64,000 nucleotides of DNA from Solibacillus sp. FSL R5-0449 (GCF_037975215.1 NZ_CP150239.1:2704001-2768000); one strand, 5' to 3'. Positions 1 to 64,000 are shown, counted from the stretch's first letter. The notes: a model not told the origin generated them from the letters alone. Numbers and translations: made by a program.

Positions 1-2
1 TG

Positions 3-3000
3 CGTGCAACGTTCACGACTGAAGAAACTTTTGAACAGCTATGTATAAATGTGAAAAGCTTCATGACAGAGATGAAGCAGCATCAGTTGTACCGTCAAGA
101 ACAGCTGCGCCGTGATTTGCGGCTGACAACCGATGACCAGCTGTATGGTCCGGAAATTAATTTCATGCCTTTTTATGAAAACTATCTGTTCGGAAATGTC
201 GAGGTAGAGCACAAGAAAGTTGTGACAGGGCCTGTGGAAGATATTTCTTTCAATTTCTATAGCACGCCAAACGGAATGCAGTTTGATCTTGTAGCCAACT
301 CGGAGCTTTATGAACAGGCAGAAGTGGAACGTCATGCCGCGCGTTTCCTGCAGTTGCTTGAGTTATTGGTAGATCAAGCTGACTCTCCACTATTTAACTT
401 GCCATTGCTAGTGCAAGAAGAAAATGCAATGTTTGAGGCAAAACAAGGTCCTGTCAGTGAGCTGAAAAATGCCACTGTGTATGAACTGTTCAAAAAACAG
501 ATGGAAAATATGCCTGGTGCGACCGCTGTCCAGATGAATGATACATCGATTTCCTATGCAGAACTGGATCTGCTTGTCGGCCGGATTGCCCATCAGCTGA
601 AAGCGCATGACATTGGGCTCGAAGACTTTGTCGGAATTTGCATGGACCGTTCGAGTGAAATGGTCGCAGCGATGCTTGCCTGCTTCAAGGTAGGTGCTGC
701 CTACATTCCAATGGATCCTGCTTATCCGGCAGAACGGCTACTTTATATGATTGAGGATGCTCGTCCTAAAATTGTGCTCGTAAATGGTGAGGCTTCATTT
801 ATTGCTGAAGGAACACCGATTGTGCCGTTACACCCTTCGAAGCAAATTTACGAACTGATTGCCACTTGTATTGGACAAACGGCTTATATGATTTATACGT
901 CCGGATCTACCGGAAATCCAAAAGGTGTCGTTGTTGAAATGACGAGCCTGGTTAACTTTTTACAGGCGATGCAGCATCGATTTACATTATCTGAAAAAGA
1001 CAATTTACTGGCGATTACAACGATTTCTTTTGATATTTCGGCCTTGGAGCTTTATTTACCGCTGCTGTACGGGGCATCTATTCATCTGGCGACAAAAGAA
1101 CAGGTACAGGATCCGGTTGTGATGCAGTCGCTGATCAAGCAGCAAAACATTTCCATCATGCAGGCAACACCGACTGTTTGGCAGATGATGGTACAGTACG
1201 CAAAAGACGCGCTGAAAGGACTTACTGTACTTGTCGGTGGTGAAGCGCTTTCGAAAAGCCTTGCGCAGGCACTACTGGAAGCAGGAGCAACCGTTCACAA
1301 TCTGTATGGACCTACCGAAACAACAATCTGGTCAACTTGCACGGAAATTCGCCCGCAAGATACTCCTTCATTAGGTAATGCAATCGACCGGACTGATATG
1401 TATGTGCTCGATAGCATGCTGCAGCCCGTTCCGGTTGGTGTCGTTGGAGAATTGTATATTGCTGGTGACGGACTGGCGCGCTGTTATCATAACCGTTCAA
1501 CCTTAACGGCAGAACGTTTTGTTGCACATCCATTTGCGTCGGGAAAACGTATGTACCGGACTGGCGATTTAGTTGTGTGGCAGGAGGATGGAAGCCTTCA
1601 TTATGTTAGCCGGGCCGACCACCAAGTCAAAATTCGCGGCTTCCGTATTGAATTAGGTGAAATCGAAAATGCGCTTGAAGAAATCACTTCAATTGAACAA
1701 AGCGTTGTGATGATTCGTGAAGATCAGCCGGGTCAAAAACAAATCGTTGCCTATGTAGTTGGGAATGAAACAGAGGAACAATGCAGACTACAGCTAGGAG
1801 AACGTTTGCCGGATTATATGGTACCTGCTCATTTTGTTTTCATGGAAACCTTCCCATTAACGAATAACGGAAAAGTCGACCGGAAAGAGCTGCCGCAACC
1901 TCATGTTTCGATTATTGCAAAAGTGAAACCGACTACGCGTACCGAAGAAACGATTTGTACACTCTTTGAAAATATTTTGAATCTCAAATCAGTGGGAACC
2001 GATGAAAACTTCTTCCAGCTAGGAGGGCATTCCCTGCTAGCAACCGAGCTGCTATTGGCAATACGGAAAACATTTGCTATCGATTTATCGATCTCTGTCA
2101 TTTTCAATCAGCCTACTGTAAAAGAGCTGGCACAAGCAGTGGATAAAGCAAAGAAAAAGACGCTCGCTGGAATCGACAGACAGCAAGTTGAAAAAATCCC
2201 ATTATCGCATGCACAGCGCAGTTTATGGTTTATCCAGCAGCTGGAGGAATCAAGTGCTTCTTATAATATTCCGCTTGTTTATACATTTGATCAGCCGATT
2301 GATGTATTAAAACTGATTAAAGCCATTGGTAAAGTTGTAGAAAAACACGCTATTTTACGTACGGTTTATCCTGCAGTGGATGGGGTGCCCTATCAGAAAA
2401 TCATTGAGGATACGCCGAAAGTGCTGATTGAGGAAGTAAGCCTGGAAGAGGTGCCGGCGCAAATTAATGCGTGCACTCGCTATGCTTTTGATTTGAAACA
2501 GGAACCCGGCTTCCGTGTGACGCTCATCAATTTGAACACATTGGTCGTTGTTTTCCACCATATTAGTGCGGATGGCTGGTCACTTGCAACATTCACCGAA
2601 GATCTGCAGCTTGCCTATGAAGGCCATGAGCTGGAGCCGTTAACGATTCAATACCATGACTTTGCGGTTTGGCAGCAAACGCACGGTGTTTATACAGATG
2701 ACAACATGAATTATTGGAAGGAAAAACTGAAGCATATTCCGGATGAAATTGAGCTTGTCCGGGATGGAAAGTGTCAATTGCAGGGGAAACCGACTAGCGA
2801 AACTTTGACGTTTACAATCGATTCCGCGCTTCACGGACAATTGCTGCAGCTTGCGAAAGATGAACAGGCAACTCTTTATATGGTGCTACAAAGCGGATTC
2901 TTGGCCCTCATGACAAAGCTCGGTGCAGGGGAAGATCTGATTCTCGGTAGTCCAATGGCCGGCCGTGATCAGGAAGAACTGCTGGCAAATGTCGGTATGT

Positions 3001-6000
3001 TCATCAATACGGTGGCGATACGGACGGATACTTCCGGGGATCCTCGTTTCACAAAATTAATGGAACGCGTAAAACAAACCTCGATTGAGGCGATGGAGCA
3101 CCAATATGTTCCTTTTGACCATATTGTCGAAACATTAAAACCGACTCGTGTCCCTTCACAGCATCCGATTTTCCAGATTATGTTCACCTTACAGAACACG
3201 CCTCAGCCATCACTTGTAATGGAAGGCCAAAATGCCGACATTCAGCTGCATACGGTTGGGCAGCCGAAATTCGATTTGAATATCGAGATGCGGGAGCTAT
3301 ATCTAGCCGAGCAGCCTAATGGAATTGAAGTACAGGTGGAATTCCGAACAGATTTATATGAAGCGAAAACAGTTACCGATCTTATGGAACGCTATGTAAA
3401 CGTCCTGCAGCAGGCGTTGCATAATCTGGCCATTTCAGAATTGAATGTGCTGTTGGAACAGGAACAGGAAAAAATTCTGCTTGACTGGAATCCGAAAGGC
3501 CATGTAAGCAAGCAAAAAACTATTGCCGAACAATTCGAAGCGATTGTGGAAATGCATGGCGAACGAATTGCTGTCAGTGACGGAAACGAAGAGCTTACTT
3601 ATACCGAATTGAACCGTAAAGCGAACCAGTTGGCACATCTTTTACTGGAAAAAGGCGTTACATCCGAAACATTTGTCGCACTGTTAATGCCGCGTTCAAC
3701 CGATATGATTGTCAGCATTTTAGCCGTTTTAAAAGCCGGCGCTGCCTATGTGCCGATTGATCCGGTTTATCCGCAGGACCGTATTGACTATATTTTAAAT
3801 GATGCAAACCCGAGCTGTTTAATTACAACCGAAGATTTAAATCTGTCAGCAGAAACGACGGGAGCGATGGAAGTACTTGTCATGGAGAAGCTTTTACTTA
3901 CTGCATTCCCTTCTGAGAACATGGAACGAAACACTCATTCAATGAATCCGGCCTATGTTATCTATACTTCCGGTTCAACTGGCCGCCCAAAAGGTGTGGT
4001 TATTCCGAACCAGAACGTCATCCGCTTACTTGATGCAACAGATGAATGGTTTCATTTTAACGAAGAAGATCGCTGGTCGCTGTTCCATTCCTATGCCTTT
4101 GACTTTTCCGTATGGGAAATATGGGGTGCCCTGTTATATGGCGGTGAGCTCGTAATCATACCGTACAATGTCAGCCGCTCGCCTATCGACTTTTTGGCAT
4201 TGCTTGCAGACAAGAAAATTACGGTACTGAACCAGACACCATCTGCCTTCTATCAGCTCATGACCGTTGATAAAGAGCATCCCGAACTGTCCGGACAACT
4301 GGTACTACGCTACATTGTATTTGGCGGGGAGGCACTTAACCTGACGCGTTTACAGGAATGGTATGACCGACACCCGGAAGATGCACCTACCCTTGTGAAT
4401 ATGTACGGCATTACCGAAACAACTGTCCATGTCAGCTACTTAAGTGTAAATGAAGAACTGAGCCAGTCACAGGCGAATAGTCTGATCGGCACGGCGATTC
4501 CTGATTTAAATATTTATGTCCTTGATGGGCAGTTAAAACCTGTTCCTCCCGGTGTTGTCGGCGAAATGTATGTTTCTGGCGAAGGCTTGGCACAAGGTTA
4601 TTTAAACCGTGCTTCCTTAACGGCAGAACGTTTTATCGCCAACCCGTATGGACCTCCGGGAAGCCGGATGTACCGTACAGGCGATCTGGCTCGCTTGACG
4701 AAAAACGGCGATCTGGACTATATCGGACGCATTGACCACCAAGTGAAAATACGTGGTTTCCGCATTGAGCTTGGCGAGATTGAACAAGTGCTTCTGAAAC
4801 ATCCGCAAATCGCACAGGCAGCTGTCATTGCGAGAGAAGATCGAAAAGATGATGTCCGCCTGGCTGCCTACTATGTTCCGGAGCAAGGTACGGATGTAAC
4901 CGAGCAAATGTTGAAAGAATTCATCTCCCGTTCACTGCCGGCCTATATGGTTCCATCAAGCTGCACTTCCCTGGAGCAGATGCCGCTTACAGCAAACGGA
5001 AAACTGGATACGAAGCAGCTCCCTGCACCTGTCATTACATTGCAGGAGCTTGTATTGCCGAAAACACCGCAGGAAACATTGCTTTGTGAACTGTTCTGCG
5101 AAGTACTCAATCTGCCACAGGTCGGCACAGAGGACAGCTTTTTCGAACTTGGCGGCCACTCGTTATTAGCCGTACAGCTGATCGGACGCATTCGCGAGGC
5201 ATTCGGGAAAGAGCTGGCAATCGGGCATTTATTTGAAGCACCTACTGTATCCGGACTCGCTCATATTCTGCAAAAAGGAAAAGAATCACAGGCATTGAAC
5301 ACCGTACTGCCGTTACGCAGCGGGGAGCAACCGATTTTTGCTGTTCATCCTGCAGGAGGGTTAAGCTGGTGCTATGCAGGACTGCTAAAAAATCTGCCGC
5401 CGGAGTTTGCCCTATACGGCATTCAAGCAAAAGGGATTGCCGAAGATTGTGAACTACCGGGTTCTTTAACCGAAATGGCGCTCGGCTATATTGAAGCCAT
5501 CAAAGAAATTCAACCAAAAGGACCATATCGTCTACTCGGATGGTCACTTGGCGGAAATGTCGTACAGGAAATGGCTGTCCAGCTGGAACGCCAGGGAGAA
5601 GAACTGTCGCTTCTATGCATTATGGATGCCTACCCGTTCACATTCACCCCGCCAGTGGAGCTGACGGAAGAACAGGAGGCACTTGTGGCACTTCTTGCCC
5701 TAGCCGGGTATGAACCTGACATAGAAGATGAAGTGACACAGGAATATGTAATGGATGCTCTAAAAGCAGAGGGCAGCGCAATTGCAACATTAGATGAATC
5801 GACGTTTCTGCGCTTAAAAGAAGTGTATAAAAACTCGATTCAGTTACTGAAAAATCATCAGCAAGAAACGTATAATGGCGATGCTTTATTTTATAAATCT
5901 ACACTTGTGCCAGATTGGATCCCGGACGTTGATGCTACTTCGTGGAATCCGTATATCAAAGGAGAGCTTACACAGATTGATATTGCCTGTCGCCATAAAG

Positions 6001-6083
6001 ATATGTGTCAGTCCATCCCATTGAATGAAATCGGCCAAACATTAATCAAGTACTTAGTAAAGGAGAAAAAAATGTATGTCTAA
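3..6083 (+). CDS. dhbF: Bacillibactin-type NRPS DhbF (5' end outside window)
   Basis: Multimodular non-ribosomal peptide synthetase, open at the left edge. Order seen: C-terminal part of a condensation domain, adenylation (YTSGSTG near 894), carrier (LGGHSLL near 2020), condensation (HHISADG near 2557), adenylation (YTSGSTG near 3963), carrier (near 5145) and thioesterase (GWSLGG near 5537). Reading the ten binding-pocket positions by eye gives D-I-L-Q-L-G-L-I-W for the first A domain and D-F-W-N-I-G-M-V-H for the second; these are the known glycine and threonine codes. This matches DhbF, which builds the DHB-Gly-Thr units of bacillibactin and cyclises the trimer. The frame is open from base 3, so the GTG at 51 is internal. 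The stop overlaps mbtH. Confidence 0.93.
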   Translation, partial: RATFTTEETFEQLCINVKSFMTEMKQHQLYRQEQLRRDLRLTTDDQLYGPEINFMPFYENYLFGNVEVEHKKVVTGPVEDISFNFYSTPNGMQFDLVANSELYEQAEVERHAARFLQLLELLVDQADSPLFNLPLLVQEENAMFEAKQGPVSELKNATVYELFKKQMENMPGATAVQMNDTSISYAELDLLVGRIAHQLKAHDIGLEDFVGICMDRSSEMVAAMLACFKVGAAYIPMDPAYPAERLLYMIEDARPKIVLVNGEASFIAEGTPIVPLHPSKQIYELIATCIGQTAYMIYTSGSTGNPKGVVVEMTSLVNFLQAMQHRFTLSEKDNLLAITTISFDISALELYLPLLYGASIHLATKEQVQDPVVMQSLIKQQNISIMQATPTVWQMMVQYAKDALKGLTVLVGGEALSKSLAQALLEAGATVHNLYGPTETTIWSTCTEIRPQDTPSLGNAIDRTDMYVLDSMLQPVPVGVVGELYIAGDGLARCYHNRSTLTAERFVAHPFASGKRMYRTGDLVVWQEDGSLHYVSRADHQVKIRGFRIELGEIENALEEITSIEQSVVMIREDQPGQKQIVAYVVGNETEEQCRLQLGERLPDYMVPAHFVFMETFPLTNNGKVDRKELPQPHVSIIAKVKPTTRTEETICTLFENILNLKSVGTDENFFQLGGHSLLATELLLAIRKTFAIDLSISVIFNQPTVKELAQAVDKAKKKTLAGIDRQQVEKIPLSHAQRSLWFIQQLEESSASYNIPLVYTFDQPIDVLKLIKAIGKVVEKHAILRTVYPAVDGVPYQKIIEDTPKVLIEEVSLEEVPAQINACTRYAFDLKQEPGFRVTLINLNTLVVVFHHISADGWSLATFTEDLQLAYEGHELEPLTIQYHDFAVWQQTHGVYTDDNMNYWKEKLKHIPDEIELVRDGKCQLQGKPTSETLTFTIDSALHGQLLQLAKDEQATLYMVLQSGFLALMTKLGAGEDLILGSPMAGRDQEELLANVGMFINTVAIRTDTSGDPRFTKLMERVKQTSIEAMEHQYVPFDHIVETLKPTRVPSQHPIFQIMFTLQNTPQPSLVMEGQNADIQLHTVGQPKFDLNIEMRELYLAEQPNGIEVQVEFRTDLYEAKTVTDLMERYVNVLQQALHNLAISELNVLLEQEQEKILLDWNPKGHVSKQKTIAEQFEAIVEMHGERIAVSDGNEELTYTELNRKANQLAHLLLEKGVTSETFVALLMPRSTDMIVSILAVLKAGAAYVPIDPVYPQDRIDYILNDANPSCLITTEDLNLSAETTGAMEVLVMEKLLLTAFPSENMERNTHSMNPAYVIYTSGSTGRPKGVVIPNQNVIRLLDATDEWFHFNEEDRWSLFHSYAFDFSVWEIWGALLYGGELVIIPYNVSRSPIDFLALLADKKITVLNQTPSAFYQLMTVDKEHPELSGQLVLRYIVFGGEALNLTRLQEWYDRHPEDAPTLVNMYGITETTVHVSYLSVNEELSQSQANSLIGTAIPDLNIYVLDGQLKPVPPGVVGEMYVSGEGLAQGYLNRASLTAERFIANPYGPPGSRMYRTGDLARLTKNGDLDYIGRIDHQVKIRGFRIELGEIEQVLLKHPQIAQAAVIAREDRKDDVRLAAYYVPEQGTDVTEQMLKEFISRSLPAYMVPSSCTSLEQMPLTANGKLDTKQLPAPVITLQELVLPKTPQETLLCELFCEVLNLPQVGTEDSFFELGGHSLLAVQLIGRIREAFGKELAIGHLFEAPTVSGLAHILQKGKESQALNTVLPLRSGEQPIFAVHPAGGLSWCYAGLLKNLPPEFALYGIQAKGIAEDCELPGSLTEMALGYIEAIKEIQPKGPYRLLGWSLGGNVVQEMAVQLERQGEELSLLCIMDAYPFTFTPPVELTEEQEALVALLALAGYEPDIEDEVTQEYVMDALKAEGSAIATLDESTFLRLKEVYKNSIQLLKNHQQETYNGDALFYKSTLVPDWIPDVDATSWNPYIKGELTQIDIACRHKDMCQSIPLNEIGQTLIKYLVKEKKMYV

Positions 6084-6282
6084 CCCTTTTGAACAAGAAG
6101 ATCGTGAATATTACGTTTTGCGAAATGCGGAAGATCAGCACTCAGTATGGCCAGCAGTCATTCCTGTCCCTGCCGGATGGGAGGTCGTATATGGCCCTGC
6201 TTTAAAACCATTATGCCAACTCTATATAGAAGAAAATTGGATGGATATGAGACCTAAAAGTCTCCGTAGTGTTCTGGGATGA
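6076..6282 (+). CDS. MbtH-like NRPS accessory protein
   Basis: 68-residue MbtH family protein that binds and activates NRPS adenylation domains. The family signature is complete: the SVWPA and PAGW segments, and a C-terminal W-x-D-x-R-P-x-S-L. The start overlaps the end of dhbF by 8 bases and the stop overlaps the next gene (ATGA), so it is translationally coupled in the dhbF-mbtH-MFS-sfp operon. This is the small protein that sits beside dhbF in many Bacillales. Confidence 0.93.
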   Translation: MSNPFEQEDREYYVLRNAEDQHSVWPAVIPVPAGWEVVYGPALKPLCQLYIEENWMDMRPKSLRSVLG

Positions 6283-7646
6283 AAGCACAGCGAGCAGTCA
6301 TCATCGCCCTGTATGTTGTGGCGATGTTCATGGTTTCAATCGACGGAACGATTGTCAATGTGCTTCTTCCTACGATAGCTGTTGAATTCGGTGTACCACC
6401 GGGGGCAACGAACGGCATTAATATCGGCTACCTTGTCAGCATCGCTGTTGCATTGCCTGCTGCCGGCTATTTAAGCAATCGGTTCGGCGTGAAAAGAATG
6501 TATGTACTCTCTGTCAGTCTATTTACACTCGCCTCTCTTCTTTGCGGATTGGCGGGAAGCTTGCAGGCCCTTATTTTAGCGCGCGTGCTGCAGGGACTGG
6601 CAGGAGGAATCATTACACCTGTCAGCATGACACTGCTGTTTCGGACATTTCCTCCACCGGAAAGACAAAATCTGTCGCGTTCATTAGTATTGCCAATCGC
6701 CTTTGCACCGGCGATTGGCCCCCTAGTGGGCGGACTGTTTTCGGAGTATTTATCATGGAACTGGGCGTTCTTCATTAATATTCCGTTTGGTATCGTCATT
6801 GTCCTGATCGGACTTTTTGCCTTAACGGAATTTGAGATTTTTGAAGCACCATTTGATACGTTGGGCTATATGCTCATTGCACTCGGGTTGCCGCTGTTAA
6901 TGCTCACTCTGAGCCTTATTGCATCAGACGGTGTTTCCATTACGGTCGTCTTTTGTGCGATTGTTGGTATATTTTTATTAAGTAGTTTTTACGTATATGA
7001 ACGAAAAATAAAAGAGCCGCTGCTGGATGTGCGTCTGTATGAACAACCGCTTTTCCTTTCATCGAGTCTCGTCGCGATGTGTTCCATGGGCGCCCTGATG
7101 GGGATGCTGTATCTGTTCCCGCTCATGTATCAGTACGCGTACTCGGCTTCTGCTCTGGAAAGCTCACTTATTACGTTTACCGAAGCACTTGGGCTGATGG
7201 TCGCATCCAAATTACTGCCTCGAACTTCCAAGCGTTTCGGAATGCTGCTTACAGTACGTCTCGGTTTGATCGGTACGGTAATGATTTTCTGCTGTATCGC
7301 CATTCTTGGTCCTTCAGCAAATCCTTGGCTGTTACGCGCATTGATGTTTGCTGTCGGAATATGTTTAGGGCATAGTGTAATCGGTTCGCAACTTTCCGCC
7401 TTTCATCATGTAGCGAAAAGTCAGATGAGCAAGGCGACAACGCTTTACAATATGCTTAACCGCGTTGGAGCTGCAGTAGGAATTGCACTTGTGGCGACGA
7501 CATTAACCGTGTCTGGTCGCTACTTTTCAGAGATTCTTTCTTATCAGTACGCCCTCGTTGCTACGGTTGTTCTGCTTTTGGCAGGACTCGGCTGTTCTTT
7601 AATTGCGAAAGAACAGGCAACTATTCTAAAGGGAGAAAAAGCATGA
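6279..7646 (+). CDS. MFS transporter, probable siderophore exporter
   Basis: 455-residue, highly hydrophobic major facilitator protein of the DHA2 drug:H+ antiporter type. The N-terminal helix carries a SIDGTIVNVLLPTI motif typical of the 14-TM DHA families, followed by a motif-A-like loop (NRFGVKR) and an RVLQGLAGG helix. It overlaps mbtH by 4 bases and the PPTase gene by 4 bases, so all are one operon. From context it most likely exports bacillibactin, as YmfD does in B. subtilis; the substrate is inference. Confidence 0.85.
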   Translation: MKAQRAVIIALYVVAMFMVSIDGTIVNVLLPTIAVEFGVPPGATNGINIGYLVSIAVALPAAGYLSNRFGVKRMYVLSVSLFTLASLLCGLAGSLQALILARVLQGLAGGIITPVSMTLLFRTFPPPERQNLSRSLVLPIAFAPAIGPLVGGLFSEYLSWNWAFFINIPFGIVIVLIGLFALTEFEIFEAPFDTLGYMLIALGLPLLMLTLSLIASDGVSITVVFCAIVGIFLLSSFYVYERKIKEPLLDVRLYEQPLFLSSSLVAMCSMGALMGMLYLFPLMYQYAYSASALESSLITFTEALGLMVASKLLPRTSKRFGMLLTVRLGLIGTVMIFCCIAILGPSANPWLLRALMFAVGICLGHSVIGSQLSAFHHVAKSQMSKATTLYNMLNRVGAAVGIALVATTLTVSGRYFSEILSYQYALVATVVLLLAGLGCSLIAKEQATILKGEKA

Positions 7647-8311
7647 CAACCATCGCCTATTGCAAGATCAACGAGATGCCTGCTGATTGGCAACGTTATC
7701 TTCCCTTTTTGGAAAACGACGTGGTAGAGCGTGTTGGACGCATGCGGAAAACGGAAGATCAGTTGCGGACGGTTTGCGCCCATTTACTGACGAAGATGAT
7801 GTTGATGACGACTTACGAAAAGGAATTATCGGAAGTTCGCTTTACTAAAGATTCAAACGGTAAATACCAACTAGGACAAGACCTTCACTTCAATCTCTCC
7901 CATTCCGGAAGTTATGTGGCATGTGCCATTAGTGATTTTCCGGTTGGAATTGATGTGGAGCAGCAGGTAACAAGGGATTTCTCCCTCTTTCAAGCATTGT
8001 GGAGCGAAGAGGAGAATCATCTCTATAAGCTTCTTGAACAGGAAGCTTTCTATTCCCTCTGGACTGCTAAGGAAAGTTACGGGAAATATAAAGGGTTTGG
8101 TTTACACGTTTCTTTAATGGAGGCAACGATCCGGCAAGATGGATCGATTCATCACCCCGCCTCACGTGTAAAAGCCCGTACCATTCCTTTTTTCCTTGCA
8201 CCTGGTTACAGTGCAGCTGTCTGTTTGGAGGATTCTCTGGAGTCCGTAACACACGTTCAATGGGCACAAATTGAAACGTTTTTCAGGAAAAGGTTGGAGA
8301 AATTGATTTAG
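7643..8311 (+). CDS. Sfp-type 4'-phosphopantetheinyl transferase
   Basis: 222-residue Sfp-family enzyme that transfers phosphopantetheine from CoA to carrier-domain serines. Visible motifs are VGIDVEQ (Mg-binding Asp and Glu) and the WTAKESYGKYKGFG block, both diagnostic. Length matches Sfp (224). It is the last gene of the dhbF operon and overlaps the exporter gene, so its job is presumably to activate DhbF and the aryl carrier protein. A strong hairpin terminator follows at once. Confidence 0.93.
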   Translation: MTTIAYCKINEMPADWQRYLPFLENDVVERVGRMRKTEDQLRTVCAHLLTKMMLMTTYEKELSEVRFTKDSNGKYQLGQDLHFNLSHSGSYVACAISDFPVGIDVEQQVTRDFSLFQALWSEEENHLYKLLEQEAFYSLWTAKESYGKYKGFGLHVSLMEATIRQDGSIHHPASRVKARTIPFFLAPGYSAAVCLEDSLESVTHVQWAQIETFFRKRLEKLI

Positions 8312-8323
8312 CGAATTAGCATT

Positions 8324-8362
8324 TAAAAAGCCTGTAGCCAAGTAAAAGGTTACAGGCTTTTT
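8324..8362. terminator. Bidirectional terminator between sfp and P450
   Basis: Arms AAAAGCCTGTAGCC and GGTTACAGGCTTTTT flank an 8-base loop, with A and T tracts on both sides. It lies between two convergent genes and can serve both. Confidence 0.9.
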
Positions 8363-8365
8363 CTC

Positions 8366-9616
8366 TTATACTCGCTGGACATTCTTAATCATCACTTTGC
8401 TTTTAGGCAAGCTTGGGATGCTTACTTTGCTGTAGCTTAAATCCTGTTCCGGAACATCGTATGACATTTGGTTAACTAGGAAATCAAGACTCACTTTCAT
8501 CATCTCAATCGTCACCCATTCCCCCGCACAGCGATGGCCTAAATAGTAATCGCCGCCCCCTTGCGGAATAAAGCTGAACGGACTGCCATCCCAGTTTTCA
8601 AAACGGCTCGGCTGAAACACTTCGGGATTCCCCCAAATATTCGTATCATGATTCGTTCCGTATAAATCCAATAAAGTTAATGTACCCTTTTCAAACGTAT
8701 AATCCTTCCATGTAAAATCTGCCTTCACTTCCGCGGCGGCAAAAGGGAAGAATGGATAAAAGCGGCGCACCTCCTGCACAAACATCTGTGTATTTTTTTC
8801 GTTGCCGGTTTGAAGCTTCTTCCGCTCTTCCGGATAATGGTGGGCAGCCAATGCTGAAAAAGTAATATAGACCGCAATCGCTACAATCGGCCTTAATATA
8901 TTGATTACTTCTACAGAAGCGACCTCCTGATCAAGAAGATTCCCTTCCAAATCACGATGCCATGAAAATGTATACAGTGCTGTGCCTTCTTCAGGATTCA
9001 GTTTCCCCTCGCGCACTTGGTCGATGAGGTTCCCCATCCACTTTTCCACCCGGTTTCGTGCATGTCTGCCAGCCCAGTGCGATGGTCCGATTGCCGTTGC
9101 CGATTCAAACATCGCTCTAAAATCGTCGGCAAGCTTTTTCATGTCCTTCTCTTCGACCGGTACCCCCGCCCACTCACAGGCAGTACGGCACATGATTTCC
9201 AGCGCTTCCTCGTAAAGAACAACGTCGTCCATCCCCTGCCATTTAGTTAAAGCCGTGTCCCACTGCTTCGCGGCAATTTCATTCAGTTTTCTAAGTCGGT
9301 CCTGGGACATTATGGACATAAACATCTTTTTCCGGTGCTTATGGGCATCTCCATCCAGTGTCTGTACACCCTTTTTGCCGAATAATGTTTCGGCAACACG
9401 GTTTGGTGCAACACCTGCCCTTTTAAACTTACTGTTATCGTAAAAAAGATCGGCCGCTTCCTTTCCGCCCATACAGACCGCCTTTTTTCCAAGCAATCGT
9501 GTTTCGAACAGATCGGAATGAAAGCTTTGTCTTCTATTTAAAATATACAAATAGCCTTCTCTCATAAGATTCAGGCTGTGGTCAATTCCTTCTTCCTTTG
9601 GCACCGAATTTGTCAT
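8366..9616 (-). CDS. CYP152-type cytochrome P450 (fatty acid peroxygenase)
   Basis: 416 residues, like P450BS-beta/CypC, a peroxide-driven fatty-acid alpha/beta-hydroxylase. The haem-thiolate cysteine lies in GHRCAGEW after [10 protein letters not shown]. The [10 protein letters not shown] segment carries the Arg-Pro pair that replaces the acid-alcohol pair in CYP152, so hydrogen peroxide rather than a reductase is the expected oxidant. The E-x-x-R equivalent is in [10 protein letters not shown]. The start has a good AGGAG. A terminator separates it from dhbB, so it probably has its own promoter; a role in siderophore synthesis is not shown. Confidence 0.88.
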
Positions 9617-9701
9617 CTACTTCATCTCCTTTTGTCTAAAACATTGTCGGTAACCAATTCCCTGTTTATTCTTCAAAAAAACTTGCTTCTATCATAAATG
9701 C

Positions 9702-9736
9702 AAAAAACAGGCAGTGAAAATTTCCACCACCTGTTC
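9702..9736 (-). terminator. Terminator after dhbB
   Basis: On the minus strand AACAGGTGGTG pairs with CACTGCCTGTT (two G-T wobbles) and is followed by a T run. It ends the dhbACB transcript before the P450 gene. Confidence 0.82.
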
Positions 9737-9740
9737 ATTG

Positions 9741-10406
9741 TTATACGAGCTCTGTTTCTGCAGACGCCTCACGCTTGAGCTGGTCCATAATTTGGGCTGT
9801 AGAATAAACTGCCCCACAGCGGCCTGCCACATAGTTGATCGCCATTTCGTGCTCAGCTTGTGTAAAATCAGCTACTGCATCGGCAATGAAAAACGGCTTA
9901 ATGTCCGACATGAAAGCCTCTCCAGCAGTCATAAGGCAACCGATATGGGCGTAAACCCCGCAAATGATTAACTGATCTCGGCCTTGTTCATTCATCATTT
10001 CCAGTAAATTAGATTTCTTAAATGCACTGTAGCGCCATTTTTTCAAAACGATATCGGCCTTGCCCGGCGCCAATTCATCGATCACTTTTGTAATGTTCGG
10101 ATCGTCTTTTAGTCCTGTTCCCCAAAAATCAGTCAGTAATGCGCGGTCTTCTGGTTTTTGATTTCCCGATTGTGCCGTATAGACAACTGGAATGCCAAGT
10201 TTATCGCATTGTTTTCGGATTGCTTTTATGTTGGCGATCATTTCACGAACTAATGATGAATCCTTCTCATAGTAATCGATAAAGTATTGCTGCATATCAT
10301 GAATGAGTAGGACAGACTTGTTCGGATCGACTTCCCAACCTACTTTATTTTTTGGAAGATTGCTTTCTTTTGGCATTTTATATGATGAGATCGCTGGAAT
10401 AGCCAT
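9741..10406 (-). CDS. dhbB: Isochorismatase DhbB without aryl-carrier domain
   Basis: 221-residue isochorismatase that hydrolyses isochorismate to 2,3-dihydro-2,3-dihydroxybenzoate. The catalytic Asp region (LLIHDMQQYF), the KWRYSAF lysine segment and the cysteine segment (GVYAHIGCL) are all present. B. subtilis DhbB is about 312 residues because a C-terminal aryl carrier domain follows; here the protein stops right after the isochorismatase fold (MDQLKREASAETELV) and the next bases are a terminator. The aryl carrier function must be supplied elsewhere. Good ribosome site (AGGAG). Third gene of dhbA-dhbC-dhbB. Confidence 0.92.
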   Translation of the reverse strand: MAIPAISSYKMPKESNLPKNKVGWEVDPNKSVLLIHDMQQYFIDYYEKDSSLVREMIANIKAIRKQCDKLGIPVVYTAQSGNQKPEDRALLTDFWGTGLKDDPNITKVIDELAPGKADIVLKKWRYSAFKKSNLLEMMNEQGRDQLIICGVYAHIGCLMTAGEAFMSDIKPFFIADAVADFTQAEHEMAINYVAGRCGAVYSTAQIMDQLKREASAETELV

Positions 10407-10465
10407 CTAAATCACTCCTTTTTCTTTGTTGATGAAACCTTGTTGTATTTCATGTAATTAAACGT

Positions 10466-11668
10466 TTAAATATCCTTCAGTTGCTCTGTATCGATGCCCA
10501 TTGCGCGAAGCATTGTCTGGAATTTCGCACCTGTCTCAGCCAATTCTTCTTCAGGCTTCGATTCGCCCATAACGCCTGCTCCCGCAAATAACCGCAATGA
10601 ATCGCCATTTGCCTCTGCACAGCGAATCGTCACAACCCATTCCCCATCGCCTTCAGCATCACACCAACCGACTGTGCCTGTAAAGAAGCCTCGGTCAAAC
10701 GGTTCAATTTCTGTGATTGCCTGTCTTGCCTTTTCCGTTGGTGCGCCACAAACAGCTGGTGTAGGCTGCAGGGCAATAGCTAAATCCAACGATGAGATAT
10801 CCGCTTTCAGGAGCTCACCTTTAATGACAGTCGAAAGATGCATCATCGTTTCCGTATACACGACTGACGGTTTTTCCGGGACTTCCATCGTTTTTAGTAA
10901 TGGACGCAATCCCTTGACGACCGCTTCCACTACGACCGCATGCTCATGTAAATCCTTTGGTGACGAAAGCAGTTCCGCTTCACGTCTTTGGTTCTCTACC
11001 GGATCTTCACTTCTAGGTCTTGAGCCGGCTAATGGATTCGCAATGGCGTACATCCCTTGTCTTGAAACAAGCAGCTCCGGACTAGCCCCGATGAGCGAAG
11101 CTTTTTGATTTCCGGTTTCAATCGGCGCTGCAAACGTATATCCATGTTTGTTTTGATACGCAAGATTTCGTAACAGCTGCGGAAGGTCGATCGGCTCATT
11201 GAGACTTACTTCCAGTGAACGTGCCAGCACAATTTTATCGAGTTCGCCGCATTTTATTCTTTCAATGCCTTGCATGACACCCTGCTTATAGTGCTCTGGT
11301 GATGGATTGGATACGAGCCGATTCACAGTAACAGATGCTGAAGTGGTCACTGCCCTTTCCTCCTGCTGCAATGATGGTGCGATTTGGATAGATTCCGGAA
11401 CAAGTAAACATGCCTTTTTATAGTAATCAAATGGCACCGCGCCCGTTACAACAGGTCGTGGATGTCCTTGTTCTTTCGCCTTCTTCAACGCGCTCGCCAC
11501 CCTATAGGACAATCCTTCCATCTGGTTTTGACGTGCTTCACCCGCTGGCACGTGCATGAATGAACCTTTGCCTAATATCGTTCTTTTTGGTGTTTCAATG
11601 AAAAAGTCACCAACTTCATACTCATCTAAAAGTTCTTGTTCGATTAGTGCCTTTTGTTTGCTAACCAT
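10466..11668 (-). CDS. dhbC: Isochorismate synthase DhbC
   Basis: 400-residue member of the chorismate-utilising family that converts chorismate to isochorismate, the first step of 2,3-dihydroxybenzoate synthesis. Seen: the KIVLAR segment, GASPELLVSRQG, the PLAGSRPRS block, the MMHLSTVIKGEL block and TPAVCGAPTEKA, all family hallmarks. I start it at the ATG at 11668 because an AGGAGCGG sits 4-5 bases upstream. The longer frame back to 11752 would overlap dhbA and has no ribosome site. The length fits DhbC (398). Confidence 0.93.
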   Translation of the reverse strand: MVSKQKALIEQELLDEYEVGDFFIETPKRTILGKGSFMHVPAGEARQNQMEGLSYRVASALKKAKEQGHPRPVVTGAVPFDYYKKACLLVPESIQIAPSLQQEERAVTTSASVTVNRLVSNPSPEHYKQGVMQGIERIKCGELDKIVLARSLEVSLNEPIDLPQLLRNLAYQNKHGYTFAAPIETGNQKASLIGASPELLVSRQGMYAIANPLAGSRPRSEDPVENQRREAELLSSPKDLHEHAVVVEAVVKGLRPLLKTMEVPEKPSVVYTETMMHLSTVIKGELLKADISSLDLAIALQPTPAVCGAPTEKARQAITEIEPFDRGFFTGTVGWCDAEGDGEWVVTIRCAEANGDSLRLFAGAGVMGESKPEEELAETGAKFQTMLRAMGIDTEQLKDI

Positions 11669-11714
11669 ATTACCGCTCCTTTTCGTTTCACTGCTCTGAA
11701 TTTGAAAGACATAC

Positions 11715-12503
11715 TTAACTCGCTCCCAATGTCGCGCCGCCATCCACGACAAGGTTGCTCATCGTAATATGGCTTGAGTACTCGGACAGGAAAAACAGAA
11801 TCGCGCCGACAATATTGTCCGGTTGTGCAATTTTTTTCAGCGGAATCCCTACTTTATACGTTTCAGGCATTCCTTTAATCATAACTTCAGCTCCATCATC
11901 ATCGGACCACATCGAACGTTGCATGTCCGTATCCGTCGAGCCCGGTGAAACGATATTGCAGCGTATATTATGCTCTGCCAGCTCTAGACCAAGACATTTT
12001 GTAAACATGACCGTTGCCGCTTTTGATGCTGCATAGGCCGCCATCGAAATTCTCGGTACACTAGCGGCATTGGATCCGACTGTTACAATTGAACCTGCAT
12101 TTCTTTGAATCATATAACGGCTTACCGCTCTTGAAACATAAAACACACCTGTCGTATTAATTGAAAAAACCCTTGCCCAGTCACAGTCAGTACATGATCC
12201 AACCGGTCCTGTAGTCAACGTACCTGCTACATTGACGAGCATTTCGATTGGTCCGATTTCGTTTTCCACTTTCTCGACAACTGCATCAATGGCGTTACTA
12301 TCCCCGACATCTGCAGGATAGGCGAAAACTTCGTGGCCCTGCTCTATTAAACCATTCACATGGCTTCTCAATTTCTCCTCGTTATAATCTATTGCAGCAA
12401 CTTTTACTCCTAATGTAGCCAAGCTTTTGACAAGGCTTGCGCCAATTCCCTGGGCCCCACCTGTCACAAGTGCAACTTTCCCTCTTAACTCCTGAAAGTT
12501 CAC
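11715..12503 (-). CDS. dhbA: 2,3-dihydro-2,3-dihydroxybenzoate dehydrogenase DhbA
   Basis: 262-residue short-chain dehydrogenase that oxidises dihydro-DHB to 2,3-dihydroxybenzoate with NAD+. Rossmann motif GGAQGIGA, catalytic YAASK and NVAG are visible. The GTG start at 12503 is chosen because AAGGAAG lies upstream and the residues that follow (NFQELRGKVALVTGG) match the usual N terminus; an in-frame ATG at 12572 would start inside the Fur box. First gene of the leftward dhb operon. Confidence 0.92.
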   Translation of the reverse strand: MNFQELRGKVALVTGGAQGIGASLVKSLATLGVKVAAIDYNEEKLRSHVNGLIEQGHEVFAYPADVGDSNAIDAVVEKVENEIGPIEMLVNVAGTLTTGPVGSCTDCDWARVFSINTTGVFYVSRAVSRYMIQRNAGSIVTVGSNAASVPRISMAAYAASKAATVMFTKCLGLELAEHNIRCNIVSPGSTDTDMQRSMWSDDDGAEVMIKGMPETYKVGIPLKKIAQPDNIVGAILFFLSEYSSHITMSNLVVDGGATLGAS

Positions 12504-12570
12504 TTCAACACTTCCTTTCACGTATACAGTTATGTAAAGACAGCTTGATTTCTTATTAGAATTAACAATC

Positions 12571-12589
12571 AATAATGATAATCATTATC
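12571..12589. promoter_or_regulatory. Fur box in front of dhbA
   Basis: AATAATGATAATCATTATC matches the classical 19-bp Fur consensus at 18 of 19 positions and forms a 7-1-7 style palindrome. It lies just downstream of the predicted dhbA start point, so Fur-Fe would block transcription when iron is plentiful. Confidence 0.93.
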
Positions 12590-12606
12590 AATTGATTCTA
12601 TTAGCA

Positions 12607-12635
12607 ATGATAGGCCTAACATTTTACAACGTCAA
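12607..12635 (-). promoter_or_regulatory. SigA-type promoter of dhbACB
   Basis: On the minus strand TTGACG (12635-12630) and TATCAT (12612-12607) are separated by 17 bases. The start point would fall near 12600, immediately upstream of the Fur box. Confidence 0.75.
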
Positions 12636-12639
12636 GAGA

Positions 12640-13007
12640 CATTCAAACATTCCAACAGAAAGACCTAAGTTTTGGTTTAGCGCTGATTTAGAGAAGTAAT
12701 ATTCAGTATTTTTGAACAATTTATAAGGAAAACTGCGTTAATTAAATCCAAATAAAGGAATAAATATGAACTTCCTCTCCTCTATATGTAGTCTTATTAA
12801 TTCATTACTGACCTGTAGTGAGATATCATTGTGTAAATATTTTGCCAGAATTACTTTCTTGGATAAGAGAACGATAGGAATATGGTAATACCGACAGTAG
12901 GCGAACACAATCTCTTTAACGGTTCAAGAATCATTCAATGTTCCCTGCTTGTAACAGTCCGAGCGCGTCTGCAGCCAGTACCAAATCCGTTTTCTGAATA
13001 GTGACAG
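12640..13007. other. Gene-poor intergenic stretch
   Basis: No convincing gene. The only candidate is a 40-codon frame at 12766-12888 (+) with AAAGGA upstream; its cysteine- and serine-rich content gives no protein-like pattern and I do not call it. The stretch ends in a clear + strand terminator that has no + strand gene in front of it, so a small untranslated RNA is possible. Confidence 0.4.
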
Positions 13008-13049
13008 GCTGACCATTGCTGAATTTTCGGGTTATGGTCAGCTTTTTTA
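13008..13049 (+). terminator. Orphan + strand terminator
   Basis: GGCTGACCAT and ATGGTCAGC pair around a 17-base loop, followed by six T. No + strand coding gene lies within the preceding 4.7 kb, so it ends either an unrecognised small RNA or a leader of the next gene. Confidence 0.75.
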
Positions 13050-13112
13050 TTTATTATTCCCTTCATATATGGTTCAATTATAGAACAAACGTTCCAATAA
13101 GAGGTGAAGTTT

Positions 13113-13868
13113 ATGGACATCGAACGGCTGCATATCCGCATCATGATTACATGCTCGATTGTGGGCTTTGCCAAACATGAAGCATTGGCCGCGAGCTATC
13201 CGGCAGAAGCAATTGATGAACTGGAACAGCACGGCTATATTGCCCGAACGCGCTATGGCCATTATTACAATACGAAGCTCGCCGTACAGTATTTAAGAAA
13301 GTTTATTACAACGTACAGTCCACGGTTAAAGGTTGCGGAGATGGTGGATCTGTTGGAGCATGCGCCTGAATATGTCGTCGTTGATATTGAAACGACGGGA
13401 GGTTCAGCTGCCAGAGGTGATAAAATCGTGGAGATCGCTGCGCTAAAAATACGTAATGGAGAAGCGGTGGATCTTTTTCACCGGTTTGTGAATCCGGAAA
13501 AACCAATCAAAAATTCTCATATTCATGGGATTACAAATGAACGTGTGAAAAAAGAGCAAACGATCTCCCCTGTCATTCGCTCCTTTAAAGATTTTTTAGC
13601 GGATTTGCCGATTGTCAGTCACCATATCGGGTTTGACTGGTACAGCTTTCTCGCACTCGAGTTTTTCCGAAATGGCATTCGCCCAACGAATCCGGCTGCC
13701 TGTACGGTACTGCTTGCACGCAAATATTTGGACAGCCCGAAGAATAATTTAAATGTCATTGCCGAAACATATCACATCCCGCTTCTTAACCACCATACTG
13801 CTGATGCGGATGCGATTTGTGCCAATGAAATACTGCAACTGATTTTGAAAAAAGCGACTGCACAGTAA
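13113..13868 (+). CDS. DEDDh 3'-5' exonuclease (Pol III epsilon-like)
   Basis: 251-residue protein. The first ~75 residues resemble a winged-helix segment. The exonuclease domain follows: motif I VVDIETTGG, a HGITNERV segment, motif II HHIGFDWYSF and motif III HHTADADA, giving the D-E-D-D-h catalytic set. This is the DnaQ/epsilon fold; such stand-alone enzymes act in DNA repair or processing. The ATG at 13113 follows GAGGTG by 6 bases; the in-frame GTG at 13104 lies inside that ribosome site. Confidence 0.85.
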   Translation: MDIERLHIRIMITCSIVGFAKHEALAASYPAEAIDELEQHGYIARTRYGHYYNTKLAVQYLRKFITTYSPRLKVAEMVDLLEHAPEYVVVDIETTGGSAARGDKIVEIAALKIRNGEAVDLFHRFVNPEKPIKNSHIHGITNERVKKEQTISPVIRSFKDFLADLPIVSHHIGFDWYSFLALEFFRNGIRPTNPAACTVLLARKYLDSPKNNLNVIAETYHIPLLNHHTADADAICANEILQLILKKATAQ

Positions 13869-13910
13869 GAGTTGACGTTTCTATTTGTGCGATCGCTTTT
13901 TGTTTTGGGG

Positions 13911-14092
13911 TTTTATTAGAAGAGTTGGGGCGGTTATTAGAAAATGTTGGCCGGGTATTAAAATATTGGGGTGCATTATTTGAAGATGTCTGCTGTTTAT
14001 TAGAACAACTCATTGGTATATTAGAAAGTCGCTCTTTTATTAGAACATTTTTTTGTTTATTAGAACAATGCAGGTCGTAATTAGAACTCTGT
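13911..14092 (+). repeat. TATTAGAA array 1 (nine units, 21-bp period)
   Basis: Nine copies or variants of TATTAGAA start at about 13914, 13935, 13956, 13977, 13998, 14019, 14038, 14058 and 14079. Spacing is 21 bp except 19 and 20 near the end. Each core is usually followed by a semi-conserved (C/G)A(T/A)T and then variable bases. The fourth unit is the variant TATTTGAA. The array fills the gap between the exonuclease gene and a membrane protein gene. See findings. Confidence 0.92.
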
Positions 14093-14144
14093 TTAAAACT
14101 ATTTCCAGTCGTCGTCGTAGAATATAACAAATGGAGGTGGAGAA

Positions 14145-14945
14145 ATGAGGAACTTCTCTTTATATATGATGTTTATCGGGATATTGACCACTGCTATAAG
14201 CGGGAACTGGATCATCCTTAATTATGAAAATGTCATAGATTATCCGAAAGCTTCCTATGTTGTTTTCGGAATCGGGTTAGCGGTTGTAGGAGGCACATTT
14301 GTCATGAGTCGTCTCTTCAGTTACCTGCAGCCGGAAAAAGTACATCTGAAAGATAAACGGGATGCTTTGAACGAATGGCTCATGACGAATCTGCCCTTTA
14401 ATAAATGGGTGATCGGCCTCGTTATTCTCCCGCTTGTAATCGCACCATTTTATAGCTGGCTGCTGCTTTTTACGATGCTGGAATGGTATTTGTTTTCGGG
14501 GCTTGTAGTAGCCGGTATCATTTACATGCTGAAAGGTGAAAGAACCGAAGACGATGCGGACTGGGAGTATCACGGGAAGACAAAAGTGATGCTTGACCTG
14601 ATCGACTACCGCAAACATCCGTTTAATATTTCGCTTATTCTCTACATTCTGGTCATTGTCAGTTTTGTGTTGAGCAAGGGATTGGATATTCCGCTCTATA
14701 TGGAAACAGGCGGCAACCCGCGCTACGTTACTTCTTTGCCTTCGATTTCATTTTTAATGTCTTCCTTAATGGTCGTGAGTACGTTTATTTATATTATCAG
14801 TCACGGGGACTTCTTTGGTTTTCATAAAGCTGAATTAAGTGATGAAAGAGTTATGCTCGTCCACTTTGCAGAAATTATTGTATGTGGTGCTACTCTGTTT
14901 ATTTTAATTTTTACATTAATCAATGCGCTATATGCATATTTTTAA
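14145..14945 (+). CDS. Unrecognised multi-pass membrane protein
   Basis: 266 residues with about six to seven hydrophobic segments: two at the N terminus, a charged cytoplasmic-looking stretch (residues 65-85), two more near 90-130, a charged loop (GERTEDDADW), then segments near 165, 205 and 245. I do not recognise the family and see no catalytic motif. It follows array 1 closely (about 50 bp) and has a GGAGG ribosome site. The next gene, a cupin protein, is on the same strand 80 bp downstream; nothing links the two in function. Confidence 0.75.
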   Translation: MRNFSLYMMFIGILTTAISGNWIILNYENVIDYPKASYVVFGIGLAVVGGTFVMSRLFSYLQPEKVHLKDKRDALNEWLMTNLPFNKWVIGLVILPLVIAPFYSWLLLFTMLEWYLFSGLVVAGIIYMLKGERTEDDADWEYHGKTKVMLDLIDYRKHPFNISLILYILVIVSFVLSKGLDIPLYMETGGNPRYVTSLPSISFLMSSLMVVSTFIYIISHGDFFGFHKAELSDERVMLVHFAEIIVCGATLFILIFTLINALYAYF

Positions 14946-15024
14946 GTGGCGTGCTACTATCGGCAATAGGCACACCCCGTTAAATTATCGCATACTTTAA
15001 CTACAATAAAAAAGAGGTGAACGA

Positions 15025-15591
15025 TTGAATCCGAATCATGTTTCAGCGCAACCGCAGTTTACATTCGATCTTAATAAAAACCCGTTGTTCATTAAAGACC
15101 AGCATAATTTTATTAATGTAATGGGTGTCAACCAGTTGAATACGCTGGATAATATATCGCTGCTTGATATTTATTTGAGTGCCAATAATGTCATTGAGCC
15201 GCACTACCATCAAAATGCGGCGGAACTTGTTTACTGTATCACGGGAAGGGCGATTGTTTCGATTTTGAATCCTTTTACGAAACAGCTGATGCATTTTCCG
15301 ATTAGCCCCGGTCAAGTGGCGAACGTTCCTCAAGGGTGGTGGCATTACGAAGTTGCTACGCAAAACAACACGCATCTGCTTGCCATTTTTAATGCTCCGA
15401 CACCTGAAGTGATTTTAGGTTCCGACCTGCTTAAGCTGACACCGGCAAATATTATGGCCCATACTTATGGCATGAATGAAAATCTGTGGCAGCAGGCAGT
15501 TGCACCTGTCCGACCTAATACTTTCATCGGTCCGCCAAACCCTTGGCAGCACGCCCAGCCCGCTAATTATGGCGGCGGATATGAGCAGTGA
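15025..15591 (+). CDS. Cupin-domain protein
   Basis: 188 residues starting at TTG after AAAGAGGTG. The middle is a single cupin barrel: PHYHQNAAELVYCITG gives the first metal-binding motif (two His and Glu), and VPQGWWHY with a later His the second. The C-terminal 50 residues are proline- and asparagine-rich. It resembles the oxalate-decarboxylase/germin type of cupin seen in Bacillales, but the substrate cannot be told. Confidence 0.8.
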   Translation: MNPNHVSAQPQFTFDLNKNPLFIKDQHNFINVMGVNQLNTLDNISLLDIYLSANNVIEPHYHQNAAELVYCITGRAIVSILNPFTKQLMHFPISPGQVANVPQGWWHYEVATQNNTHLLAIFNAPTPEVILGSDLLKLTPANIMAHTYGMNENLWQQAVAPVRPNTFIGPPNPWQHAQPANYGGGYEQ

Positions 15592-15703
15592 TTGCACTCG
15601 GTCAAAGGGAGTAAGTTTCAAAAAAGTGCTTGCATTGTGAAGTGGTCATGTTATGATTATTGTGAAATTAACCTAATATTGGAAGCAGATAATCTGCTCG
15701 TCA

Positions 15704-15780
15704 AACTACTAGGGGCGCCTTTTGGCTGAGAAGTACCCTTTGCACCTGATCTAGGTAATACTAGCGTAGGAAAGTAGTGT
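15704..15780 (+). ncRNA. TPP riboswitch
   Basis: The THI-box core is present: AGGGGCGCC followed by TGGCTGAGA, then CCCTTTGCACCTGATCTAGG, and the closing GCGTAGGAAAGTAGTG. It precedes thiW, a thiazole uptake gene, and is followed by an intrinsic terminator at 15817-15847, so thiamine pyrophosphate should stop transcription of thiW. Confidence 0.95.
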
Positions 15781-15816
15781 CGATTCCCTATTTTTATTTT
15801 TTTTATAGGCTACGAT

Positions 15817-15847
15817 ACCACTTTCTTCATTGAAAGTGGTTTTTTTG
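15817..15847 (+). terminator. Riboswitch-controlled terminator of thiW
   Basis: ACCACTTTC and GAAAGTGGT pair around six bases and run into eight T. It lies between the TPP aptamer and the thiW ribosome site. Confidence 0.9.
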
Positions 15848-15872
15848 TTGCAAAAATTAATGTAAAGGATGG

Positions 15873-16382
15873 ATGGTTGAAATGAATAAAACGAGAAAGC
15901 TTACATACTCCGCGATTATAGCAGCGATTACAACGATTCTCAGCAGTATGGTGTATATCCCATTAGGATTCGCGAAAATTTTTCCGATACAGCATTTTGC
16001 CAATGTCGTCTCGGCCGTACTTCTCGGTCCATGGTATGCGGTATTGCAGGCGTTTCTTACATCAACGTTAAGAAACTTGATGGGGACAGGCAGTCTATTT
16101 GCTTACCCTGGAAGCATGATTGGTGCCCTTCTCGCGGCATTGTTGTTTGCGAAAACGAAGAAGCTGGCGTTTGCCGCTTTGGGTGAAGTGGTCGGGACAG
16201 GGTTACTTGGTGCAATGGCTACTTATCCGATTGCGATATTATTTTTAGGTCAGGAAGCGGCGCTGTTCGGTTTTGTCCCGGCCTTTATGATGAGTTCGTT
16301 TGCGGGTGCAATTTTAGGCTATGGCTTGCTGAAAGTGATGGTGAAAAACCGGGCGTTTGGCGGGATGCTTAATGCGGGGTGA
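15873..16382 (+). CDS. thiW: Thiazole ECF transporter substrate-binding protein ThiW
   Basis: 169-residue membrane protein with five to six hydrophobic segments. The IPLGFAKIFPIQHFANVV stretch and the LRNLMGTGS loop are typical of ThiW, the S component that takes up the hydroxyethylthiazole precursor of thiamine with the shared ECF module. The upstream TPP riboswitch supports this strongly. ATG codons at 15873 and 15882 are both possible starts; the ribosome site AAAGGATGG suits either. Confidence 0.92.
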   Translation: MVEMNKTRKLTYSAIIAAITTILSSMVYIPLGFAKIFPIQHFANVVSAVLLGPWYAVLQAFLTSTLRNLMGTGSLFAYPGSMIGALLAALLFAKTKKLAFAALGEVVGTGLLGAMATYPIAILFLGQEAALFGFVPAFMMSSFAGAILGYGLLKVMVKNRAFGGMLNAG

Positions 16383-16398
16383 GTCGCTGAGGTTGGGG

Positions 16399-16766
16399 CG
16401 GTTTTATTAGAAGATTTTCGGTGGTTATTAGAACATTTGGGTGGGTTATTAGAACAATTTTTTGCTAGAGAATTTTTTGTATTATTGTATCGATTTTATT
16501 AGAAGAATTGGTGCGGTTATTAGAACTTTTGCGGGTTATATTAGAACAATTTATTTATAGAGATCTGTTTTCACCGGCTTACCGATTTTATTAGAAGATT
16601 TGAGCGTTTATTAGAACTTCCGGGCGGGATATTTGAAGATCTGCGGACGATATTAGAACATATGACAGACTTATTAGAACAACCGATACTTATATTAGAA
16701 CATCTCACTTTTATTAGAAGATTATAAAATATATTAGAACAACTCAGACCTTTATTAGAAAATGAA
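16399..16766 (+). repeat. TATTAGAA array 2 (about 15 units, with ~92-bp blocks)
   Basis: Motif cores lie at about 16405, 16426, 16447, 16497, 16519, 16539, 16588, 16609, 16630 (TATTTGAA), 16651, 16672, 16693, 16712, 16732 and 16753. A higher-order block of 91-92 bp starts at 16405, 16497 and 16588; each block opens with TTTTATTAGAAGA, and the first two close with a decayed unit. The last four cores show the same 19-20-21 spacing as the other arrays. It lies between thiW and a convergent VOC gene. Confidence 0.92.
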
Positions 16767-16803
16767 GAGCCGGGTATCAATCAACGCATGACACCCGGCT
16801 CAT
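16765..16803. terminator. Inverted repeat, probable terminator
   Basis: GAGCCGGGTATCA and TGACACCCGGCTC pair around eight bases at the end of array 2, between it and the VOC gene. The T tract is weak on both strands, so termination is likely but not certain. Confidence 0.6.
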
Positions 16804-16807
16804 TTCA

Positions 16808-17203
16808 TTAAGCTAAATTAATCTGCCACGACACGCCGTAACGGTCATTGAGCCAGCCGAACTTCTTACTGAAACCGTAATCCCCGATTGGCATTAGCGG
16901 ATGGCCGCCTTCAAGCAGTTTTTCATACAGATAGTCGGTTTCCTCTTCTGTATCACATGTAATAAAAATAGAAAACGACGGGGTGAAGTCAAATTCATGT
17001 TTCAAATTGCTGTCAATGCACATAAATTCCTGACCTTTTATTGAAAAAGTCGCTTGCATGACTGTTCCTTCGTCTCCGCCTTCGTTTGCTCCATAGCGGA
17101 CAATGCTCGTAATTTCCGCGTCCTCGATTACGGATGTGTAGAAGTTCATTGCTTCTTCTGCAACACCGCCTTGAAACATTAAAAATGGTTTTGCGCTTTT
17201 CAT
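16808..17203 (-). CDS. VOC-family protein (PhnB/glyoxalase-like)
   Basis: 131-residue single vicinal-oxygen-chelate fold protein of the PhnB/3-demethylubiquinone-methyltransferase-like group. Recognisable segments are KPFLMFQGGVAEEAMNFY at the N terminus, FMCIDSNLKHEF in the middle and FGWLNDRYGVSWQIN at the C terminus. Such proteins are widespread in Firmicutes and their substrates are mostly unknown. It stands alone, facing thiW and array 2. Confidence 0.85.
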   Translation of the reverse strand: MKSAKPFLMFQGGVAEEAMNFYTSVIEDAEITSIVRYGANEGGDEGTVMQATFSIKGQEFMCIDSNLKHEFDFTPSFSIFITCDTEEETDYLYEKLLEGGHPLMPIGDYGFSKKFGWLNDRYGVSWQINLA

Positions 17204-17388
17204 TGTACCCTTCCCCTTCTTAATTCAAATTTGCACCACTTCAATTTAGCCTATTTTAACCTTGTTTACGAACTTTTCCCCCTATAATTTAAATGGAATC
17301 TCCTAACTAGAAGATGCCTTTCGTTTAATATTTAAATTTTGCATTAACGGTGGGGGGTGGGGTGCCGAAAATGTTATATTTCACATAA

Positions 17389-17424
17389 AAAAGCCTCCTG
17401 CGAGATAGCCCTCACAGGAGACTT
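17389..17424 (-). terminator. Terminator after luxS
   Basis: On the minus strand CTCCTG pairs with CAGGAG inside a longer imperfect stem, followed by GCTTTTTT. It ends the transporter-luxS operon. Confidence 0.85.
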
Positions 17425-17434
17425 GCTTCATCAA

Positions 17435-17905
17435 TTATTCACCGAACACGATATGCCACTCAGCGCGGCCGGCTAAAAATTCTTCAGCCAATGCTTTTGC
17501 GCCTTCCAAGCTATGGCTTGCCGCCCAGCCGCATTGGACTTCATTGCATGCCGGAACAGAATCTGCCTTCAGCACATCCTGCAGGGTATTTTCGATAATC
17601 GTTAATACACCGTCATAGTCATTGTAGTTCAGTAATGCCAGGTAGAAGCCTGTTTGGCAGCCCATTGGCGATAAATCAACGACATCTTCACTATGGTTGC
17701 GGATACGGTCGGCCATTAAATGCTCCAAAGAGTGCAGTGACGGCATTTCCATATGTGCTTTGTTCGGCTGTTTGAAGCGGATATCGTATTTTGTTACGAC
17801 ATCGCCTTTCGCTCCTGTTTTCGTACCGGCAAGTCGTACGTATGGTGCCACTACTTTCGTATGGTCTAAATCAAAGCTCTCTACATTCGTTTTCTCTGTT
17901 GTCAT
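17435..17905 (-). CDS. luxS: S-ribosylhomocysteine lyase LuxS
   Basis: 156 residues, the usual LuxS length. The Fe/Zn site HSLEHLMA (H-x-x-E-H) and a second metal ligand Cys in NEVQCGWA are present, plus the conserved [11 protein letters not shown] segment with the catalytic Cys. It cleaves S-ribosylhomocysteine to homocysteine and the AI-2 precursor. It starts 15 bases after the ABC ATPase gene with a GGGGGA ribosome site, so it looks like the last gene of an amino-acid (probably cystine) uptake operon, linking sulfur uptake with methyl-cycle recycling. Confidence 0.95.
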
Positions 17906-17920
17906 GTTGAATCCCCCTAG

Positions 17921-18661
17921 TTAGATAAATTGCATAGATTTTATAAATTGCTGAATCCGTTCATTGTTATTCGCTGTAAAGAAGTTTTCGGTTATGCCGT
18001 CATAGCCGATCTCACCGTTTTCCAGAAATAAAATCCGGTCGGCCACTTCGCGCGCAAAATTCAGGTTATGTGTCACGATAATCATCGACTTGCCTTCTTC
18101 CGCTAAATCTTTCAGCACCTTCAGTACTTCTCCCTCAAGCTCGGGATCCAGTGCACTCGTCGGCTCATCGAACAGCAAAAACTGCGGCTCCATTGCCAAT
18201 GCTCTTGCGATGGCGACACGCTGCTGCTGCCCGCCGGATAATTGCGATGGATACTGGTCTGTTTTATGACTCAGGCCAACCTTCTCCAATAATTGCTGTG
18301 CCTTTTGTTTTGCAGCCGCTTTGTCTTTCCTTAAAACGGTAACCGGCCCTTCCATCACATTTTCAAGCACTTTCATATGCGGGAACAGATTGAAGCTTTG
18401 GAATACCATCGCCGTATTTTGGCGAATTGAAAGCAGGTTCTTCTGAGAAATCGGTTTGTTCAGTTCAACTGTCTGGTAGCCGACTGTCAAAACTCCCTTC
18501 TCAGGTCGCTCCAATAAATTGATGCAGCGTAACAGCGTTGATTTCCCTGAACCGGATGGACCTAAAATAACCGTTGTTTCGCCTTCATGAAATGTTAAAT
18601 TAATATTTTTCAATGCCTCGTTCTCGCCAAAGAACTTCGACATTTGCTGAAATTGTACGAT
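17921..18661 (-). CDS. Polar amino-acid ABC transporter ATPase (cystine type), ATC start
   Basis: About 246 residues. Walker A GPSGSGKST, Q-loop MVFQSFNLFPHM, signature LSGGQQQRVAIARAL, Walker B FLLFDEPTSALDPE and switch His in THN identify a polar amino-acid importer ATPase (TcyC/TcyN/GlnQ group). The first ATG (18643) is 25 bases from the ribosome site and would cut off the first beta strand (VQFQQM). GGAGG at 18673-18669 lies 7 bases from an ATC at 18661 and 4 bases from an ATT at 18664, so a rare AUC or AUU start is likely. Gene order binding protein, permease, ATPase, luxS. Confidence 0.88.
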   Translation of the reverse strand: MVQFQQMSKFFGENEALKNINLTFHEGETTVILGPSGSGKSTLLRCINLLERPEKGVLTVGYQTVELNKPISQKNLLSIRQNTAMVFQSFNLFPHMKVLENVMEGPVTVLRKDKAAAKQKAQQLLEKVGLSHKTDQYPSQLSGGQQQRVAIARALAMEPQFLLFDEPTSALDPELEGEVLKVLKDLAEEGKSMIIVTHNLNFAREVADRILFLENGEIGYDGITENFFTANNNERIQQFIKSMQFI

Positions 18662-18697
18662 AATAAGCCCTCCCTTCTAGCGCTACACCTGACAATC

Positions 18698-19357
18698 TTA
18701 TACATACTTCGATGCGTATTTTTCCAGGCGGCTTTGAATGACCATCAGTATACTAATGAAGATTAAATAGATGACCGCACAAAGTGAATAAATCATAAGC
18801 GGCTCATATGTACGTGCGGTAATTTGCTGCCCGACCATGAATAGATCCGCCAGTGTGATACTCGCAACTAAAGATGTTCCTTTTACCAGATCGATAAAAT
18901 CATTGGCTACTGACGGCAATGAAATTCGGACGGTCTGTGGTGCGATAACTCTGCGCATCATTTGCCAATATGTCATACCGAGGGATTCTGCAGCTTCCCA
19001 TTGTCCTTTTGGAATGGCTAGAATCGAAGCCCGGATCGATTCGGATGCATAGGCACCTGTATTCAGTGAGAAAGTAATAATCGCCGCTGTCCATGCATCA
19101 AGGGTAATCCCCACTTTCGGAAGACCGAAGAATACAATAAACAAAGTCACCAATAATGGTGTTCCACGAAATACCCAGACGTACGTACCGAAAATCCAGC
19201 GTAATACTTTGTAGTTCGAGATTCGAGCCAGTGCCGTCACGACTGCGATGACTAAAGCTATGACAAAGGCAATGAGCGATAGCGGAATGGTAACAAGAAG
19301 TCCTGCTTTTAAAATCGGCCAGATCGAGTTCAGTAATATATCCATTTCTCTACTCAT
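18698..19357 (-). CDS. Polar amino-acid ABC transporter permease
   Basis: 219 residues with five predicted membrane segments and the EAA loop (EAAESLGMTYWQMMRRVIAPQ) that docks the ATPase. The FRGTPLLVTLF motif is characteristic of the HisM/GlnP/TcyB permease family. It lies between the solute-binding lipoprotein and the ATPase genes on the same strand. The closest-looking system is cystine TcyABC, suggested by the luxS neighbour; another polar amino acid is possible. Confidence 0.88.
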   Translation of the reverse strand: MSREMDILLNSIWPILKAGLLVTIPLSLIAFVIALVIAVVTALARISNYKVLRWIFGTYVWVFRGTPLLVTLFIVFFGLPKVGITLDAWTAAIITFSLNTGAYASESIRASILAIPKGQWEAAESLGMTYWQMMRRVIAPQTVRISLPSVANDFIDLVKGTSLVASITLADLFMVGQQITARTYEPLMIYSLCAVIYLIFISILMVIQSRLEKYASKYV

Positions 19358-19419
19358 CCACTAACACTCCTTTCTATAGTTAAATCCACGTAAAAAAGGC
19401 CGTCGAAACGACCTTTCCA

Positions 19420-20220
19420 TTAGTTGTTTGAAATAACATTTTCACCAAAATATTTTTCCGAAATTGCTTCGAATGTACCGTCTTCTGTACGTTCTTTAAT
19501 AATTTCATTTAACTTCTCACGGAACTCATCGTTTTCTTTATTTAATATTAATGCGATATCAGTTGAATTGATCGCACCGTCCAGCACTTTCAATTTCGTA
19601 TCCGGCTGTTCCTGCAAGTATGTCAGGAATGTTACACGGTCATGGATTGTTCCATCTGCGCGGCCTTGTACAACAAGCTCGATTGAACTCATTAAATCAT
19701 TTGTAGCAACTACTTCTGCACCAAGCGCTTCTGCATCGCGGGCAAAGTTACTTGTAATTGTTTGTGAAGATTTTTTGCCGTCCATGTCAGCCGGCTCTTT
19801 AATTTCTGTGTTATCTGTATGGACTGCAACTACCGCTTCTGATTTCATATATGGCGTTGAGAAGTCGTACTTTTCTTTACGCTCATCTGTAATCGATACG
19901 TTGTTAATAACGAAATCGTATTTATCTGTATCTAAACCTGCAATTAAAGAATCCCATTTTGTTTCAACATATTCTGCTTCAACACCAAGGTCTTTTGCGA
20001 TCTGATCGGCAATTTCATATTCAAAGCCAGTTAGTGCACCTGATTCATCATGGAAGCTGAATGGAGGAAATGTTCCTTCAAGACCGATTTGAATTTTGCC
20101 GTCTGCCTGGATTTCCTCTAATTTATTTTTTGCCTCGCTTGCGTTTTCCTCTGTTTTATCGCCACCGCATGCTGCCAAAACAAGTGCTGATAATGTAACG
20201 ATTGATAATAATTTTTTCAT
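19420..20220 (-). CDS. Amino-acid ABC transporter solute-binding lipoprotein
   Basis: 266-residue family-3 extracellular solute-binding protein. Lipoprotein signal MKKLLSIVTLSALVLAAC with the lipobox LAAC, then a low-complexity linker and the binding fold (GLEGTFPPFSF, GFEYEIADQIAKDLG, WDSLIAGLDTDKYDF). The start at 20220 is chosen because GGAGG lies 8 bases upstream; the in-frame GTG at 20235 overlaps that site. First gene of the transporter-luxS operon. Cystine is the likely substrate by analogy with TcyA; not provable from sequence alone. Confidence 0.88.
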   Translation of the reverse strand: MKKLLSIVTLSALVLAACGGDKTEENASEAKNKLEEIQADGKIQIGLEGTFPPFSFHDESGALTGFEYEIADQIAKDLGVEAEYVETKWDSLIAGLDTDKYDFVINNVSITDERKEKYDFSTPYMKSEAVVAVHTDNTEIKEPADMDGKKSSQTITSNFARDAEALGAEVVATNDLMSSIELVVQGRADGTIHDRVTFLTYLQEQPDTKLKVLDGAINSTDIALILNKENDEFREKLNEIIKERTEDGTFEAISEKYFGENVISNN

Positions 20221-20365
20221 GCTAATTGCCTCCACTATTAATCCCTAGTTATTTAATACGTTTTATATTATAACAGGGTAATTATAAAAACAATCTTTAT
20301 TTTCTGAACTATTTTTAAATTTAGAACTATTAGTTAATAATTGCTAGGAATCGTGTTAAATACAG

Positions 20366-20400
20366 AAAAAAATTGTCAATTTCCTTAAATGGAAATTGAC
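20366..20400 (-). terminator. Terminator after the SLC13 transporter gene
   Basis: On the minus strand GTCAATTTCC and GGAAATTGAC pair around six bases and are followed by a run of seven T. Confidence 0.88.
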
Positions 20401-20407
20401 ACTGACT

Positions 20408-21850
20408 TTATAAATGCATGCCTGTCCATTGCCAAATAGTAAAGTAGAACAGCATGATGATGAATATATAAAGGGGCATTAAAATGGCGCTAAGCTTTAT
20501 GAGGTTCCGCGCATCATAGGAAATATCCCCTTCCTCATAAAACAGCAGCAATGCTTTCGAGCTGACCGGCACCGTTACACAGTAGTTCATCCCGATCAGA
20601 CTTAAAAACACGACAGTTGACGGGTTGACCCCGATTAACTCACTGAATAAAATCAGTCCTGGAATGAAGACAATGGCACGAGTCGTATGGGAAGTAATAT
20701 ATAGATGACTTGTCACGGTAATCGTTAGGATCATTAGTACAATCAGCCAGTCCGGTGCACCGACAAACAGATGCAGGACGCTGATCATTTCACTTTCCAT
20801 CCATTCCACAATCCCCGTATCAACCAATACTTTACCGAGCGCCGTCGCTGCAGCAACGAACATTACAAGATTCCACGAAACGGCATTCATTCCTTGTTTC
20901 CAACTGATAATCCCGAAGTTCGGCATCATAAAAAGAATGGCACCGATTACTGTAATCAGTTCAATATCCAACCCGTGAAGGCTTTCCGTCATCCAGCCGA
21001 TGATTAAGAATAATATGAGTATCATTGTCTTTTTTTCATCTTTTTCTAAAGGTTTTATTAAAGGTGTTGTTTCAACACTTTCCAATTCCTCAGCACTATC
21101 CCGCGGCCACAATGTCCATTTGATGACGATTAATGAAAGCAATGTTACAACAAGTGCAAACGGAACTCCCCATATTAACCACTGGATGTAGGAAATCGAT
21201 TTACCGGCCGTACTTTCGAGAAAACCGACGCCGATTAAATGGGAACCTGCTCCGATTAAGGTCGCCGATGTACTCATTAAAATAATGACCGGTGCGATAA
21301 TCGCCAAAACACTTTGTTCTTTGGAAGTAAATTTTTCGCTTATTTGCTTTATGATCGGCATCGATAATGCTGCCCGCCCTGATGTTGAAGGAATAAAGAA
21401 GGCCGATGCAAACAATACCGAACTTAGCCCGAGCACGACATTCTCTTTTTTATTTGATTTACTTAAGATGAACATTGTTAGTCGTTCGGCCAGCCCGGAT
21501 TTTTTAACGGCTTCCCCGATAATGAACGCACCGATCATGAGCCACACGACTTTTTCGGATAATGAGCTGTACAATAAATCAGGCTCTGCTGCATTCATTA
21601 AAATTATAAATGCAATAAGTGCCATCGCCACCCAGCCTGCTGAAAATTTCGTTGTCACCCATAATGTCATCGCGCATAAGAATGCAAATAGAGCAACTTT
21701 TGCACTGTAATCCAAATCTTGTATGAAAATAACCGTAATCAGAATCAGAATGTGTATGGAAATAATGATCGCTGTCTTTCTCGGCATCGATTGAATCTTT
21801 GTTTTCAGGCGATTTTGCTTTTTTTTATTTCTTTCTACTCTGCTAGGCAT
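20408..21850 (-). CDS. SLC13/DASS-family anion:sodium symporter
   Basis: 480-residue protein with a basic N-terminal tail (residues 1-28) and about 12 membrane segments. The family traits SxSGRAA (FFIPSTSGRAALSMP), the TSATLIGAGSHL hairpin and the C-terminal PVSSKALLLFYEEG are visible. DASS proteins import di- and tricarboxylates or sulfate with sodium. The gene starts one base after the glycerate kinase stop with only a weak ribosome site, so it is probably translated by coupling, and a glycerate-, tartronate- or tartrate-like substrate is a reasonable guess. Confidence 0.85.
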   Translation of the reverse strand: MPSRVERNKKKQNRLKTKIQSMPRKTAIIISIHILILITVIFIQDLDYSAKVALFAFLCAMTLWVTTKFSAGWVAMALIAFIILMNAAEPDLLYSSLSEKVVWLMIGAFIIGEAVKKSGLAERLTMFILSKSNKKENVVLGLSSVLFASAFFIPSTSGRAALSMPIIKQISEKFTSKEQSVLAIIAPVIILMSTSATLIGAGSHLIGVGFLESTAGKSISYIQWLIWGVPFALVVTLLSLIVIKWTLWPRDSAEELESVETTPLIKPLEKDEKKTMILILFLIIGWMTESLHGLDIELITVIGAILFMMPNFGIISWKQGMNAVSWNLVMFVAAATALGKVLVDTGIVEWMESEMISVLHLFVGAPDWLIVLMILTITVTSHLYITSHTTRAIVFIPGLILFSELIGVNPSTVVFLSLIGMNYCVTVPVSSKALLLFYEEGDISYDARNLIKLSAILMPLYIFIIMLFYFTIWQWTGMHL

Positions 21851-21851
21851 G

Positions 21852-23033
21852 TTAAATCGCTCTTTCTTTTCTATTCTCTTTATTGGCTATTTCCATGCCA
21901 ATTGAAACTTTCCGTAAAACCGATTCCGTACTTTCCTCAATCCATTTCGGTGCTTTTTTAATCGCCTTTTCCAAAGATATCGGTTTTTGAATGATGCTGC
22001 TGTAGGCATCAATCCCGGCATGATAGTTCAGATTGGCGCCTTTTCCGATTGTTCCTGTAATCGCAATGACCGGGATATGATTCTTTTTCGCAATGCGTGC
22101 CACTTCAGCAGGAATTTTCCCGTTCGGTGTCTGAAAATCAAGACTGCCTTCCGCTGTTAATACGATATCCGCCGTCAGAATTTTTTCTTCTATATTGATA
22201 TATTTCATGATGATATTGAACCGTTGATGCAATGTGGCACCCGCAAATGCAATTAGCCCCGCACCTAACCCGCCGGATGCCCCGCTGCCCGGTAATGAAC
22301 GGACATCCATTTTTGTTGCCTGTTCAATTAGATCCGCATAATGATCAAGCGCTGATGCTAATTGTTCCACCTGTTTTGGTGTAGCTCCTTTTTGCGGTCC
22401 AAATATATGCGCCACCCCTTTTTCGCCGCATAAAATATTGTTCCAGTTACATGCCACATTGATTGAAACGTTCTTTACCCTTGGATCTGCATTTTGCATA
22501 TCAATAGATTCTACTTCCATTAAGTCTTCCCCGCCGTTCACATGGATGATTTGCTTATTTTCGTCCAAAAACCGAATGCCCAATGCTTGCGCCATTCCCG
22601 CACCCCCGTCCGACGTACCCGAATCACCGCAGCCAATCAGAATATTATCAATGCCCATATCAATTGCCGCAACAATCAATTCCCCTACACCATAAGTAGT
22701 CGTTTTCAACGGATTTCTTTGATGACGCGGAACAAGCTTCAAACCGGCCACCGCCGCCATCTCAATAACCGCATTCCGTTTCCCGTTTTCTGTGTAAATA
22801 CCAAAATAGCTTTTAATCTTTTTGCCGACCGGTCCGGTTACTTTTTTATATACGATTTCTCCATTTTTTAAACGAACAATCGTCTTCACAAACCCTTCCC
22901 CGCCATCAATCATTGGTATTACTTCCAAATCAACGGTCGGGTCAAATCGTCTTACCCCACGTTCCATTGCTAATGCGACATCCTCTGCGTCCAAACATTC
23001 TTTAAACCCTGATGGTACAATTACAATTTTCAT
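21852..23033 (-). CDS. Glycerate kinase (GarK/GlxK family)
   Basis: 393 residues, close to the family length of about 380. Conserved blocks: KIVIVPSGFKECLDA at the N terminus, PMIDGGEGFV, GCGDSGTSDGGAGMAQALG, and LPGSGASGGLGAGL. It phosphorylates D-glycerate, usually to 2-phosphoglycerate in this family, feeding glyoxylate or aldarate breakdown into glycolysis. The ATG at 23033 has GGAGG eight bases upstream; a longer in-frame start at 23048 overlaps the ribosome site. It is cotranscribed with the SLC13 transporter gene. Confidence 0.9.
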   Translation of the reverse strand: MKIVIVPSGFKECLDAEDVALAMERGVRRFDPTVDLEVIPMIDGGEGFVKTIVRLKNGEIVYKKVTGPVGKKIKSYFGIYTENGKRNAVIEMAAVAGLKLVPRHQRNPLKTTTYGVGELIVAAIDMGIDNILIGCGDSGTSDGGAGMAQALGIRFLDENKQIIHVNGGEDLMEVESIDMQNADPRVKNVSINVACNWNNILCGEKGVAHIFGPQKGATPKQVEQLASALDHYADLIEQATKMDVRSLPGSGASGGLGAGLIAFAGATLHQRFNIIMKYINIEEKILTADIVLTAEGSLDFQTPNGKIPAEVARIAKKNHIPVIAITGTIGKGANLNYHAGIDAYSSIIQKPISLEKAIKKAPKWIEESTESVLRKVSIGMEIANKENRKERAI

Positions 23034-23145
23034 TAGGCATCCCTCCAAAATTTATTAATTGTAAATGTACCATCCCAAAATTAGAAAATACTGAGAACTC
23101 TATTAGATTACGATGATAGAACGAGAAGTGCGATTTATAATGGAA

Positions 23146-23181
23146 AATGGCGCTGTTCCTTCTTGCAGGAAAGCGCCATTC
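23146..23181 (-). terminator. Hairpin after SDR gene
   Basis: AATGGCGCT and AGCGCCATT pair, extended by TTCCT/AGGAA. The T tract is short, so termination is probable rather than sure. Confidence 0.6.
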
Positions 23182-23187
23182 ATTCTA

Positions 23188-23925
23188 CTATTCTTCGTAA
23201 ATCATTTTCTTCGTCATTCCGCCATCGATTGTCAGATCCGTCCCGGTAATAAAATCATTTTCCGGGTTCGCTAAATACAGACAGGCGCGGGCAATATCAT
23301 CCGGTTTGCCGACACGGTTTGAAAAATGCTGTTTGTGGTCGGAGGGTCTTAGGGCATCGTAATCCCCTGTTTCAATCCATCCCGGTGAAATGCTGTTTAC
23401 TGTTATGTTCAGCTCACTGAATGAGCTTGCCAATGCATGAGTCAAGGCCAGGATTCCGCCTTTTGATGCGGCATAGCCTTCTGAATTCGGTTCGGACATG
23501 ACCGCACGCGTTGACGCAAGATTGATGATCGCCCCGCCGCTGTTCATCCGTTTTGCCGCTTCACGCGAACATAAAAAGACACTGCGCAAATTCGTATTGA
23601 TGATGTCATCCCAGTCTTCGAGCGATAATTCCAGCGGTGAAATCCATTTCCCTTTCCCCGCATTATTGATCAAAATATGAATTTCTCCAAAACGGGCTGC
23701 GGCCATTTCCATCAATTGACGGACGCTCTCTTCACTGCGCACATCGGTCTCTGCAAAAATAGCGGAGTAGCCTTCCTTTTGGAGTTCGCCTGCCAGCTGG
23801 ACACCTAAGTCATGTTCGATATCTGCGATGATCACATTGGCACCGGCTTTTGCAAAATGAGTTGCTACGGAGCGCCCGATTCCTTGCGCTGCCCCTGTGA
23901 TGATTACGGTTTTGTTTTGAAACAT
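23188..23925 (-). CDS. Short-chain dehydrogenase/reductase
   Basis: 245-residue classical SDR. TGAAQGIGR cofactor motif, NNAG, catalytic Ser in INLASTRA and YAASK (Tyr and Lys) are all present, with the SPGWIETG segment after the active site. An Asp after beta-2 (IIADIEHD) suggests NAD(H) preference. The substrate is unknown. Strong AAAGGAGG ribosome site. It reads away from array 3, which starts about 110 bp upstream of its start codon. Confidence 0.88.
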   Translation of the reverse strand: MFQNKTVIITGAAQGIGRSVATHFAKAGANVIIADIEHDLGVQLAGELQKEGYSAIFAETDVRSEESVRQLMEMAAARFGEIHILINNAGKGKWISPLELSLEDWDDIINTNLRSVFLCSREAAKRMNSGGAIINLASTRAVMSEPNSEGYAASKGGILALTHALASSFSELNITVNSISPGWIETGDYDALRPSDHKQHFSNRVGKPDDIARACLYLANPENDFITGTDLTIDGGMTKKMIYEE

Positions 23926-24033
23926 TGGTCGAATTCCTCCTTTGTCAATTGCTTAGTAAGAGTGTAACTGAAATGAGTTGAGATTTCGTGTTTGAGGTTG
24001 TGCTTTTTTAGAGTGTGTGCGCGGGATTTTTTA

Positions 24034-24611
24034 GGCTGTGCGGCAGCGGGGCGGGATTTTATTAGAAAATCTAAGTTAGTCGGGCGCTTTTTTGAGGGCA
24101 AGCGTTGATCTTCACGTTGGCCGGTTGCCGGGGTAGGATTTTATTAGAAAAGTTCGGGTACTTATTAGAAGAATTGCGTCGGTTATTAGAATATTGGCGG
24201 GGTTAATTAGAAGATTTCGTTTAGTCGGGCTTTTTTTGGGGTGAAAGCATTGTTTTTCACGTTGTTCGGCAGCGCGGCGGGATTTTATTAGAAAAGTTCG
24301 GGTACTTATTAGAAGAGTTGCGCCGGTTATTAGAACATTGGCTGGGTTTATTAGAAGATCTCGTTTAGTCGGGCTTTTTTTTGGGGTGAAAGCATTGTTT
24401 TTCACATTGTGCGGCAGCGGACCGGGATTTTATTAGAAAAGTTCGGGTACTTATTAGAAGAGTTGAATGGGATATTAGAACATTTGCGTGTTTTATTTGA
24501 ATAGTTGGGGCACTTATTAGAAAAAATAGGATTTATATTAGAATATCTCACTTTTATTAGAACATTTTTCGGGATATTAGAACAATGCAACGTTTTATTA
24601 GAAAATCTTCC
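24034..24611 (+). repeat. TATTAGAA array 3 with 144-bp composite repeats
   Basis: The longest array. Cores lie at about 24060, 24142, 24163, 24184, 24204, 24286, 24307, 24328, 24349, 24431, 24452, 24473, 24494 (TATTTGAA), 24515, 24536, 24555, 24575 and 24596. A composite unit of 144-145 bp begins at 24137, 24281 and 24426, with a decayed earlier copy near 24034. Each complete composite holds four 21-bp units, then a G/C-rich stretch with GGGC, a T run and the hairpin GTGAAA-TTTCAC. The final module matches the other arrays. Confidence 0.93.
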
Positions 24612-24664
24612 TTACTGCAATCGTATCCGCGCATCCACTAGAACGAGTAATTGCCTCGCTTTCA

Positions 24665-24673
24665 TGCTATAAT
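24665..24673 (+). promoter_or_regulatory. Extended -10 promoter of the HEAT-repeat gene
   Basis: TGCTATAAT forms an extended -10 about 50 bp upstream of the start codon and about 65 bp downstream of the end of array 3. No good -35 is seen, as is usual for extended -10 promoters. Confidence 0.55.
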
Positions 24674-24722
24674 GGATGGAGCGGATCATTGCTAGTAAGG
24701 CAATGACAAAGGAGACAAAATA

Positions 24723-25175
24723 ATGAGTCAACAAAATCAAGAAACAGCACCACAATTACCTGAAAATTTCAGTGAATTAAAGAAGGCCATAAATCGTACA
24801 GCAGACTGGGAAGCACGTTTAGATGCAGTACAGGAATTAGCGAAAATTAAAGCGGATGAATCGATCAAAATTTTGGAATATGTTGCGAAAGCGGATTTAG
24901 TAACGAAAGTTCGTGATGCTGCGGCGAAACAGTTAAAGAAAATGGGTCAGCAAGTTGAACCGTCGGAAGCACCTAAAGGCGAATTGTTCAAAGACCTGCG
25001 CAAAATTTTCAAACGCATTAAGAAAAGCTTGCCTGCGGACCATACGTATGAAGACTTCAAAGTAAAATTAGAAAAAATGCGTATCGATATTTACAACACA
25101 TATGAAGGTGAAAAAGGCGCACAGTTTGACGCTTGGCTGAAGGATATGTGGGAAACAACGACAACTCGAAAATAA
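24723..25175 (+). CDS. HEAT-repeat protein
   Basis: 150 residues. The N-terminal half (residues 20-85) has two alpha-helical HEAT-like units (WEARLDAVQELAKIKADES and VRDAAAKQLKKMG). The C-terminal half is a lysine-rich helical domain (FKDLRKIFKRIKKSLP, YEDFKVKLEKMRID). No enzyme motif, signal peptide or membrane segment, so probably a cytosolic protein-protein interaction scaffold of unknown role. Ribosome site AAAGGAG. It is a single-gene transcript: own promoter and a strong terminator directly after. Confidence 0.75.
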   Translation: MSQQNQETAPQLPENFSELKKAINRTADWEARLDAVQELAKIKADESIKILEYVAKADLVTKVRDAAAKQLKKMGQQVEPSEAPKGELFKDLRKIFKRIKKSLPADHTYEDFKVKLEKMRIDIYNTYEGEKGAQFDAWLKDMWETTTTRK

Positions 25176-25182
25176 TTACATT

Positions 25183-25213
25183 GAACACGGATTAATTTCC
25201 GTGTTCTTTTTTT
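25183..25213 (+). terminator. Terminator of the HEAT-repeat gene
   Basis: GAACACGGA and TTCCGTGTTC pair around a short loop and run into seven T. Confidence 0.92.
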
Positions 25214-25287
25214 GAATTAAATTAAAATCGTACACTCTATCAATTGAAGAGCATCAATTTTTTCCAAATTGATGTTCTCATTGGCAC

Positions 25288-25533
25288 TTATCTTGGTGCG
25301 TTTCGATCTAAAATTGCGGACGTGTTATCTTCGTGCAAATTATTCAATGTTGTTGTCGTGCTGTCGACTTTGGCATATGCATTCAGCTCATCCATTGGAA
25401 TCACATCCGTCGTTTGAACTTCCGCTGCATGGGCCAGTAACGCATTGCTGTCATTCGGCGAAAAACAAAACACTTCTTCTACTTGCCGGATTTTCATTTC
25501 TTCCTCTTGATTTTTTTTCGGATTGTCCTTCAT
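25288..25533 (-). CDS. Small hypothetical protein
   Basis: 81 residues, acidic and polar, no membrane segment and no motif I recognise. The strong AAAGGAGGTG ribosome site 7 bases before the ATG is the main reason to call it. A hairpin at about 25247-25281 lies just downstream. It stands between a convergent HEAT-repeat gene and a DUF2512 gene on the same strand. Confidence 0.65.
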   Translation of the reverse strand: MKDNPKKNQEEEMKIRQVEEVFCFSPNDSNALLAHAAEVQTTDVIPMDELNAYAKVDSTTTTLNNLHEDNTSAILDRNAPR

Positions 25534-25639
25534 TTTTTACACCTCCTTTTTTAGGATGTGTGATGCTTAGTTCATTATGTAAAAAACATCTAGTACAAAA
25601 ATAGCTCTCTCCTTATTGGAAAGCGCCATTACGAAACTA

Positions 25640-26044
25640 TTAATAATCTCTTTGAGCATCTGTTTCATGGGGACTATCGAATACTTGTCTATCAATATAT
25701 TTGTGGAAGAACCATTCCCCTAAACCGATGACTACAGCCGAAACAATGGTAGCTGCTACAATATTATCGTTGTTTTCAGAATAGCTTTGTGCCATAAAGT
25801 AAATAACAATCGCTGCTAGAAGTACATCCGATAACGTTGCGACGATATTTCTTTTATCCTGATCTGCGCGGGCACCGGCATTTTGGAAAATTCCTAAATC
25901 CCCTACAACATAAGCCAAAAGTGTTAACACTAAACTGATTACTAAAGTATCGCTAAATGCGAAATCAAAAATCCCTGCAAGAATAATACCTAAAACCGCC
26001 GCAATCATCACAAATTTAATAACCAAAGCTTTCAAGTGATTCAT
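25640..26044 (-). CDS. YndM-like DUF2512 membrane protein
   Basis: 134 residues with four hydrophobic segments (about residues 8-28, 31-50, 70-85 and 95-112) and a charged C terminus. The LTLLAYVVGDLGIFQ segment followed by a lipid-facing helix is the pattern of the DUF2512/YndM family of Bacillales. Function unknown. AAAGGAGG ribosome site. Monocistronic. Confidence 0.8.
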   Translation of the reverse strand: MNHLKALVIKFVMIAAVLGIILAGIFDFAFSDTLVISLVLTLLAYVVGDLGIFQNAGARADQDKRNIVATLSDVLLAAIVIYFMAQSYSENNDNIVAATIVSAVVIGLGEWFFHKYIDRQVFDSPHETDAQRDY

Positions 26045-26218
26045 ATAGAATACCTCCTTTAAATTTGGTATACAGCATTAATACCCAACTCACATATTTT
26101 TACTCATTTTAATAGAAAATTGTCAAAATTAATATTTTGGTATAAACTCAATCGTTTTTAAGTATATCTTTTAACGCAATGGTAAAAATATTGGAGATAA
26201 ACAGATGAGGTGATTAGA

Positions 26219-26599
26219 GTGGGTATTTTTGATGGGTTGATGGGCAATGCAAGTGAATTGAAGCCAGAAGATGTTCAAAAAGAGGTAGCCGAAATTATTA
26301 CGAGTAATGAAGTGGTCCAGCACGCTTTTAGAGTAATTCGCGATACGTTTATTTTTACAAACAAACGCTTGATCCTCGTTGATAAGCAAGGGATGACCGG
26401 CAAGAAAACGGAGTACATGTCCATTCCGTATAAAAGCATTACGAATTTTTCGATTGAAACAGCCGGAACATTCGATTTGGATGCAGAGCTGAAAATTTGG
26501 ATTTCGGGCAATAGTGTTCCTCTGCAAAAGAAGTTTAACAAAGCGACAAATATTTATGCGGTGCAGCGCGTTTTGGCTGAAAATATTTTGTCTTCATAA
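26219..26599 (+). CDS. Bacterial PH-domain protein
   Basis: 126 residues; a single bacterial pleckstrin-homology-like domain (bPH, YvbH/YdjM type). Features are VVQHAFRVIRDTFIFTNKRLILVDKQG and YMSIPYKSITNFSIETAG, which is the strand pattern of this family. Function unknown; such proteins are soluble or form ring-like oligomers. The GTG at 26219 lies 7 bases after GAGGTG and gives the usual MGIFDGLMG start; the GTG at 26210 is inside the ribosome site. A terminator follows at once. Confidence 0.82.
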   Translation: MGIFDGLMGNASELKPEDVQKEVAEIITSNEVVQHAFRVIRDTFIFTNKRLILVDKQGMTGKKTEYMSIPYKSITNFSIETAGTFDLDAELKIWISGNSVPLQKKFNKATNIYAVQRVLAENILSS

Positions 26600-26606
26600 A
26601 GCCTAA

Positions 26607-26635
26607 AACGAACGAGTGCGAATCGTTCGTTTTTT
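26607..26635 (+). terminator. Terminator of the PH-domain gene
   Basis: AACGAACGA and TCGTTCGTT pair around seven bases and are followed by five T. Confidence 0.9.
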
Positions 26636-26685
26636 GTTTCTTTTATATTTTGGGATTTATGATATGGTGGATATTAGAAGATTTT

Positions 26686-26860
26686 GAATATGTATATATA
26701 ATTGTGTAAAAGTGAAAAGTCATATCAATTCCTGGGTAAATGTATTGTGCGACCAAAACATTAGGAGGAATTAATATGACTCAAATTAATCTTAACCTAA
26801 ACTTAGAAGAAATTGAAGCAGCGATACTTGAATCGAATATGGTGGATATTAGAAGATTTT
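26686..26860 (+). mobile_element. Decayed left end of an IS256-family element
   Basis: ATTGTGTAAAAGTGAAAA at about 26700 looks like an IS256-family left terminal repeat. About 60 bases later an AGGAGG site and an ATG open a frame resembling the first ~22 residues of IS256-type transposases. The rest of the element is missing: sequence passes directly into TATTAGAA units. Identification is from memory of the family's N terminus, so moderate confidence. Confidence 0.5.
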
Positions 26861-26883
26861 TCGCTATATTAGAACATCACTGA
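26776..26883 (+). pseudogene. Transposase 5' remnant fused to array units
   Basis: A 35-codon frame with a strong TTAGGAGGA ribosome site. Its first ~22 residues (MTQINLNLNLEEIEAAILES) resemble the start of IS256 transposases. The remaining residues (MVDIRRFFAILEHH) are encoded by two array units, so the frame cannot be a working transposase. Whether the short peptide is made is unknown. Confidence 0.5.
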
Positions 26884-27044
26884 GGTTTATTAGAACATCC
26901 GCCGCACATATTTGAACATCGGGAACACTTATTAGAAGATCGTACATATATATTAGAAGATCGCAGTTTTATTAGAACATTTTAAGTTTATTAGAACATT
27001 GAGCCGTGATATTAGAACTTTTCTACGAAAGCGAGGAACCTTTC

Positions 27045-27320
27045 ATGCAAATCGAACTCGATGCAAATACGAAAAAATGGATGCAGACTAAAGGCAAGCC
27101 TGTTTCCGTAAAAACCATTTCGGTGAACGCTTGCTGTGCCCCGCCCATCCAGGAATTGATGACGCATTTAGGGAAGCCGAAAGACGTACACAACTATAAT
27201 GAATTCCAAATCGACAACCTGTCTGTTTACGTTGAGAAGAGCTTGTCTCATAATGAAAAAATGACATTGAAGCTTACAGGCATCGGTATTTTCAAAATGA
27301 TTTCAGCCAAATTAGGTTAG
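27045..27320 (+). CDS. CC/Se-motif small protein (Cys form)
   Basis: 91 residues. The NACCAPP segment at residues 33-39 is the Cys-Cys version of a Firmicutes family in which one Cys is selenocysteine in some members. The role is unknown; a redox or metal-binding function is guessed from the vicinal cysteines. I start at 27045 because GAGGAA lies upstream; the frame is open to 27006 but that part is array sequence. The stop overlaps the convergent NAD(P)-binding gene by four bases. Confidence 0.78.
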   Translation: MQIELDANTKKWMQTKGKPVSVKTISVNACCAPPIQELMTHLGKPKDVHNYNEFQIDNLSVYVEKSLSHNEKMTLKLTGIGIFKMISAKLG

Positions 27321-27937
27321 TACGCAATCCCTACACGTGCTTTTATAAAGTCGCCGCTTTGCAATAAACTATAGGCAAAGTGTGCAGTATCCGGGACTGA
27401 AATTTGACTTCCATCTACCGGAAGAAAATCGCGTTCTGTCCGGTAGTTCCCGATCCGTTCCCCATCAGGCAAATAGGTAGGACAGACAATTGTCCAGTCA
27501 AGTCCCGACTGCTCCAGCAACTCGTATACTTTATGATGTTCTTCTGCAGCGCGAGTGATTTTTCGCTTTGATTCACTAGACTGGTAGCGCAACAATTCAG
27601 GACTTACGCGACTTTGCAAAATGCCGGCAGTTCCGATTGAGATAATCCGTTTATTGCCTCCCTTTTTCATCGCATCGATAATTAGCGGCATGCTTTCTGT
27701 CAGCGTCGTTCCCCCATCAGTATTTAGTGCACTCATCACTATATCTGCCCCATGTATCGCCTGCTCAATATCACTTTTATTAAGCACATTCCCTTGGACA
27801 ACCGTTAAATTGTTATACTTGATTTGAATTTTCTCCGGTGTACGAACGAGGACCGTTACATGATGATCGTCCTGAAGTGCAGTCTTAACTATGTGACTTC
27901 CAACCCGGCCAGTTCCGCCTAAAATTAATAAATTCAT
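27317..27937 (-). CDS. NAD(P)-binding oxidoreductase (atypical SDR)
   Basis: 206-residue NAD(P)H-binding protein of the NmrA/YwnB type. The N terminus LILGGTGRVGSHIV is the glycine-rich Rossmann loop. An Arg shortly after (VLVRTPEK) suggests NADP(H). The LDWTIVCPTYLPDG segment is typical of this family. The substrate is unknown; relatives act as quinone or flavin reductases or redox sensors. AGAAGG ribosome site. Single gene. Confidence 0.82.
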   Translation of the reverse strand: MNLLILGGTGRVGSHIVKTALQDDHHVTVLVRTPEKIQIKYNNLTVVQGNVLNKSDIEQAIHGADIVMSALNTDGGTTLTESMPLIIDAMKKGGNKRIISIGTAGILQSRVSPELLRYQSSESKRKITRAAEEHHKVYELLEQSGLDWTIVCPTYLPDGERIGNYRTERDFLPVDGSQISVPDTAHFAYSLLQSGDFIKARVGIAY

Positions 27938-27968
27938 TTATAAAACCTTCTTTCCAAAAATAAAATAA

Positions 27969-28001
27969 ACAGTCGGCCCCGTATTACCGGTCCCAACTGT
28001 C
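27969..28001 (-). terminator. Terminator after the 104-residue gene
   Basis: ACAGT...ACTGT closes an imperfect G/C-rich stem (GGACCGGTAATACGGGGCC inside) on the minus strand, followed by TTTATTTTATTT. Confidence 0.65.
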
Positions 28002-28011
28002 TGAATAGAAA

Positions 28012-28326
28012 TTACCCTTCAATATAATTCGCTTCCAAACCACGCGCTACTTCCTTCGTTTTATCCATAACTGCCCGGTGTGCCGCCGCAACATACAGCT
28101 CGTTTTCGTAAAAACGGAATGGTATTTCCTGGCCTTCATATTGCCACATGAAGAAGTGGCCGTTAATTTTCATATTGACACCGTCTTGTGTGACACTATA
28201 GAAATCTCGGTATACGAAATCCGATTTTGTCGCAAAGAAGTTTTGGCATTCCTGCAGGCTAAGCGTTGGATTGCCTTCTTCGTCATGACGTGTAATTTTA
28301 TATCTTGTATTCATTCGTGTATTCAT
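28012..28326 (-). CDS. Hypothetical protein, 104 residues
   Basis: Soluble-looking mixed alpha/beta protein with no signal peptide and no motif I recognise (segments YKITRHDEEGNPTLSLQ, FFMWQYEGQEIPFRFYENE). The ATG at 28326 follows AAAGGAG; upstream in-frame codons to 28350 lie in the ribosome site. The two tandem MNTR repeats at the N terminus leave two possible ATG codons. A terminator lies directly after. Confidence 0.65.
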   Translation of the reverse strand: MNTRMNTRYKITRHDEEGNPTLSLQECQNFFATKSDFVYRDFYSVTQDGVNMKINGHFFMWQYEGQEIPFRFYENELYVAAAHRAVMDKTKEVARGLEANYIEG

Positions 28327-28424
28327 TAAAAAATCTCCTTTAAAAACCATCTATCGTTTCATTATAGTTGGTTGGCATCGTTAAGGCAAAAGACTGGATT
28401 TCAAACCGTTCCTAATCTCTCCCT

Positions 28425-28637
28425 TTACCTTGTATCATAATTTATGTTCACTTTAAGTTCATTTAAGTCCTTATCAATTTTAGAAATTAATATATGTAAT
28501 TCTTCATTTTCAGAAGGGGTAAAGGTTTCGCCACTGCGTTCCCTTAAAATCACCGCTTGATTAATGAGTCTTAAACACGTTTTAATCAACGCCAAATCCT
28601 TTTCGATCGCTTCTTTACTTATGTCTATTTCGCCCAT
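28425..28637 (-). CDS. Small hypothetical protein, 70 residues
   Basis: Helical, charged protein (KEAIEKDLALIKTCLRL, NEELHILISKIDKDLNELK) with heptad-like hydrophobic spacing, suggesting a small coiled coil. GGGAG ribosome site at the proper distance. No family recognised. Separated by about 100 bp from the next gene on the same strand. Confidence 0.6.
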   Translation of the reverse strand: MGEIDISKEAIEKDLALIKTCLRLINQAVILRERSGETFTPSENEELHILISKIDKDLNELKVNINYDTR

Positions 28638-28676
28638 TTATAACACTCCCTTCCATAAATTATATAACAGGAAGCA

Positions 28677-28722
28677 TAAAAATACTCCCCTTTACTTTAT
28701 ATATGCTTAAAGAGGAGTATTT
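28677..28722 (-). terminator. Terminator after the nuclease gene
   Basis: AATACTCC and GGAGTATT pair with a long AT-rich middle; five T follow on the minus strand. Confidence 0.82.
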
Positions 28723-28731
28723 CTTGTTATT

Positions 28732-29907
28732 TTATTCCCAAATAGCCGATGCCCACTCTGGGTGATCGATAAATGGATTGCGGTTGTGCTGGTAATCTGT
28801 ATAAATAATTTCATTTCTGTTCCGTTCGAAATTGTCGACCGGGTCTTGTTTATGCCATTGAAGCAGTACCGAAAGTTTCCCGTGGTAAGGTGCCGTGCCG
28901 TTGTTCACTTTATTATTTAGTTCCAAATCCACTTCTCCGCTGTCCCCTTCATAGCGAACCGCCATATAAAACAGCATACGTGCAACATCGCCTTTTACGC
29001 TGTCTCTCGGCTCCCATGAATCCGAGTCATAGTAGTTTCCGGCTGCTTCTGAATGCTCGTTCCCGCCGTTGTCAAAATCAAGATTGCTTCTCGTACCATT
29101 AACGCTCACATCAGTTGGACGCAAATGATGCAAGTCTGTTCCTGCACCCATTGACGTACCAAACCCGCCGTGGGATTTTGCCCAAACATGCTCGCGGTTC
29201 CAGTCATTCACATTCCCGCCGTTTGTAGTTTTACTTTGAGAACGGCCTGTATAAAGAAGAATGACATTGTTCGGATTGTTCGGGTCTTCATCTGTTTCGC
29301 GAAGAGCTGTCCATACATTCGCATACGAAATTTCTGTATGATCATCAATAATATTATGCAAAGCGCTTTTTAAAGCGGCACCAGTTTTTCCAATAGCCGC
29401 ATCATAATAGCCGCCAGTTGATGGATTCGGTTCCGGTGTTGGATCAGGAGTTGTTGGATTTCCTTCCTGTAACGTAAATGCTGTACCATTTTTTAATCCG
29501 GGATGAGAAAAGTAAGCTGACAATGTCCCCGTTATTTTAATGCTTTTCCCCATTAACGAAGGATTGGATCTCAAGCCGTAAGAAGAGCGGAAAGAAGTTG
29601 GTATTTGTACATAGATCATGTTTGCGGTATTCGTTTCGTTCGCACTGTCTGCTATAGCCAATGCATAGTCATTTGGAAAATTGCTAGTAAGGACGGTCGT
29701 TGTTGCTGTAGGCTGTCCTACGATATAACCTTGAACAGTTTTTACGGAGTTATTTTGATTGCTGATTGCCTGAGATACCGAGTAAGGTGCCGACGATGAT
29801 CCGTCCCCGGAAGCTGCATTCGTGACAGTAGATTGAAGAGGCTGAATTAAAATGAAAACAATAAGCACCCAAGAAAACAGTAGACGTACATTTCGATTTT
29901 TAACCAT
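28732..29907 (-). CDS. Secreted endonuclease I-family nuclease
   Basis: 391 residues. Signal peptide at residues 1-32 (basic start, hydrophobic core, ASA-like cleavage near NAASG). Residues ~40-155 look like an OB-fold domain (DUF6359 type: AISNQNNSVKTVQGYIVG). A Pro-rich linker (TTPDPTPEPNPS) follows. Residues ~170-390 form the endonuclease I domain with WNREHVWAKSHG and DLHHLRPTD, carrying the catalytic His and metal ligands. This is the architecture of Bacillus extracellular nucleases such as YurI/BsnI. The ATG at 29907 has AGGAGGAG; the frame opening at 29940 does not. Likely degrades extracellular DNA or RNA for nutrients. Confidence 0.9.
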   Translation of the reverse strand: MVKNRNVRLLFSWVLIVFILIQPLQSTVTNAASGDGSSSAPYSVSQAISNQNNSVKTVQGYIVGQPTATTTVLTSNFPNDYALAIADSANETNTANMIYVQIPTSFRSSYGLRSNPSLMGKSIKITGTLSAYFSHPGLKNGTAFTLQEGNPTTPDPTPEPNPSTGGYYDAAIGKTGAALKSALHNIIDDHTEISYANVWTALRETDEDPNNPNNVILLYTGRSQSKTTNGGNVNDWNREHVWAKSHGGFGTSMGAGTDLHHLRPTDVSVNGTRSNLDFDNGGNEHSEAAGNYYDSDSWEPRDSVKGDVARMLFYMAVRYEGDSGEVDLELNNKVNNGTAPYHGKLSVLLQWHKQDPVDNFERNRNEIIYTDYQHNRNPFIDHPEWASAIWE

Positions 29908-30072
29908 TTTTCTCCTCCTAGACATTCGATTTATGGTCAATCAGCAAAGGCTAACCAACTCCCTTTTATATTATCATAAAGTTGTTAATATTCTGTAAAA
30001 TTTTGACGCAAAATGGTTAAATTAATAATTTACTTGTTAAGAATGTGATTGAATGACCTTGCTTCATAGAAT

Positions 30073-30120
30073 AAAAAAATGAACCTTCCAGTCAAGTTTG
30101 AGATGGAAGGTTCATTTTTC
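30073..30120. terminator. Terminator overlapping the end of msrA
   Basis: AATGAACCTTCCA and TGGAAGGTTCATT pair around 13 bases, with T tracts on both strands. The msrA stop codon sits at its edge. Confidence 0.9.
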
Positions 30121-30589
30121 ATTTATATTTCGTTAATAACGATTCAGGAATATGGCAATAATCATCCGGACATCTTGTTAACCGGTCCTGATGCTCTTCT
30201 GCGCTTCTCACATAGTTTGTGAGCGGCAGAACTTCGACTACAATCCGGTCAGCATCGGGTCTCGCTGTAATGAATGCTTTTGCTTCAATCAGGTGCGCTT
30301 CGTTTTCGCTGTAAACACCCGTTCGGTATTTCTCGCCAACATCTTCGCCTTGTTTGTTCACACTGTAAGGATCGATAATTTCAAAGAAGTACCCCATCAG
30401 TTCTTGCATCGATACAACATTCGGATCAAATTCGGTTTTGACACACTCGGCATACCCGTCATAATCGCCGTCCAGAGTGTTTGTCATTCCGTTCGCTCTT
30501 CCCGCTTCTGTAAACGTCACACCCGGCAATGTTTTTATAAACGCCTGTACACCCCATAAACAGCCCCCTGCAAAATATACGGTTTCCAT
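30119..30589 (-). CDS. msrA: Peptide-methionine (S)-S-oxide reductase MsrA
   Basis: 156 residues. FAGGCLWGVQAF contains the catalytic Cys; the usual GCFWG is GCLWG here. The family segment EAGRANG, the YFFEIIDPY stretch and the AEEHQDRLTRCPDDYCH region agree with MsrA, which repairs methionine-S-sulfoxide in proteins and free methionine. The ATG at 30589 has GGGGAG 8 bases upstream, whereas the GTG at 30598 does not fit. No msrB next to it. Confidence 0.9.
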   Translation of the reverse strand: METVYFAGGCLWGVQAFIKTLPGVTFTEAGRANGMTNTLDGDYDGYAECVKTEFDPNVVSMQELMGYFFEIIDPYSVNKQGEDVGEKYRTGVYSENEAHLIEAKAFITARPDADRIVVEVLPLTNYVRSAEEHQDRLTRCPDDYCHIPESLLTKYK

Positions 30590-30740
30590 CTCGGTCACTC
30601 CCCTATGTAAACTTCTGTGAAATGTATGTCGTTCATTACTCTCTACTATTAGTATATCATTTTAACGTGCCTATTTTTAGACTACTCTTTTTCTATTTCC
30701 ATACTATACTGAAATATACAAAACGAAAGGGGTGTGTCCT

Positions 30741-31157
30741 ATGAATGATCAAACAGATGTGTTAGATCGAGGTCCTTTTTTTCATGGTACGAAAGCAGAA
30801 CTGCAAATTGGGGATTTATTAGAGCCTCAACATTTATCGAACTACCAAGATAAGAAATCTAATTATATTTATTTCACGGCAACATTGGAAGCTGCAAAAT
30901 GGGGTGCTGAGTTGGCAAAATCATCAGCAAAAGAGCGTATTTATATTGTCGAACCATTAGGTGAATTCGAAAATGACCCGAACGTTACCGACAAAAGATT
31001 CCCCGGAAACCCAACACGCTCTTATCGTTCGAAATCTCCTTTGAAAATAGTCGCGGAGTTAGGTTCATGGGAGCGACATTCCGATGAAGTCATCGATCAT
31101 ATGCTTGCGTCTTTAAAGAAGTTAAGTGATGAAGGGAAAAATGTTATTTACGATTAA
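30741..31157 (+). CDS. arr: Rifamycin ADP-ribosyltransferase-like protein (Arr)
   Basis: 138 residues, the length of Arr enzymes. RGPFFHGTKAEL near the N terminus, the SNYIYFTATLEAAKWGAELA stretch and GNPTRSYRSKSPLKIV are the recognisable blocks of NAD-dependent rifampin ADP-ribosyltransferase. The family inactivates rifamycins by modifying the ansa-chain hydroxyl. The start at 30741 follows AAAGGGGTG. Single gene with its own terminator; no mobile element next to it, so it looks like an intrinsic chromosomal copy. Confidence 0.88.
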   Translation: MNDQTDVLDRGPFFHGTKAELQIGDLLEPQHLSNYQDKKSNYIYFTATLEAAKWGAELAKSSAKERIYIVEPLGEFENDPNVTDKRFPGNPTRSYRSKSPLKIVAELGSWERHSDEVIDHMLASLKKLSDEGKNVIYD

Positions 31158-31167
31158 AATGGTAAAA

Positions 31168-31203
31168 AGCCAGGTACATGAGGAATCTTATGTGTACCTG
31201 GCT
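31168..31203. terminator. Terminator between arr and the GIY-YIG gene
   Basis: AGCCAGGTACA and TGTACCTGGCT pair around 14 bases, between two convergent genes. Confidence 0.82.
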
Positions 31204-31208
31204 ATGAT

Positions 31209-32849
31209 TTACCTATTGTCCCGATTTTGACCGGCCAACAACTTATTTCGTAATGCATCATCACTAGCGTAAATGTAGAGCCCTTTAATGCCGCGCTTCA
31301 TTAAAATATTAAGCGAGTTCAGTACAATCTTTTCCTTCGCCTCGTTCACATCGGCAATGCCTTCTGTACCTGAGTAGGCCCCTTTATCCATATACTTGCT
31401 CGGGTCGATGACAATTTCGTCTCGTACCGCATCATATTGAACAGACGGTCCGAGCACAACACCGACGTAATTTAAATCAAACCCTTGAATCGTATAAATC
31501 GAGCCTGCTTCATGCACCGTTTCCGGTTTTTCCGCCCATGTATATTTCGTACTTGTCGTATTCCAAGGCATCTTGTATTCGCCATTGGATTCGTTCACAT
31601 AATACGTCCCGCCATCTTTTTTATGCAAGTAATCAAATGTTGAAACAACCCGGCTCAAGCCGAATTCGCTATTGCGCATTTTTATTGTGTCATGCATTTC
31701 CTTCATTGTCTCGAACACTTTGAATTCATAGTTCTCATCATGAGGAAGCGGCAGCAGCTGTTTGTTTTTGAATGCATTGATCCAATTGATGACCTCATCA
31801 TTTGCCTGCATCCGGAACTGGTTCGTTAACTGATATTCTTCGGTGTACGTGCTTCGTTTCTTTAATTGTTCAAGTGTTGCTGCACCCCAAAGGCTTTTCA
31901 GTTTCAGCACCTGATTTTGGTCGTAAATAATGACGACGACTTTTGCTAACTTTAATAGCTCCTCCAAGTGATTGTTGCCGTGGAAGTTATTATACGTATC
32001 CGGCTTTGTAAGCAATAAATGCGCTTCATCCACAAAAATGATGTCTGCCTTTTTATTATCTTTTTGGAGCGAGTTCACTAAAGGAGTCGGCTTCGCAAAG
32101 TTTTTCGCCTTTAAATGCTTCACCTGTTTCGCAATCCCTTTATATGTTTTGAACATTTCTTCGTGATTGACGACTAAGTAATTTTCCGTTTGATAAAGCG
32201 GTGACGACGCTTCTTCCGCCCGTTCCTGAATCGTGTTGAAAATCGAGCTTAACACAACACTTTTCCCTACGCCTGCTTCGCCTTCAATGACCAATAAACT
32301 GCCGTATTCTTCAGGATTGGCACTTACTTGTTTCTCACAAAATTCGAGCACTTTTTCTTTCAGTTCAAGCTGCTCGATCGATAGTTCCTTAAACGGCGAC
32401 AATTTAAAAATGTCTTTGTTTTCGATAACATGCAGTTCATGATCGACCAGCTTTAGCTCGTGCAGCCTCTGCCAGATTTCTTTAAACAACTGCTGATCAT
32501 AATACGGCTTGTCGTAATAATTGTGCGTAAAATCGCTCGCCGTTTTACTTTTGTTTTGCAGTGTATATTTTTCATCACCAAGAAAATAATTGATCAGCTT
32601 CGTTTCTAAATGAAAGGTTGCGGAACGGTTGAACTTTTCATGCTTGATGAGGTTAATCTGACTGACGTTTTTTCGGGCACTTAAATGAGCTTTCATCCGG
32701 CTTTTAAAATACACCGTCTCCCCTATGTAAGCTTCCTTATTGCCATTTAATACATAGATGACGGGGTAGTTCAGATAGTGTTCATTGTTATTAATTTTGT
32801 TGATGCTTTCTTGCTTGAACGGCCAGGATAGTATTTCGATTGCTGACAA
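31209..32849 (-). CDS. GIY-YIG nuclease fused to DUF2075 helicase-like ATPase
   Basis: 546 residues starting at TTG (AAGAAGGTGG upstream). Residues ~25-110 form a GIY-YIG nuclease-like domain: the YVLNGNKEAYIGE pair of strands, then an Arg in KSRMKAH and a later Glu. Residues ~165-540 are a DUF2075 P-loop domain with Walker A GEAGVGKS, Walker B DIIFVDEAH, an Arg-rich TNQFRMQANDEV motif and a late motif SIYTIQGFDLNYVGVVLG, like superfamily 1 helicases. Cytosolic. Such nuclease-NTPase fusions occur in defence against phage or plasmid DNA; that role is inference. It is a single gene flanked by terminators. Confidence 0.85.
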   Translation of the reverse strand: MSAIEILSWPFKQESINKINNNEHYLNYPVIYVLNGNKEAYIGETVYFKSRMKAHLSARKNVSQINLIKHEKFNRSATFHLETKLINYFLGDEKYTLQNKSKTASDFTHNYYDKPYYDQQLFKEIWQRLHELKLVDHELHVIENKDIFKLSPFKELSIEQLELKEKVLEFCEKQVSANPEEYGSLLVIEGEAGVGKSVVLSSIFNTIQERAEEASSPLYQTENYLVVNHEEMFKTYKGIAKQVKHLKAKNFAKPTPLVNSLQKDNKKADIIFVDEAHLLLTKPDTYNNFHGNNHLEELLKLAKVVVIIYDQNQVLKLKSLWGAATLEQLKKRSTYTEEYQLTNQFRMQANDEVINWINAFKNKQLLPLPHDENYEFKVFETMKEMHDTIKMRNSEFGLSRVVSTFDYLHKKDGGTYYVNESNGEYKMPWNTTSTKYTWAEKPETVHEAGSIYTIQGFDLNYVGVVLGPSVQYDAVRDEIVIDPSKYMDKGAYSGTEGIADVNEAKEKIVLNSLNILMKRGIKGLYIYASDDALRNKLLAGQNRDNR

Positions 32850-32918
32850 AATGCCACCTTCTTTGTTTTAGATCGTTGCTCATTGTTAGTTACATGTTAG
32901 CATAAACCTGAAAAACAT

Positions 32919-32955
32919 AAAAAAATGAAGCTCCTAATAAAAGAAGCTTCATTTT
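32919..32955 (-). terminator. Terminator after the citrate transporter gene
   Basis: AATGAAGCTCC... and AAGCTTCATT pair; a run of A on the + strand gives the T tract for the leftward transcript. Confidence 0.82.
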
Positions 32956-32969
32956 CATTTTTATTCTAT

Positions 32970-34283
32970 TTAAATCTGTACAACACCCATTAAAATCGCG
33001 ATGAATAATAGTACAATACTCAATCCCCACATCCAGAAGAATGAGAACTTCAAGTGTTTACCCATTTCCAGGCCTGATAGACCAAGTGCCAGCCATACTG
33101 CTGGTGCAAGTGGTGATACGAATGTACCGACGATGTTACCGATGATCATCGCATATGCAGTCGATAATGAATCGATGCCGTATGTTAAACCGATCTGGTC
33201 AACAACCGGGAACAATGCGAAGTAATACGCATCCGTACTTAACAGCAAGTCAAACGGTACACCCAGTACCCCAATGATAATATGTAAGTACTGTGCTAAG
33301 AAGCTTGGTAAAATATTTACGGCATTATTCGCGATAGCCGTTAACATGCCTGTCCCGTTTAAAATTCCTAAAAACAGACCTGCAGCAATAATGATCGAAG
33401 CCATCGTCAATGCGTTCGATGCGTGTGCCTGAATACGTCCCATCTGCTCTTTTGGTGTACGGTAGTTCAATGGTAAAGCAATCGCGACACCGATTAGGAA
33501 TGCCAAGCCCGCCGGTAAAAGTCCCGACATTAATACCGCAAGAACAACAATGGCCAAAATCGCATTCGCCCAAATAAGTTTTGGACGTTTTAATGTATCA
33601 TCTGTTTCAGCATTTAAAATACTGTTGCTTAAATCAAATTTTAACGTTTCCCCTGTTTGCGCTCGTTTCGCTATAAGGCGTTTTTCACGGAAGCCCATAA
33701 AGACTGCAAGTAACAGCATCAGCACAACACCGATGACCTGAATTTTAATTAACGGATGCCATAGCTCTGTTACATCTGTTTCAAGAACAGAAGCGACACG
33801 CCCTAATGGACCGCCCCATGGAATCATATTGATAATCGCCGCAGAACCGCCGACTAATAGTAAAAGTAAATACGGGTTCATTCCTAGACGAACATATAAT
33901 GGCAATAAAGCCGTAATCGAAATTAAGAATGTAGAAGCACCTGAACCGTCAAGCTGTGCAATGACCGCGACAATAACCGTAACAATCGCGACAAGCACGA
34001 CATTCCCTTTTGAGAGCGCTACCATTTTATTGATAATTGGTTCAAATAAACCGACATCCTGCATAATTCCGAAGAAGATAATTGCAAAAATAAACATGAT
34101 GGCAACACTGATTACAGAACTAATTCCATCATTGAAGAATACCCCTAAATCATCAAACGAATAACCTGCAACAAACATCGCCACGATCGGCGGAAGAACC
34201 ATTGCAACAATTGGCGATACACGCCCGCTGATTAATAGCGCGACGATAACTAGAATCGTAATAATCCCAATAATACTTAACAT
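32970..34283 (-). CDS. CitMHS-family citrate transporter
   Basis: 437-residue, very hydrophobic protein with about 11-12 membrane segments. The IAQLDGSGASTFLISITALLP loop and the NMIPWGGPLGR motif are characteristic of CitMHS carriers (B. subtilis CitM/CitH), which import citrate complexed with a divalent metal ion and protons. GGGGG ribosome site 7 bases from ATG. It lies 94 bp downstream of a CitT-like regulator gene and is probably its target. Confidence 0.9.
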   Translation of the reverse strand: MLSIIGIITILVIVALLISGRVSPIVAMVLPPIVAMFVAGYSFDDLGVFFNDGISSVISVAIMFIFAIIFFGIMQDVGLFEPIINKMVALSKGNVVLVAIVTVIVAVIAQLDGSGASTFLISITALLPLYVRLGMNPYLLLLLVGGSAAIINMIPWGGPLGRVASVLETDVTELWHPLIKIQVIGVVLMLLLAVFMGFREKRLIAKRAQTGETLKFDLSNSILNAETDDTLKRPKLIWANAILAIVVLAVLMSGLLPAGLAFLIGVAIALPLNYRTPKEQMGRIQAHASNALTMASIIIAAGLFLGILNGTGMLTAIANNAVNILPSFLAQYLHIIIGVLGVPFDLLLSTDAYYFALFPVVDQIGLTYGIDSLSTAYAMIIGNIVGTFVSPLAPAVWLALGLSGLEMGKHLKFSFFWMWGLSIVLLFIAILMGVVQI

Positions 34284-34377
34284 TCAACAACCCCCATTGC
34301 TTAGAATTCTTATAATCTTATGACAATTCTATGGGAGGTGGAAGAATGTGCTCATTTATTTAATAAAAACAATAAAG

Positions 34378-35073
34378 CTAATTTTGTTCATAAGTTTCAC
34401 GGAGCACATAATTACGTTCCGGACGGCCGACTGTACCGTAAAGTAGCTTCGTCTCCAGAATGTTCATTTCCACTAAATATTCCAAATAGCGTCGTGCTGT
34501 GGAGCGGCTAGTCCCGATGACTTCGCTTAACTGTGAAGCCGTTAATTTTGTGTACTCTTGCTCATTAAATAAGTGAATGACCTTTTCAAGCGTAAACGTA
34601 TCGATTCCTTTCGGCAGTACTTTTTCAGTAGCCGTTGAATGATTTTGCCTGTAAAACAGCGCATCCAAATCTTGCTGCGAGAAGTGTGTTTTCTTATGAA
34701 ATGCAGATTGCATGTGATGATAGCGCTGAAATGATTTTTGCAGTCGCGCTTCCTCAAACGGTTTTACAATATAGTCGAACACCCCATATGCATACAATGC
34801 TTCCACATGACTACGTTCGGCCGCTGCCGTCACCATAATGATACGGATATTCGGGAAGTGTGTCCGCACATAGGCAACCAGTTCATAGCCTTTAACATCC
34901 GGAATATATAAATCCATCAACAGAATGGCTGGTGGTGTTTGCTGTTGGAGTGCTTCCTTTAAAGAAGCACCCGTAAGAAATTGCTGTACTTGTGCATTCG
35001 GCAAAAGCGTTTTAATATAGTCTGCATGAATCGCCGCAATGCGGAAATCATCTTCCAGTAACCAAATATCCAT
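34378..35073 (-). CDS. citT: CitT/DcuR-like response regulator
   Basis: 231 residues. Receiver domain (1-120) with the acidic pair EDD near residue 8, phospho-acceptor Asp in LLMDLYIPD and Lys in VKPF. C-terminal DNA-binding part with LTASQLSEVIGTSRSTARRYLEYL, the helix-turn-helix of the citrate/malate regulator group. Starts 4 bases after the sensor kinase stop. It should bind upstream of the citrate transporter gene that follows. Confidence 0.88.
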   Translation of the reverse strand: MDIWLLEDDFRIAAIHADYIKTLLPNAQVQQFLTGASLKEALQQQTPPAILLMDLYIPDVKGYELVAYVRTHFPNIRIIMVTAAAERSHVEALYAYGVFDYIVKPFEEARLQKSFQRYHHMQSAFHKKTHFSQQDLDALFYRQNHSTATEKVLPKGIDTFTLEKVIHLFNEQEYTKLTASQLSEVIGTSRSTARRYLEYLVEMNILETKLLYGTVGRPERNYVLRETYEQN

Positions 35074-35077
35074 TGAA

Positions 35078-36634
35078 TCACTTCCTTTGTAAAATAATTA
35101 AAAAGCAGGCCCCGCCTAAATCGCTTTCTTCTATCAACAGGGAACCTCCGACTTTTTCAAGTGCCTGTTCACTAATTGCCAGGCCGTAACCCCGATCATA
35201 CCCATCCTTTGTTGTATACCCGAGGGTAAATATATGATTTGCCGTTTCTTCATCGATTCCTGGTCCATTGTCATGCACTTCAATGATCAGTTCATGGCGG
35301 TATTGATGAATAAACAGCTTAATTTGCTTGTCTTGTGTATTTGTTTGATCCAATGCATCCATCGCATTTTGCAGGACATTCCCTAATGCGGTCAGCAGTG
35401 CATCCACTTCTTCATCATTATAATCGATTAAGACGTCCTCTGTTTCAATCATAATCGTAATGCCGCGCTCTTTCGCTTCGGATATTTTCCCTTCGAGTAA
35501 CGCCTGCAGCAATATTGAAGGCTGTGTGGCCAGTGCCTGCTGCTGTTTTGATGAATCTTGCTGCTCCTGCCTAATGAAAGCAATGGCCTCATCAATATGG
35601 GATTGCTTTAACAAGCCTAGAATCACGTGCAATTTATTGGCAAACTCATGTGTTTTTGCCCGCTGCATCCGTGCCTGCTGCTTCACCAGTGTCAGCTCAT
35701 TAATCACCGTTTCGTACTCAAGCTTAGCCCGTAAAATATATAAATAACCGAGCTGCTTCTCGAGCTTCAAAGGTGTTTTGGAAATAATCATTTCCTGCTG
35801 CTGTAACGGAATTTCCAGTGCCTGGATGACCTCTTCTTTAAAGAGCCGTTCCGGTAACAGCTTATGTAATGAGATACCTTCTGCCAGTGGTGAAAGGAGT
35901 TCGTTTGCACGTGAATTGGAGATTACCACTTCATTATTCAATGTCGTCAAGATGACCCCATCTGTCGTTTCCTCGAGGATTGTATGATACGCCGAATAAA
36001 GTTTGGCGATTTGTGCCGGCTGCATACCGAGCAGCTGATCTTTTACATAAAGCGATAACAGCACCGCACAGACAATCCCGAAAACCGCGAGCAGGAGCGT
36101 GATTTGAAGCCAGCCGAAAAAGGCGGTATCAATTGTTCTTTGTATATCTTTTGTTAAAAATCCGACCGAAACTACCCCGACTACATTGCCGTCAACGAGG
36201 ACCGGAACTTTCCCGCGGATCGATTCCCCAAGTGAACCGGTCGTAACAGAAACAATGGACTCTTTGTTTATAAGCGCCGAATCATTATCCCCGCCGACCA
36301 TCGACAGACCAATCTTTTCAGGGTTCGGATGGGTGTAGCGAATCCCTTGCTCATTCCCTATGACGATGAAACTCGCACCGGTCTGCTTTCGTATATCCTC
36401 TGCAATCGGCTGAAGGATAGAAGACGGATCTTCCGTAGAAAAGGCAGCAACGACATCCGGCCGCTCAGCAATCAAGTATGCGCTCGTTAACGCCTTTTCT
36501 CCCATCTCCTCCAGTACCGATTCATCCAAATAATGATTGATCAACAACAAAAACAGCACACAAATCGTAAATACGATCCCGCTGATTGTTATAAGAAGAC
36601 GGAAAGTAAGTGATTGTTTTAGGCGGGTTAGCAT
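35078..36634 (-). CDS. citS: CitS/DcuS-like sensor histidine kinase
   Basis: 518 residues. Membrane segment 1 at ~12-33, an extracytoplasmic PDC/sCache sensor domain (about 35-170; GIRYTHPNPEKIG, GKVPVLVDGNVVGVVSVGFL), membrane segment 2 at ~175-195, a cytoplasmic PAS domain (~210-300) and a kinase domain. The phospho-acceptor His is in RAKTHEFANKLHVI; the N box NVLQNAMDAL, G1 DNGPGIDEE and G2 GYGLAI are intact. This is the CitA/DcuS family that senses external citrate or C4-dicarboxylates. Ribosome site AGGAGG. Operon with citT. Confidence 0.9.
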   Translation of the reverse strand: MLTRLKQSLTFRLLITISGIVFTICVLFLLLINHYLDESVLEEMGEKALTSAYLIAERPDVVAAFSTEDPSSILQPIAEDIRKQTGASFIVIGNEQGIRYTHPNPEKIGLSMVGGDNDSALINKESIVSVTTGSLGESIRGKVPVLVDGNVVGVVSVGFLTKDIQRTIDTAFFGWLQITLLLAVFGIVCAVLLSLYVKDQLLGMQPAQIAKLYSAYHTILEETTDGVILTTLNNEVVISNSRANELLSPLAEGISLHKLLPERLFKEEVIQALEIPLQQQEMIISKTPLKLEKQLGYLYILRAKLEYETVINELTLVKQQARMQRAKTHEFANKLHVILGLLKQSHIDEAIAFIRQEQQDSSKQQQALATQPSILLQALLEGKISEAKERGITIMIETEDVLIDYNDEEVDALLTALGNVLQNAMDALDQTNTQDKQIKLFIHQYRHELIIEVHDNGPGIDEETANHIFTLGYTTKDGYDRGYGLAISEQALEKVGGSLLIEESDLGGACFLIILQRK

Positions 36635-36830
36635 CGGAGGACCTCCTTTTGGATGTGGTTTTTTATTAGTTTAACATGGGAGTTTGGCGGAGAGCTTTGA
36701 AAATTAAAGGTTTTTCAATCCAATCTTAAGCCTCCCCATCTAAATTTCAAAACATCCCCCACAATTTCCCCGAAAACAAGTACCATTTTTCAATTGTTTC
36801 ATATGATTTATATGAAAGGGGGAGAAGGTT

Positions 36831-37133
36831 ATCGTCTATACGGAAACGATTGATCTTCAAGGTCATTTATTTACTGCAGTAACGGTTAATTTGCCTAAAA
36901 CAACATTGCTGACTATTTCGAATGAGCGTGGGTATATTATGTGTGGTGCACTCGATGTCGGACTGTTGAATGAAAAATTGGCTGATCGGAAAATCATTGC
37001 CGGGCGTGCAGTTGGGGTTCGAACGATCGATGACTTACTTAAAGCTCCACTGGAATCCATCACATACGAGGCAAGAGCATGCGGCATTGAAGAAGGTATG
37101 ATTGGTGAAGAGGCATTACTTAAAATGATTTAG
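36831..37133 (+). CDS. YunC-like DUF1805 protein, probable ATC start
   Basis: 100 residues. LPKTTLLTISNERGYIMCGALDVGLLNEKLADRKIIAGRAVGVRT in sequence is the DUF1805/YunC family core (quoted in parts: ERGYIMCGALDVGLLNE). Function unknown; the structure of relatives is a small cytosolic alpha/beta fold. The frame has no ATG, GTG or TTG before a TTG at 36891, which would remove the first 20 conserved residues. A GGGGGAG at 36818-36824 lies 6 bases before an ATC at 36831, giving the right family length, so AUC is the likely start. Confidence 0.8.
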   Translation: MVYTETIDLQGHLFTAVTVNLPKTTLLTISNERGYIMCGALDVGLLNEKLADRKIIAGRAVGVRTIDDLLKAPLESITYEARACGIEEGMIGEEALLKMI

Positions 37134-37169
37134 TTCCATATGTGAGTTTCAATTAAGGAGCTCCATGCA

Positions 37170-37204
37170 AAAAACCGCTCTTTCAATTTCTTGAAAAAGC
37201 GGTC
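37170..37204. terminator. Terminator between DUF1805 gene and the next gene
   Basis: ACCGCT...AGCGGT with inner TTTCA/TTGAAA pairing lies between convergent genes. Confidence 0.78.
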
Positions 37205-37235
37205 TATATTTTTATTGTCCATACTTAGGTACAAA

Positions 37236-37547
37236 TTAAATGGCTTTATTGTAATAAGACGCTTTGGAACCTTTACTTCTTTTCACGGCTAGAAGCTCTT
37301 CCAATTTCTGAATATATTCACGATCTGCTGATATTCTTGTAAGGCTTGTTAATAAATATGGTCTTAACCCGGAATTAATTTTTTGGCATCGCGCAAGATT
37401 GATCAAATACTTGGCCATCTTAAATGACTTCAAGTGCGTATGTCCATTTTTAAATTCCTTCTTCGTATTGACGACCATATACTCCTGCTTTCGCCCTTTA
37501 TAAAAAGGAATAATAATAAACTCATCTTTTTTAAAAATTTGATTCAT
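37236..37547 (-). CDS. Hypothetical protein, 103 residues
   Basis: Basic protein rich in Lys and Tyr (FKKDEFIIIPFYKGRKQEYMVV, FKNGHTHLKSFKMAKYLINLA). The opening looks like a short beta-rich domain followed by helices. No family recognised. AAGGA lies 10 bases before the ATG, a somewhat long spacing. It is alone in its transcript; the 560 bp beyond its start hold no gene. Confidence 0.6.
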   Translation of the reverse strand: MNQIFKKDEFIIIPFYKGRKQEYMVVNTKKEFKNGHTHLKSFKMAKYLINLARCQKINSGLRPYLLTSLTRISADREYIQKLEELLAVKRSKGSKASYYNKAI

Positions 37548-38030
37548 ATTATCTTCATCCTTTTCTCGAATATATTCAAAAACGACCTTTCACATACGGA
37601 GAAATAGTGATCACCCCGTTCCCTTTAATGCCCCTCCCGCCTCTCCTCTTTATTGGTCTTACCCTTCCTTACCCTATTTACCGGTTACTTTATTCCAAGA
37701 CCGATTAAATAAGCACTTTTTTAGCGATTATTAACAGTTCGGAGATGTTTTTACATTTAGTTAATATAGGATATTACAGAGTAAAGGGTTTTGACAGGAC
37801 AATCGCTTGAATTTAACTGAATTTTCTGTAAAATTAAATCAGCTTCATTCACTGCCTGTAATGTTTTCGTTGCACATTACATTTACGCGTTGTGTTCAGG
37901 GCTTTTCTTTATCATTACTGTCCTTACCAGAAGAAACGATAAAGTTCCGCTTATTGGTATTTTACTGGTAAATCAAATGGAATAGACTGAAAAAATATAC
38001 TTATTTTATGGCAGAACCTTATTCATAGAA
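37548..38030. other. Intergenic stretch without a gene
   Basis: About 480 bp with frequent stops in all frames. A C-rich tract at 37620-37650 and several AT-rich palindromes are present but no ribosome site with a usable frame, no riboswitch core and no tandem repeat were found. Confidence 0.5.
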
Positions 38031-38034
38031 AAAA

Positions 38035-38069
38035 GCTACATCAAAAGTAGTTGTTACTTTTAATGTAGC
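38035..38069 (-). terminator. Terminator after cobT
   Basis: GCTACATTAAAAGTA and TACTTTTGATGTAGC pair around five bases on the minus strand, followed by six T. Confidence 0.9.
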
Positions 38070-38114
38070 CCGATTCTTAAAAATTATTTTATAAATTTAC
38101 TTTATAAATCCTTT

Positions 38115-39173
38115 CTATTTAGCTATTAAAAGTGCCGCTGCTTCTTCCAACGTGACCATATTCGTAATCATCGAACAAGCCGCGTCAAGAATCGGAAATG
38201 CCAGTGCAGCACCTGAGCCTTCACCAAGTCGCATATTCATATGCAACATCGGTTCCAGTCCTAAAAGCTCGGCCGCAATTTTTGCACCTGGCTCTTCCGA
38301 TAAATGCGAAGGAATCAAATACGCTTTTACATTTGGATTCAGTTTATAGGCGATCAATGCCGAAACGGTTGAAATATACCCATCGACTACGACCGGCACA
38401 CGGTTTGCGGCAGCTGCCAGGAAGATTCCCGCCATCCCGCAGATTTCCAGTCCCCCTACTTTTGCTACAACATCAATCGGATCCTCCGCATTCGGCTCAT
38501 TCATCGCAATCGCTTTTCGAATAACTTCGGCTTTATACTCGATACCGCCAGTTCCAACACCAGCTCCGAAGCCTGTTACCTCCAGCGGGTCACAGCCATG
38601 TAGTACCGAAAGTACCGCAGCGCTCGGCGTCGTATTGCCGATACCCATTTCACCGGTACCGATGAGATTGACCCCGCTTTGAATAGCTTCTGTCGCGACT
38701 TCAATTCCGACTTCAATTGCCCGAATCGCTTCTTCACGCGTCATTGCAGGACCTTTTGCCATATTGTCTGTTCCGTATTTCACCTTTTTAATGATGACTC
38801 CCGCGTCTTGAGGCAAGTCTTCTTTTACCCCGATATCTACCGGGATTACTTTCGCGTTCGTTATTTTCGCAATCGTACACATCCCTGTCGTCCCTTTCGG
38901 AAAGGATAGTGTTTGGAATACCGTTGTACTTTGCGGATTTGGTGTTACCCCTTCCTCATATACACCATGGTCTGCTGCCATGACGATCATCGCTTTGTTA
39001 TCAATTTTCGGCGCAAGTTCACCGGTAATTGTAGCGATTTGCATTGCTAATGATTCAAGCTTTCCTAAACTTTGAGGCGGCTTCGCTAAAGAGTCTAGGT
39101 ACTTGCGTGCTTTGTCTTCCATTTCTCGGTCGATTTCTTGAATTTGTTCAATTGTTTGCTGTAGTAATTTCAT
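38115..39173 (-). CDS. cobT: Nicotinate-nucleotide-dimethylbenzimidazole phosphoribosyltransferase CobT
   Basis: 352 residues, the CobT length. LAKPPQSLGKLESLA, VMAADHGVYEEGVTPNPQ, GEMGIGNTTPSAAVLSVL and the C-terminal NMRLGEGSGAALAFPIL with the catalytic Glu identify it. It makes alpha-ribazole phosphate for the lower ligand of cobalamin. Ribosome site GGGGGA. A cobalamin riboswitch reading toward it lies about 1 kb upstream, but an IS200-type element sits between them. Confidence 0.95.
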   Translation of the reverse strand: MKLLQQTIEQIQEIDREMEDKARKYLDSLAKPPQSLGKLESLAMQIATITGELAPKIDNKAMIVMAADHGVYEEGVTPNPQSTTVFQTLSFPKGTTGMCTIAKITNAKVIPVDIGVKEDLPQDAGVIIKKVKYGTDNMAKGPAMTREEAIRAIEVGIEVATEAIQSGVNLIGTGEMGIGNTTPSAAVLSVLHGCDPLEVTGFGAGVGTGGIEYKAEVIRKAIAMNEPNAEDPIDVVAKVGGLEICGMAGIFLAAAANRVPVVVDGYISTVSALIAYKLNPNVKAYLIPSHLSEEPGAKIAAELLGLEPMLHMNMRLGEGSGAALAFPILDAACSMITNMVTLEEAAALLIAK

Positions 39174-39216
39174 GTTTCGTTTCCCCCATTAATATGAATT
39201 TTGACAATAAATAAAA

Positions 39217-39238
39217 ACCACCAGTTGAACTGGTGGTT
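39217..39238 (-). terminator. IS200 right-end hairpin / terminator before cobT
   Basis: AACCACCAG pairs with CTGGTGGTT around a 4-base loop and is followed by TTTATTT on the minus strand, 45 bp upstream of the cobT start. It can act as an intrinsic terminator for leftward transcripts as well as a transposase recognition hairpin. Confidence 0.7.
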
Positions 39239-39339
39239 TTCTCTGCGCGTGAAACGCTGGGTTACTGGCCCACGTCTAAAGACGCTCTGAAAGGTCTGCC
39301 AACCGCACTACGTTTCCGACTACCGCTAAAGCGGTGTAC

Positions 39340-39813
39340 TTATTTTTTTCTTCGATTTAGTTCTTCTCCTGTGAATGGGTCAATGAATTCTTTCATCGTC
39401 ATTTGATCCTCTAGGAGATCTTCCTGCAATTGATTTTTTATATATTCCTGAATGACTTTTCGGTTTCGCCCTACTGTATCCACATAATATCCTCGACACC
39501 AAAATTTTCGGTTGCCATATTTATATTTCAAATTTGCATGCCGATCGAATATCATCAAACTGCTTTTCCCTTTAAGATAACCCACAAACGCAGATACACT
39601 AAGCTTCGGTGGGATACTGACTAACATATGTATATGATCAGGACACGCTGTGGCTTCAATAATCTCTACGCCTTTTCTTTCACACAGTTGACGTAGTATT
39701 TTACCGATATCTGCTTTTATTTTCCCATAGATCATTCTTCTTCTGTATTTTGGCGCAAACACAATGTGATACTTACAATTCCATGTTGTATGTGCTAAAC
39801 TTTTATTATCCAA
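39340..39813 (-). CDS. tnpA: IS200/IS605 family transposase TnpA
   Basis: 157-residue Y1 transposase. The HUH metal motif is in CPDHIHMLVSIP and the catalytic Tyr in RGYYVDTVGRN with the helix RKVIQEYIKNQ. The N terminus HTTWNCKYHIVFAPKYRR is typical. It cuts and joins single-stranded DNA. Start TTG at 39813 after GAAAGGAG. It appears full length, so the element may still be active. No TnpB gene accompanies it. Confidence 0.93.
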   Translation of the reverse strand: MDNKSLAHTTWNCKYHIVFAPKYRRRMIYGKIKADIGKILRQLCERKGVEIIEATACPDHIHMLVSIPPKLSVSAFVGYLKGKSSLMIFDRHANLKYKYGNRKFWCRGYYVDTVGRNRKVIQEYIKNQLQEDLLEDQMTMKEFIDPFTGEELNRRKK

Positions 39814-39940
39814 TATTGGAACTCCTTTCGTACGTAATCGGTTGACCAGACCTGATTTTATTGTACGACTGGAGTATTTTTTTTGTCCATAGCTAAAAGC
39901 TTTTTAGAACCCCCCGCATAGCAGGGGGTTTTCGTTTTCA

Positions 39941-39982
39941 TAAAAATAGCCTGCAGTTTATTCGATAACAAATAAACTACAG
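39941..39982 (-). terminator. Cobalamin-riboswitch terminator
   Basis: On the minus strand CTGTAGTTTATT and AATAAACTGCAG pair around eight bases, followed by GCTATTTTT. It lies just downstream of the aptamer and just upstream of the IS200 left end. Confidence 0.85.
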
Positions 39983-40014
39983 ACATATCCAGTGTCTATA
40001 AACAGTAAGCGTAT

Positions 40015-40180
40015 TAGGCAGGTCTCCTGGCTCAGATTCACAGTTCCATAGCCCCTTCCCAGATTGACATCCAGTGGGTTTTGCTATGAAACTCCTCCAT
40101 ACAGTGTTGGGATTACGCTAAAGCTTTTCACTTTATTCCCTATTCTCCCGTAACGGGCACCTAATGCTTGATGAATTTAA
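40015..40180 (-). ncRNA. Cobalamin riboswitch
   Basis: Read on the minus strand: AGGTGCCCGTTACGGGAG, then GAATAGGGAA, the central CACTGTATGGAGG-type region, and the closing GAGCCAGGAGACCTGCC, which is the hallmark 3' end of B12 riboswitches. It directs leftward transcription toward cobT and has its own terminator. Confidence 0.93.
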
Positions 40181-40225
40181 CATTACTTTACTTTGAACCT
40201 ATTTTTTCGTCAAGGGGTCTTTCAT

Positions 40226-41149
40226 TCAGCTTTTAAACGTCTCCCCAATCGCCAACGTTTTCAGCTCCACATTTTTCAATTCCGCCTGCTGCCAATGTAC
40301 ATGCAGCCGGTCAATCGCTTCTTTCGGTGTATCATCTGCGAGCATGTACGCACCGTAATGCATCGGGATAAACACTTTTGCCCCGACATCACAGAATGCC
40401 TGGATCGCTTCTTCAGGTGTCACATGAGAGGCATGCATAAACCATTCCGGCTCATAGGCACCTATCGGCATTAAAGCTGTATGAATATTGAAGCGTTCGC
40501 CGATTTCTTGGAACCCTCTAAAATAGCCGCTGTCTCCGGCGTAATAAATACTTTGCGTATCCGATTCCTTTTGCAGCACAAAGCCGCCCCAATGCGATGT
40601 GTTCGTATCCCAAAGCATACGCCTTGTCCAGTGCTGGGCAGGAACGAAATGAATTTCAAGCGTGTTCGCTTCATGCTTGTCATACCATGAAAGCTCTTTA
40701 AAGTTGTGCAGTCTATGACGCTTCATCAAATAACCGAGTCCTTCCGGAATGAGGAATAATACATTGGGGTTTCGTTTTTTCAGCTTTTTTAACGTCGGAA
40801 GGTGCAGGTGATCGTAATGCGCATGCGATATGAGGATGAGATCAATATCCGGTAACTCCTCTAACCGCAGTCCCGGTTCGGTCAACCGTTTCGCTACACC
40901 CATCCAATTTGCCCAAACTGGGTCCGTTAACATATTGAGCCCTTCTTTTTGAATCAGAAAAGTCGAGTGGCCAATCCATGTAATCGACTGCTCGGTACGA
41001 TTACTTTGCAAAAACGCAATTTTCTTTTTTTCACATTGCGGCACTTCGTAATCGACGACTTTCTTTTGCTTTGATCGCTGCCATTTCAGGACATCTTTAA
41101 ATGTCCCGAGTGAAGTAACTTCGTCTAAATTTGAAAAACGTTGTCTCAT
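40226..41149 (-). CDS. Metallo-beta-lactamase-fold hydrolase (UlaG/NAPE-PLD-like)
   Basis: 307 residues. Metal motif SHAHYDHLHL (H-x-H-x-D-H), then PAQHW, Asp in YYAGDSGYF and His in PMHYG complete a two-metal site. The WIGHSTFLIQ strand before the motif is typical of the YtnP/UlaG/NAPE-PLD group. The N-terminal 60 residues form a helical extension (KDVLKWQRSKQKK). Substrate unknown; phosphodiester or lactone hydrolysis is usual. AGGAGAG ribosome site. Followed on the same strand from upstream by three small membrane protein genes. Confidence 0.88.
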   Translation of the reverse strand: MRQRFSNLDEVTSLGTFKDVLKWQRSKQKKVVDYEVPQCEKKKIAFLQSNRTEQSITWIGHSTFLIQKEGLNMLTDPVWANWMGVAKRLTEPGLRLEELPDIDLILISHAHYDHLHLPTLKKLKKRNPNVLFLIPEGLGYLMKRHRLHNFKELSWYDKHEANTLEIHFVPAQHWTRRMLWDTNTSHWGGFVLQKESDTQSIYYAGDSGYFRGFQEIGERFNIHTALMPIGAYEPEWFMHASHVTPEEAIQAFCDVGAKVFIPMHYGAYMLADDTPKEAIDRLHVHWQQAELKNVELKTLAIGETFKS

Positions 41150-41161
41150 CGCATCACTCTC

Positions 41162-41503
41162 CTATTTATAAAGGCTTAAATTCCTACGCTGATTCACCAG
41201 CTCCGGTTTCATGACTATCCTTGCAAAAAAGTAAACTAGAAAACTCAACCAAGTCCCCTGTACAGTCAAGCTGTTTGATACCGGGATAGATGAGGAGATA
41301 ACACTCAAGATATTTAATGTGTAAAATACTAAAATTCCAAGCAACGCTATAGTCATCACGATATTTTTTCTAGCCATTTGTTTCCGCAACGCACTGCCCA
41401 CGCCGCTAAAGCTTTGCTTAGTCTCTTTAACTTGTTTAATTAAAGCATAAATTAACACTGCAATAATCATCCCAACTACTGCAAACCCAATCATTTCATC
41501 CAA
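41162..41503 (-). CDS. Small membrane protein, 113 residues
   Basis: TTG start after CGGGGA. Hydrophobic segments at about residues 4-22, 48-68 and 78-96; a Lys/Arg-rich stretch (KQVKETKQSF, LRKQMARKN) between the first two. No family recognised. It sits 12 bp before the MBL-fold hydrolase gene and 20 bp after another small membrane protein gene, so all appear to be one transcript. Confidence 0.7.
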   Translation of the reverse strand: MDEMIGFAVVGMIIAVLIYALIKQVKETKQSFSGVGSALRKQMARKNIVMTIALLGILVFYTLNILSVISSSIPVSNSLTVQGTWLSFLVYFFARIVMKPELVNQRRNLSLYK

Positions 41504-41522
41504 TTTAATTTTCCCCGTTTCA

Positions 41523-41831
41523 CTAATTCTCCAAATAAAACGCCTTTATTTTCTTCGGCACGAATTTACTCATAATGATTCCTGCCAAAGCCAAGCCAAT
41601 CAAAATCACTCCAATTTCCAAAAGGCTTTTTAACCATGTGATTTCAATCTTATCCGTTATATTGGAGCCACCTATAATGATGAATACAGCTCCAGCCCAG
41701 GCCGTTAAAAAACTGACGCCAAATTGAAGCCATTCCTTCTTTGAAAGCTGTTTAAAAACCGCTCTATGCTTATAAAATTTCCGTATCGCAAAGATTAATA
41801 ATAACCCTGTTAGAATATATCCAATCATCAT
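41523..41831 (-). CDS. Small membrane protein, 102 residues
   Basis: Three hydrophobic segments (about 1-16, 36-54 and 65-88). The basic loop FYKHRAVFKQLSKKEW follows the first. AGGGGGG ribosome site. Unrecognised family; the layout resembles small immunity-like proteins but nothing confirms it. Middle gene of three tightly spaced membrane protein genes. Confidence 0.7.
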   Translation of the reverse strand: MMIGYILTGLLLIFAIRKFYKHRAVFKQLSKKEWLQFGVSFLTAWAGAVFIIIGGSNITDKIEITWLKSLLEIGVILIGLALAGIIMSKFVPKKIKAFYLEN

Positions 41832-41852
41832 AATCCCCCTGCTTTACATTGT

Positions 41853-42083
41853 TTATGTATGACGCTCCAACGCATCTTTATCTTTAAATAATTTAATTGT
41901 CGCCCATAACGAGACGATGAACAGAAACAAAAATATGAAAAAAGAACTTCCCGCAAGACATTTCGCAACGATTGACGGCTGATGAATCAATAGCTGTACA
42001 TTTTTAATCAAAAATCCAATAAACACGGTTTGAGCAAGAATTAAGCTAATACTAATAGAAGTCGTCTTTGAATTCTGTGTCAT
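41853..42083 (-). CDS. Small membrane protein, 76 residues
   Basis: Two hydrophobic segments (about 11-32 and 43-64) with a short polar start and a charged tail (KLFKDKDALERHT). AGAGGAG ribosome site. Probably the first gene of the run that continues with two more small membrane proteins and the MBL-fold hydrolase. No family recognised. Confidence 0.68.
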   Translation of the reverse strand: MTQNSKTTSISISLILAQTVFIGFLIKNVQLLIHQPSIVAKCLAGSSFFIFLFLFIVSLWATIKLFKDKDALERHT

Positions 42084-42186
42084 AATCGCTCTCCTCTTTT
42101 AGTGATTATTTCACTATCCTAACATATTCTCCCAACTCAAGGTAGTAAGGAATCCTACTTATAAACATTGCCCTGCCTTCACTAAA

Positions 42187-42222
42187 TAAAAAAACCGGCA
42201 CGAATTTCTCCATGCTGGTTTT
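42187..42222 (-). terminator. Terminator after the diguanylate cyclase gene
   Basis: AAACCAGCA and TGCCGGTTT pair around 13 bases on the minus strand, followed by seven T. Confidence 0.85.
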
Positions 42223-42228
42223 CCGCTA

Positions 42229-43803
42229 TCAACTAATTACACGATCACTTGCCGCATATACTTTCACGCGGTTACGTCCTTGTTCTTTCGCCGCATATAA
42301 AGCGGTATCTGCTTTATGCAGCAGCTGGTACAGTGTTTCCTCTGTCCAGTCCACTACTTCGGCGACACCAATACTTAACGTAGCCGTCAGACTGCCTGCT
42401 TCGGTCATAAGCGGTGTCTGCTCCACGGCAGTTCGAAGCTGGTTGGCTAGTATATCACCTTCCGCTTCAGTGAATCCCTTCAGCGCAATGACGAATTCCT
42501 CCCCGCCGTACCGCGCGAAGAAATGGCTTTCCAAAAGTCGTGTTTGGCAAGCATTTACGACGTGCACGAGCAACTGGTCGCCAATATGATGCCCGTACGT
42601 ATCATTCACTCGTTTAAAGTGATCGATATCCATTAATAGAGCCGTAAAAGGTAAACCTGTTTCCTTCGCTTCCTGAAAATCCCGCTCACTTTGCTGTAAA
42701 AATGCGCGGCGATTGTAAATCTTTGTAAGCTCATCATAATACGCCTGCTGCTCCAGTTTTTCCTGCAATCTTTTAATCTCCGTAATGTCCGTAAAAACCA
42801 GCAACAGACCTTTACTGTTTCTCGCCTGTTCCAATGAAGTAATACGAACTTGATAAACCCGGTCCGCATGTTCGGAACAGAGCTTTACTTCTTGAACGTC
42901 CGAAAGTTCGGTCGTTAATTTGAATGGCAGTTCCTCTCCTGTCTGTTCATTCCAAAACTTCACGAAGTTTTGACCGAACATCGATTTGTTCAGATTCGGC
43001 AGCATTGCTTTCGATGCCTGATTGAATTCGATAAGTCGGTAGGATGCATCCAACACAATGGCCCCGTCCGTAATACTATTGTAGATCGTATCTTTCGCAA
43101 TCGGCATAATCCGGAACAGCCGTGATGTGCTGATCGCCCACAAGTATAATAATGAAGAAACCCATAAAATCATCGGTACCGGATCCACCCCAGCAGGAGT
43201 CAATCCGTTCAAATAAAGAAACGCCGTCACTATCGGAACAAGCTGGCCGAACATTAACGCGATCAATTGCGGACGGTATACCTTCGCCGTTTCCTTCCAC
43301 TGGGAAATCAACAGCAAGAAGGCGATAAACATACTGGCAAAAGTGTAGACACCGTGTACCATATACCAAAGGCCAATCTCCTGATAAACGAATGGCGCCC
43401 CTAAATTCGGATCCAGTTCAAATACTCGATAATGAAGATGATGCCAATGATTTGTCGCTACCATGAAAATCGTAATAAACGGAATAAGAAGGATGAACAT
43501 GCTTCTTCTGACCGTCAGCTTAAAGCCTAAATAGCTCATGACATAAAGTAACCCCAATGTGGCAGATGTAGGCATTCCGATGTAGAGAATGGTATTCCAG
43601 AAGCTGATCTGTTCGAGCGTCGTCGATATTAAAGTCATAGCCGTTGCAAAACAGTAGATGCTGATGGCTGCAGTATAGAAAATAAAATAATTTGCGATAT
43701 TCGTATATTTATGACGTTTGCTAAAGGCATAGAGACATAAGTACAAATTCAGTACTCCCGACGTACAAACAAGCGTTATATACATGGTCAATTGCGAACC
43801 CAT
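42229..43803 (-). CDS. Diguanylate cyclase with 7TM sensor and PAS domain
   Basis: 524 residues. Residues 1-220: seven hydrophobic segments of the histidine-kinase N-terminal 7TM type. Residues ~225-335: PAS domain (DGAIVLDASYRLIEFNQAS). Short coiled coil (RLQEKLEQQAYYDELTKI), then a GGDEF domain with MDIDHFKRVNDTYGHHIGD and an intact GGEEF active site. It should make cyclic di-GMP in response to a membrane signal. The inhibitory I-site R-x-x-D is replaced by LESH, so product inhibition is probably absent. Single-gene transcript. Confidence 0.92.
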   Translation of the reverse strand: MGSQLTMYITLVCTSGVLNLYLCLYAFSKRHKYTNIANYFIFYTAAISIYCFATAMTLISTTLEQISFWNTILYIGMPTSATLGLLYVMSYLGFKLTVRRSMFILLIPFITIFMVATNHWHHLHYRVFELDPNLGAPFVYQEIGLWYMVHGVYTFASMFIAFLLLISQWKETAKVYRPQLIALMFGQLVPIVTAFLYLNGLTPAGVDPVPMILWVSSLLYLWAISTSRLFRIMPIAKDTIYNSITDGAIVLDASYRLIEFNQASKAMLPNLNKSMFGQNFVKFWNEQTGEELPFKLTTELSDVQEVKLCSEHADRVYQVRITSLEQARNSKGLLLVFTDITEIKRLQEKLEQQAYYDELTKIYNRRAFLQQSERDFQEAKETGLPFTALLMDIDHFKRVNDTYGHHIGDQLLVHVVNACQTRLLESHFFARYGGEEFVIALKGFTEAEGDILANQLRTAVEQTPLMTEAGSLTATLSIGVAEVVDWTEETLYQLLHKADTALYAAKEQGRNRVKVYAASDRVIS

Positions 43804-44060
43804 TATTGGTTTACCCTCTCTTAATTAACACTTTTTTCTTATAATGTAGCACATTCTAAAAAAGAAATGGATATTTTATTCAAATAATAAGTATTAATAC
43901 GTGAATGAAATGAAAGGAATTTTATCATTTTACGTATAAAAAGTATCATAAACCTATGATAATAAACCTTATCCCTTTACTTCTCTTCTTATATCATCCA
44001 GAATTACTAGTTAATAGAATGAAAATATTTTTTTCGAAATAGAAGAAGGGAGTGTTGTTC

Positions 44061-44906
44061 ATGATCCAAAAAACGGTAAAACGGAATAACGTACATATTC
44101 GTGGAAAAGGTAAAAAATCATTAATATTTGCTGCTGGATTCGGGTGTGACCAAACAGTTTGGAATGATGTTTACCCTGCTTTTGAAGAGGATTATCAAGT
44201 AATTTTATTTGATTATGTCGGGTTTGGAAACTCGGATATTTCAGCTTTTGACCTTGAGAAATATGGTGAACTGTCCGGTTACGTACAGGATCTATTAGAT
44301 GTTTGTGAGGCTCTCGATTTAAAGGATGCTGTTTTTGTCGGCCATTCGGTGAGCAGTATGATCGGTCTATTGGCTTCTCTATCGAAACCAGAATATTTTT
44401 CACAAATGATTATGATCGCTCCATCACCAAGTTATTTAAATGATCCTCCATACTTCGGTGGTTTTGATAAGAAAGATTTACTCAATTTAATGGATTTAAT
44501 GGAAAAAAACTATATCGGTTGGGCGAATGCTTTCTCGATTACTTTATTGAATAATACTGCAAAAGCAAGTGTATCAAAAGATTTGGAGGATCGTTTCTGT
44601 TCAACAGATCCTTTATTTGCGAATACATTTGCAAAGGCTTGTTTCTTTACTGATAATCGTAAAGACATTTTGAAAGCAACTGTTCCGTCCCTAATTTTAC
44701 AATGTACTGAAGACGTTATTGCGCCAAGGGTAGTTGGCGAGTACTTGCATGAGCATATGCCAAACAGTTCGATTGCCTTTATGAATGCGATTGGTCACTG
44801 TCCACATATGAGCGACCCAGAGGAAACAATTCAATTAATTAAAAATTATTTATTGGAGCAATCTGTGCCCCTTATCGGTGAGGGCGTGGGCAATATAAAT
44901 GGATGA
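44061..44906 (+). CDS. rsbQ: RsbQ-like alpha/beta hydrolase
   Basis: 281 residues. GHSVSS carries the nucleophile Ser, an Asp in CTEDVIAP and His in GHCPHMS complete the triad. Opening [29 protein letters not shown] is close to RsbQ, quoted here in part as GFGCDQTVW. RsbQ generates the signal molecule that lets RsbP activate SigB in energy stress. Overlap of 8 bases with the phosphatase gene supports the pair. The ATG at 44061 follows GAAGGGAG; the frame opening at 44052 is too close to it. Confidence 0.9.
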
Positions 44907-46086
44907 ACTCATAGAAAACGCTCCATGCGGGTTTATCACTTTATCTTCAGAAGGTAAAATTCTTACTATCAACAAGACATTGCTAAATTTGCTGCACTAT
45001 CATACATCTGAGCATCTTATTGGAAAGCATTTTAATGTGCTGTTATCTCCTTCTTCTCAGATTTTTTGTCAACTTTATTTAGTGCCGCTGATTAAAGTGA
45101 AGCACGCTGTAGAGGAAATGTTCCTGACATTACTAACCGTAATGAAAGAAGAAGTTCCTATCTTATTAAACGCATCGGTCCAGGGTAATGGTCAGATCAT
45201 CGGCGTCATTTTTCCAATCCGTAATCGCAGTGCATTGGAAGACGCGCTTATAAACGCCAGAAAAATGATGGAAGATGCTTATTTGGAAAAAGAGCAGGCC
45301 CTTTTGGAATTAGAAACAAAGCAACAGGATCTCGAACAGGCCAATCAAATCAATACGAAAATCATGCGAGAAACGGAACGCGATTTACAGATTGCCAAAA
45401 AAATTCAGGAAACTGCATTAACGAAAGACATCATTAATGATAATATCCAGATCCTGTCCTATTATCATGCATCCAAATCTTTATCCGGAGATATATTTGG
45501 ATTTTATCAAATAACACCGCAAAAATACGGGATTATTTTATTGGATGTGATGGGTCACGGTGTTTCATCTGCGCTCATCACGATGTCGCTACAATCGATG
45601 TTCCAGAAACTGATTTCCAAAGGTGTGGCACCGGATATGGTGTTAAAAGAATTGGACCAATTTCTGCACAACTTATTTCAAAATAATGAAGACGCTTGGC
45701 ATTACTGTACAGCGATCTACTTAAATATCGATATTAGTGAACAGACGATTGAATATATTAATGCAGGTCACCCCCCTGCCATTGCGCAAGGAAAAAACGG
45801 GGTGCAGCATGAACTAAAGACAACAAATCCGCCATTAGGAACATTCGATAACATTCAATTTACGTCAAGAACATTGCGCTATAAACCCGGGACAAGAATT
45901 CTTATGTATACGGACGGTGTTTCAGAAGCATTTGAGCTAAACACATTAAATCATTTGCTGAATGACACCATCTCGAACCCATTAGCAAAAACAAAAGAAA
46001 CCATTCAACATGCACTTGAAAACAAAGAAAATATATATAGTAAATACAATCACGATGACCAATGTTTTATATTGGTAGAATTATAA
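44899..46086 (+). CDS. rsbP: RsbP-like PAS/PP2C serine phosphatase
   Basis: 395 residues. PAS domain at ~1-115 ([21 protein letters not shown]), a coiled-coil linker at ~120-165, and a SpoIIE/RsbU-type PP2C domain with [23 protein letters not shown] and [10 protein letters not shown] carrying the metal-binding Asp residues. In B. subtilis RsbP dephosphorylates RsbV and so frees SigB. Start overlaps rsbQ. The matching rsbV-rsbW-sigB genes are not in this window. Confidence 0.9.
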
Positions 46087-46088
46087 AA

Positions 46089-46119
46089 AACAGCGGGAGC
46101 AGTTTCCCGCTGTTTTTTT
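46089..46119 (+). terminator. Terminator after rsbP
   Basis: AACAGCGGGA and TCCCGCTGTT pair around six bases and run into seven T. Confidence 0.92.
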
Positions 46120-46217
46120 ATTTCCTACTATGCTGTGACTACCTGTCCATAACGTTTCCTTTTCATTACAAAATGAAGGATAATAAAAATACTTATCTGA
46201 GTGTATGGAGGTGCTAA

Positions 46218-46571
46218 TTGAAGAATTTAATTTTAATAGTCAGTTTCCTTCTTTTAACGGCTTGTTCCAATGAATCCTCTCTTTTCGGAGAAATCCGTTC
46301 TATTGGAGAAAATCGCATCAATGTTGGGTGTTCAGATTTTGTGAAAAAAGCGAATAACACTCATAGTAAAGATGACATCGGGTATTCTTGCGTTATAAAA
46401 ATAACCGATGAAACGATTATTAAAACACAGGTTGGCGAAATAGTAACATTGGATGAATTAAATATTAATGATATCGTTTCAGTATATTTTGATGAGCCAA
46501 CAGCAAGTGTGGAGTCTGAAAAGCTGACATTTACAGCAATGGAAATAACGGTGTTTGAAAATGAGGAGTAG
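46218..46571 (+). CDS. Small lipoprotein, 117 residues
   Basis: TTG start after TGGAGGTG. Signal peptide of about 16 residues with lipobox LTAC. The mature part is a small beta-rich domain (GEIRSIGENRINVGC, VGEIVTLDELNINDIVSVYF) resembling the OB-like DUF3221-type lipoproteins common in Bacillales. It is probably anchored on the outer face of the membrane. No partner gene. Confidence 0.72.
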   Translation: MKNLILIVSFLLLTACSNESSLFGEIRSIGENRINVGCSDFVKKANNTHSKDDIGYSCVIKITDETIIKTQVGEIVTLDELNINDIVSVYFDEPTASVESEKLTFTAMEITVFENEE

Positions 46572-46599
46572 AAGGGATATCGTACACCTACTTAAAGCA

Positions 46600-46628
46600 A
46601 AAGAGGAAGCCCTTTCGACTCCCTCTTT
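46600..46628. terminator. Terminator between convergent genes
   Basis: AAAGAGG and CCTCTTT pair (inner GAAG/CTTTC-like extension) between the lipoprotein gene and the next leftward gene. Confidence 0.6.
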
Positions 46629-47071
46629 TATAATTTCTTCACATTGTTATTAATGAGATTTTGAACGAATTGAAACAGTTTTGAATCGCTTTCTACAATA
46701 TACTGTTCCATAGTTTTCTGACCTTCGATGAGTCCGATTATATTTCTTTCGTAATCAAATTTTATACTAAAAGTAGTTTCCGGCTCTTTAGCATATATAA
46801 CGATATATGAATCAGCATTAAACGCCTGTACGTTAGGGATTAATTTCTTCCTCACTTCCAGGCTATTCAATAGTACACTCAGTTGCTCAAGTTCGTCTGC
46901 AGTAAGGTTATGCCAATTCAATCCTTCCGGGTATGAAGTTTGAGCACTCTCAATAGTCGTTGTATTTAATTCAGTGACGTCAATAAAAGCAATTTGGCGC
47001 TTACTGTATAAAACGATTAAGACTACCGCAATTACTACTATTAATAGCAACCATATTTTCTTCTTCGAAAT
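46628..47071 (-). CDS. Single-pass membrane protein, probable ATT start
   Basis: About 147 residues. A positively charged start (ISKKKIW) precedes one membrane segment (LLLIVVIAVVLIVLY), then a ~115-residue exposed domain of mixed alpha/beta type with no motif I recognise. The nearest standard start, TTG at 47050, would drop the lysines and has no ribosome site. GGAGG at 47083-47079 lies exactly 7 bases before an ATT at 47071 in the same frame, so I start there. Single gene. Confidence 0.7.
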   Translation of the reverse strand: MSKKKIWLLLIVVIAVVLIVLYSKRQIAFIDVTELNTTTIESAQTSYPEGLNWHNLTADELEQLSVLLNSLEVRKKLIPNVQAFNADSYIVIYAKEPETTFSIKFDYERNIIGLIEGQKTMEQYIVESDSKLFQFVQNLINNNVKKL

Positions 47072-47133
47072 CGCTATCCCTCCCCATTAAAATATCCTTT
47101 ATTTTCCTTATTATATCAAAAATAAAGACCTAA

Positions 47134-47168
47134 CAAAAAAGCAACAAACATCATGACGTTTGTTGCTT
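47134..47168 (-). terminator. Terminator after the PLD-family gene
   Basis: AAGCAACAAAC and GTTTGTTGCTT pair around eight bases on the minus strand, followed by six T. Confidence 0.9.
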
Positions 47169-47175
47169 TCTACTA

Positions 47176-48639
47176 TTAATAAGTCGTTACTTTGATTGCT
47201 TTTTGAGCGGCGTAAATCCAGCGCTGCCACCAGGATAAGGTATCCTGAAATTCTTGCACATCCAAAGTGTAGAGCGCATCTTCATTTTTCCATAGTCGTT
47301 CGAAGTATTGTTCCATATCCAAGACGAGCGCACTATCATTCGGAGCGAGTATGCGGACGTTATTTTCCAGATTGTAATCATCCAATGTTCGTTCCGTATA
47401 GTTGGAAGAACCGTTTGAAATGATCGTTTGTTCCGCTGTTTGAATCCAGATGACTTTTGTATGGTACTGGCCAACGACAGTATTGTACCAGCGAATATTG
47501 ATTTGTTCATCTGTATCTTCAAGCAGCTCGTTGACAACCGGTCGATTCGGCAAACCGGACTTTTTCTGACCAAAGGAGTTTTCATTTGGATCCAGAATCA
47601 TATTTACCTGCACGCCCCGGTTTACTGCATCTGTTAAAGCGTTGACAATGCCGCGCTCAGCAACAAAGAACATGCCAATCCAGATTTTATCCCCTTCTTT
47701 TGTCGCCTCCAAATCTTCAAGTAAGGCATCTAAAATTTTCCTCTCGGTCAAATATTGCACAGTATACTGACCGTCCTCTTGCTCGGGAATCTCAGCTCTC
47801 GGCAATTTCGGACCACCCGACATGAGCGTTACCGCTTCTTCTGCCTCCAAAATATCGTTTATAACGGATCCCGTCACTTTCAATGCAAGATTTCCGTGGA
47901 AACCACTTGCATCATGCGGGTTTGATGATGTGATAATCGCTTCCTTTTCCGAAACGGCCGCTTTGCGGTGATTGGCTTTCACATTGAGCAGTTCCAAATA
48001 GGAGGATGCAGTCATATTTGGGGCTTTGCTCGACATGGCGTTCGCAATCCATCCTTCGCCGTCGCGGTTAAACCATTGGAAAAAAATTCGGTATAAGCCC
48101 GAATAAATCGGTGTGGAATCTCGCAGTGGTTCTAAATCGGAGTAGATGATTTCCACCCCTGCTTCACGCATCTTCTTGAACCACGGTGTTTCATAGGAAC
48201 CGTAACCTTTATTTAGCGGATCGGTAATGAAAACAACCGGCATATCCGGATTGTTTTTCTTTTTCTCGGCAAGCTTATCAGAGAGGCTATCGGCGATTGG
48301 GGGGAAATCTTCTTCTTCATCAAAATAACCATCCATCAAAAAGAAATCCACCACAACAAACTGTTCGGCATCATCAATCAATCGATACACTTCATCAAAT
48401 ATATGATTCTCATGTTTCCGATCCGTACCATCCATATCCTGCGCATAAGTTAAATCCGTAATCATTTCAATATTGTCCGTCCTATGCAAGTCTCCTGCAT
48501 AGGAAATACCTTTTGGCAACGGTTTATATGTATGCCATAACATGACCCCTATATATAGCAAAATGAAAAGAAGTATAAGAACGTATATAACCTTTTTCCT
48601 TCTACTCCAGCTGTCCCATTTCTTCTGAACTTTTTTCAT
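47176..48639 (-). CDS. Phospholipase D-family membrane protein
   Basis: 487 residues. Basic N terminus and one membrane segment (~17-36), then two PLD-like halves. First HKD-like motif: NHRKAAVSEKEAIITSSNP; second: YHTKVIWIQTAEQTIISNGSSN. His, Lys and the Ser-Asn tail are kept, but the Asp of each H-x-K-x4-D motif is Glu or Gln. The fold is like cardiolipin synthases, yet whether it is an active lipid transferase is open. The ATG at 48639 follows GGGGG by 7 bases. Single gene. Confidence 0.8.
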   Translation of the reverse strand: MKKVQKKWDSWSRRKKVIYVLILLFILLYIGVMLWHTYKPLPKGISYAGDLHRTDNIEMITDLTYAQDMDGTDRKHENHIFDEVYRLIDDAEQFVVVDFFLMDGYFDEEEDFPPIADSLSDKLAEKKKNNPDMPVVFITDPLNKGYGSYETPWFKKMREAGVEIIYSDLEPLRDSTPIYSGLYRIFFQWFNRDGEGWIANAMSSKAPNMTASSYLELLNVKANHRKAAVSEKEAIITSSNPHDASGFHGNLALKVTGSVINDILEAEEAVTLMSGGPKLPRAEIPEQEDGQYTVQYLTERKILDALLEDLEATKEGDKIWIGMFFVAERGIVNALTDAVNRGVQVNMILDPNENSFGQKKSGLPNRPVVNELLEDTDEQINIRWYNTVVGQYHTKVIWIQTAEQTIISNGSSNYTERTLDDYNLENNVRILAPNDSALVLDMEQYFERLWKNEDALYTLDVQEFQDTLSWWQRWIYAAQKAIKVTTY

Positions 48640-48864
48640 TGAAATTCCCCCAATACTCTTGTACTTCAATTTCCCGCGAACAGGCAAAGTTAAACAGCGC
48701 TTGCTTGCGTGGAGGCTGGGAATTTCAAGAAATTGAGGTTGCTACTATCTATGCTTTCCTTTAGTGAGGGAAGTTCCTTTGCTATAAAAATGCTCATTAT
48801 TAAAAGTGTTTTAAATAGAAAATTATGTTATTATAATGAATATTTTGGATAGGGGATAAAAGAC

Positions 48865-49413
48865 ATGGATCGTACCGTAAGACACCAAATTACCGGTGAA
48901 CAAATTACATTTTTAGAAACAACGGAGGAAACACAGGGGAAGTACCTCTCTATTGAAGTTACTTTGCCACCACAAGGGGATGGTCCCCCATTACATAGCC
49001 ACGATGAATTTGAAGAGGAGTTTGAAGTTGTTTCAGGTCAGTTAACGGTGACATTAGGAAAAGAACAATATGTATTACAGCCGGGCGATAAAAAGTTCGT
49101 CACATTAAAGACCGTACATACATTTACAAATAATCATGAGAAGCCGGTTGTGTTTCGAGTACGTTTAACACCACCAAGTCAATTTGAGCAGTCCGTACGC
49201 ATTCATTACGGTTTAATTGATGATGGGCTTTGTGATGCGAAAGGTAATCCGAAAAATATCGCACATACTGCTTTAATTTTATCGATGCAAAATACATTAG
49301 TTGCAGGTATTCCATTTTGGTTGCAGCGCAAGTTGTTTGCATGGCTCGTAAAGCGTGGCCACAAAAAGAATGCTTATAAAGGCTTTGAAAAATATATTGG
49401 CAAATTGCTTTAA
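48865..49413 (+). CDS. Cupin protein with C-terminal extension
   Basis: 182 residues. Cupin barrel at ~20-120: PLHSHDEFEEEFEVVSGQL gives the first metal motif and PGDKKFVTLKTVHTFTN the second. The C-terminal 60 residues are hydrophobic and basic (FWLQRKLFAWLVKRGHKK), possibly a peripheral membrane contact. Substrate unknown. No neighbour suggests a role. Ribosome site is weak (GGATAGGGGA upstream). Confidence 0.75.
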   Translation: MDRTVRHQITGEQITFLETTEETQGKYLSIEVTLPPQGDGPPLHSHDEFEEEFEVVSGQLTVTLGKEQYVLQPGDKKFVTLKTVHTFTNNHEKPVVFRVRLTPPSQFEQSVRIHYGLIDDGLCDAKGNPKNIAHTALILSMQNTLVAGIPFWLQRKLFAWLVKRGHKKNAYKGFEKYIGKLL

Positions 49414-49484
49414 TCATAATGCAAATCCAACGTTTCATTTAGAGCTATTACGGTGAAGCGTATCATAAATAAGTGCATCTATAA

Positions 49485-49520
49485 AAAGAACGAAGGAACC
49501 ATGTTAGATTCCTTCGTTTT
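49485..49520. terminator. Terminator between the cupin and hepT genes
   Basis: AACGAAGGAA and TTCCTTCGTT pair around ten bases between convergent genes. Confidence 0.85.
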
Positions 49521-49551
49521 CTAGTTTTCTATATATTTTGCAGTTTTTGCT

Positions 49552-49959
49552 TCAGGATTCAAGTTGTAACACTACCTTTGTGAAATCTTTGAAATCATTA
49601 ATATGCTTTTCTAAAATTGCTTCTAAAATTTCAAGCTCTAGTGCTTGGTAGTCATGAACGGCAATATTGCGAAAACCTACCATATTCATAAGTGTTTTCG
49701 CTAATTGTCCCTCTATTAAACCTGCTTCTTGCAGTAATTTAAACCCTTCACGACTAGCTTTTGGGACACCAAGTTTTCTTTCACTTACGACATGCATGGC
49801 TAAATCTATACTTGCTTCACATGCGCGTTGGATATTTAAAATAATACTGTCTTGCTTTGTAAAATCTTTTAGATTCTCAGCATTCCCCTCATATACTTCA
49901 TGAATACGATGGACACAACGCTCAATTGTAGCTGTTTTATTTAAAATGATATCATTCAT
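49552..49959 (-). CDS. hepT: HepT-like toxin of a type VII toxin-antitoxin pair
   Basis: 135-residue helical HEPN-fold protein. The R-x4-H-x-Y motif is RNIAVHDY near residue 105, the ribonuclease active site that is also the target of AMP transfer. It overlaps the end of the MntA gene by 8 bases. In characterised pairs HepT cleaves RNA and MntA silences it by adding AMP to the Tyr. The ATG at 49959 is chosen because MNDIILNK is the usual opening; the frame is open to 49995. Confidence 0.88.
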   Translation of the reverse strand: MNDIILNKTATIERCVHRIHEVYEGNAENLKDFTKQDSIILNIQRACEASIDLAMHVVSERKLGVPKASREGFKLLQEAGLIEGQLAKTLMNMVGFRNIAVHDYQALELEILEAILEKHINDFKDFTKVVLQLES

Positions 49960-50362
49960 CGCCAAAAACACTTCCTCGTTCTTTAATACTTTCAATTACG
50001 GCCGCACGCTGCTCATTTAACGTTGCGTACATACTATATGCGCGCATTTTTTGACGTGTAAATTCATTTTCATCTTGAATATATATAGGTATTCCTTGTG
50101 AAAATATCTGTATAGTAAACACTGTATCAAGTTGCTTGATATCAACTAGATCTACTTCACGTCCAGCCATCTCGGCCAGCTCGCCTGCAAGTAAAAAACG
50201 TTCGTAAGATGATAACTGCTCTTTGCTGAAATATGCTAAGTCGATATCACTATCATCACGATTTGTTCCCTTAGCAAATGAACCAAACAATATAATGAAA
50301 TCCGGATTTATTTTAGTTTGGATTAAATTAATTAGCTGTTTTTCAATGTTTTTTTCAAGCAT
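49952..50362 (-). CDS. mntA: MntA-like nucleotidyltransferase antitoxin
   Basis: 136 residues. Minimal nucleotidyltransferase motif GSFAKGTNRDDSDIDLAYF (G-S-x10-D-x-D) with a third acidic residue in VDLVDI. It belongs to the MNT family that pairs with HEPN proteins and neutralises them by AMPylation. First gene of the pair, with AAAGGTGG upstream. The C-terminal helix YATLNEQRAAVIESIKER is typical. Confidence 0.88.
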   Translation of the reverse strand: MLEKNIEKQLINLIQTKINPDFIILFGSFAKGTNRDDSDIDLAYFSKEQLSSYERFLLAGELAEMAGREVDLVDIKQLDTVFTIQIFSQGIPIYIQDENEFTRQKMRAYSMYATLNEQRAAVIESIKERGSVFGDE

Positions 50363-50642
50363 GTTATCACCACCTTTCTTTTATTATAAACGTAGACGAA
50401 AAAAACCGCACTTATACTTATTACGGAGAACCCTTTCATAGCTCTTCATTCCATATAAAATTAATTATCTTGAACTTGACAGAGATTTAACGAAGTATTA
50501 ATATTTTTATATATTATAAGTAAATTTTTATCCTTAGTTTGGTAGTCAATATTTTGGACATTGGTTATCCATTCAAAAAGGAATTAGAATAATAAACAGT
50601 AGGTAGACATTTTAAAAGACCTTAAAGAGGTTAGTTAAAAGT
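50363..50642. other. Intergenic stretch, possible leader or small RNA
   Basis: AT-rich, no gene seen. It must contain the mntA promoter (leftward) and whatever promoter drives the + strand transcript that meets the nested hairpin at 50643-50711. Confidence 0.4.
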
Positions 50643-50711
50643 AAACCGACAATTCTTAAAGTAAATGGTTTGATATTTGAAACCATTATTTTAGATTGTC
50701 GGTTTTTTTGT
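50643..50711 (+). terminator. Nested hairpin terminator or attenuator
   Basis: Outer arms AAACCGACAAT (50643-50653) and ATTGTCGGTTT (50695-50705) enclose inner arms AATGGTTT and AAACCATT, followed by nine T. No + strand gene precedes it within 1.2 kb, and the DUF2294 gene starts 140 bp later, so it is either a leader attenuator or the end of a small RNA. Confidence 0.75.
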
Positions 50712-50851
50712 TTTTTAGAGAAATGAATGCTTTGGACTTGTTAGAAATGGTGCAGAGAAATAAAATTTATATATACCTTATGGAAAAAACTAGAGGAAAT
50801 ACAAACTATAAATTAAACGTATCGCGATTACTCATTGAAGGGATGGAAGTC

Positions 50852-51217
50852 ATGATGGATAAAACAAAAGGTGCTCTTGAAGCTGAAATCAGTAAAGTAT
50901 TAACGAATTGGGAGAAAAGTTATTTAGGGCGCGGTTCCGTATCGGTTAAATCGGATATTTTGCGAGATATGGTAGTTGTGGTGTTAGGCGGGGTTCTAAC
51001 ACCTGCTGAATATGCCGTATGCCAAGATAAAGAGGGCCTATTGTCAGTCAAAAAAATGCGAAATAGCTTGGTGGAATCAGGTGTGGAAGAAATAAAAGAA
51101 GCCATTCTAAGCATCACAGGAATAGAAGTGGTCAGTTTTTATAGTGATTTGAGCACAATAACCGGAGAACGCATTATGGTCTTTAAGCTTTCAGAGGATT
51201 TGCAAAGTAAATTATGA
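50852..51217 (+). CDS. DUF2294 (MpsC-like) protein
   Basis: 121 residues. KSDILRDMVVVVLGGVLTPAE and the RNSLVESGVEEI region match the DUF2294 family, one member of which is the MpsC subunit of a sodium-dependent membrane-potential system. The protein itself looks soluble. I start at the ATG at 50852 (AAGGGA upstream); the same frame is open back to 50696 but that part overlaps the hairpin and reads unlike a protein. Confidence 0.75.
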   Translation: MMDKTKGALEAEISKVLTNWEKSYLGRGSVSVKSDILRDMVVVVLGGVLTPAEYAVCQDKEGLLSVKKMRNSLVESGVEEIKEAILSITGIEVVSFYSDLSTITGERIMVFKLSEDLQSKL

Positions 51218-51284
51218 TGGAACAGGGAATCAGTAGTCTCTAAAGAAAAGATTTATATCCCTATAAAAGGAGGTTTAAATTGAT

Positions 51285-51461
51285 ATGGAAAAGAATAAGA
51301 CTTCAGTACCTCACTTAGATACAAAACTAAAAAACCACCTTGATATTTACGATAATGAAATTCATTTAACTATAAAGGAAACGATCGCTAAAAATAAAGA
51401 AATCATAGAGGAAAATCGCGAAATTCTATCGTATAGATTTGCTAACGGTAATAAAAAATAA
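51285..51461 (+). CDS. Small helical protein, 58 residues
   Basis: AAAGGAGG lies 12 bases before the ATG, rather far but strong. The product is charged and helical (IHLTIKETIAKNKEII, EENREILSYRF), without membrane segment. I do not recognise the family. It follows the DUF2294 gene by about 70 bp on the same strand. Confidence 0.6.
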   Translation: MEKNKTSVPHLDTKLKNHLDIYDNEIHLTIKETIAKNKEIIEENREILSYRFANGNKK

Positions 51462-51495
51462 TGGAGTGAGGGCATAACCCAATGTCCATAACAAA

Positions 51496-51528
51496 GCACG
51501 AACGTTGATTGAATAACGTTCGTACTTC
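51496..51528. terminator. Inverted repeat after the small gene
   Basis: CACGAACGTT and AACGTTCGTAC pair around eight bases. The T tract is weak (TTCTTG). Confidence 0.55.
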
Positions 51529-51565
51529 TTGAATGTATACCTAAACTTTCATTCTGGAGGTTATG

Positions 51566-53041
51566 TTAGTATGTCTCCTCATAATTTTTATAAGCATTGA
51601 CATTAATAATAGAGCCAATCTGTCCGACTTTTACTCCAACGTCTATAAAATTGGTCTTTTTATGATCCGGAAACTTAATAGAAAAGTGTCCATATTTCTT
51701 TCCTTCAATGCGGAGTAAGTTGGTTTCCCCTTCTCGTGTGACCGTGGCAATCTTATCTGAATCTGCTGGTAGGACATGCTTCCCCATATAGTCTTCTGTT
51801 CCAAAATCAATTGTAGCAGTTGGCTTTTCTTCTAGTGTTCGAACACTATAACGGAAAGATGGTGTAAGACTTACCGCTTCAATCCCGTACCGAACTTCTT
51901 CTCCATCAACGAAGCGGAGAGTGGCAATATATTGACCTGGCTTATCAATTCCGATTTGAACAGTATTATATTCATTTGTACTTTCGCTCTTATAACAATC
52001 GGATGAACCGTATGTCGGACATTTTTCGAACGCTATACTATCAGATAGCTTTTCTCCATCCATTGTGGAAAGGGAAATGTTTTGGACATCTTTTTTACCT
52101 TTTACATCTATTATAGCTGGCGTAGTGAGAAAATCTTGCGTCTCCTCTAGGGTCAACTTTAGTTTGCCATTCACTTCTTTGACATGGACATAAAATTTCC
52201 GATAGTATTTCTTATCTGGATTCCCTGAATACACTAAAGCGGCCTGCAATGTTCCCGTCCCTTCTTTGACCGGAACTAAGTGAATTTTATCTGCTTTTTT
52301 GCCATTTAGTTCATTGCTCCCTGCAACCGAATGGAAAAGATTCGTATCCTCCTGATAGGAATCATACATTTTAAACTCCTCCCATTTGTAGTCGCTTGCC
52401 CGCAATGTCACAATCTGTGATTTCGCTTCCTCTGTAGCTTTCATCATTTTGGCCGCTTGACCCCTTGTTATGGAAACATTCGGACTGAATTTATCCGCAG
52501 ATGTTCCTCCCGTTATGCCAAGTCGGTAGATGCTCAAAATATTTGGATCATGACCTGTTCCCCTTTTCACATCTTGGAATGGACTTTTATTCGATGAGAA
52601 GTCATAGCGTGGCAGATCGAACGCTTTTACAAGAATCGAAGCCATTTGTCCACGGGTAATAGGATCGTTCGGACCGAAACGTCCATCCTCGTAGCCTCTA
52701 ATGATCCCTTTTTCTGCCATTGCTGCAATGGCTTTGTAATAACCGTTCCCCTTCGTTACATCCTTAAATGCCGAACTCTTCACATTGTCCGTATCCAATT
52801 TAATCAGTTTGGCAATTATTGCAGCTGCCTGTCCTCTCGTGATGGAGTTTCCTGGTTTGAATGTACCATCCGGATAGCCTCCAATAATATTCCGTTCTGC
52901 CAAATCATAAACTGCTTCGGCAAAGTACTTTGATGATGGTACATCTGAAAATTGTTTTCCGCTTACTGCAAACGTATTAGTCATGGGCAAGGTACATGCC
53001 AGCACTAGTACACTCAATCCTGCAAATAGTCTCTTTTTCAT
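51566..53041 (-). CDS. Surface protein with three SLH domains
   Basis: 491 residues. Signal peptide of about 27 residues ending near TFAVSG. Three S-layer homology domains at roughly 32-90, 92-152 and 155-212, each with the ITRGQAA/M block, which tether the protein to pyruvylated wall polymer. The remaining ~280 residues are beta-rich without a known motif; a Cys pair occurs in KCPTYGSSDCYK. The ATG at 53041 follows GAGGAAG. Single gene. Confidence 0.88.
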   Translation of the reverse strand: MKKRLFAGLSVLVLACTLPMTNTFAVSGKQFSDVPSSKYFAEAVYDLAERNIIGGYPDGTFKPGNSITRGQAAAIIAKLIKLDTDNVKSSAFKDVTKGNGYYKAIAAMAEKGIIRGYEDGRFGPNDPITRGQMASILVKAFDLPRYDFSSNKSPFQDVKRGTGHDPNILSIYRLGITGGTSADKFSPNVSITRGQAAKMMKATEEAKSQIVTLRASDYKWEEFKMYDSYQEDTNLFHSVAGSNELNGKKADKIHLVPVKEGTGTLQAALVYSGNPDKKYYRKFYVHVKEVNGKLKLTLEETQDFLTTPAIIDVKGKKDVQNISLSTMDGEKLSDSIAFEKCPTYGSSDCYKSESTNEYNTVQIGIDKPGQYIATLRFVDGEEVRYGIEAVSLTPSFRYSVRTLEEKPTATIDFGTEDYMGKHVLPADSDKIATVTREGETNLLRIEGKKYGHFSIKFPDHKKTNFIDVGVKVGQIGSIINVNAYKNYEETY

Positions 53042-53263
53042 TCTCAAGCTTCCTCTCTTTTTCCGTAGTGTGCTGTACTGACGGAAAAAATGGAAATTAG
53101 TTTCAGATTTAATTAACTTTTTTTGAAAACCATTTCCTTATATTACTTAATAGCACCCACATCATTATTAGAATCATTGGGATTTACAACAAATTCTATA
53201 AACGAAACAACGAATTAAAATTATAGACAGTTTACGTAGATTTAATTTACTCGTTAATTTATT
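53042..53263. other. Upstream region of the SLH gene
   Basis: AT-rich and without a gene. A lone TATTAGAATCATT at 53167 resembles one array unit but has no neighbours at 21-bp spacing, so I treat it as chance. Confidence 0.45.
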
Positions 53264-53303
53264 AAAGAGACAAACGCTTTTAAAAATGTTTGACTCTTTT
53301 TTA
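53264..53303. terminator. Hairpin after the tubby-like gene
   Basis: AAAGAGACAAAC and GTTTGACTCTTT pair around 12 bases, with a T run on the + strand. Confidence 0.65.
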
Positions 53304-53352
53304 GCTCCAAAATAATCCCTAAATTGAAATTTTAATTTTAACTTGTTTAGGT

Positions 53353-53877
53353 TTAGTATTCACCTACAAAATAAAACATCTGAGCATAAATCGCGTAGAA
53401 TAATGGACATTGAATGGTTGCTAGCTCCTCTATTACTAACTCGCTCTTTTGTTTGTTTAAAAAATTGAGTTGGATTTTGGCTATAACTATTCCGTTTTCA
53501 TAAAATTGAACGTATTGGTTAAAGTCTATTTTAACTTTCAATTGAACACCTGAACCCGCTATATTGTAAGTTGGAGTAATCATATCCCCATGTTCTATTT
53601 GTGCGCGGAATACATCGGATCCCATTACTAAAATTGACTCAGATCGCTTAATCAAGGCATGCTTAATTCCCGATTTTACAATTAAATCTCCATTTTGATT
53701 TCTACCTTCATATTCACAGATTAATTTATATTCACCAATCCACGAATCAAATAGTTGATGTAAAATTGTTTTATATGTTCTTTTCATTGTATAAATCGGA
53801 TCATTTTTGTCATTTAAAATTTGAATCGTTATCGTACTTGATTTTGTTAAAGGCAGTTTATATGTATATGTATTCAT
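53353..53877 (-). CDS. Tubby C-terminal-like (LURP-one-related) protein
   Basis: 174 residues of repeated beta strands: YTYKLPLTKSSTITIQILND, YKTILHQLFDSWIGEYKLI, YNIAGSGVQLKVKID. This is the beta-barrel pattern of the tubby/LURP-one-like family found in many Bacillales, function unknown. The ATG at 53877 follows GGAGAGGA. No signal peptide or membrane segment. Confidence 0.7.
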   Translation of the reverse strand: MNTYTYKLPLTKSSTITIQILNDKNDPIYTMKRTYKTILHQLFDSWIGEYKLICEYEGRNQNGDLIVKSGIKHALIKRSESILVMGSDVFRAQIEHGDMITPTYNIAGSGVQLKVKIDFNQYVQFYENGIVIAKIQLNFLNKQKSELVIEELATIQCPLFYAIYAQMFYFVGEY

Positions 53878-54029
53878 TAAAAATATCCTCTCCAAATGCT
53901 TAACTAAAGTTCTAGTTCTAATACGTTTTATTGCAGTGATAGTTTCAAAAAAATATAGCCTTCTCTACTTCTCTCCCCTGTATAGTGTTAAAATCGAACG
54001 AAAGACTTTCTCGTAAAAGGAGTAGAGAT

Positions 54030-54488
54030 GTGAAAAAAAGATGGCTTATTCCTATTAGTTTAATACTACTATTTATGATATTTACGATATATCAACAAAA
54101 TCAATTAATTAAAGATTATCGCGGTTTACTTTATTTTGAAATGAGTAGAATAAATATTCCGGTAGAACGTATACTTGCTTTTCATGAAGAAGCCGATCGC
54201 TATGATGAAGAAGAACGTATGGAAAAACTAGAGCGTTTAGATGAGACGTTTGGAGATTTTTTCAATTTCACTGGAATAGGTTTGCAATTAGAACCTCAAA
54301 TACGTGCAGAGTATTTTGTCCCTTATAATGATGCGGTACTAGCTTATTCTCATCTTATTAAAAATTATATAGCTGCATCCACTACTCAAGATCGTGAACA
54401 AGCCTACATAAATTTAAAGAGACGATATGAACAATATAATGAATTCCTTAAAATTTCTGAAGAGAAATTAGTGGAGCCTTTTGAGTGA
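54030..54488 (+). CDS. Single-pass membrane protein, 152 residues
   Basis: GTG start after AAAAGGAG. Basic start (KKRW), one membrane helix (~5-22), then a ~125-residue acidic helical extracytoplasmic domain (HEEADRYDEEERMEKLERL, INLKRRYEQYNEFLKISEEK). No family recognised. The frame opens at 53985 but the ribosome site decides for 54030. Single gene with a terminator. Confidence 0.7.
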   Translation: MKKRWLIPISLILLFMIFTIYQQNQLIKDYRGLLYFEMSRINIPVERILAFHEEADRYDEEERMEKLERLDETFGDFFNFTGIGLQLEPQIRAEYFVPYNDAVLAYSHLIKNYIAASTTQDREQAYINLKRRYEQYNEFLKISEEKLVEPFE

Positions 54489-54509
54489 AATTCTCCAATA
54501 TCCCCATAA

Positions 54510-54550
54510 AAAAACGGTAAACGCTGCCCAACAACGTTTACCGATTTTTT
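54510..54550 (+). terminator. Terminator after the membrane protein gene
   Basis: AACGGTAAACG and CGTTTACCG pair, followed by six T. Confidence 0.88.
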
Positions 54551-54607
54551 ATCGCCAACCTTTAATCTGGGTACACTTTGATCTGTAATAACTCCACAAA
54601 TAAAACG

Positions 54608-54802
54608 TTATTTTGAGGGGGGTGTTTCTTTAGACCGTTTAAGCAAATACAAAATTAGGTTGTAAAAAACTAATGTAAATAAGAAGAGAAAAAGATTATC
54701 TCCCCATTGAATCCCGTTACCATTATACATATCCAATATAGTCATATTTATAAACAAAAGACTTGGAAATACAAGAGCCCGTATATATTTATTTGTAAAA
54801 AT
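54608..54802 (-). CDS. Small two-helix membrane protein, probable ATT start
   Basis: 64 residues with two hydrophobic segments (IRALVFPSLLFINMTIL and NLFLFLFTLVFYNLILYLL) separated by a polar loop and a basic tail. No ATG, GTG or TTG suits the beginning. GGGGG at 54814-54810 lies 7 bases before an ATT at 54802, which would place three polar residues and a Lys ahead of the first helix. It starts 24 bases after the GNAT gene. Family unknown; layout similar to the neighbour at 55308. Confidence 0.58.
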   Translation of the reverse strand: MFTNKYIRALVFPSLLFINMTILDMYNGNGIQWGDNLFLFLFTLVFYNLILYLLKRSKETPPSK

Positions 54803-54826
54803 AACCTTCCCCCCTTTTTGGATGGG

Positions 54827-55261
54827 TTATTTATTAAGAGTTTTGCTAAAACCTGTACTCTTTCCTAAATACCCTAATTTTTTATAAAAATTATGCGCTG
54901 CGATTCGTTCTTCTCGATTCCCGCTGTTCAATGTGATTGCTATACAATCGTTCTTTATTGCCCAATCTTCCACTGCTGACATAAGCTTCTGTCCAATATT
55001 TTTTCTTCGATAATCTTCATGAACTACTAGTGCCAACACTCTTACATATGGCTCATCAAATTCATATGCAGTTTGCTTACACATTCCTACAAAACCGACT
55101 AGTTCACCATTCATCTCCGCAACAAACGTTTCGTAATTCGGTAAATCCAAAATTTTACCCAATCTTTCCTGGATTTTTTGATTGGTAGAAGGATAGCCTA
55201 GTTGATTCATTAAAATATCCATATTAGTAATATCATTTCGGGTCATTGAACGAATTTGCAT
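54827..55261 (-). CDS. GNAT-family N-acetyltransferase
   Basis: 144 residues. Motif A VRVLALVVHEDYRRKNIGQKLM with the pyrophosphate-binding RRKNIG loop, and the C-terminal NREERIAAHNFYKKLGY, define a GNAT domain. Substrate not identifiable. AAAGGTG ribosome site. It lies among genes for small membrane proteins on the same strand (55722 down to 54608). Confidence 0.88.
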   Translation of the reverse strand: MQIRSMTRNDITNMDILMNQLGYPSTNQKIQERLGKILDLPNYETFVAEMNGELVGFVGMCKQTAYEFDEPYVRVLALVVHEDYRRKNIGQKLMSAVEDWAIKNDCIAITLNSGNREERIAAHNFYKKLGYLGKSTGFSKTLNK

Positions 55262-55307
55262 AGTATTTTCACCTTTCCGCTATAAACTTTAATAATATAA
55301 TTATGCG

Positions 55308-55526
55308 TTAAACGTCTTTCTGATATTTTTTATTCTGAACAGCAAAGAACATCCAAATCAAAACTAAAGTACTGGCAGGTCCATCTACTTGGGCGAAATT
55401 CAGATTAAATATCCATTTAATCAAGCCTTGTGTAATGATCGACATGATTGTCAAAATGATAATTAATAGCAGCGCGTGGACTATTAATTTGGGAAAACGT
55501 ATTTGAGAAAGTCTTGGTAATTTCAT
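55308..55526 (-). CDS. Small membrane protein, 72 residues
   Basis: Basic N terminus (KLPRLSQIRFPK), two hydrophobic segments (~14-34 and ~50-62) with the sequence IIILTIMSIITQGLIKW between. AGAAGGTG ribosome site. Unrecognised; part of the same run of small membrane protein genes as 55561 and 54608. Confidence 0.68.
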   Translation of the reverse strand: MKLPRLSQIRFPKLIVHALLLIIILTIMSIITQGLIKWIFNLNFAQVDGPASTLVLIWMFFAVQNKKYQKDV

Positions 55527-55560
55527 AATTTCACACCTTCTTACAAAACTTTATAATTTA

Positions 55561-55722
55561 TTATTCAATCATAGAAATTAAAGCAATACTACAAACAATT
55601 ACCGTAAAAGATGCCGTCAGCCAAAATGTATGAGTAGAGTGGACTGATTTTATTATTTTTAAAAGGTTGGTACAAAAAATTACGCTTAAACTTATTAATA
55701 CTACGAATATCAAAGTTGGCAT
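55561..55722 (-). CDS. Small membrane protein, 53 residues
   Basis: An ATG at 55722 follows GGAAGG by two bases and opens a 53-codon frame with two hydrophobic segments (LIFVVLISLSVIFCTNLL and FTVIVCSIALISMI). Composition and the neighbouring small membrane proteins make it credible, although the ribosome site spacing is short. Family unknown. Confidence 0.52.
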   Translation of the reverse strand: MPTLIFVVLISLSVIFCTNLLKIIKSVHSTHTFWLTASFTVIVCSIALISMIE

Positions 55723-55808
55723 TCCTTCCAAAAATAGTATAACAAATATTTGCTAGATAATTTCTACATTAATATACGGGGTTGTGAGGCGTTTCGTTTT
55801 TAAACACT

Positions 55809-55846
55809 AAAAAAGATGACTCCAGCAACTTATTGGAGTCATCTTG
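55809..55846 (-). terminator. Terminator after the asparaginase gene
   Basis: AAGATGACTCCA and TGGAGTCATCTT pair on the minus strand, followed by six T. Confidence 0.92.
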
Positions 55847-55851
55847 TAATT

Positions 55852-57000
55852 TTATTTCGTTGTAAAATTTCGGTTACCAATCGTTTCAAACCATGTACGA
55901 ATTTGCTGTGTATCATCAGAGAATGTTAAGCCTAATAAAAGCAATAAACGTGCTTTTTGTGCTAGTAAATCTCCTGCAGCAATAATATTACCTGATCCAC
56001 CGTACACTTCACCCGAACCTACACGGCTTGTAGAAGCAAAAACGACGCCTTTTTCTGCTGCCGCTTTACGTGCTTCAGATTGTAAAGAAGAAGTTCCACC
56101 TGCACCTGTTCCAGCTGTTACGATTCCTTTCACACCAGCATTAGCAAATGCTTCGATTACTTCGCCACCAGCCATTTGGTACGTATAGGCGATTTCAACA
56201 CGTGGTAATTCTTTATCTTTTACTTCTGCTAAGTCAAAAGGAGTTGCCCACGCTTCAGTATTACATGCTTTTACACGAGCTGGAGCACGTTCTACGTTAA
56301 TGTTGTCCCCGTCAATATAGCCTAAAATACCATATTCACCGCTTTGGAATGTATCTGTACGGTATGTGTTTGTCTTTGTTACTTCACGTGCTGCATGAAT
56401 TTCATCATTTAACATTAATACCGTTCCGTAACAATATGTGTTTTGACTAGCTGCTAATTTAATCGCATTTAATAAATTGATTGGGCCATCGCCACCAATT
56501 GTTACATCGCCATTTGCATTCCCCCAAGGACGCATCGCCCCTGTTAAAACAACTGGTTTTTGATTTTGTACTGTTAGATCGAACCAATAAGCGAACTCTT
56601 CCATTGTGTCTGTACCTGTCGTTACAACAACACCATCAGAAGTTTTTAATGTTTCATCAATTAATAATGATAATTCACGGAATTCATCGATTGTGTAAGA
56701 GCCTGATCCTCTGTTTCCAAATTGAATTGTTTTTACGTCTGCATATTCTAAAACTTCCGGAGAAATATATTTAACCATATCTTCAATGGCAATACGAGAT
56801 TGGCCATAACTTAAATAACTTACTCGAGATGTGCCTAACGAGCCAATTGTACCACCCGTTGCAATAACTGTTACTACTGGTTTTTTCTCGACTAATTCTT
56901 CTGCACGTGCAAATGATGATGGAGTAAACATTGAAATAAATAATAATGCGGCTAAAATCGGTGCTAACAATTGATTCATACGTTTTTGACCTTTTTTCAT
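55852..57000 (-). CDS. Secreted type II L-asparaginase
   Basis: 382 residues. Signal peptide of ~30 residues (basic start, LLAPILAALLFISMF, cleavage near FARAEE). Catalytic blocks: ATGGTIGS with the nucleophilic Thr, and TTGTDTMEEFAYW with the second Thr-Asp pair. TGAMRP and NGDVTIGGDGP follow. This is an AnsZ-like extracellular or wall-bound asparaginase producing aspartate and ammonia. The ATG at 57000 has GGAGG 8 bases upstream. Single gene with terminator. Confidence 0.93.
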   Translation of the reverse strand: MKKGQKRMNQLLAPILAALLFISMFTPSSFARAEELVEKKPVVTVIATGGTIGSLGTSRVSYLSYGQSRIAIEDMVKYISPEVLEYADVKTIQFGNRGSGSYTIDEFRELSLLIDETLKTSDGVVVTTGTDTMEEFAYWFDLTVQNQKPVVLTGAMRPWGNANGDVTIGGDGPINLLNAIKLAASQNTYCYGTVLMLNDEIHAAREVTKTNTYRTDTFQSGEYGILGYIDGDNINVERAPARVKACNTEAWATPFDLAEVKDKELPRVEIAYTYQMAGGEVIEAFANAGVKGIVTAGTGAGGTSSLQSEARKAAAEKGVVFASTSRVGSGEVYGGSGNIIAAGDLLAQKARLLLLLGLTFSDDTQQIRTWFETIGNRNFTTK

Positions 57001-57434
57001 TTGACCAGCCTCCACTTTATGTTAGATTATCTAACACAGAAAAATATGATTTTTTTATTAATTCATTAATTATAGATGATTTTTAATGAATTTTTATAGT
57101 TATGTTATGAAACCTCCTTTCTTAAGGACAAATATAAATGATATTTTTTTCCAAGTCAATCATTTTATTGAAATAATGTAAGAAAACCTAACATATTATT
57201 TTTCTTTTGTTTAATTTGCCATGAACTTTTCCTTTGAAAAAACAACAAAATAAAAAAGGTGCTTTTGCCGGCACCTTTTGAGTATCTTCATTAGATGTAT
57301 TGCTTATCTTTTAGAGCTTCTTTTTTATCATTTAATTTCCTCATTAATCTTCTGGAATAACTTTTGAAAATAGCTGTTCACTACGTCCCCTTTAAATTTC
57401 ACTTCACAGCTTCTTCAAAATGAAGGTGATTTTA
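57001..57434. other. Intergenic region between asparaginase and ars genes
   Basis: Mainly AT-rich promoter sequence for the asparaginase gene. A hairpin AAAAGGTGC/GCACCTTTT at 57254-57279 with T on the minus strand ends no recognised gene. Just beyond it, minus-strand codons near 57310-57400 give short fragments (ending LFQKINEEIK) that may be a gene remnant. Confidence 0.35.
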
Positions 57435-57496
57435 ATACATAAGCATTTACTTATATTCAATGTTGATGTATATTATATAAGCAATTACTTATGTAT
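57435..57496 (+). promoter_or_regulatory. Promoter with two ArsR operator-like sites
   Basis: Two 22-bp near-identical palindromic sites, ATACATAAGCATTTACTTAT at 57435 and ATATAAGCAATTACTTATGT at 57475, share the ATAAGCA-TTACTTAT core and are 40 bp apart (about four helical turns). A TTGATG lies between them. They fit ArsR dimer binding sites controlling the downstream operon. Confidence 0.7.
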
Positions 57497-57513
57497 TTAT
57501 TGGAGGGTTTCCT

Positions 57514-57816
57514 TTGGATTTATTAGAACAACAACTAAAAGCTTTGGCTGATAAAAATCGACTTACGCTTTTAGCTTGTATGAAAAATGGTGAAGTATGT
57601 GTTTGTGATTTTGTTGAAGTTCTTGGTATTTCACAGCCTGCTGTGAGCCAACAGTTAAAAAAATTAAAAGATGCGGGCATTATTTTGGAAAGAAAAAAAG
57701 GTACGTGGAAATATTACCGAATTGCAGAACAACTTTCCCCTGTTGTCGAAGCTGTGATTAACGAATTACAAGCTGATGATGGATGTCGCTGTGGAGGAAG
57801 TTCATGTTCGTATTAG
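57514..57816 (+). CDS. arsR: Arsenical-resistance repressor ArsR
   Basis: 100 residues, TTG start after TGGAGGG. ArsR/SmtB winged helix: [32 protein letters not shown] contains the metal site CVC at the recognition region and the helix-turn-helix (quoted in part: [13 protein letters not shown]). The C terminus has extra cysteines (GCRCGGSSC). It should repress the operon and release with As(III)/Sb(III). Overlaps arsB by 13 bases. Confidence 0.92.
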
Positions 57817-59093
57817 CAAGTATTCTCTTTATCATCACATTAATTTTCGTTATTTGGCAGCCTAGAGGACTGAATATTGGATGGTCTGCCATGGCTGGTG
57901 CTGTCATTGCATTACTTGTAGGCATTGTGGACTTCTCTGATGTTGGGTCAGTAATCAACATTACATGGAATGCTACCCTCTCGTTTATAGCCATTATTTT
58001 AATCTCATTGATTTTAGATGAGATCGGTTTATTTGAATGGGCCGCCTTACATATGGCACGTGCCGCAAAAGGCAGTGGTATCAAAATGTTTGTATACGTT
58101 AGTTTACTTGGTGCTGTTGTCGCTGCATTGTTTGCCAATGATGGAGCAGCACTGATTTTGACACCGATCGTATTGGCGATGGTGCGTAACTTACAATTCA
58201 GTGAAAAAATGATTTTCCCATTTATTATGGCAAGTGGCTTTATCGCTGACACGACAAGCTTACCATTTGTCGTCAGCAATTTAGTGAACATTGTTTCTGC
58301 AGACTTCTTTAACATCGGTTTTGTTGAATATGCTTCACGAATGTTTATTCCTAACTTATTCTCACTTGTGGCAACTATTGTTGTGCTGCTCCTTTATTTC
58401 AATAAATCGATTCCACGGGTATATGACGAAGCAATGTTAAAGGAACCGCGCCTTGCCATTAATGACATGAAATTATTTAAGTTATCTTGGTTCATCCTCG
58501 CATTATTAGTAATTGGTTATTTTTCAAGCGAATGGATTGGCATCCCCGTTTCACTCGTTGCAGGGGTAATTGCAATCTTCTTTTTAGTAATGGCACGCCG
58601 AAGTAGAGCTGTCGATACAAAAGCAGTTGTTAAAGGTGCGCCTTGGAATATTGTGTTCTTCTCAATCGGTATGTATGTTGTCGTTTACGGCTTGGGGAAT
58701 GCAGGTTTGACATCTGTACTCGCTCGCCTTATTGAATGGACAGCAGAACAAGGTTTATTTGTCGCAACGGTTGGTATGGGCTTTATTGCAGCTCTTCTAT
58801 CATCTGTTATGAACAATATGCCGACTGTGATGGTCAATGCATTAGCAATTGCGGAAACAACTACCAATGGTACATTACGAGAAGCACTTATTTATGCAAA
58901 TGTTATCGGTTCTGACCTAGGACCAAAAATTACGCCTATCGGATCTCTTGCAACTCTTGTGTGGCTTTATGTGCTTTCAGGGAAAGGCATTAAAATCTCA
59001 TGGGGAACGTATTTCAGGACAGGGATATTATTAACGATTCCTATTTTACTGTTTACTTTAGTCGGTCTTTATATCACGCTATCTATCTTTTGA
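57804..59093 (+). CDS. arsB: Arsenite efflux permease ArsB
   Basis: 429 residues with about 12 membrane segments. [16 protein letters not shown] near the start, [19 protein letters not shown] and the [13 protein letters not shown] half-helix plus [19 protein letters not shown]-like block (here [13 protein letters not shown]) are ArsB hallmarks. It extrudes arsenite/antimonite. The ATG at 57804 follows GGAGG by six bases and lies within the end of arsR. Confidence 0.93.
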
Positions 59094-59113
59094 GGAATGG
59101 AGCAAAATTTTAT

Positions 59114-59527
59114 ATGAAAAACACATTATATTTCTTATGTACTGGCAACTCTTGTCGATCACAAATGGCTGAAGGTTTTGCCAAAAAGTATTTACCTGAT
59201 TGGAACATCAAAAGTGCCGGGATTGAAGCACATGGATTAAATCCAAATGCTGTCAAAGCAATGGCAGAAAAAGGCATCGATATTTCAGAGCAAACTTCGG
59301 ATATCATCGACCAAGAAATTTTAAATAACGCAACACTTGTTGTGACTCTGTGCGGTGATGCAGCTGACAAATGCCCAGTAACACCACCGCATGTAAAACG
59401 TGAACATTGGGGATTTGATGATCCTGCAAAGGCGAGTGGAACTGAAAAAGAAAAATGGCTAGTATTTCAAACAGTGCGCGATGCGATTGAAACAAGAATC
59501 CAGTTGTTTGCTAGTGACCAAAACTGA
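59114..59527 (+). CDS. arsC: Thioredoxin-coupled arsenate reductase ArsC
   Basis: 137 residues. P-loop [13 protein letters not shown] with catalytic Cys, and the redox pair in [11 protein letters not shown] (corresponding to Cys82 and Cys89 of the S. aureus/B. subtilis enzyme). It reduces arsenate to arsenite for ArsB. I start at MKNTLYFLC (59114); the frame opens at 59000 inside arsB. The stop overlaps the next small gene. Confidence 0.94.
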
Positions 59528-59727
59528 TGCGTATACACAAATCGGGCGATAAATCAGTCGAATTTTTCACGGCTTATATGCAACTCGTTTTACAAGCTAA
59601 CATCAGTTCCGTTGACCATCTTGAAAAATATATGGTCCAACATTTTTTTCAAAATGATATATCTTCACTCGGTACAATTACGCTTGCTAATTTTAAACAA
59701 GCGCTTCAAATTATTTATAGGAAATGA
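59527..59727 (+). CDS. Small protein coupled to arsC
   Basis: 66 residues. Its ATG overlaps the arsC stop (TGATG), so translation is coupled. The product is soluble-looking and helical (FFTAYMQLVLQANISSVDHLEKYM, quoted in part: FFTAYMQLVLQ); no Cys, no metal motif, and not a known Ars protein by eye. Its place as fourth gene of the ars operon is the only functional hint. Confidence 0.65.
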   Translation: MRIHKSGDKSVEFFTAYMQLVLQANISSVDHLEKYMVQHFFQNDISSLGTITLANFKQALQIIYRK

Positions 59728-59768
59728 GGGGGGAAATGAAAATTACCTATAATGCAACCTCTAGCAGA

Positions 59769-59954
59769 TTAATTCTCATTGATCAGCAATTCGAGTAATG
59801 CCCGTTTGCAATTAATATGCCAGATTAAGCCTTTAGTTAGATGCTTTTTAACGTTCATATTCGTAGTTTTAGCGATTAATATTTGTAATTTCTTAGTGCG
59901 TACTTTATGGAGCCGTATACCGTCCAAGCATTTCTTTTTCGCAAGCATATCCAA
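59769..59954 (-). CDS. Small basic protein, 61 residues
   Basis: TTG start at 59954, six bases after GAGGTG. Lys-rich product (LAKKKCLDGIRLHKVRTKKL, KTTNMNVKKHLTKGLIWH) without membrane segment. Possibly nucleic-acid binding from charge; no family recognised. Convergent with the ars operon, with which it shares the intergenic space. Confidence 0.5.
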   Translation of the reverse strand: MDMLAKKKCLDGIRLHKVRTKKLQILIAKTTNMNVKKHLTKGLIWHINCKRALLELLINEN

Positions 59955-60113
59955 GTAAGCACCTCATTTATATTTGTTCAACTTTACCATAATAAAGATA
60001 CATGAGCACTATTAATTATCATTTTGCTTACAGAAAAATAGGAATATTTTAACAACATTAGTAAAATGATAAAGATGTATCCTTAGTCAACAGGAAATTA
60101 AGACAGTATATGT

Positions 60114-60154
60114 AAAAAGGGCATTCCATATTATTCATTTAATATGGAATGCCC
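60114..60154 (-). terminator. Terminator after the 185-residue gene
   Basis: A nearly perfect palindrome: GGGCATTCCATATTA pairs with TAATATGGAATGCCC around a short loop; T run on the minus strand. Confidence 0.92.
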
Positions 60155-60210
60155 TTATTTAAGAAAATCGTTCACTTGTAGAAATAATGATGGGATTTCA
60201 AACAGTTTAT

Positions 60211-60768
60211 TTATAAATCAGATAGATACCCTGATAACACTAATGCTTCTAGATATTCTTGAAACCAGGCATCATTAATATCTATATCCTCTTCAGTAAC
60301 TTTTGCTCCTACTACAAACAACTCTGCCGCAATTTTTTTGCACTCACCTTGTTGGGTAAATCCCGACAAATTGTGCCCATCTGTGCTTTCTAGTGCAATT
60401 CGAATTAACTTCCCTTCCATAATTTTCACGGATAATAATTCACTTTCCGTTTCTGCTATAAATTCTTCGTTTGCCAATACGTTTTGTGTTTGACGCTCTT
60501 CTTCAGTATATAGCCCCTCTAATATATTCGGTTCTGATATTGAATACATTTTTACAATGTTATTTACGTTAACCATTGGGTCATTCATTAACCCCATATA
60601 TGTAGGATCGTTTTCTATTTCTTTCGCTAAGTACTTACGTTCAAAAATTCCTTCTATTTCATTCAAGGTAAACTCTTTATTGATAAGGCTCAACACTTCA
60701 AATCGCTTTAATAATTTCTTAGCTCGTTCAAGGTTCTTCTCTGCTTCCTCATATCGTCTGAAATACAC
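60211..60768 (-). CDS. Hypothetical helical protein, 185 residues
   Basis: GTG start after AAGGAGG. First 50 residues are helical and basic (YEEAEKNLERAKKLLKRFEVL), the rest acidic with mixed helices and strands. No membrane segment or catalytic motif; family not recognised. A small membrane protein gene lies upstream on the same strand, about 80 bp away. Confidence 0.65.
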   Translation of the reverse strand: MYFRRYEEAEKNLERAKKLLKRFEVLSLINKEFTLNEIEGIFERKYLAKEIENDPTYMGLMNDPMVNVNNIVKMYSISEPNILEGLYTEEERQTQNVLANEEFIAETESELLSVKIMEGKLIRIALESTDGHNLSGFTQQGECKKIAAELFVVGAKVTEEDIDINDAWFQEYLEALVLSGYLSDL

Positions 60769-60851
60769 AATTTGCCTCCTTATGCGGGTGATTCTTAAGG
60801 TTTCCTCATTTTCATGAGGTCACGCCAAGTATGCTTCGTTCCCTTACTCAA

Positions 60852-61034
60852 CTACTTTTTCTTATAACCAGTCTTGGCTACTTTAGATACATAGTAGGCC
60901 CCAATTGTGACAAATACGATTCCCATAAGTTTATATCCTATCGTTTGAACCATTTCGCCTTCTACCGTAATACTAAAGAAAAACATACCGACAATGAGAA
61001 TGAAGAATCCTATAACTGAATGTACTATTTTAAT
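60852..61034 (-). CDS. Small two-helix membrane protein, probable ATT start
   Basis: 60 residues with two hydrophobic segments (VIGFFILIVGMFFFSI and LMGIVFVTIGAYYV) and a basic tail (KTGYKKK). The frame contains an ATG at 61082 but with no ribosome site, and the 16 codons after it include the sequence GGGAGGG. That GGAGG (61046-61042) lies 7 bases before an ATT at 61034, which gives a short Lys-containing start before the first helix. I take the ATT. Confidence 0.6.
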   Translation of the reverse strand: MKIVHSVIGFFILIVGMFFFSITVEGEMVQTIGYKLMGIVFVTIGAYYVSKVAKTGYKKK

Positions 61035-61189
61035 AACTTTCCCTCCCTCTATAAATGTTGATGTATCAATGGCTTGCGCCATTTTTCAGCGTCAAAAAAT
61101 ATTTTTTTCGACTCGTACATCTATCGTTATTTTGTAATTCTTGATTTTTCTTACATATTGACTGTAAGCTTCGCTAAAGGAGAAACCAT

Positions 61190-61443
61190 TAACTGGTAAT
61201 AATTCTCCTGATCCTGTGCGATATATCGATGCACTTTTGGATCTCTGCGTTGCTTATGATGACGGACCCTCCCATATCTCTAGGCGTCTGGTGCGCGTAC
61301 ATTCCTTCGTTCGGTCTATTCATAAGGCAGAGGCTGGCGATGCTCCTCAGGGGACTCATTTGACTATGACTCAACGGTCGAATGGGATAAATAATGCCGG
61401 CTTCTCCGTGTCATCCTCTTGTCTTGACTTCCGGTGGTGACGC
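61190..61443 (-). ncRNA. Candidate bridge/seek RNA region of the IS110 element
   Basis: The 3' non-coding part of the element has higher GC than its surroundings and several hairpins: GGAGAA...TTCTCC (enclosing ACCA/TGGT) and GATCC-TGTGC...GCAC-GGATC. IS110/IS1111 recombinases use an RNA from the element's non-coding end to choose target and donor. The short open frames here on both strands look spurious. Confidence 0.5.
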
Positions 61444-62721
61444 TTAGGCAGCCGTTTGAAGACTGGCGAAATCGGTTATCATTTGATGTTCGTTAAACAT
61501 GGTTTTCTTTTTGCACAAGGCATGTAAAACTTTTAGTAACTTCCCACAAAGCAGAACGATGGATTGCTTCTTGCGGAGTGGGTTTTTAGTACGTGTTGTG
61601 TAATATTCATGAAGTTGCTTAAAGGCTGGATTATGCAAGATGACCGGCATCATCACTCGGAATAGGAGGGCGCGAAGTTTGCGTCTTCCTCGTTTGGAAA
61701 TCCGTTTTTGTCCCTTTTGCTGACCAGAAGAGTTTTCACGCAATGTGAGTCCCGCTAGTTTGATTAATTGGCGTGGATGCGCATATTGTGTGAGAGAACC
61801 AACCTCTGACAGTAAATCGACAATTGTGACGTCCCCGATTCCCGGTACCGATGCCAAATACTCATAATCCGTCATTTGTTTCGCAAGCTCGATTAATTGA
61901 GCCGTTAATTCGTCGAGCTGAGCTTGCATTAATTTCATTTGAGAAAGGAGTGTGGCGATTTCAAGTTTGGCCATCACTAAACCTTCTGTCAGTCCGATTG
62001 AATTCTGCGAAACCTCGACTAATTGCTTTGCCTTTGGTAGCTGGGGACTTTTCATCCCTTCTACCTGGCGGTATAAGAATAGTAGCTCTTCGGGTGCTTT
62101 CCCTTTGATATCCGATGGTAGTGGTGTCATTTCGAGCACCGCATACGCCATTTTCCCGAAGCTTTTAAATACTTGTGTAAACTCCGGGAAGAAGCGATCT
62201 AACCAACGAATCAAGCGATTTTGTAGGGCATTTAAATCTTCTTGGATTTTCGTTCGTAATGTCGCACCATTTCGTAACTCGGCTTCGATTCCTTCGAGAA
62301 ATCGAGGATAGCTGAAGCGACCGTCGCGCATAAGGCGAGCGATGACAAGTGCGTCTTTTTGGTCATTCTTCGTTTGAAGGTTGTCATCCAACTCCTTGGA
62401 ACGATTGACGTGCATCGGGTTGACCATTACGAATGGAATTCCGTAGCTTGTCAGAAAGGCCGCCAAGTTCATCCAGTAGTGTCCTGTTGGCTCAAAACCA
62501 ACTAGAATTTCCTGTTTTTCATGGGTATCTTTTAACGTAAGCAGTCGCTCATAAAAGCTTTCAAATCCAATGCGTGACTGCGCAATAGGAAATGATTTTT
62601 GGAGCACTCGGCCTCGATCATCAATAGCACAGGCAAAATGTTTGTGCTTCGCAATGTCAATGCCGATTACGAGTGTATTTTCAGAAACTTGATTAATTTT
62701 ATGGTTCGTATTAGAATTCAT
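61444..62721 (-). CDS. IS110-family transposase
   Basis: 425 residues. N-terminal RuvC-like DEDD domain: VIGIDIAKHKHFACAID (Asp), FEPTGHYW (Glu), KNDQKDALVIARLM (two Asp). A long coiled coil lies at ~230-290. C-terminal transposase_20 domain: SVPGIGDVTIVDLLSEVG and LAGLTLRENSSGQQKGQKRISKRG (quoted in part: AGLTLRENSSG) with the catalytic Ser. It appears full length and therefore possibly active. Confidence 0.94.
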   Translation of the reverse strand: MNSNTNHKINQVSENTLVIGIDIAKHKHFACAIDDRGRVLQKSFPIAQSRIGFESFYERLLTLKDTHEKQEILVGFEPTGHYWMNLAAFLTSYGIPFVMVNPMHVNRSKELDDNLQTKNDQKDALVIARLMRDGRFSYPRFLEGIEAELRNGATLRTKIQEDLNALQNRLIRWLDRFFPEFTQVFKSFGKMAYAVLEMTPLPSDIKGKAPEELLFLYRQVEGMKSPQLPKAKQLVEVSQNSIGLTEGLVMAKLEIATLLSQMKLMQAQLDELTAQLIELAKQMTDYEYLASVPGIGDVTIVDLLSEVGSLTQYAHPRQLIKLAGLTLRENSSGQQKGQKRISKRGRRKLRALLFRVMMPVILHNPAFKQLHEYYTTRTKNPLRKKQSIVLLCGKLLKVLHALCKKKTMFNEHQMITDFASLQTAA

Positions 62722-62877
62722 TAAGATAGTCCTCTCGTAGATGAATGAGTCAATTTAGTCGTTGATACTCAAGCATCATACAGGAGGGCTTTTTTGTTTT
62801 CAAGTCCCTGAAAATCCTTCTAACAGGAATGCTCCTCATCTATACTTTCATCCCAACAACTTAAATCCGTATAATTT

Positions 62878-63299
62878 TTATTCCAGATGCAAAAATTCAC
62901 TATTGGGATCTGATGTAGAAAATCCTTGTATCGTAATATCGTATTTATTGCGAGCTAAATAGCTATATACCACCTGTGGTTCATTCTCAAATACGACCCC
63001 TATAAGATACGGATTCGATGATTCATAGCCTGCTTCACGATGAGGCACAATTTGAAATTCCCACGTTTCATCAGGATATTTATTCTCCAAGTGCAACTGG
63101 ATATAACTCATTTTCTTTTCAATCTGCATATCGATCCAAAATGGACGCACGAAATAAATGACGCTAAATGACACGATAAGAAAAAGAGCCAACCACTGAA
63201 TATTTTTCCTTCGCTTCCCCTTGAAAAAAAAGAAATGAAAAAAGCAAGAACTACAATGCTACTAGCTATCAATATTTGAATGATTTCTATTGGATGCAA
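62878..63299 (-). pseudogene. Frameshifted small membrane protein gene
   Basis: Two overlapping frames appear to be one gene. The upstream frame starts at TTG 63299 (GGGGGAGA upstream) and encodes one membrane helix (IIQILIASSIVVLAFFISFF). The downstream frame (to 62878) encodes a basic patch, a second helix (WLALFLIVSFSVIYFVRPFW) and a soluble domain of ~80 residues (HLENKYPDETWEF). They join if one base is added in the run of eight A (+ strand) at 63224-63231. Could be true decay, phase variation or a sequencing error. Confidence 0.65.
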
Positions 63300-63543
63300 G
63301 GAATCTCCCCCTTTTTTTCAAATCAGTGAGTTCGTTTAAAAGGATGTACAATATGAAGGATTTAATAATTTCTATTACGTGGCTAAATAAAAATAAAGAA
63401 AATTTTATATAAAAAACAATTTTCACCAATATGGCGGAAATCCTAATACACACTATTTTACCTTTTTTTAGTAAATAAAGAAGTCTTATGATAATATTTG
63501 TGTAGCATAAATTTTAAGGATATAAAAGAATGAGGTTGAGAAT

Positions 63544-63750
63544 ATGGATAGTAGTCAGAAGTTAGGCATACTCGTAGCTATTTTAGGCGGTTTGTCTCTT
63601 ATGTTTTTAGGTGTACTTTACAATATTGGGGTAAGTGGTTTAATTATGGGGATTTTTACCATCACTATGTTTATAGTCTTGTCTACATTAGTTAGTAAAA
63701 TGATTGTGCAATTAAAGGAGAAGAAGATTACTCGGGAAGAAAAATTCTAA
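63544..63750 (+). CDS. Small membrane protein, 68 residues
   Basis: ATG after TGAGGTTGAG. Two hydrophobic segments (LGILVAILGGLSLMFLGVLY and IMGIFTITMFIVLSTLV) and a charged tail (LKEKKITREEKF). Unrecognised family. Own terminator. Confidence 0.68.
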   Translation: MDSSQKLGILVAILGGLSLMFLGVLYNIGVSGLIMGIFTITMFIVLSTLVSKMIVQLKEKKITREEKF

Positions 63751-63770
63751 ATTCCCTTATTCAGCTACAA

Positions 63771-63813
63771 AAAAACCGGTAAACACTGTTACTACAGCAT
63801 TTACCGGTTTTTA
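63771..63813. terminator. Terminator after the 68-residue gene
   Basis: AAACCGGTAAA and TTTACCGGTTT pair around 16 bases and run into five T. Confidence 0.88.
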
Positions 63814-63840
63814 TTTTCTCTGTAAATATTTTTTATAACC

Positions 63841-64000
63841 TCAAATATTTAAATAGCTAAAAATGAACGGTAACGAAAGTAAAATTGCTGAAAGAGTTAT
63901 AAGGGTTAATGAGATACCTATTGATAACTTTTCTTTCCGTTTCCGCTCATCCCATCCATTAAATTGATATTTGTTTCGATACAATACATACATAAATATA
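63841..64000 (-). CDS. C-terminal part of a small membrane protein (partial)
   Basis: A minus-strand frame enters from the right edge and ends at 63841. It encodes a basic stretch (NGWDERKRKEKLS) followed by one long membrane helix (ISLTLITLSAILLSLPFIF). An ATG at 63993 could be the start, but the frame is still open at the edge. Confidence 0.5.
   Translation of the reverse strand, partial: IFMYVLYRNKYQFNGWDERKRKEKLSIGISLTLITLSAILLSLPFIFSYLNI

Follow-up and report, generated by a model that had tools for sequence, protein, structure and literature searches.

The chromosome of Solibacillus sp. FSL R5-0449 carries 52 intergenic arrays in which an 8-bp core word, TATTAGAA, is repeated in one orientation at a distance of mostly 21 bp. 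Comparison of orthologous loci gives good support to the notion that selection acts on these arrays at the DNA level, on a word and a geometry, and the arrays are probably sites for a protein that binds double-stranded DNA. Our best explanation, to which we assign as a whole a probability of about 0.42, is that they constitute a dispersed chromosomal nucleoprotein element, in which an ordered complex of a putative protein would form on the phased cores and act as a local boundary.

Results

A family of phased arrays

We analyzed a 64-kb stretch of the chromosome (the window), in which an earlier note had described four arrays, all on the + strand and between genes, with 9, 15, 18 and 10 cores. 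The positions, strand and intergenic setting were borne out and the core counts were exact, with core starts at 13914–14079, 16405–16753, 24060–24596, and 26672 plus 26847–27010. Within the window, TATTAGAA occurs 49 times on the + strand and once on the − strand, and the commonest core-to-core distance is 21 bp. The whole genome contains 324 pairs of TATTAGAA at about 21 bp (199 forward and 125 reverse) as compared with 0 for the reversed control; the genome-wide excess of 21-bp phasing, on whose existence the earlier note had staked its proposal, is overwhelming. A genome-wide search with a three-core 19/20 pattern, allowing up to three mismatches, gave 53 matches and 0 in the control. By chaining the cores within the fetched array-bearing stretches of the genome, we arrived at the total of 52 arrays, of which 31 lie on the + strand and 21 on the − strand, so that the all-plus layout holds for the four arrays of the window but not genome-wide. 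The existence of the phased arrays is confirmed and lies far outside what chance would give.

The repeat unit consists of the 8-bp core and a filler of 11–13 bp and has no hairpin, on which grounds we rejected a CRISPR array. CRISPR repeats are roughly 24–40 bp long and tend to be palindromic, with spacers of similar length.

Modular architecture

Nearly all of the 52 arrays end in one rigid module of nine cores, with spacings of 21 (or 20), 21, 21, 21, 21, 19, 20 and 20/21 bp. The period of about 21 bp that had been noticed in the window is the commonest distance there but not a uniform one, as nearly every array ends 21-19-20-20/21. Upstream of the terminal module there is often at least one further module, usually of four cores at 21 bp, and the step that follows it is usually 81/82 bp, with 50, 61 and 71/72 bp as alternatives. 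The four arrays of the window, all on the + strand, illustrate this layout. Array 1 is a terminal module alone (13914..14086; 21,21,21,21,21,19,20,21). Array 2 has two upstream 3-core modules (16405..16454 and 16497..16546), each followed by a 50-bp step, and then the terminal module (16589..16760; 20,21,21,21,21,19,20,21). Array 3 begins with a single leading core (24060..24067) and an 82-bp step, continues with a 4-core module (24142..24212), an 81-bp step, a second 4-core module (24286..24356) and an 82-bp step, and ends in the terminal module (24431..24603; 21,21,21,21,21,19,20,21). In array 4, the terminal module (26847..27017; 20,21,21,21,21,19,19,21) is preceded by a lone core at 26672..26679, which lies 175 bp upstream of it and inside one copy of a short direct repeat.

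Cores 1, 6, 7 and 9 of the terminal module are nearly invariant, and cores 3 and 4 are often TATTTGAA (12/56 and 25/56, respectively). The long spacers between modules have no visible conserved sequence. The step lengths of the different loci group near 50, 59, 71, 81, 92 and 101 bp, consistent with increments of 10.5 bp; the p value of 2.5e-4 for this ladder is optimistic, because some entries are duplicates or chance cores.

As 21 bp corresponds to seven codons, we considered whether the arrays might be coding sequence, or its relic, for a heptad-repeat protein. Stretches of them do translate as LLE-type heptads, and a match in another genus (G054) is genuinely coding. The steps of 19, 20 and 82 bp, however, break the frame, and no single frame is open in more than 6 of the 53 terminal modules. 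We give this explanation practically no weight.

Conservation of words and distances

We compared the arrays of the window's genome with their orthologs in two relatives, G007 and G008, at loci first picked by their match to the 3′-end pattern. Substitution between orthologous arrays amounted to 2.6% in the cores as compared with 23.8% in the fillers, and the core rate was the lower one in each of the 43 pairs. With the three cores that had served for locus finding left out, the values were 3.3% for cores, 25.2% for fillers and 27.0% for the long spacer. A weak constraint reaches 2–3 bases on either side of the core; the fillers, which the earlier note had described as varying freely, largely do so except for these flanking bases and for the AT-rich filler that separates cores 7 and 8.

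Lengths were conserved as well. The length from core 1 to core 6 was identical in all 26 ortholog pairs, and in 12 of 15 pairs the long (A–B) spacers differed by no more than 1 bp. In the remaining three pairs the difference was 11, 11 and 22 bp, and both 11-bp differences involve one shared G007 array. By contrast, in the 3′ flank, which served as a control, just 5 of 23 pairs agreed in length to within 1 bp (Fisher p = 7e-4). These results show that the cores are selectively conserved, that their order and spacing are conserved independently of the filler sequence, and that the long spacers change in length by about whole helical turns. A length that is kept under sequence drift, and changed by about whole turns, is expected of double-stranded DNA that is read from one side.

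Genomic surroundings of the arrays

Of the 52 arrays, 50 lie next to a gene 3′ end on one side or both. As a baseline we used the DNA around the arrays, rather than the whole genome; compared with the nearby array-free intergenic regions, convergent gene pairs are enriched (17 of 52 arrays against 8 of 110 regions) and divergent regions depleted (2 of 52 against 29 of 110). According to the simple gene and terminator calls made for this analysis, the first core is preceded in 36 of the 52 arrays by a terminator-like hairpin of the same sense, mostly 16–54 bp off, and in 25 an antisense one follows the array. The neighbors have no functional theme, their 92 proteins carrying 177 Pfam families.

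The two flanks of each element differ in GC skew, which is +0.3 to +0.6 on the 5′ side and switches to about −0.4 on the 3′ side irrespective of how the neighboring genes are oriented; the value for ordinary post-gene DNA is −0.01. This switch is not accounted for by the nucleoprotein-array reading.

We also considered a function in RNA, in which readthrough transcripts would carry repeated UAUUAGAA words to be read by an RNA-binding protein. Forty of the 52 arrays run in the same sense as the gene upstream of them, but 17 of the forty lie between convergent genes and carry no information on this point, and the codirectional arrays divide into 23 sense and 10 antisense (p = 0.035). The 10 antisense arrays themselves argue against an RNA element, as do the location beyond terminators and the spacer lengths of about whole turns, which have no obvious meaning in single-stranded RNA. 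Nor was there any sign of RNA structure: no consensus structure was obtained for either strand (alifold 0.0 on both), and single sequences were less structured than filler-shuffled ones. An Rfam scan of the window gave no match to the arrays, only TPP and cobalamin riboswitches. We consider an RNA-level role highly improbable.

Short direct repeats of 21-bp period in a fixed multi-site layout would also suit an operator array for a transcription factor, either a LytTR-type regulator or an Lrp-type wrapping protein. However, LytTR counts are 4–6 alike in array-rich and array-free genomes, and neither the window's genome nor most of the array-rich ones have an Lrp/AsnC_trans_reg domain. The avoidance of divergent promoter regions and the miscellaneous neighbors also speak against an operator, and against the classical regulon role that had been suggested earlier. 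An operator array thus appears quite unlikely, although an existing regulator with changed specificity might still be the array binder. When gene content was compared across genomes, no binder emerged among the candidates LytTR, HU and Lrp; HU/IHF was rejected for want of a gene-content signal.

Distribution over the chromosome

dnaA is located at position 331, and the GC skew of the chromosome switches between 1.57 and 1.71 Mb. Dozens of intergenic sites are distributed around the chromosome, most sparsely between 1.87 and 2.61 Mb, and could form a chromosome-wide positioning system for nucleoid occlusion, segregation or replication polarity, like the Noc, SlmA and KOPS sites. Dispersed sites of the Noc/SlmA type are depleted around the terminus, and KOPS-type motifs are oriented with replication. 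Arrays nevertheless occur near the GC-skew switch at 1.57–1.71 Mb, and the 52 arrays show neither a significant trend with distance from oriC (KS p = 0.24) nor significant unevenness over ten bins (p = 0.08). They are also free of replication-strand bias, 27 of the 52 being co-oriented with replication. With neither a strand bias nor an ori/ter trend, the role in segregation or replication polarity that the earlier note had entertained was not upheld, and we regard a positioning system as very doubtful.

We also rejected a DnaA-box cluster, as DnaA boxes read TTATNCACA and the array core reads TTATTAGAA. The oriC of the array-rich G008 keeps canonical TTATCCACA DnaA boxes and is without TATTAGAA.

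Distribution across genomes

Among 16 Solibacillus genomes, eight are array-rich, with 18–58 matches each to the 3′-end pattern; G001, G013 and G015 have a few simpler 21-bp arrays and the five further genomes have none. At the rpmE locus, the full module is found in the array-rich species, four cores in G013 and none in G001, G015, G014 and G011. Phased arrays with any core were absent from 240 kb of G014 and G011 and from 160 kb of four other array-free or array-poor Solibacillus genomes. An exact scan of GTDB species genomes, in which records near the window's genome may be absent, returned only Solibacillus faecavium A46 and S. merdavium Sa1YVA6. The TATTAGAA family is restricted to the genus Solibacillus.

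That related genomes can do without the arrays is a point against our best explanation.

About 50 dispersed copies of one architecture, patchy between species, are what one would expect of a selfish non-autonomous mobile element of the REP or MITE kind, whose cores would be transposase-binding sites and whose copies would have inserted in harmless DNA past terminators. Whole elements have been duplicated in tandem at 313.5, 1078 and 1155 kb, array-free versions of the loci exist in relatives, and insertions that are tolerated typically sit at gene 3′ ends, which could by itself explain the position past terminators. The copies are old, however, and lie at orthologous places with their cores kept as the fillers diverge, whereas a stranded copy should decay evenly. 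In addition, MITEs have terminal inverted repeats and target-site duplications, and the flanks here are not significantly self-complementary as compared with swapped flanks (z = 1.5), and no match was found in plasmids or phages; viral-contig matches to a two-core pattern were nearly all single and scattered and were taken as chance. We consider a mobile element unlikely as an explanation of the present arrays, whereas a mobile origin followed by recruitment is conceivable.

A de novo scan of other genera revealed 20-bp arrays of a second word, TTTATCCGC, in G027. Across 220 genomes, pairs of TTTATCCGC were present in 18 genomes of 7 genera, with zero in Solibacillus and 1 match for the reversed control. 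At loci from five of these genera, the arrays have 4–11 cores, mostly 4–6, at a spacing of 21 bp (20 bp in G027). A gene 3′ end is next to 21 of the 24 arrays, and their 3′ flank is C-rich, as in Solibacillus. The TATTAGAA and TTTATCCGC words share TAT and then partly differ, and the intermediate words TATTCGAA and TTATTCGC occur. Like the Solibacillus arrays, the TTTATCCGC arrays of these other genera of the same family are intergenic, in one orientation and of 20–21 bp period with variable filler; unlike them, they have another core word, mostly 4–6 uniform cores and no 21-19-20 module. The two classes of array may be homologous, and their likeness in spacing and placement counts in favor of our best explanation.

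Discussion

We read the Solibacillus arrays as docking arrays because their words and distances have been kept and the intervening DNA has not. Core constraint, whole-turn spacers, and the lack of both RNA structure and open frames favor the earlier note's view that the arrays are phased sites for a cooperatively binding protein and have no coding or CRISPR function; in this view, what we infer is the protein as the binder and the cooperativity of its binding. Intrinsic curvature, predicted with wedge parameters, was rejected as a property of the arrays: their ratio of end-to-end distance to contour is 0.885, whereas random DNA gave 0.904 and a control with phased A-tracts 0.19.

According to the nucleoprotein-array reading, a putative sequence-specific protein would dock at every TATTAGAA core, always in the same orientation and from the same face of the helix, so that roughly one unit would sit on every two turns. 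The bound units would oligomerize into an ordered complex, with the 9-site terminal module as the core complex, and the optional 4-site upstream modules, held at whole-turn distances, would extend it. At gene ends, such a complex might act as a local boundary that either limits the diffusion of supercoils or stops readthrough RNA polymerase. The location of the arrays just beyond terminators and between converging genes hints at this boundary role, for which we see about even odds provided that the arrays do hold a protein on double-stranded DNA; a nucleoid or boundary-type role may apply. In E. coli, gyrase is attracted to the DNA downstream of transcribed loci and also to BIME-2 elements, which it has been reported to bind and cleave (PMC6379681). 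A topological role at gene ends would thus have a precedent; gyrase at the Solibacillus arrays would be an analogy.

A wider reading, which we find possible but rather less than likely, is that of a family-wide element, in which each lineage would have its own protein, co-evolving with a core word that is TATTAGAA in Solibacillus and a TTTATCCGC variant in other genera. Stereotyped, helically registered complexes built by this protein at dozens of gene ends would be topological boundaries or insulators.

Intergenic repeats in bacteria are as a rule recognized by conserved sequence or by palindromes. Here, conservation resides in a short word and in fixed distances that extend over as much as several hundred base pairs, in dozens of copies. 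The arrays therefore represent a natural replicated experiment on how a multi-site protein–DNA complex is assembled and which length changes it tolerates. If they are true boundaries at gene ends, they would provide a sequence-defined bacterial insulator, and the differing core word of other genera would allow a direct test of protein–site co-evolution.

The earlier note knew of no named family with this layout. A match to a characterized repeat family was sought and none was found, and the literature on TATTAGAA, TTTATCCGC, Solibacillus repeats and phased extragenic repeats held nothing relevant. Several known systems nevertheless share features with the arrays. The REP/BIME elements of enterobacteria are likewise present in dozens of dispersed extragenic copies at gene 3′ ends, but REP units are palindromes, whereas the Solibacillus arrays repeat a short word directly and in a single orientation, form no hairpin, and conserve the distances rather than the fillers. 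Plasmid iterons and iteron-type origins consist of direct repeats in the same orientation about two helical turns apart, a period that the arrays share. Iterons, however, have longer conserved units and lie at one origin beside a rep gene, in contrast to an 8-bp word at 52 dispersed chromosomal sites with no linked initiator seen. Plasmid centromeres (parC/tubC, bound by ParR/TubR) combine phased short sites with a cooperatively binding protein, but there are one or two per replicon, each beside its own operon, whereas about 50 arrays are dispersed with no such operon in view. LytTR regulators use short direct repeats about 21 bp apart, usually two in a promoter, as compared with 9–32 sites past a terminator and no gene-content link for the arrays. 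Because the arrays have the full defining set of none of these systems, while resembling BIMEs in location and iterons and centromeres in geometry, we set them apart from the named families.

Base composition and neighbours of the arrays

We examined the flanks of all 52 phased arrays of the genome and found that GC skew reverses across them, the 5′ side being G-rich and the 3′ side C-rich, as exemplified by window 13880-13913 and 16761-16800. The direction of the neighbouring genes does not affect this switch.

Beside array 1 lies the gene for a 266-aa protein (window 14145-14945) that matches neither Pfam nor NCBIfam. It is present in exactly the array-rich genomes of the genus (8/8, as against 0/8 of the others); two of its orthologs lack an array upstream, and its distribution is probably merely clade-specific.

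Array 4 contains a direct repeat of about 23 bp that includes a core (ATATGGTGGATATTAGAAGATTTT), with copies 175 bp apart (window 26663-26860). The segment between them carries a 35-codon ORF (MTQINLNLNLEEIEAA...) together with a ribosome-binding site, and this segment looks like an insertion into the array. That the ORF represents a transposase N-terminus is only a guess; searches of Pfam and NCBIfam returned no match for it. Directly downstream of array 4, a small protein (27006-27320) matches NF041239, the subfamily of CC/Se motif (seleno)proteins.

Elsewhere in the window, 51-12572 is likely a catecholate siderophore cluster, encoding a two-module NRPS with thioesterase (2010 aa), an MFS exporter, a phosphopantetheinyl transferase, an isochorismatase, a chorismate-binding enzyme, an SDR dehydrogenase and a P450. 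A TPP riboswitch (15701-15789, + strand) precedes the gene for a ThiW transporter; on the − strand, 40000-40177 is a cobalamin riboswitch.

Arrays in other genera

Intergenic arrays phased at 20-21 bp, with variable filler, also occur in other genera of the same family, Planococcaceae (loci L420, L422-L430 and L449-L466); their core, TTTATCCGC, differs from that of Solibacillus.
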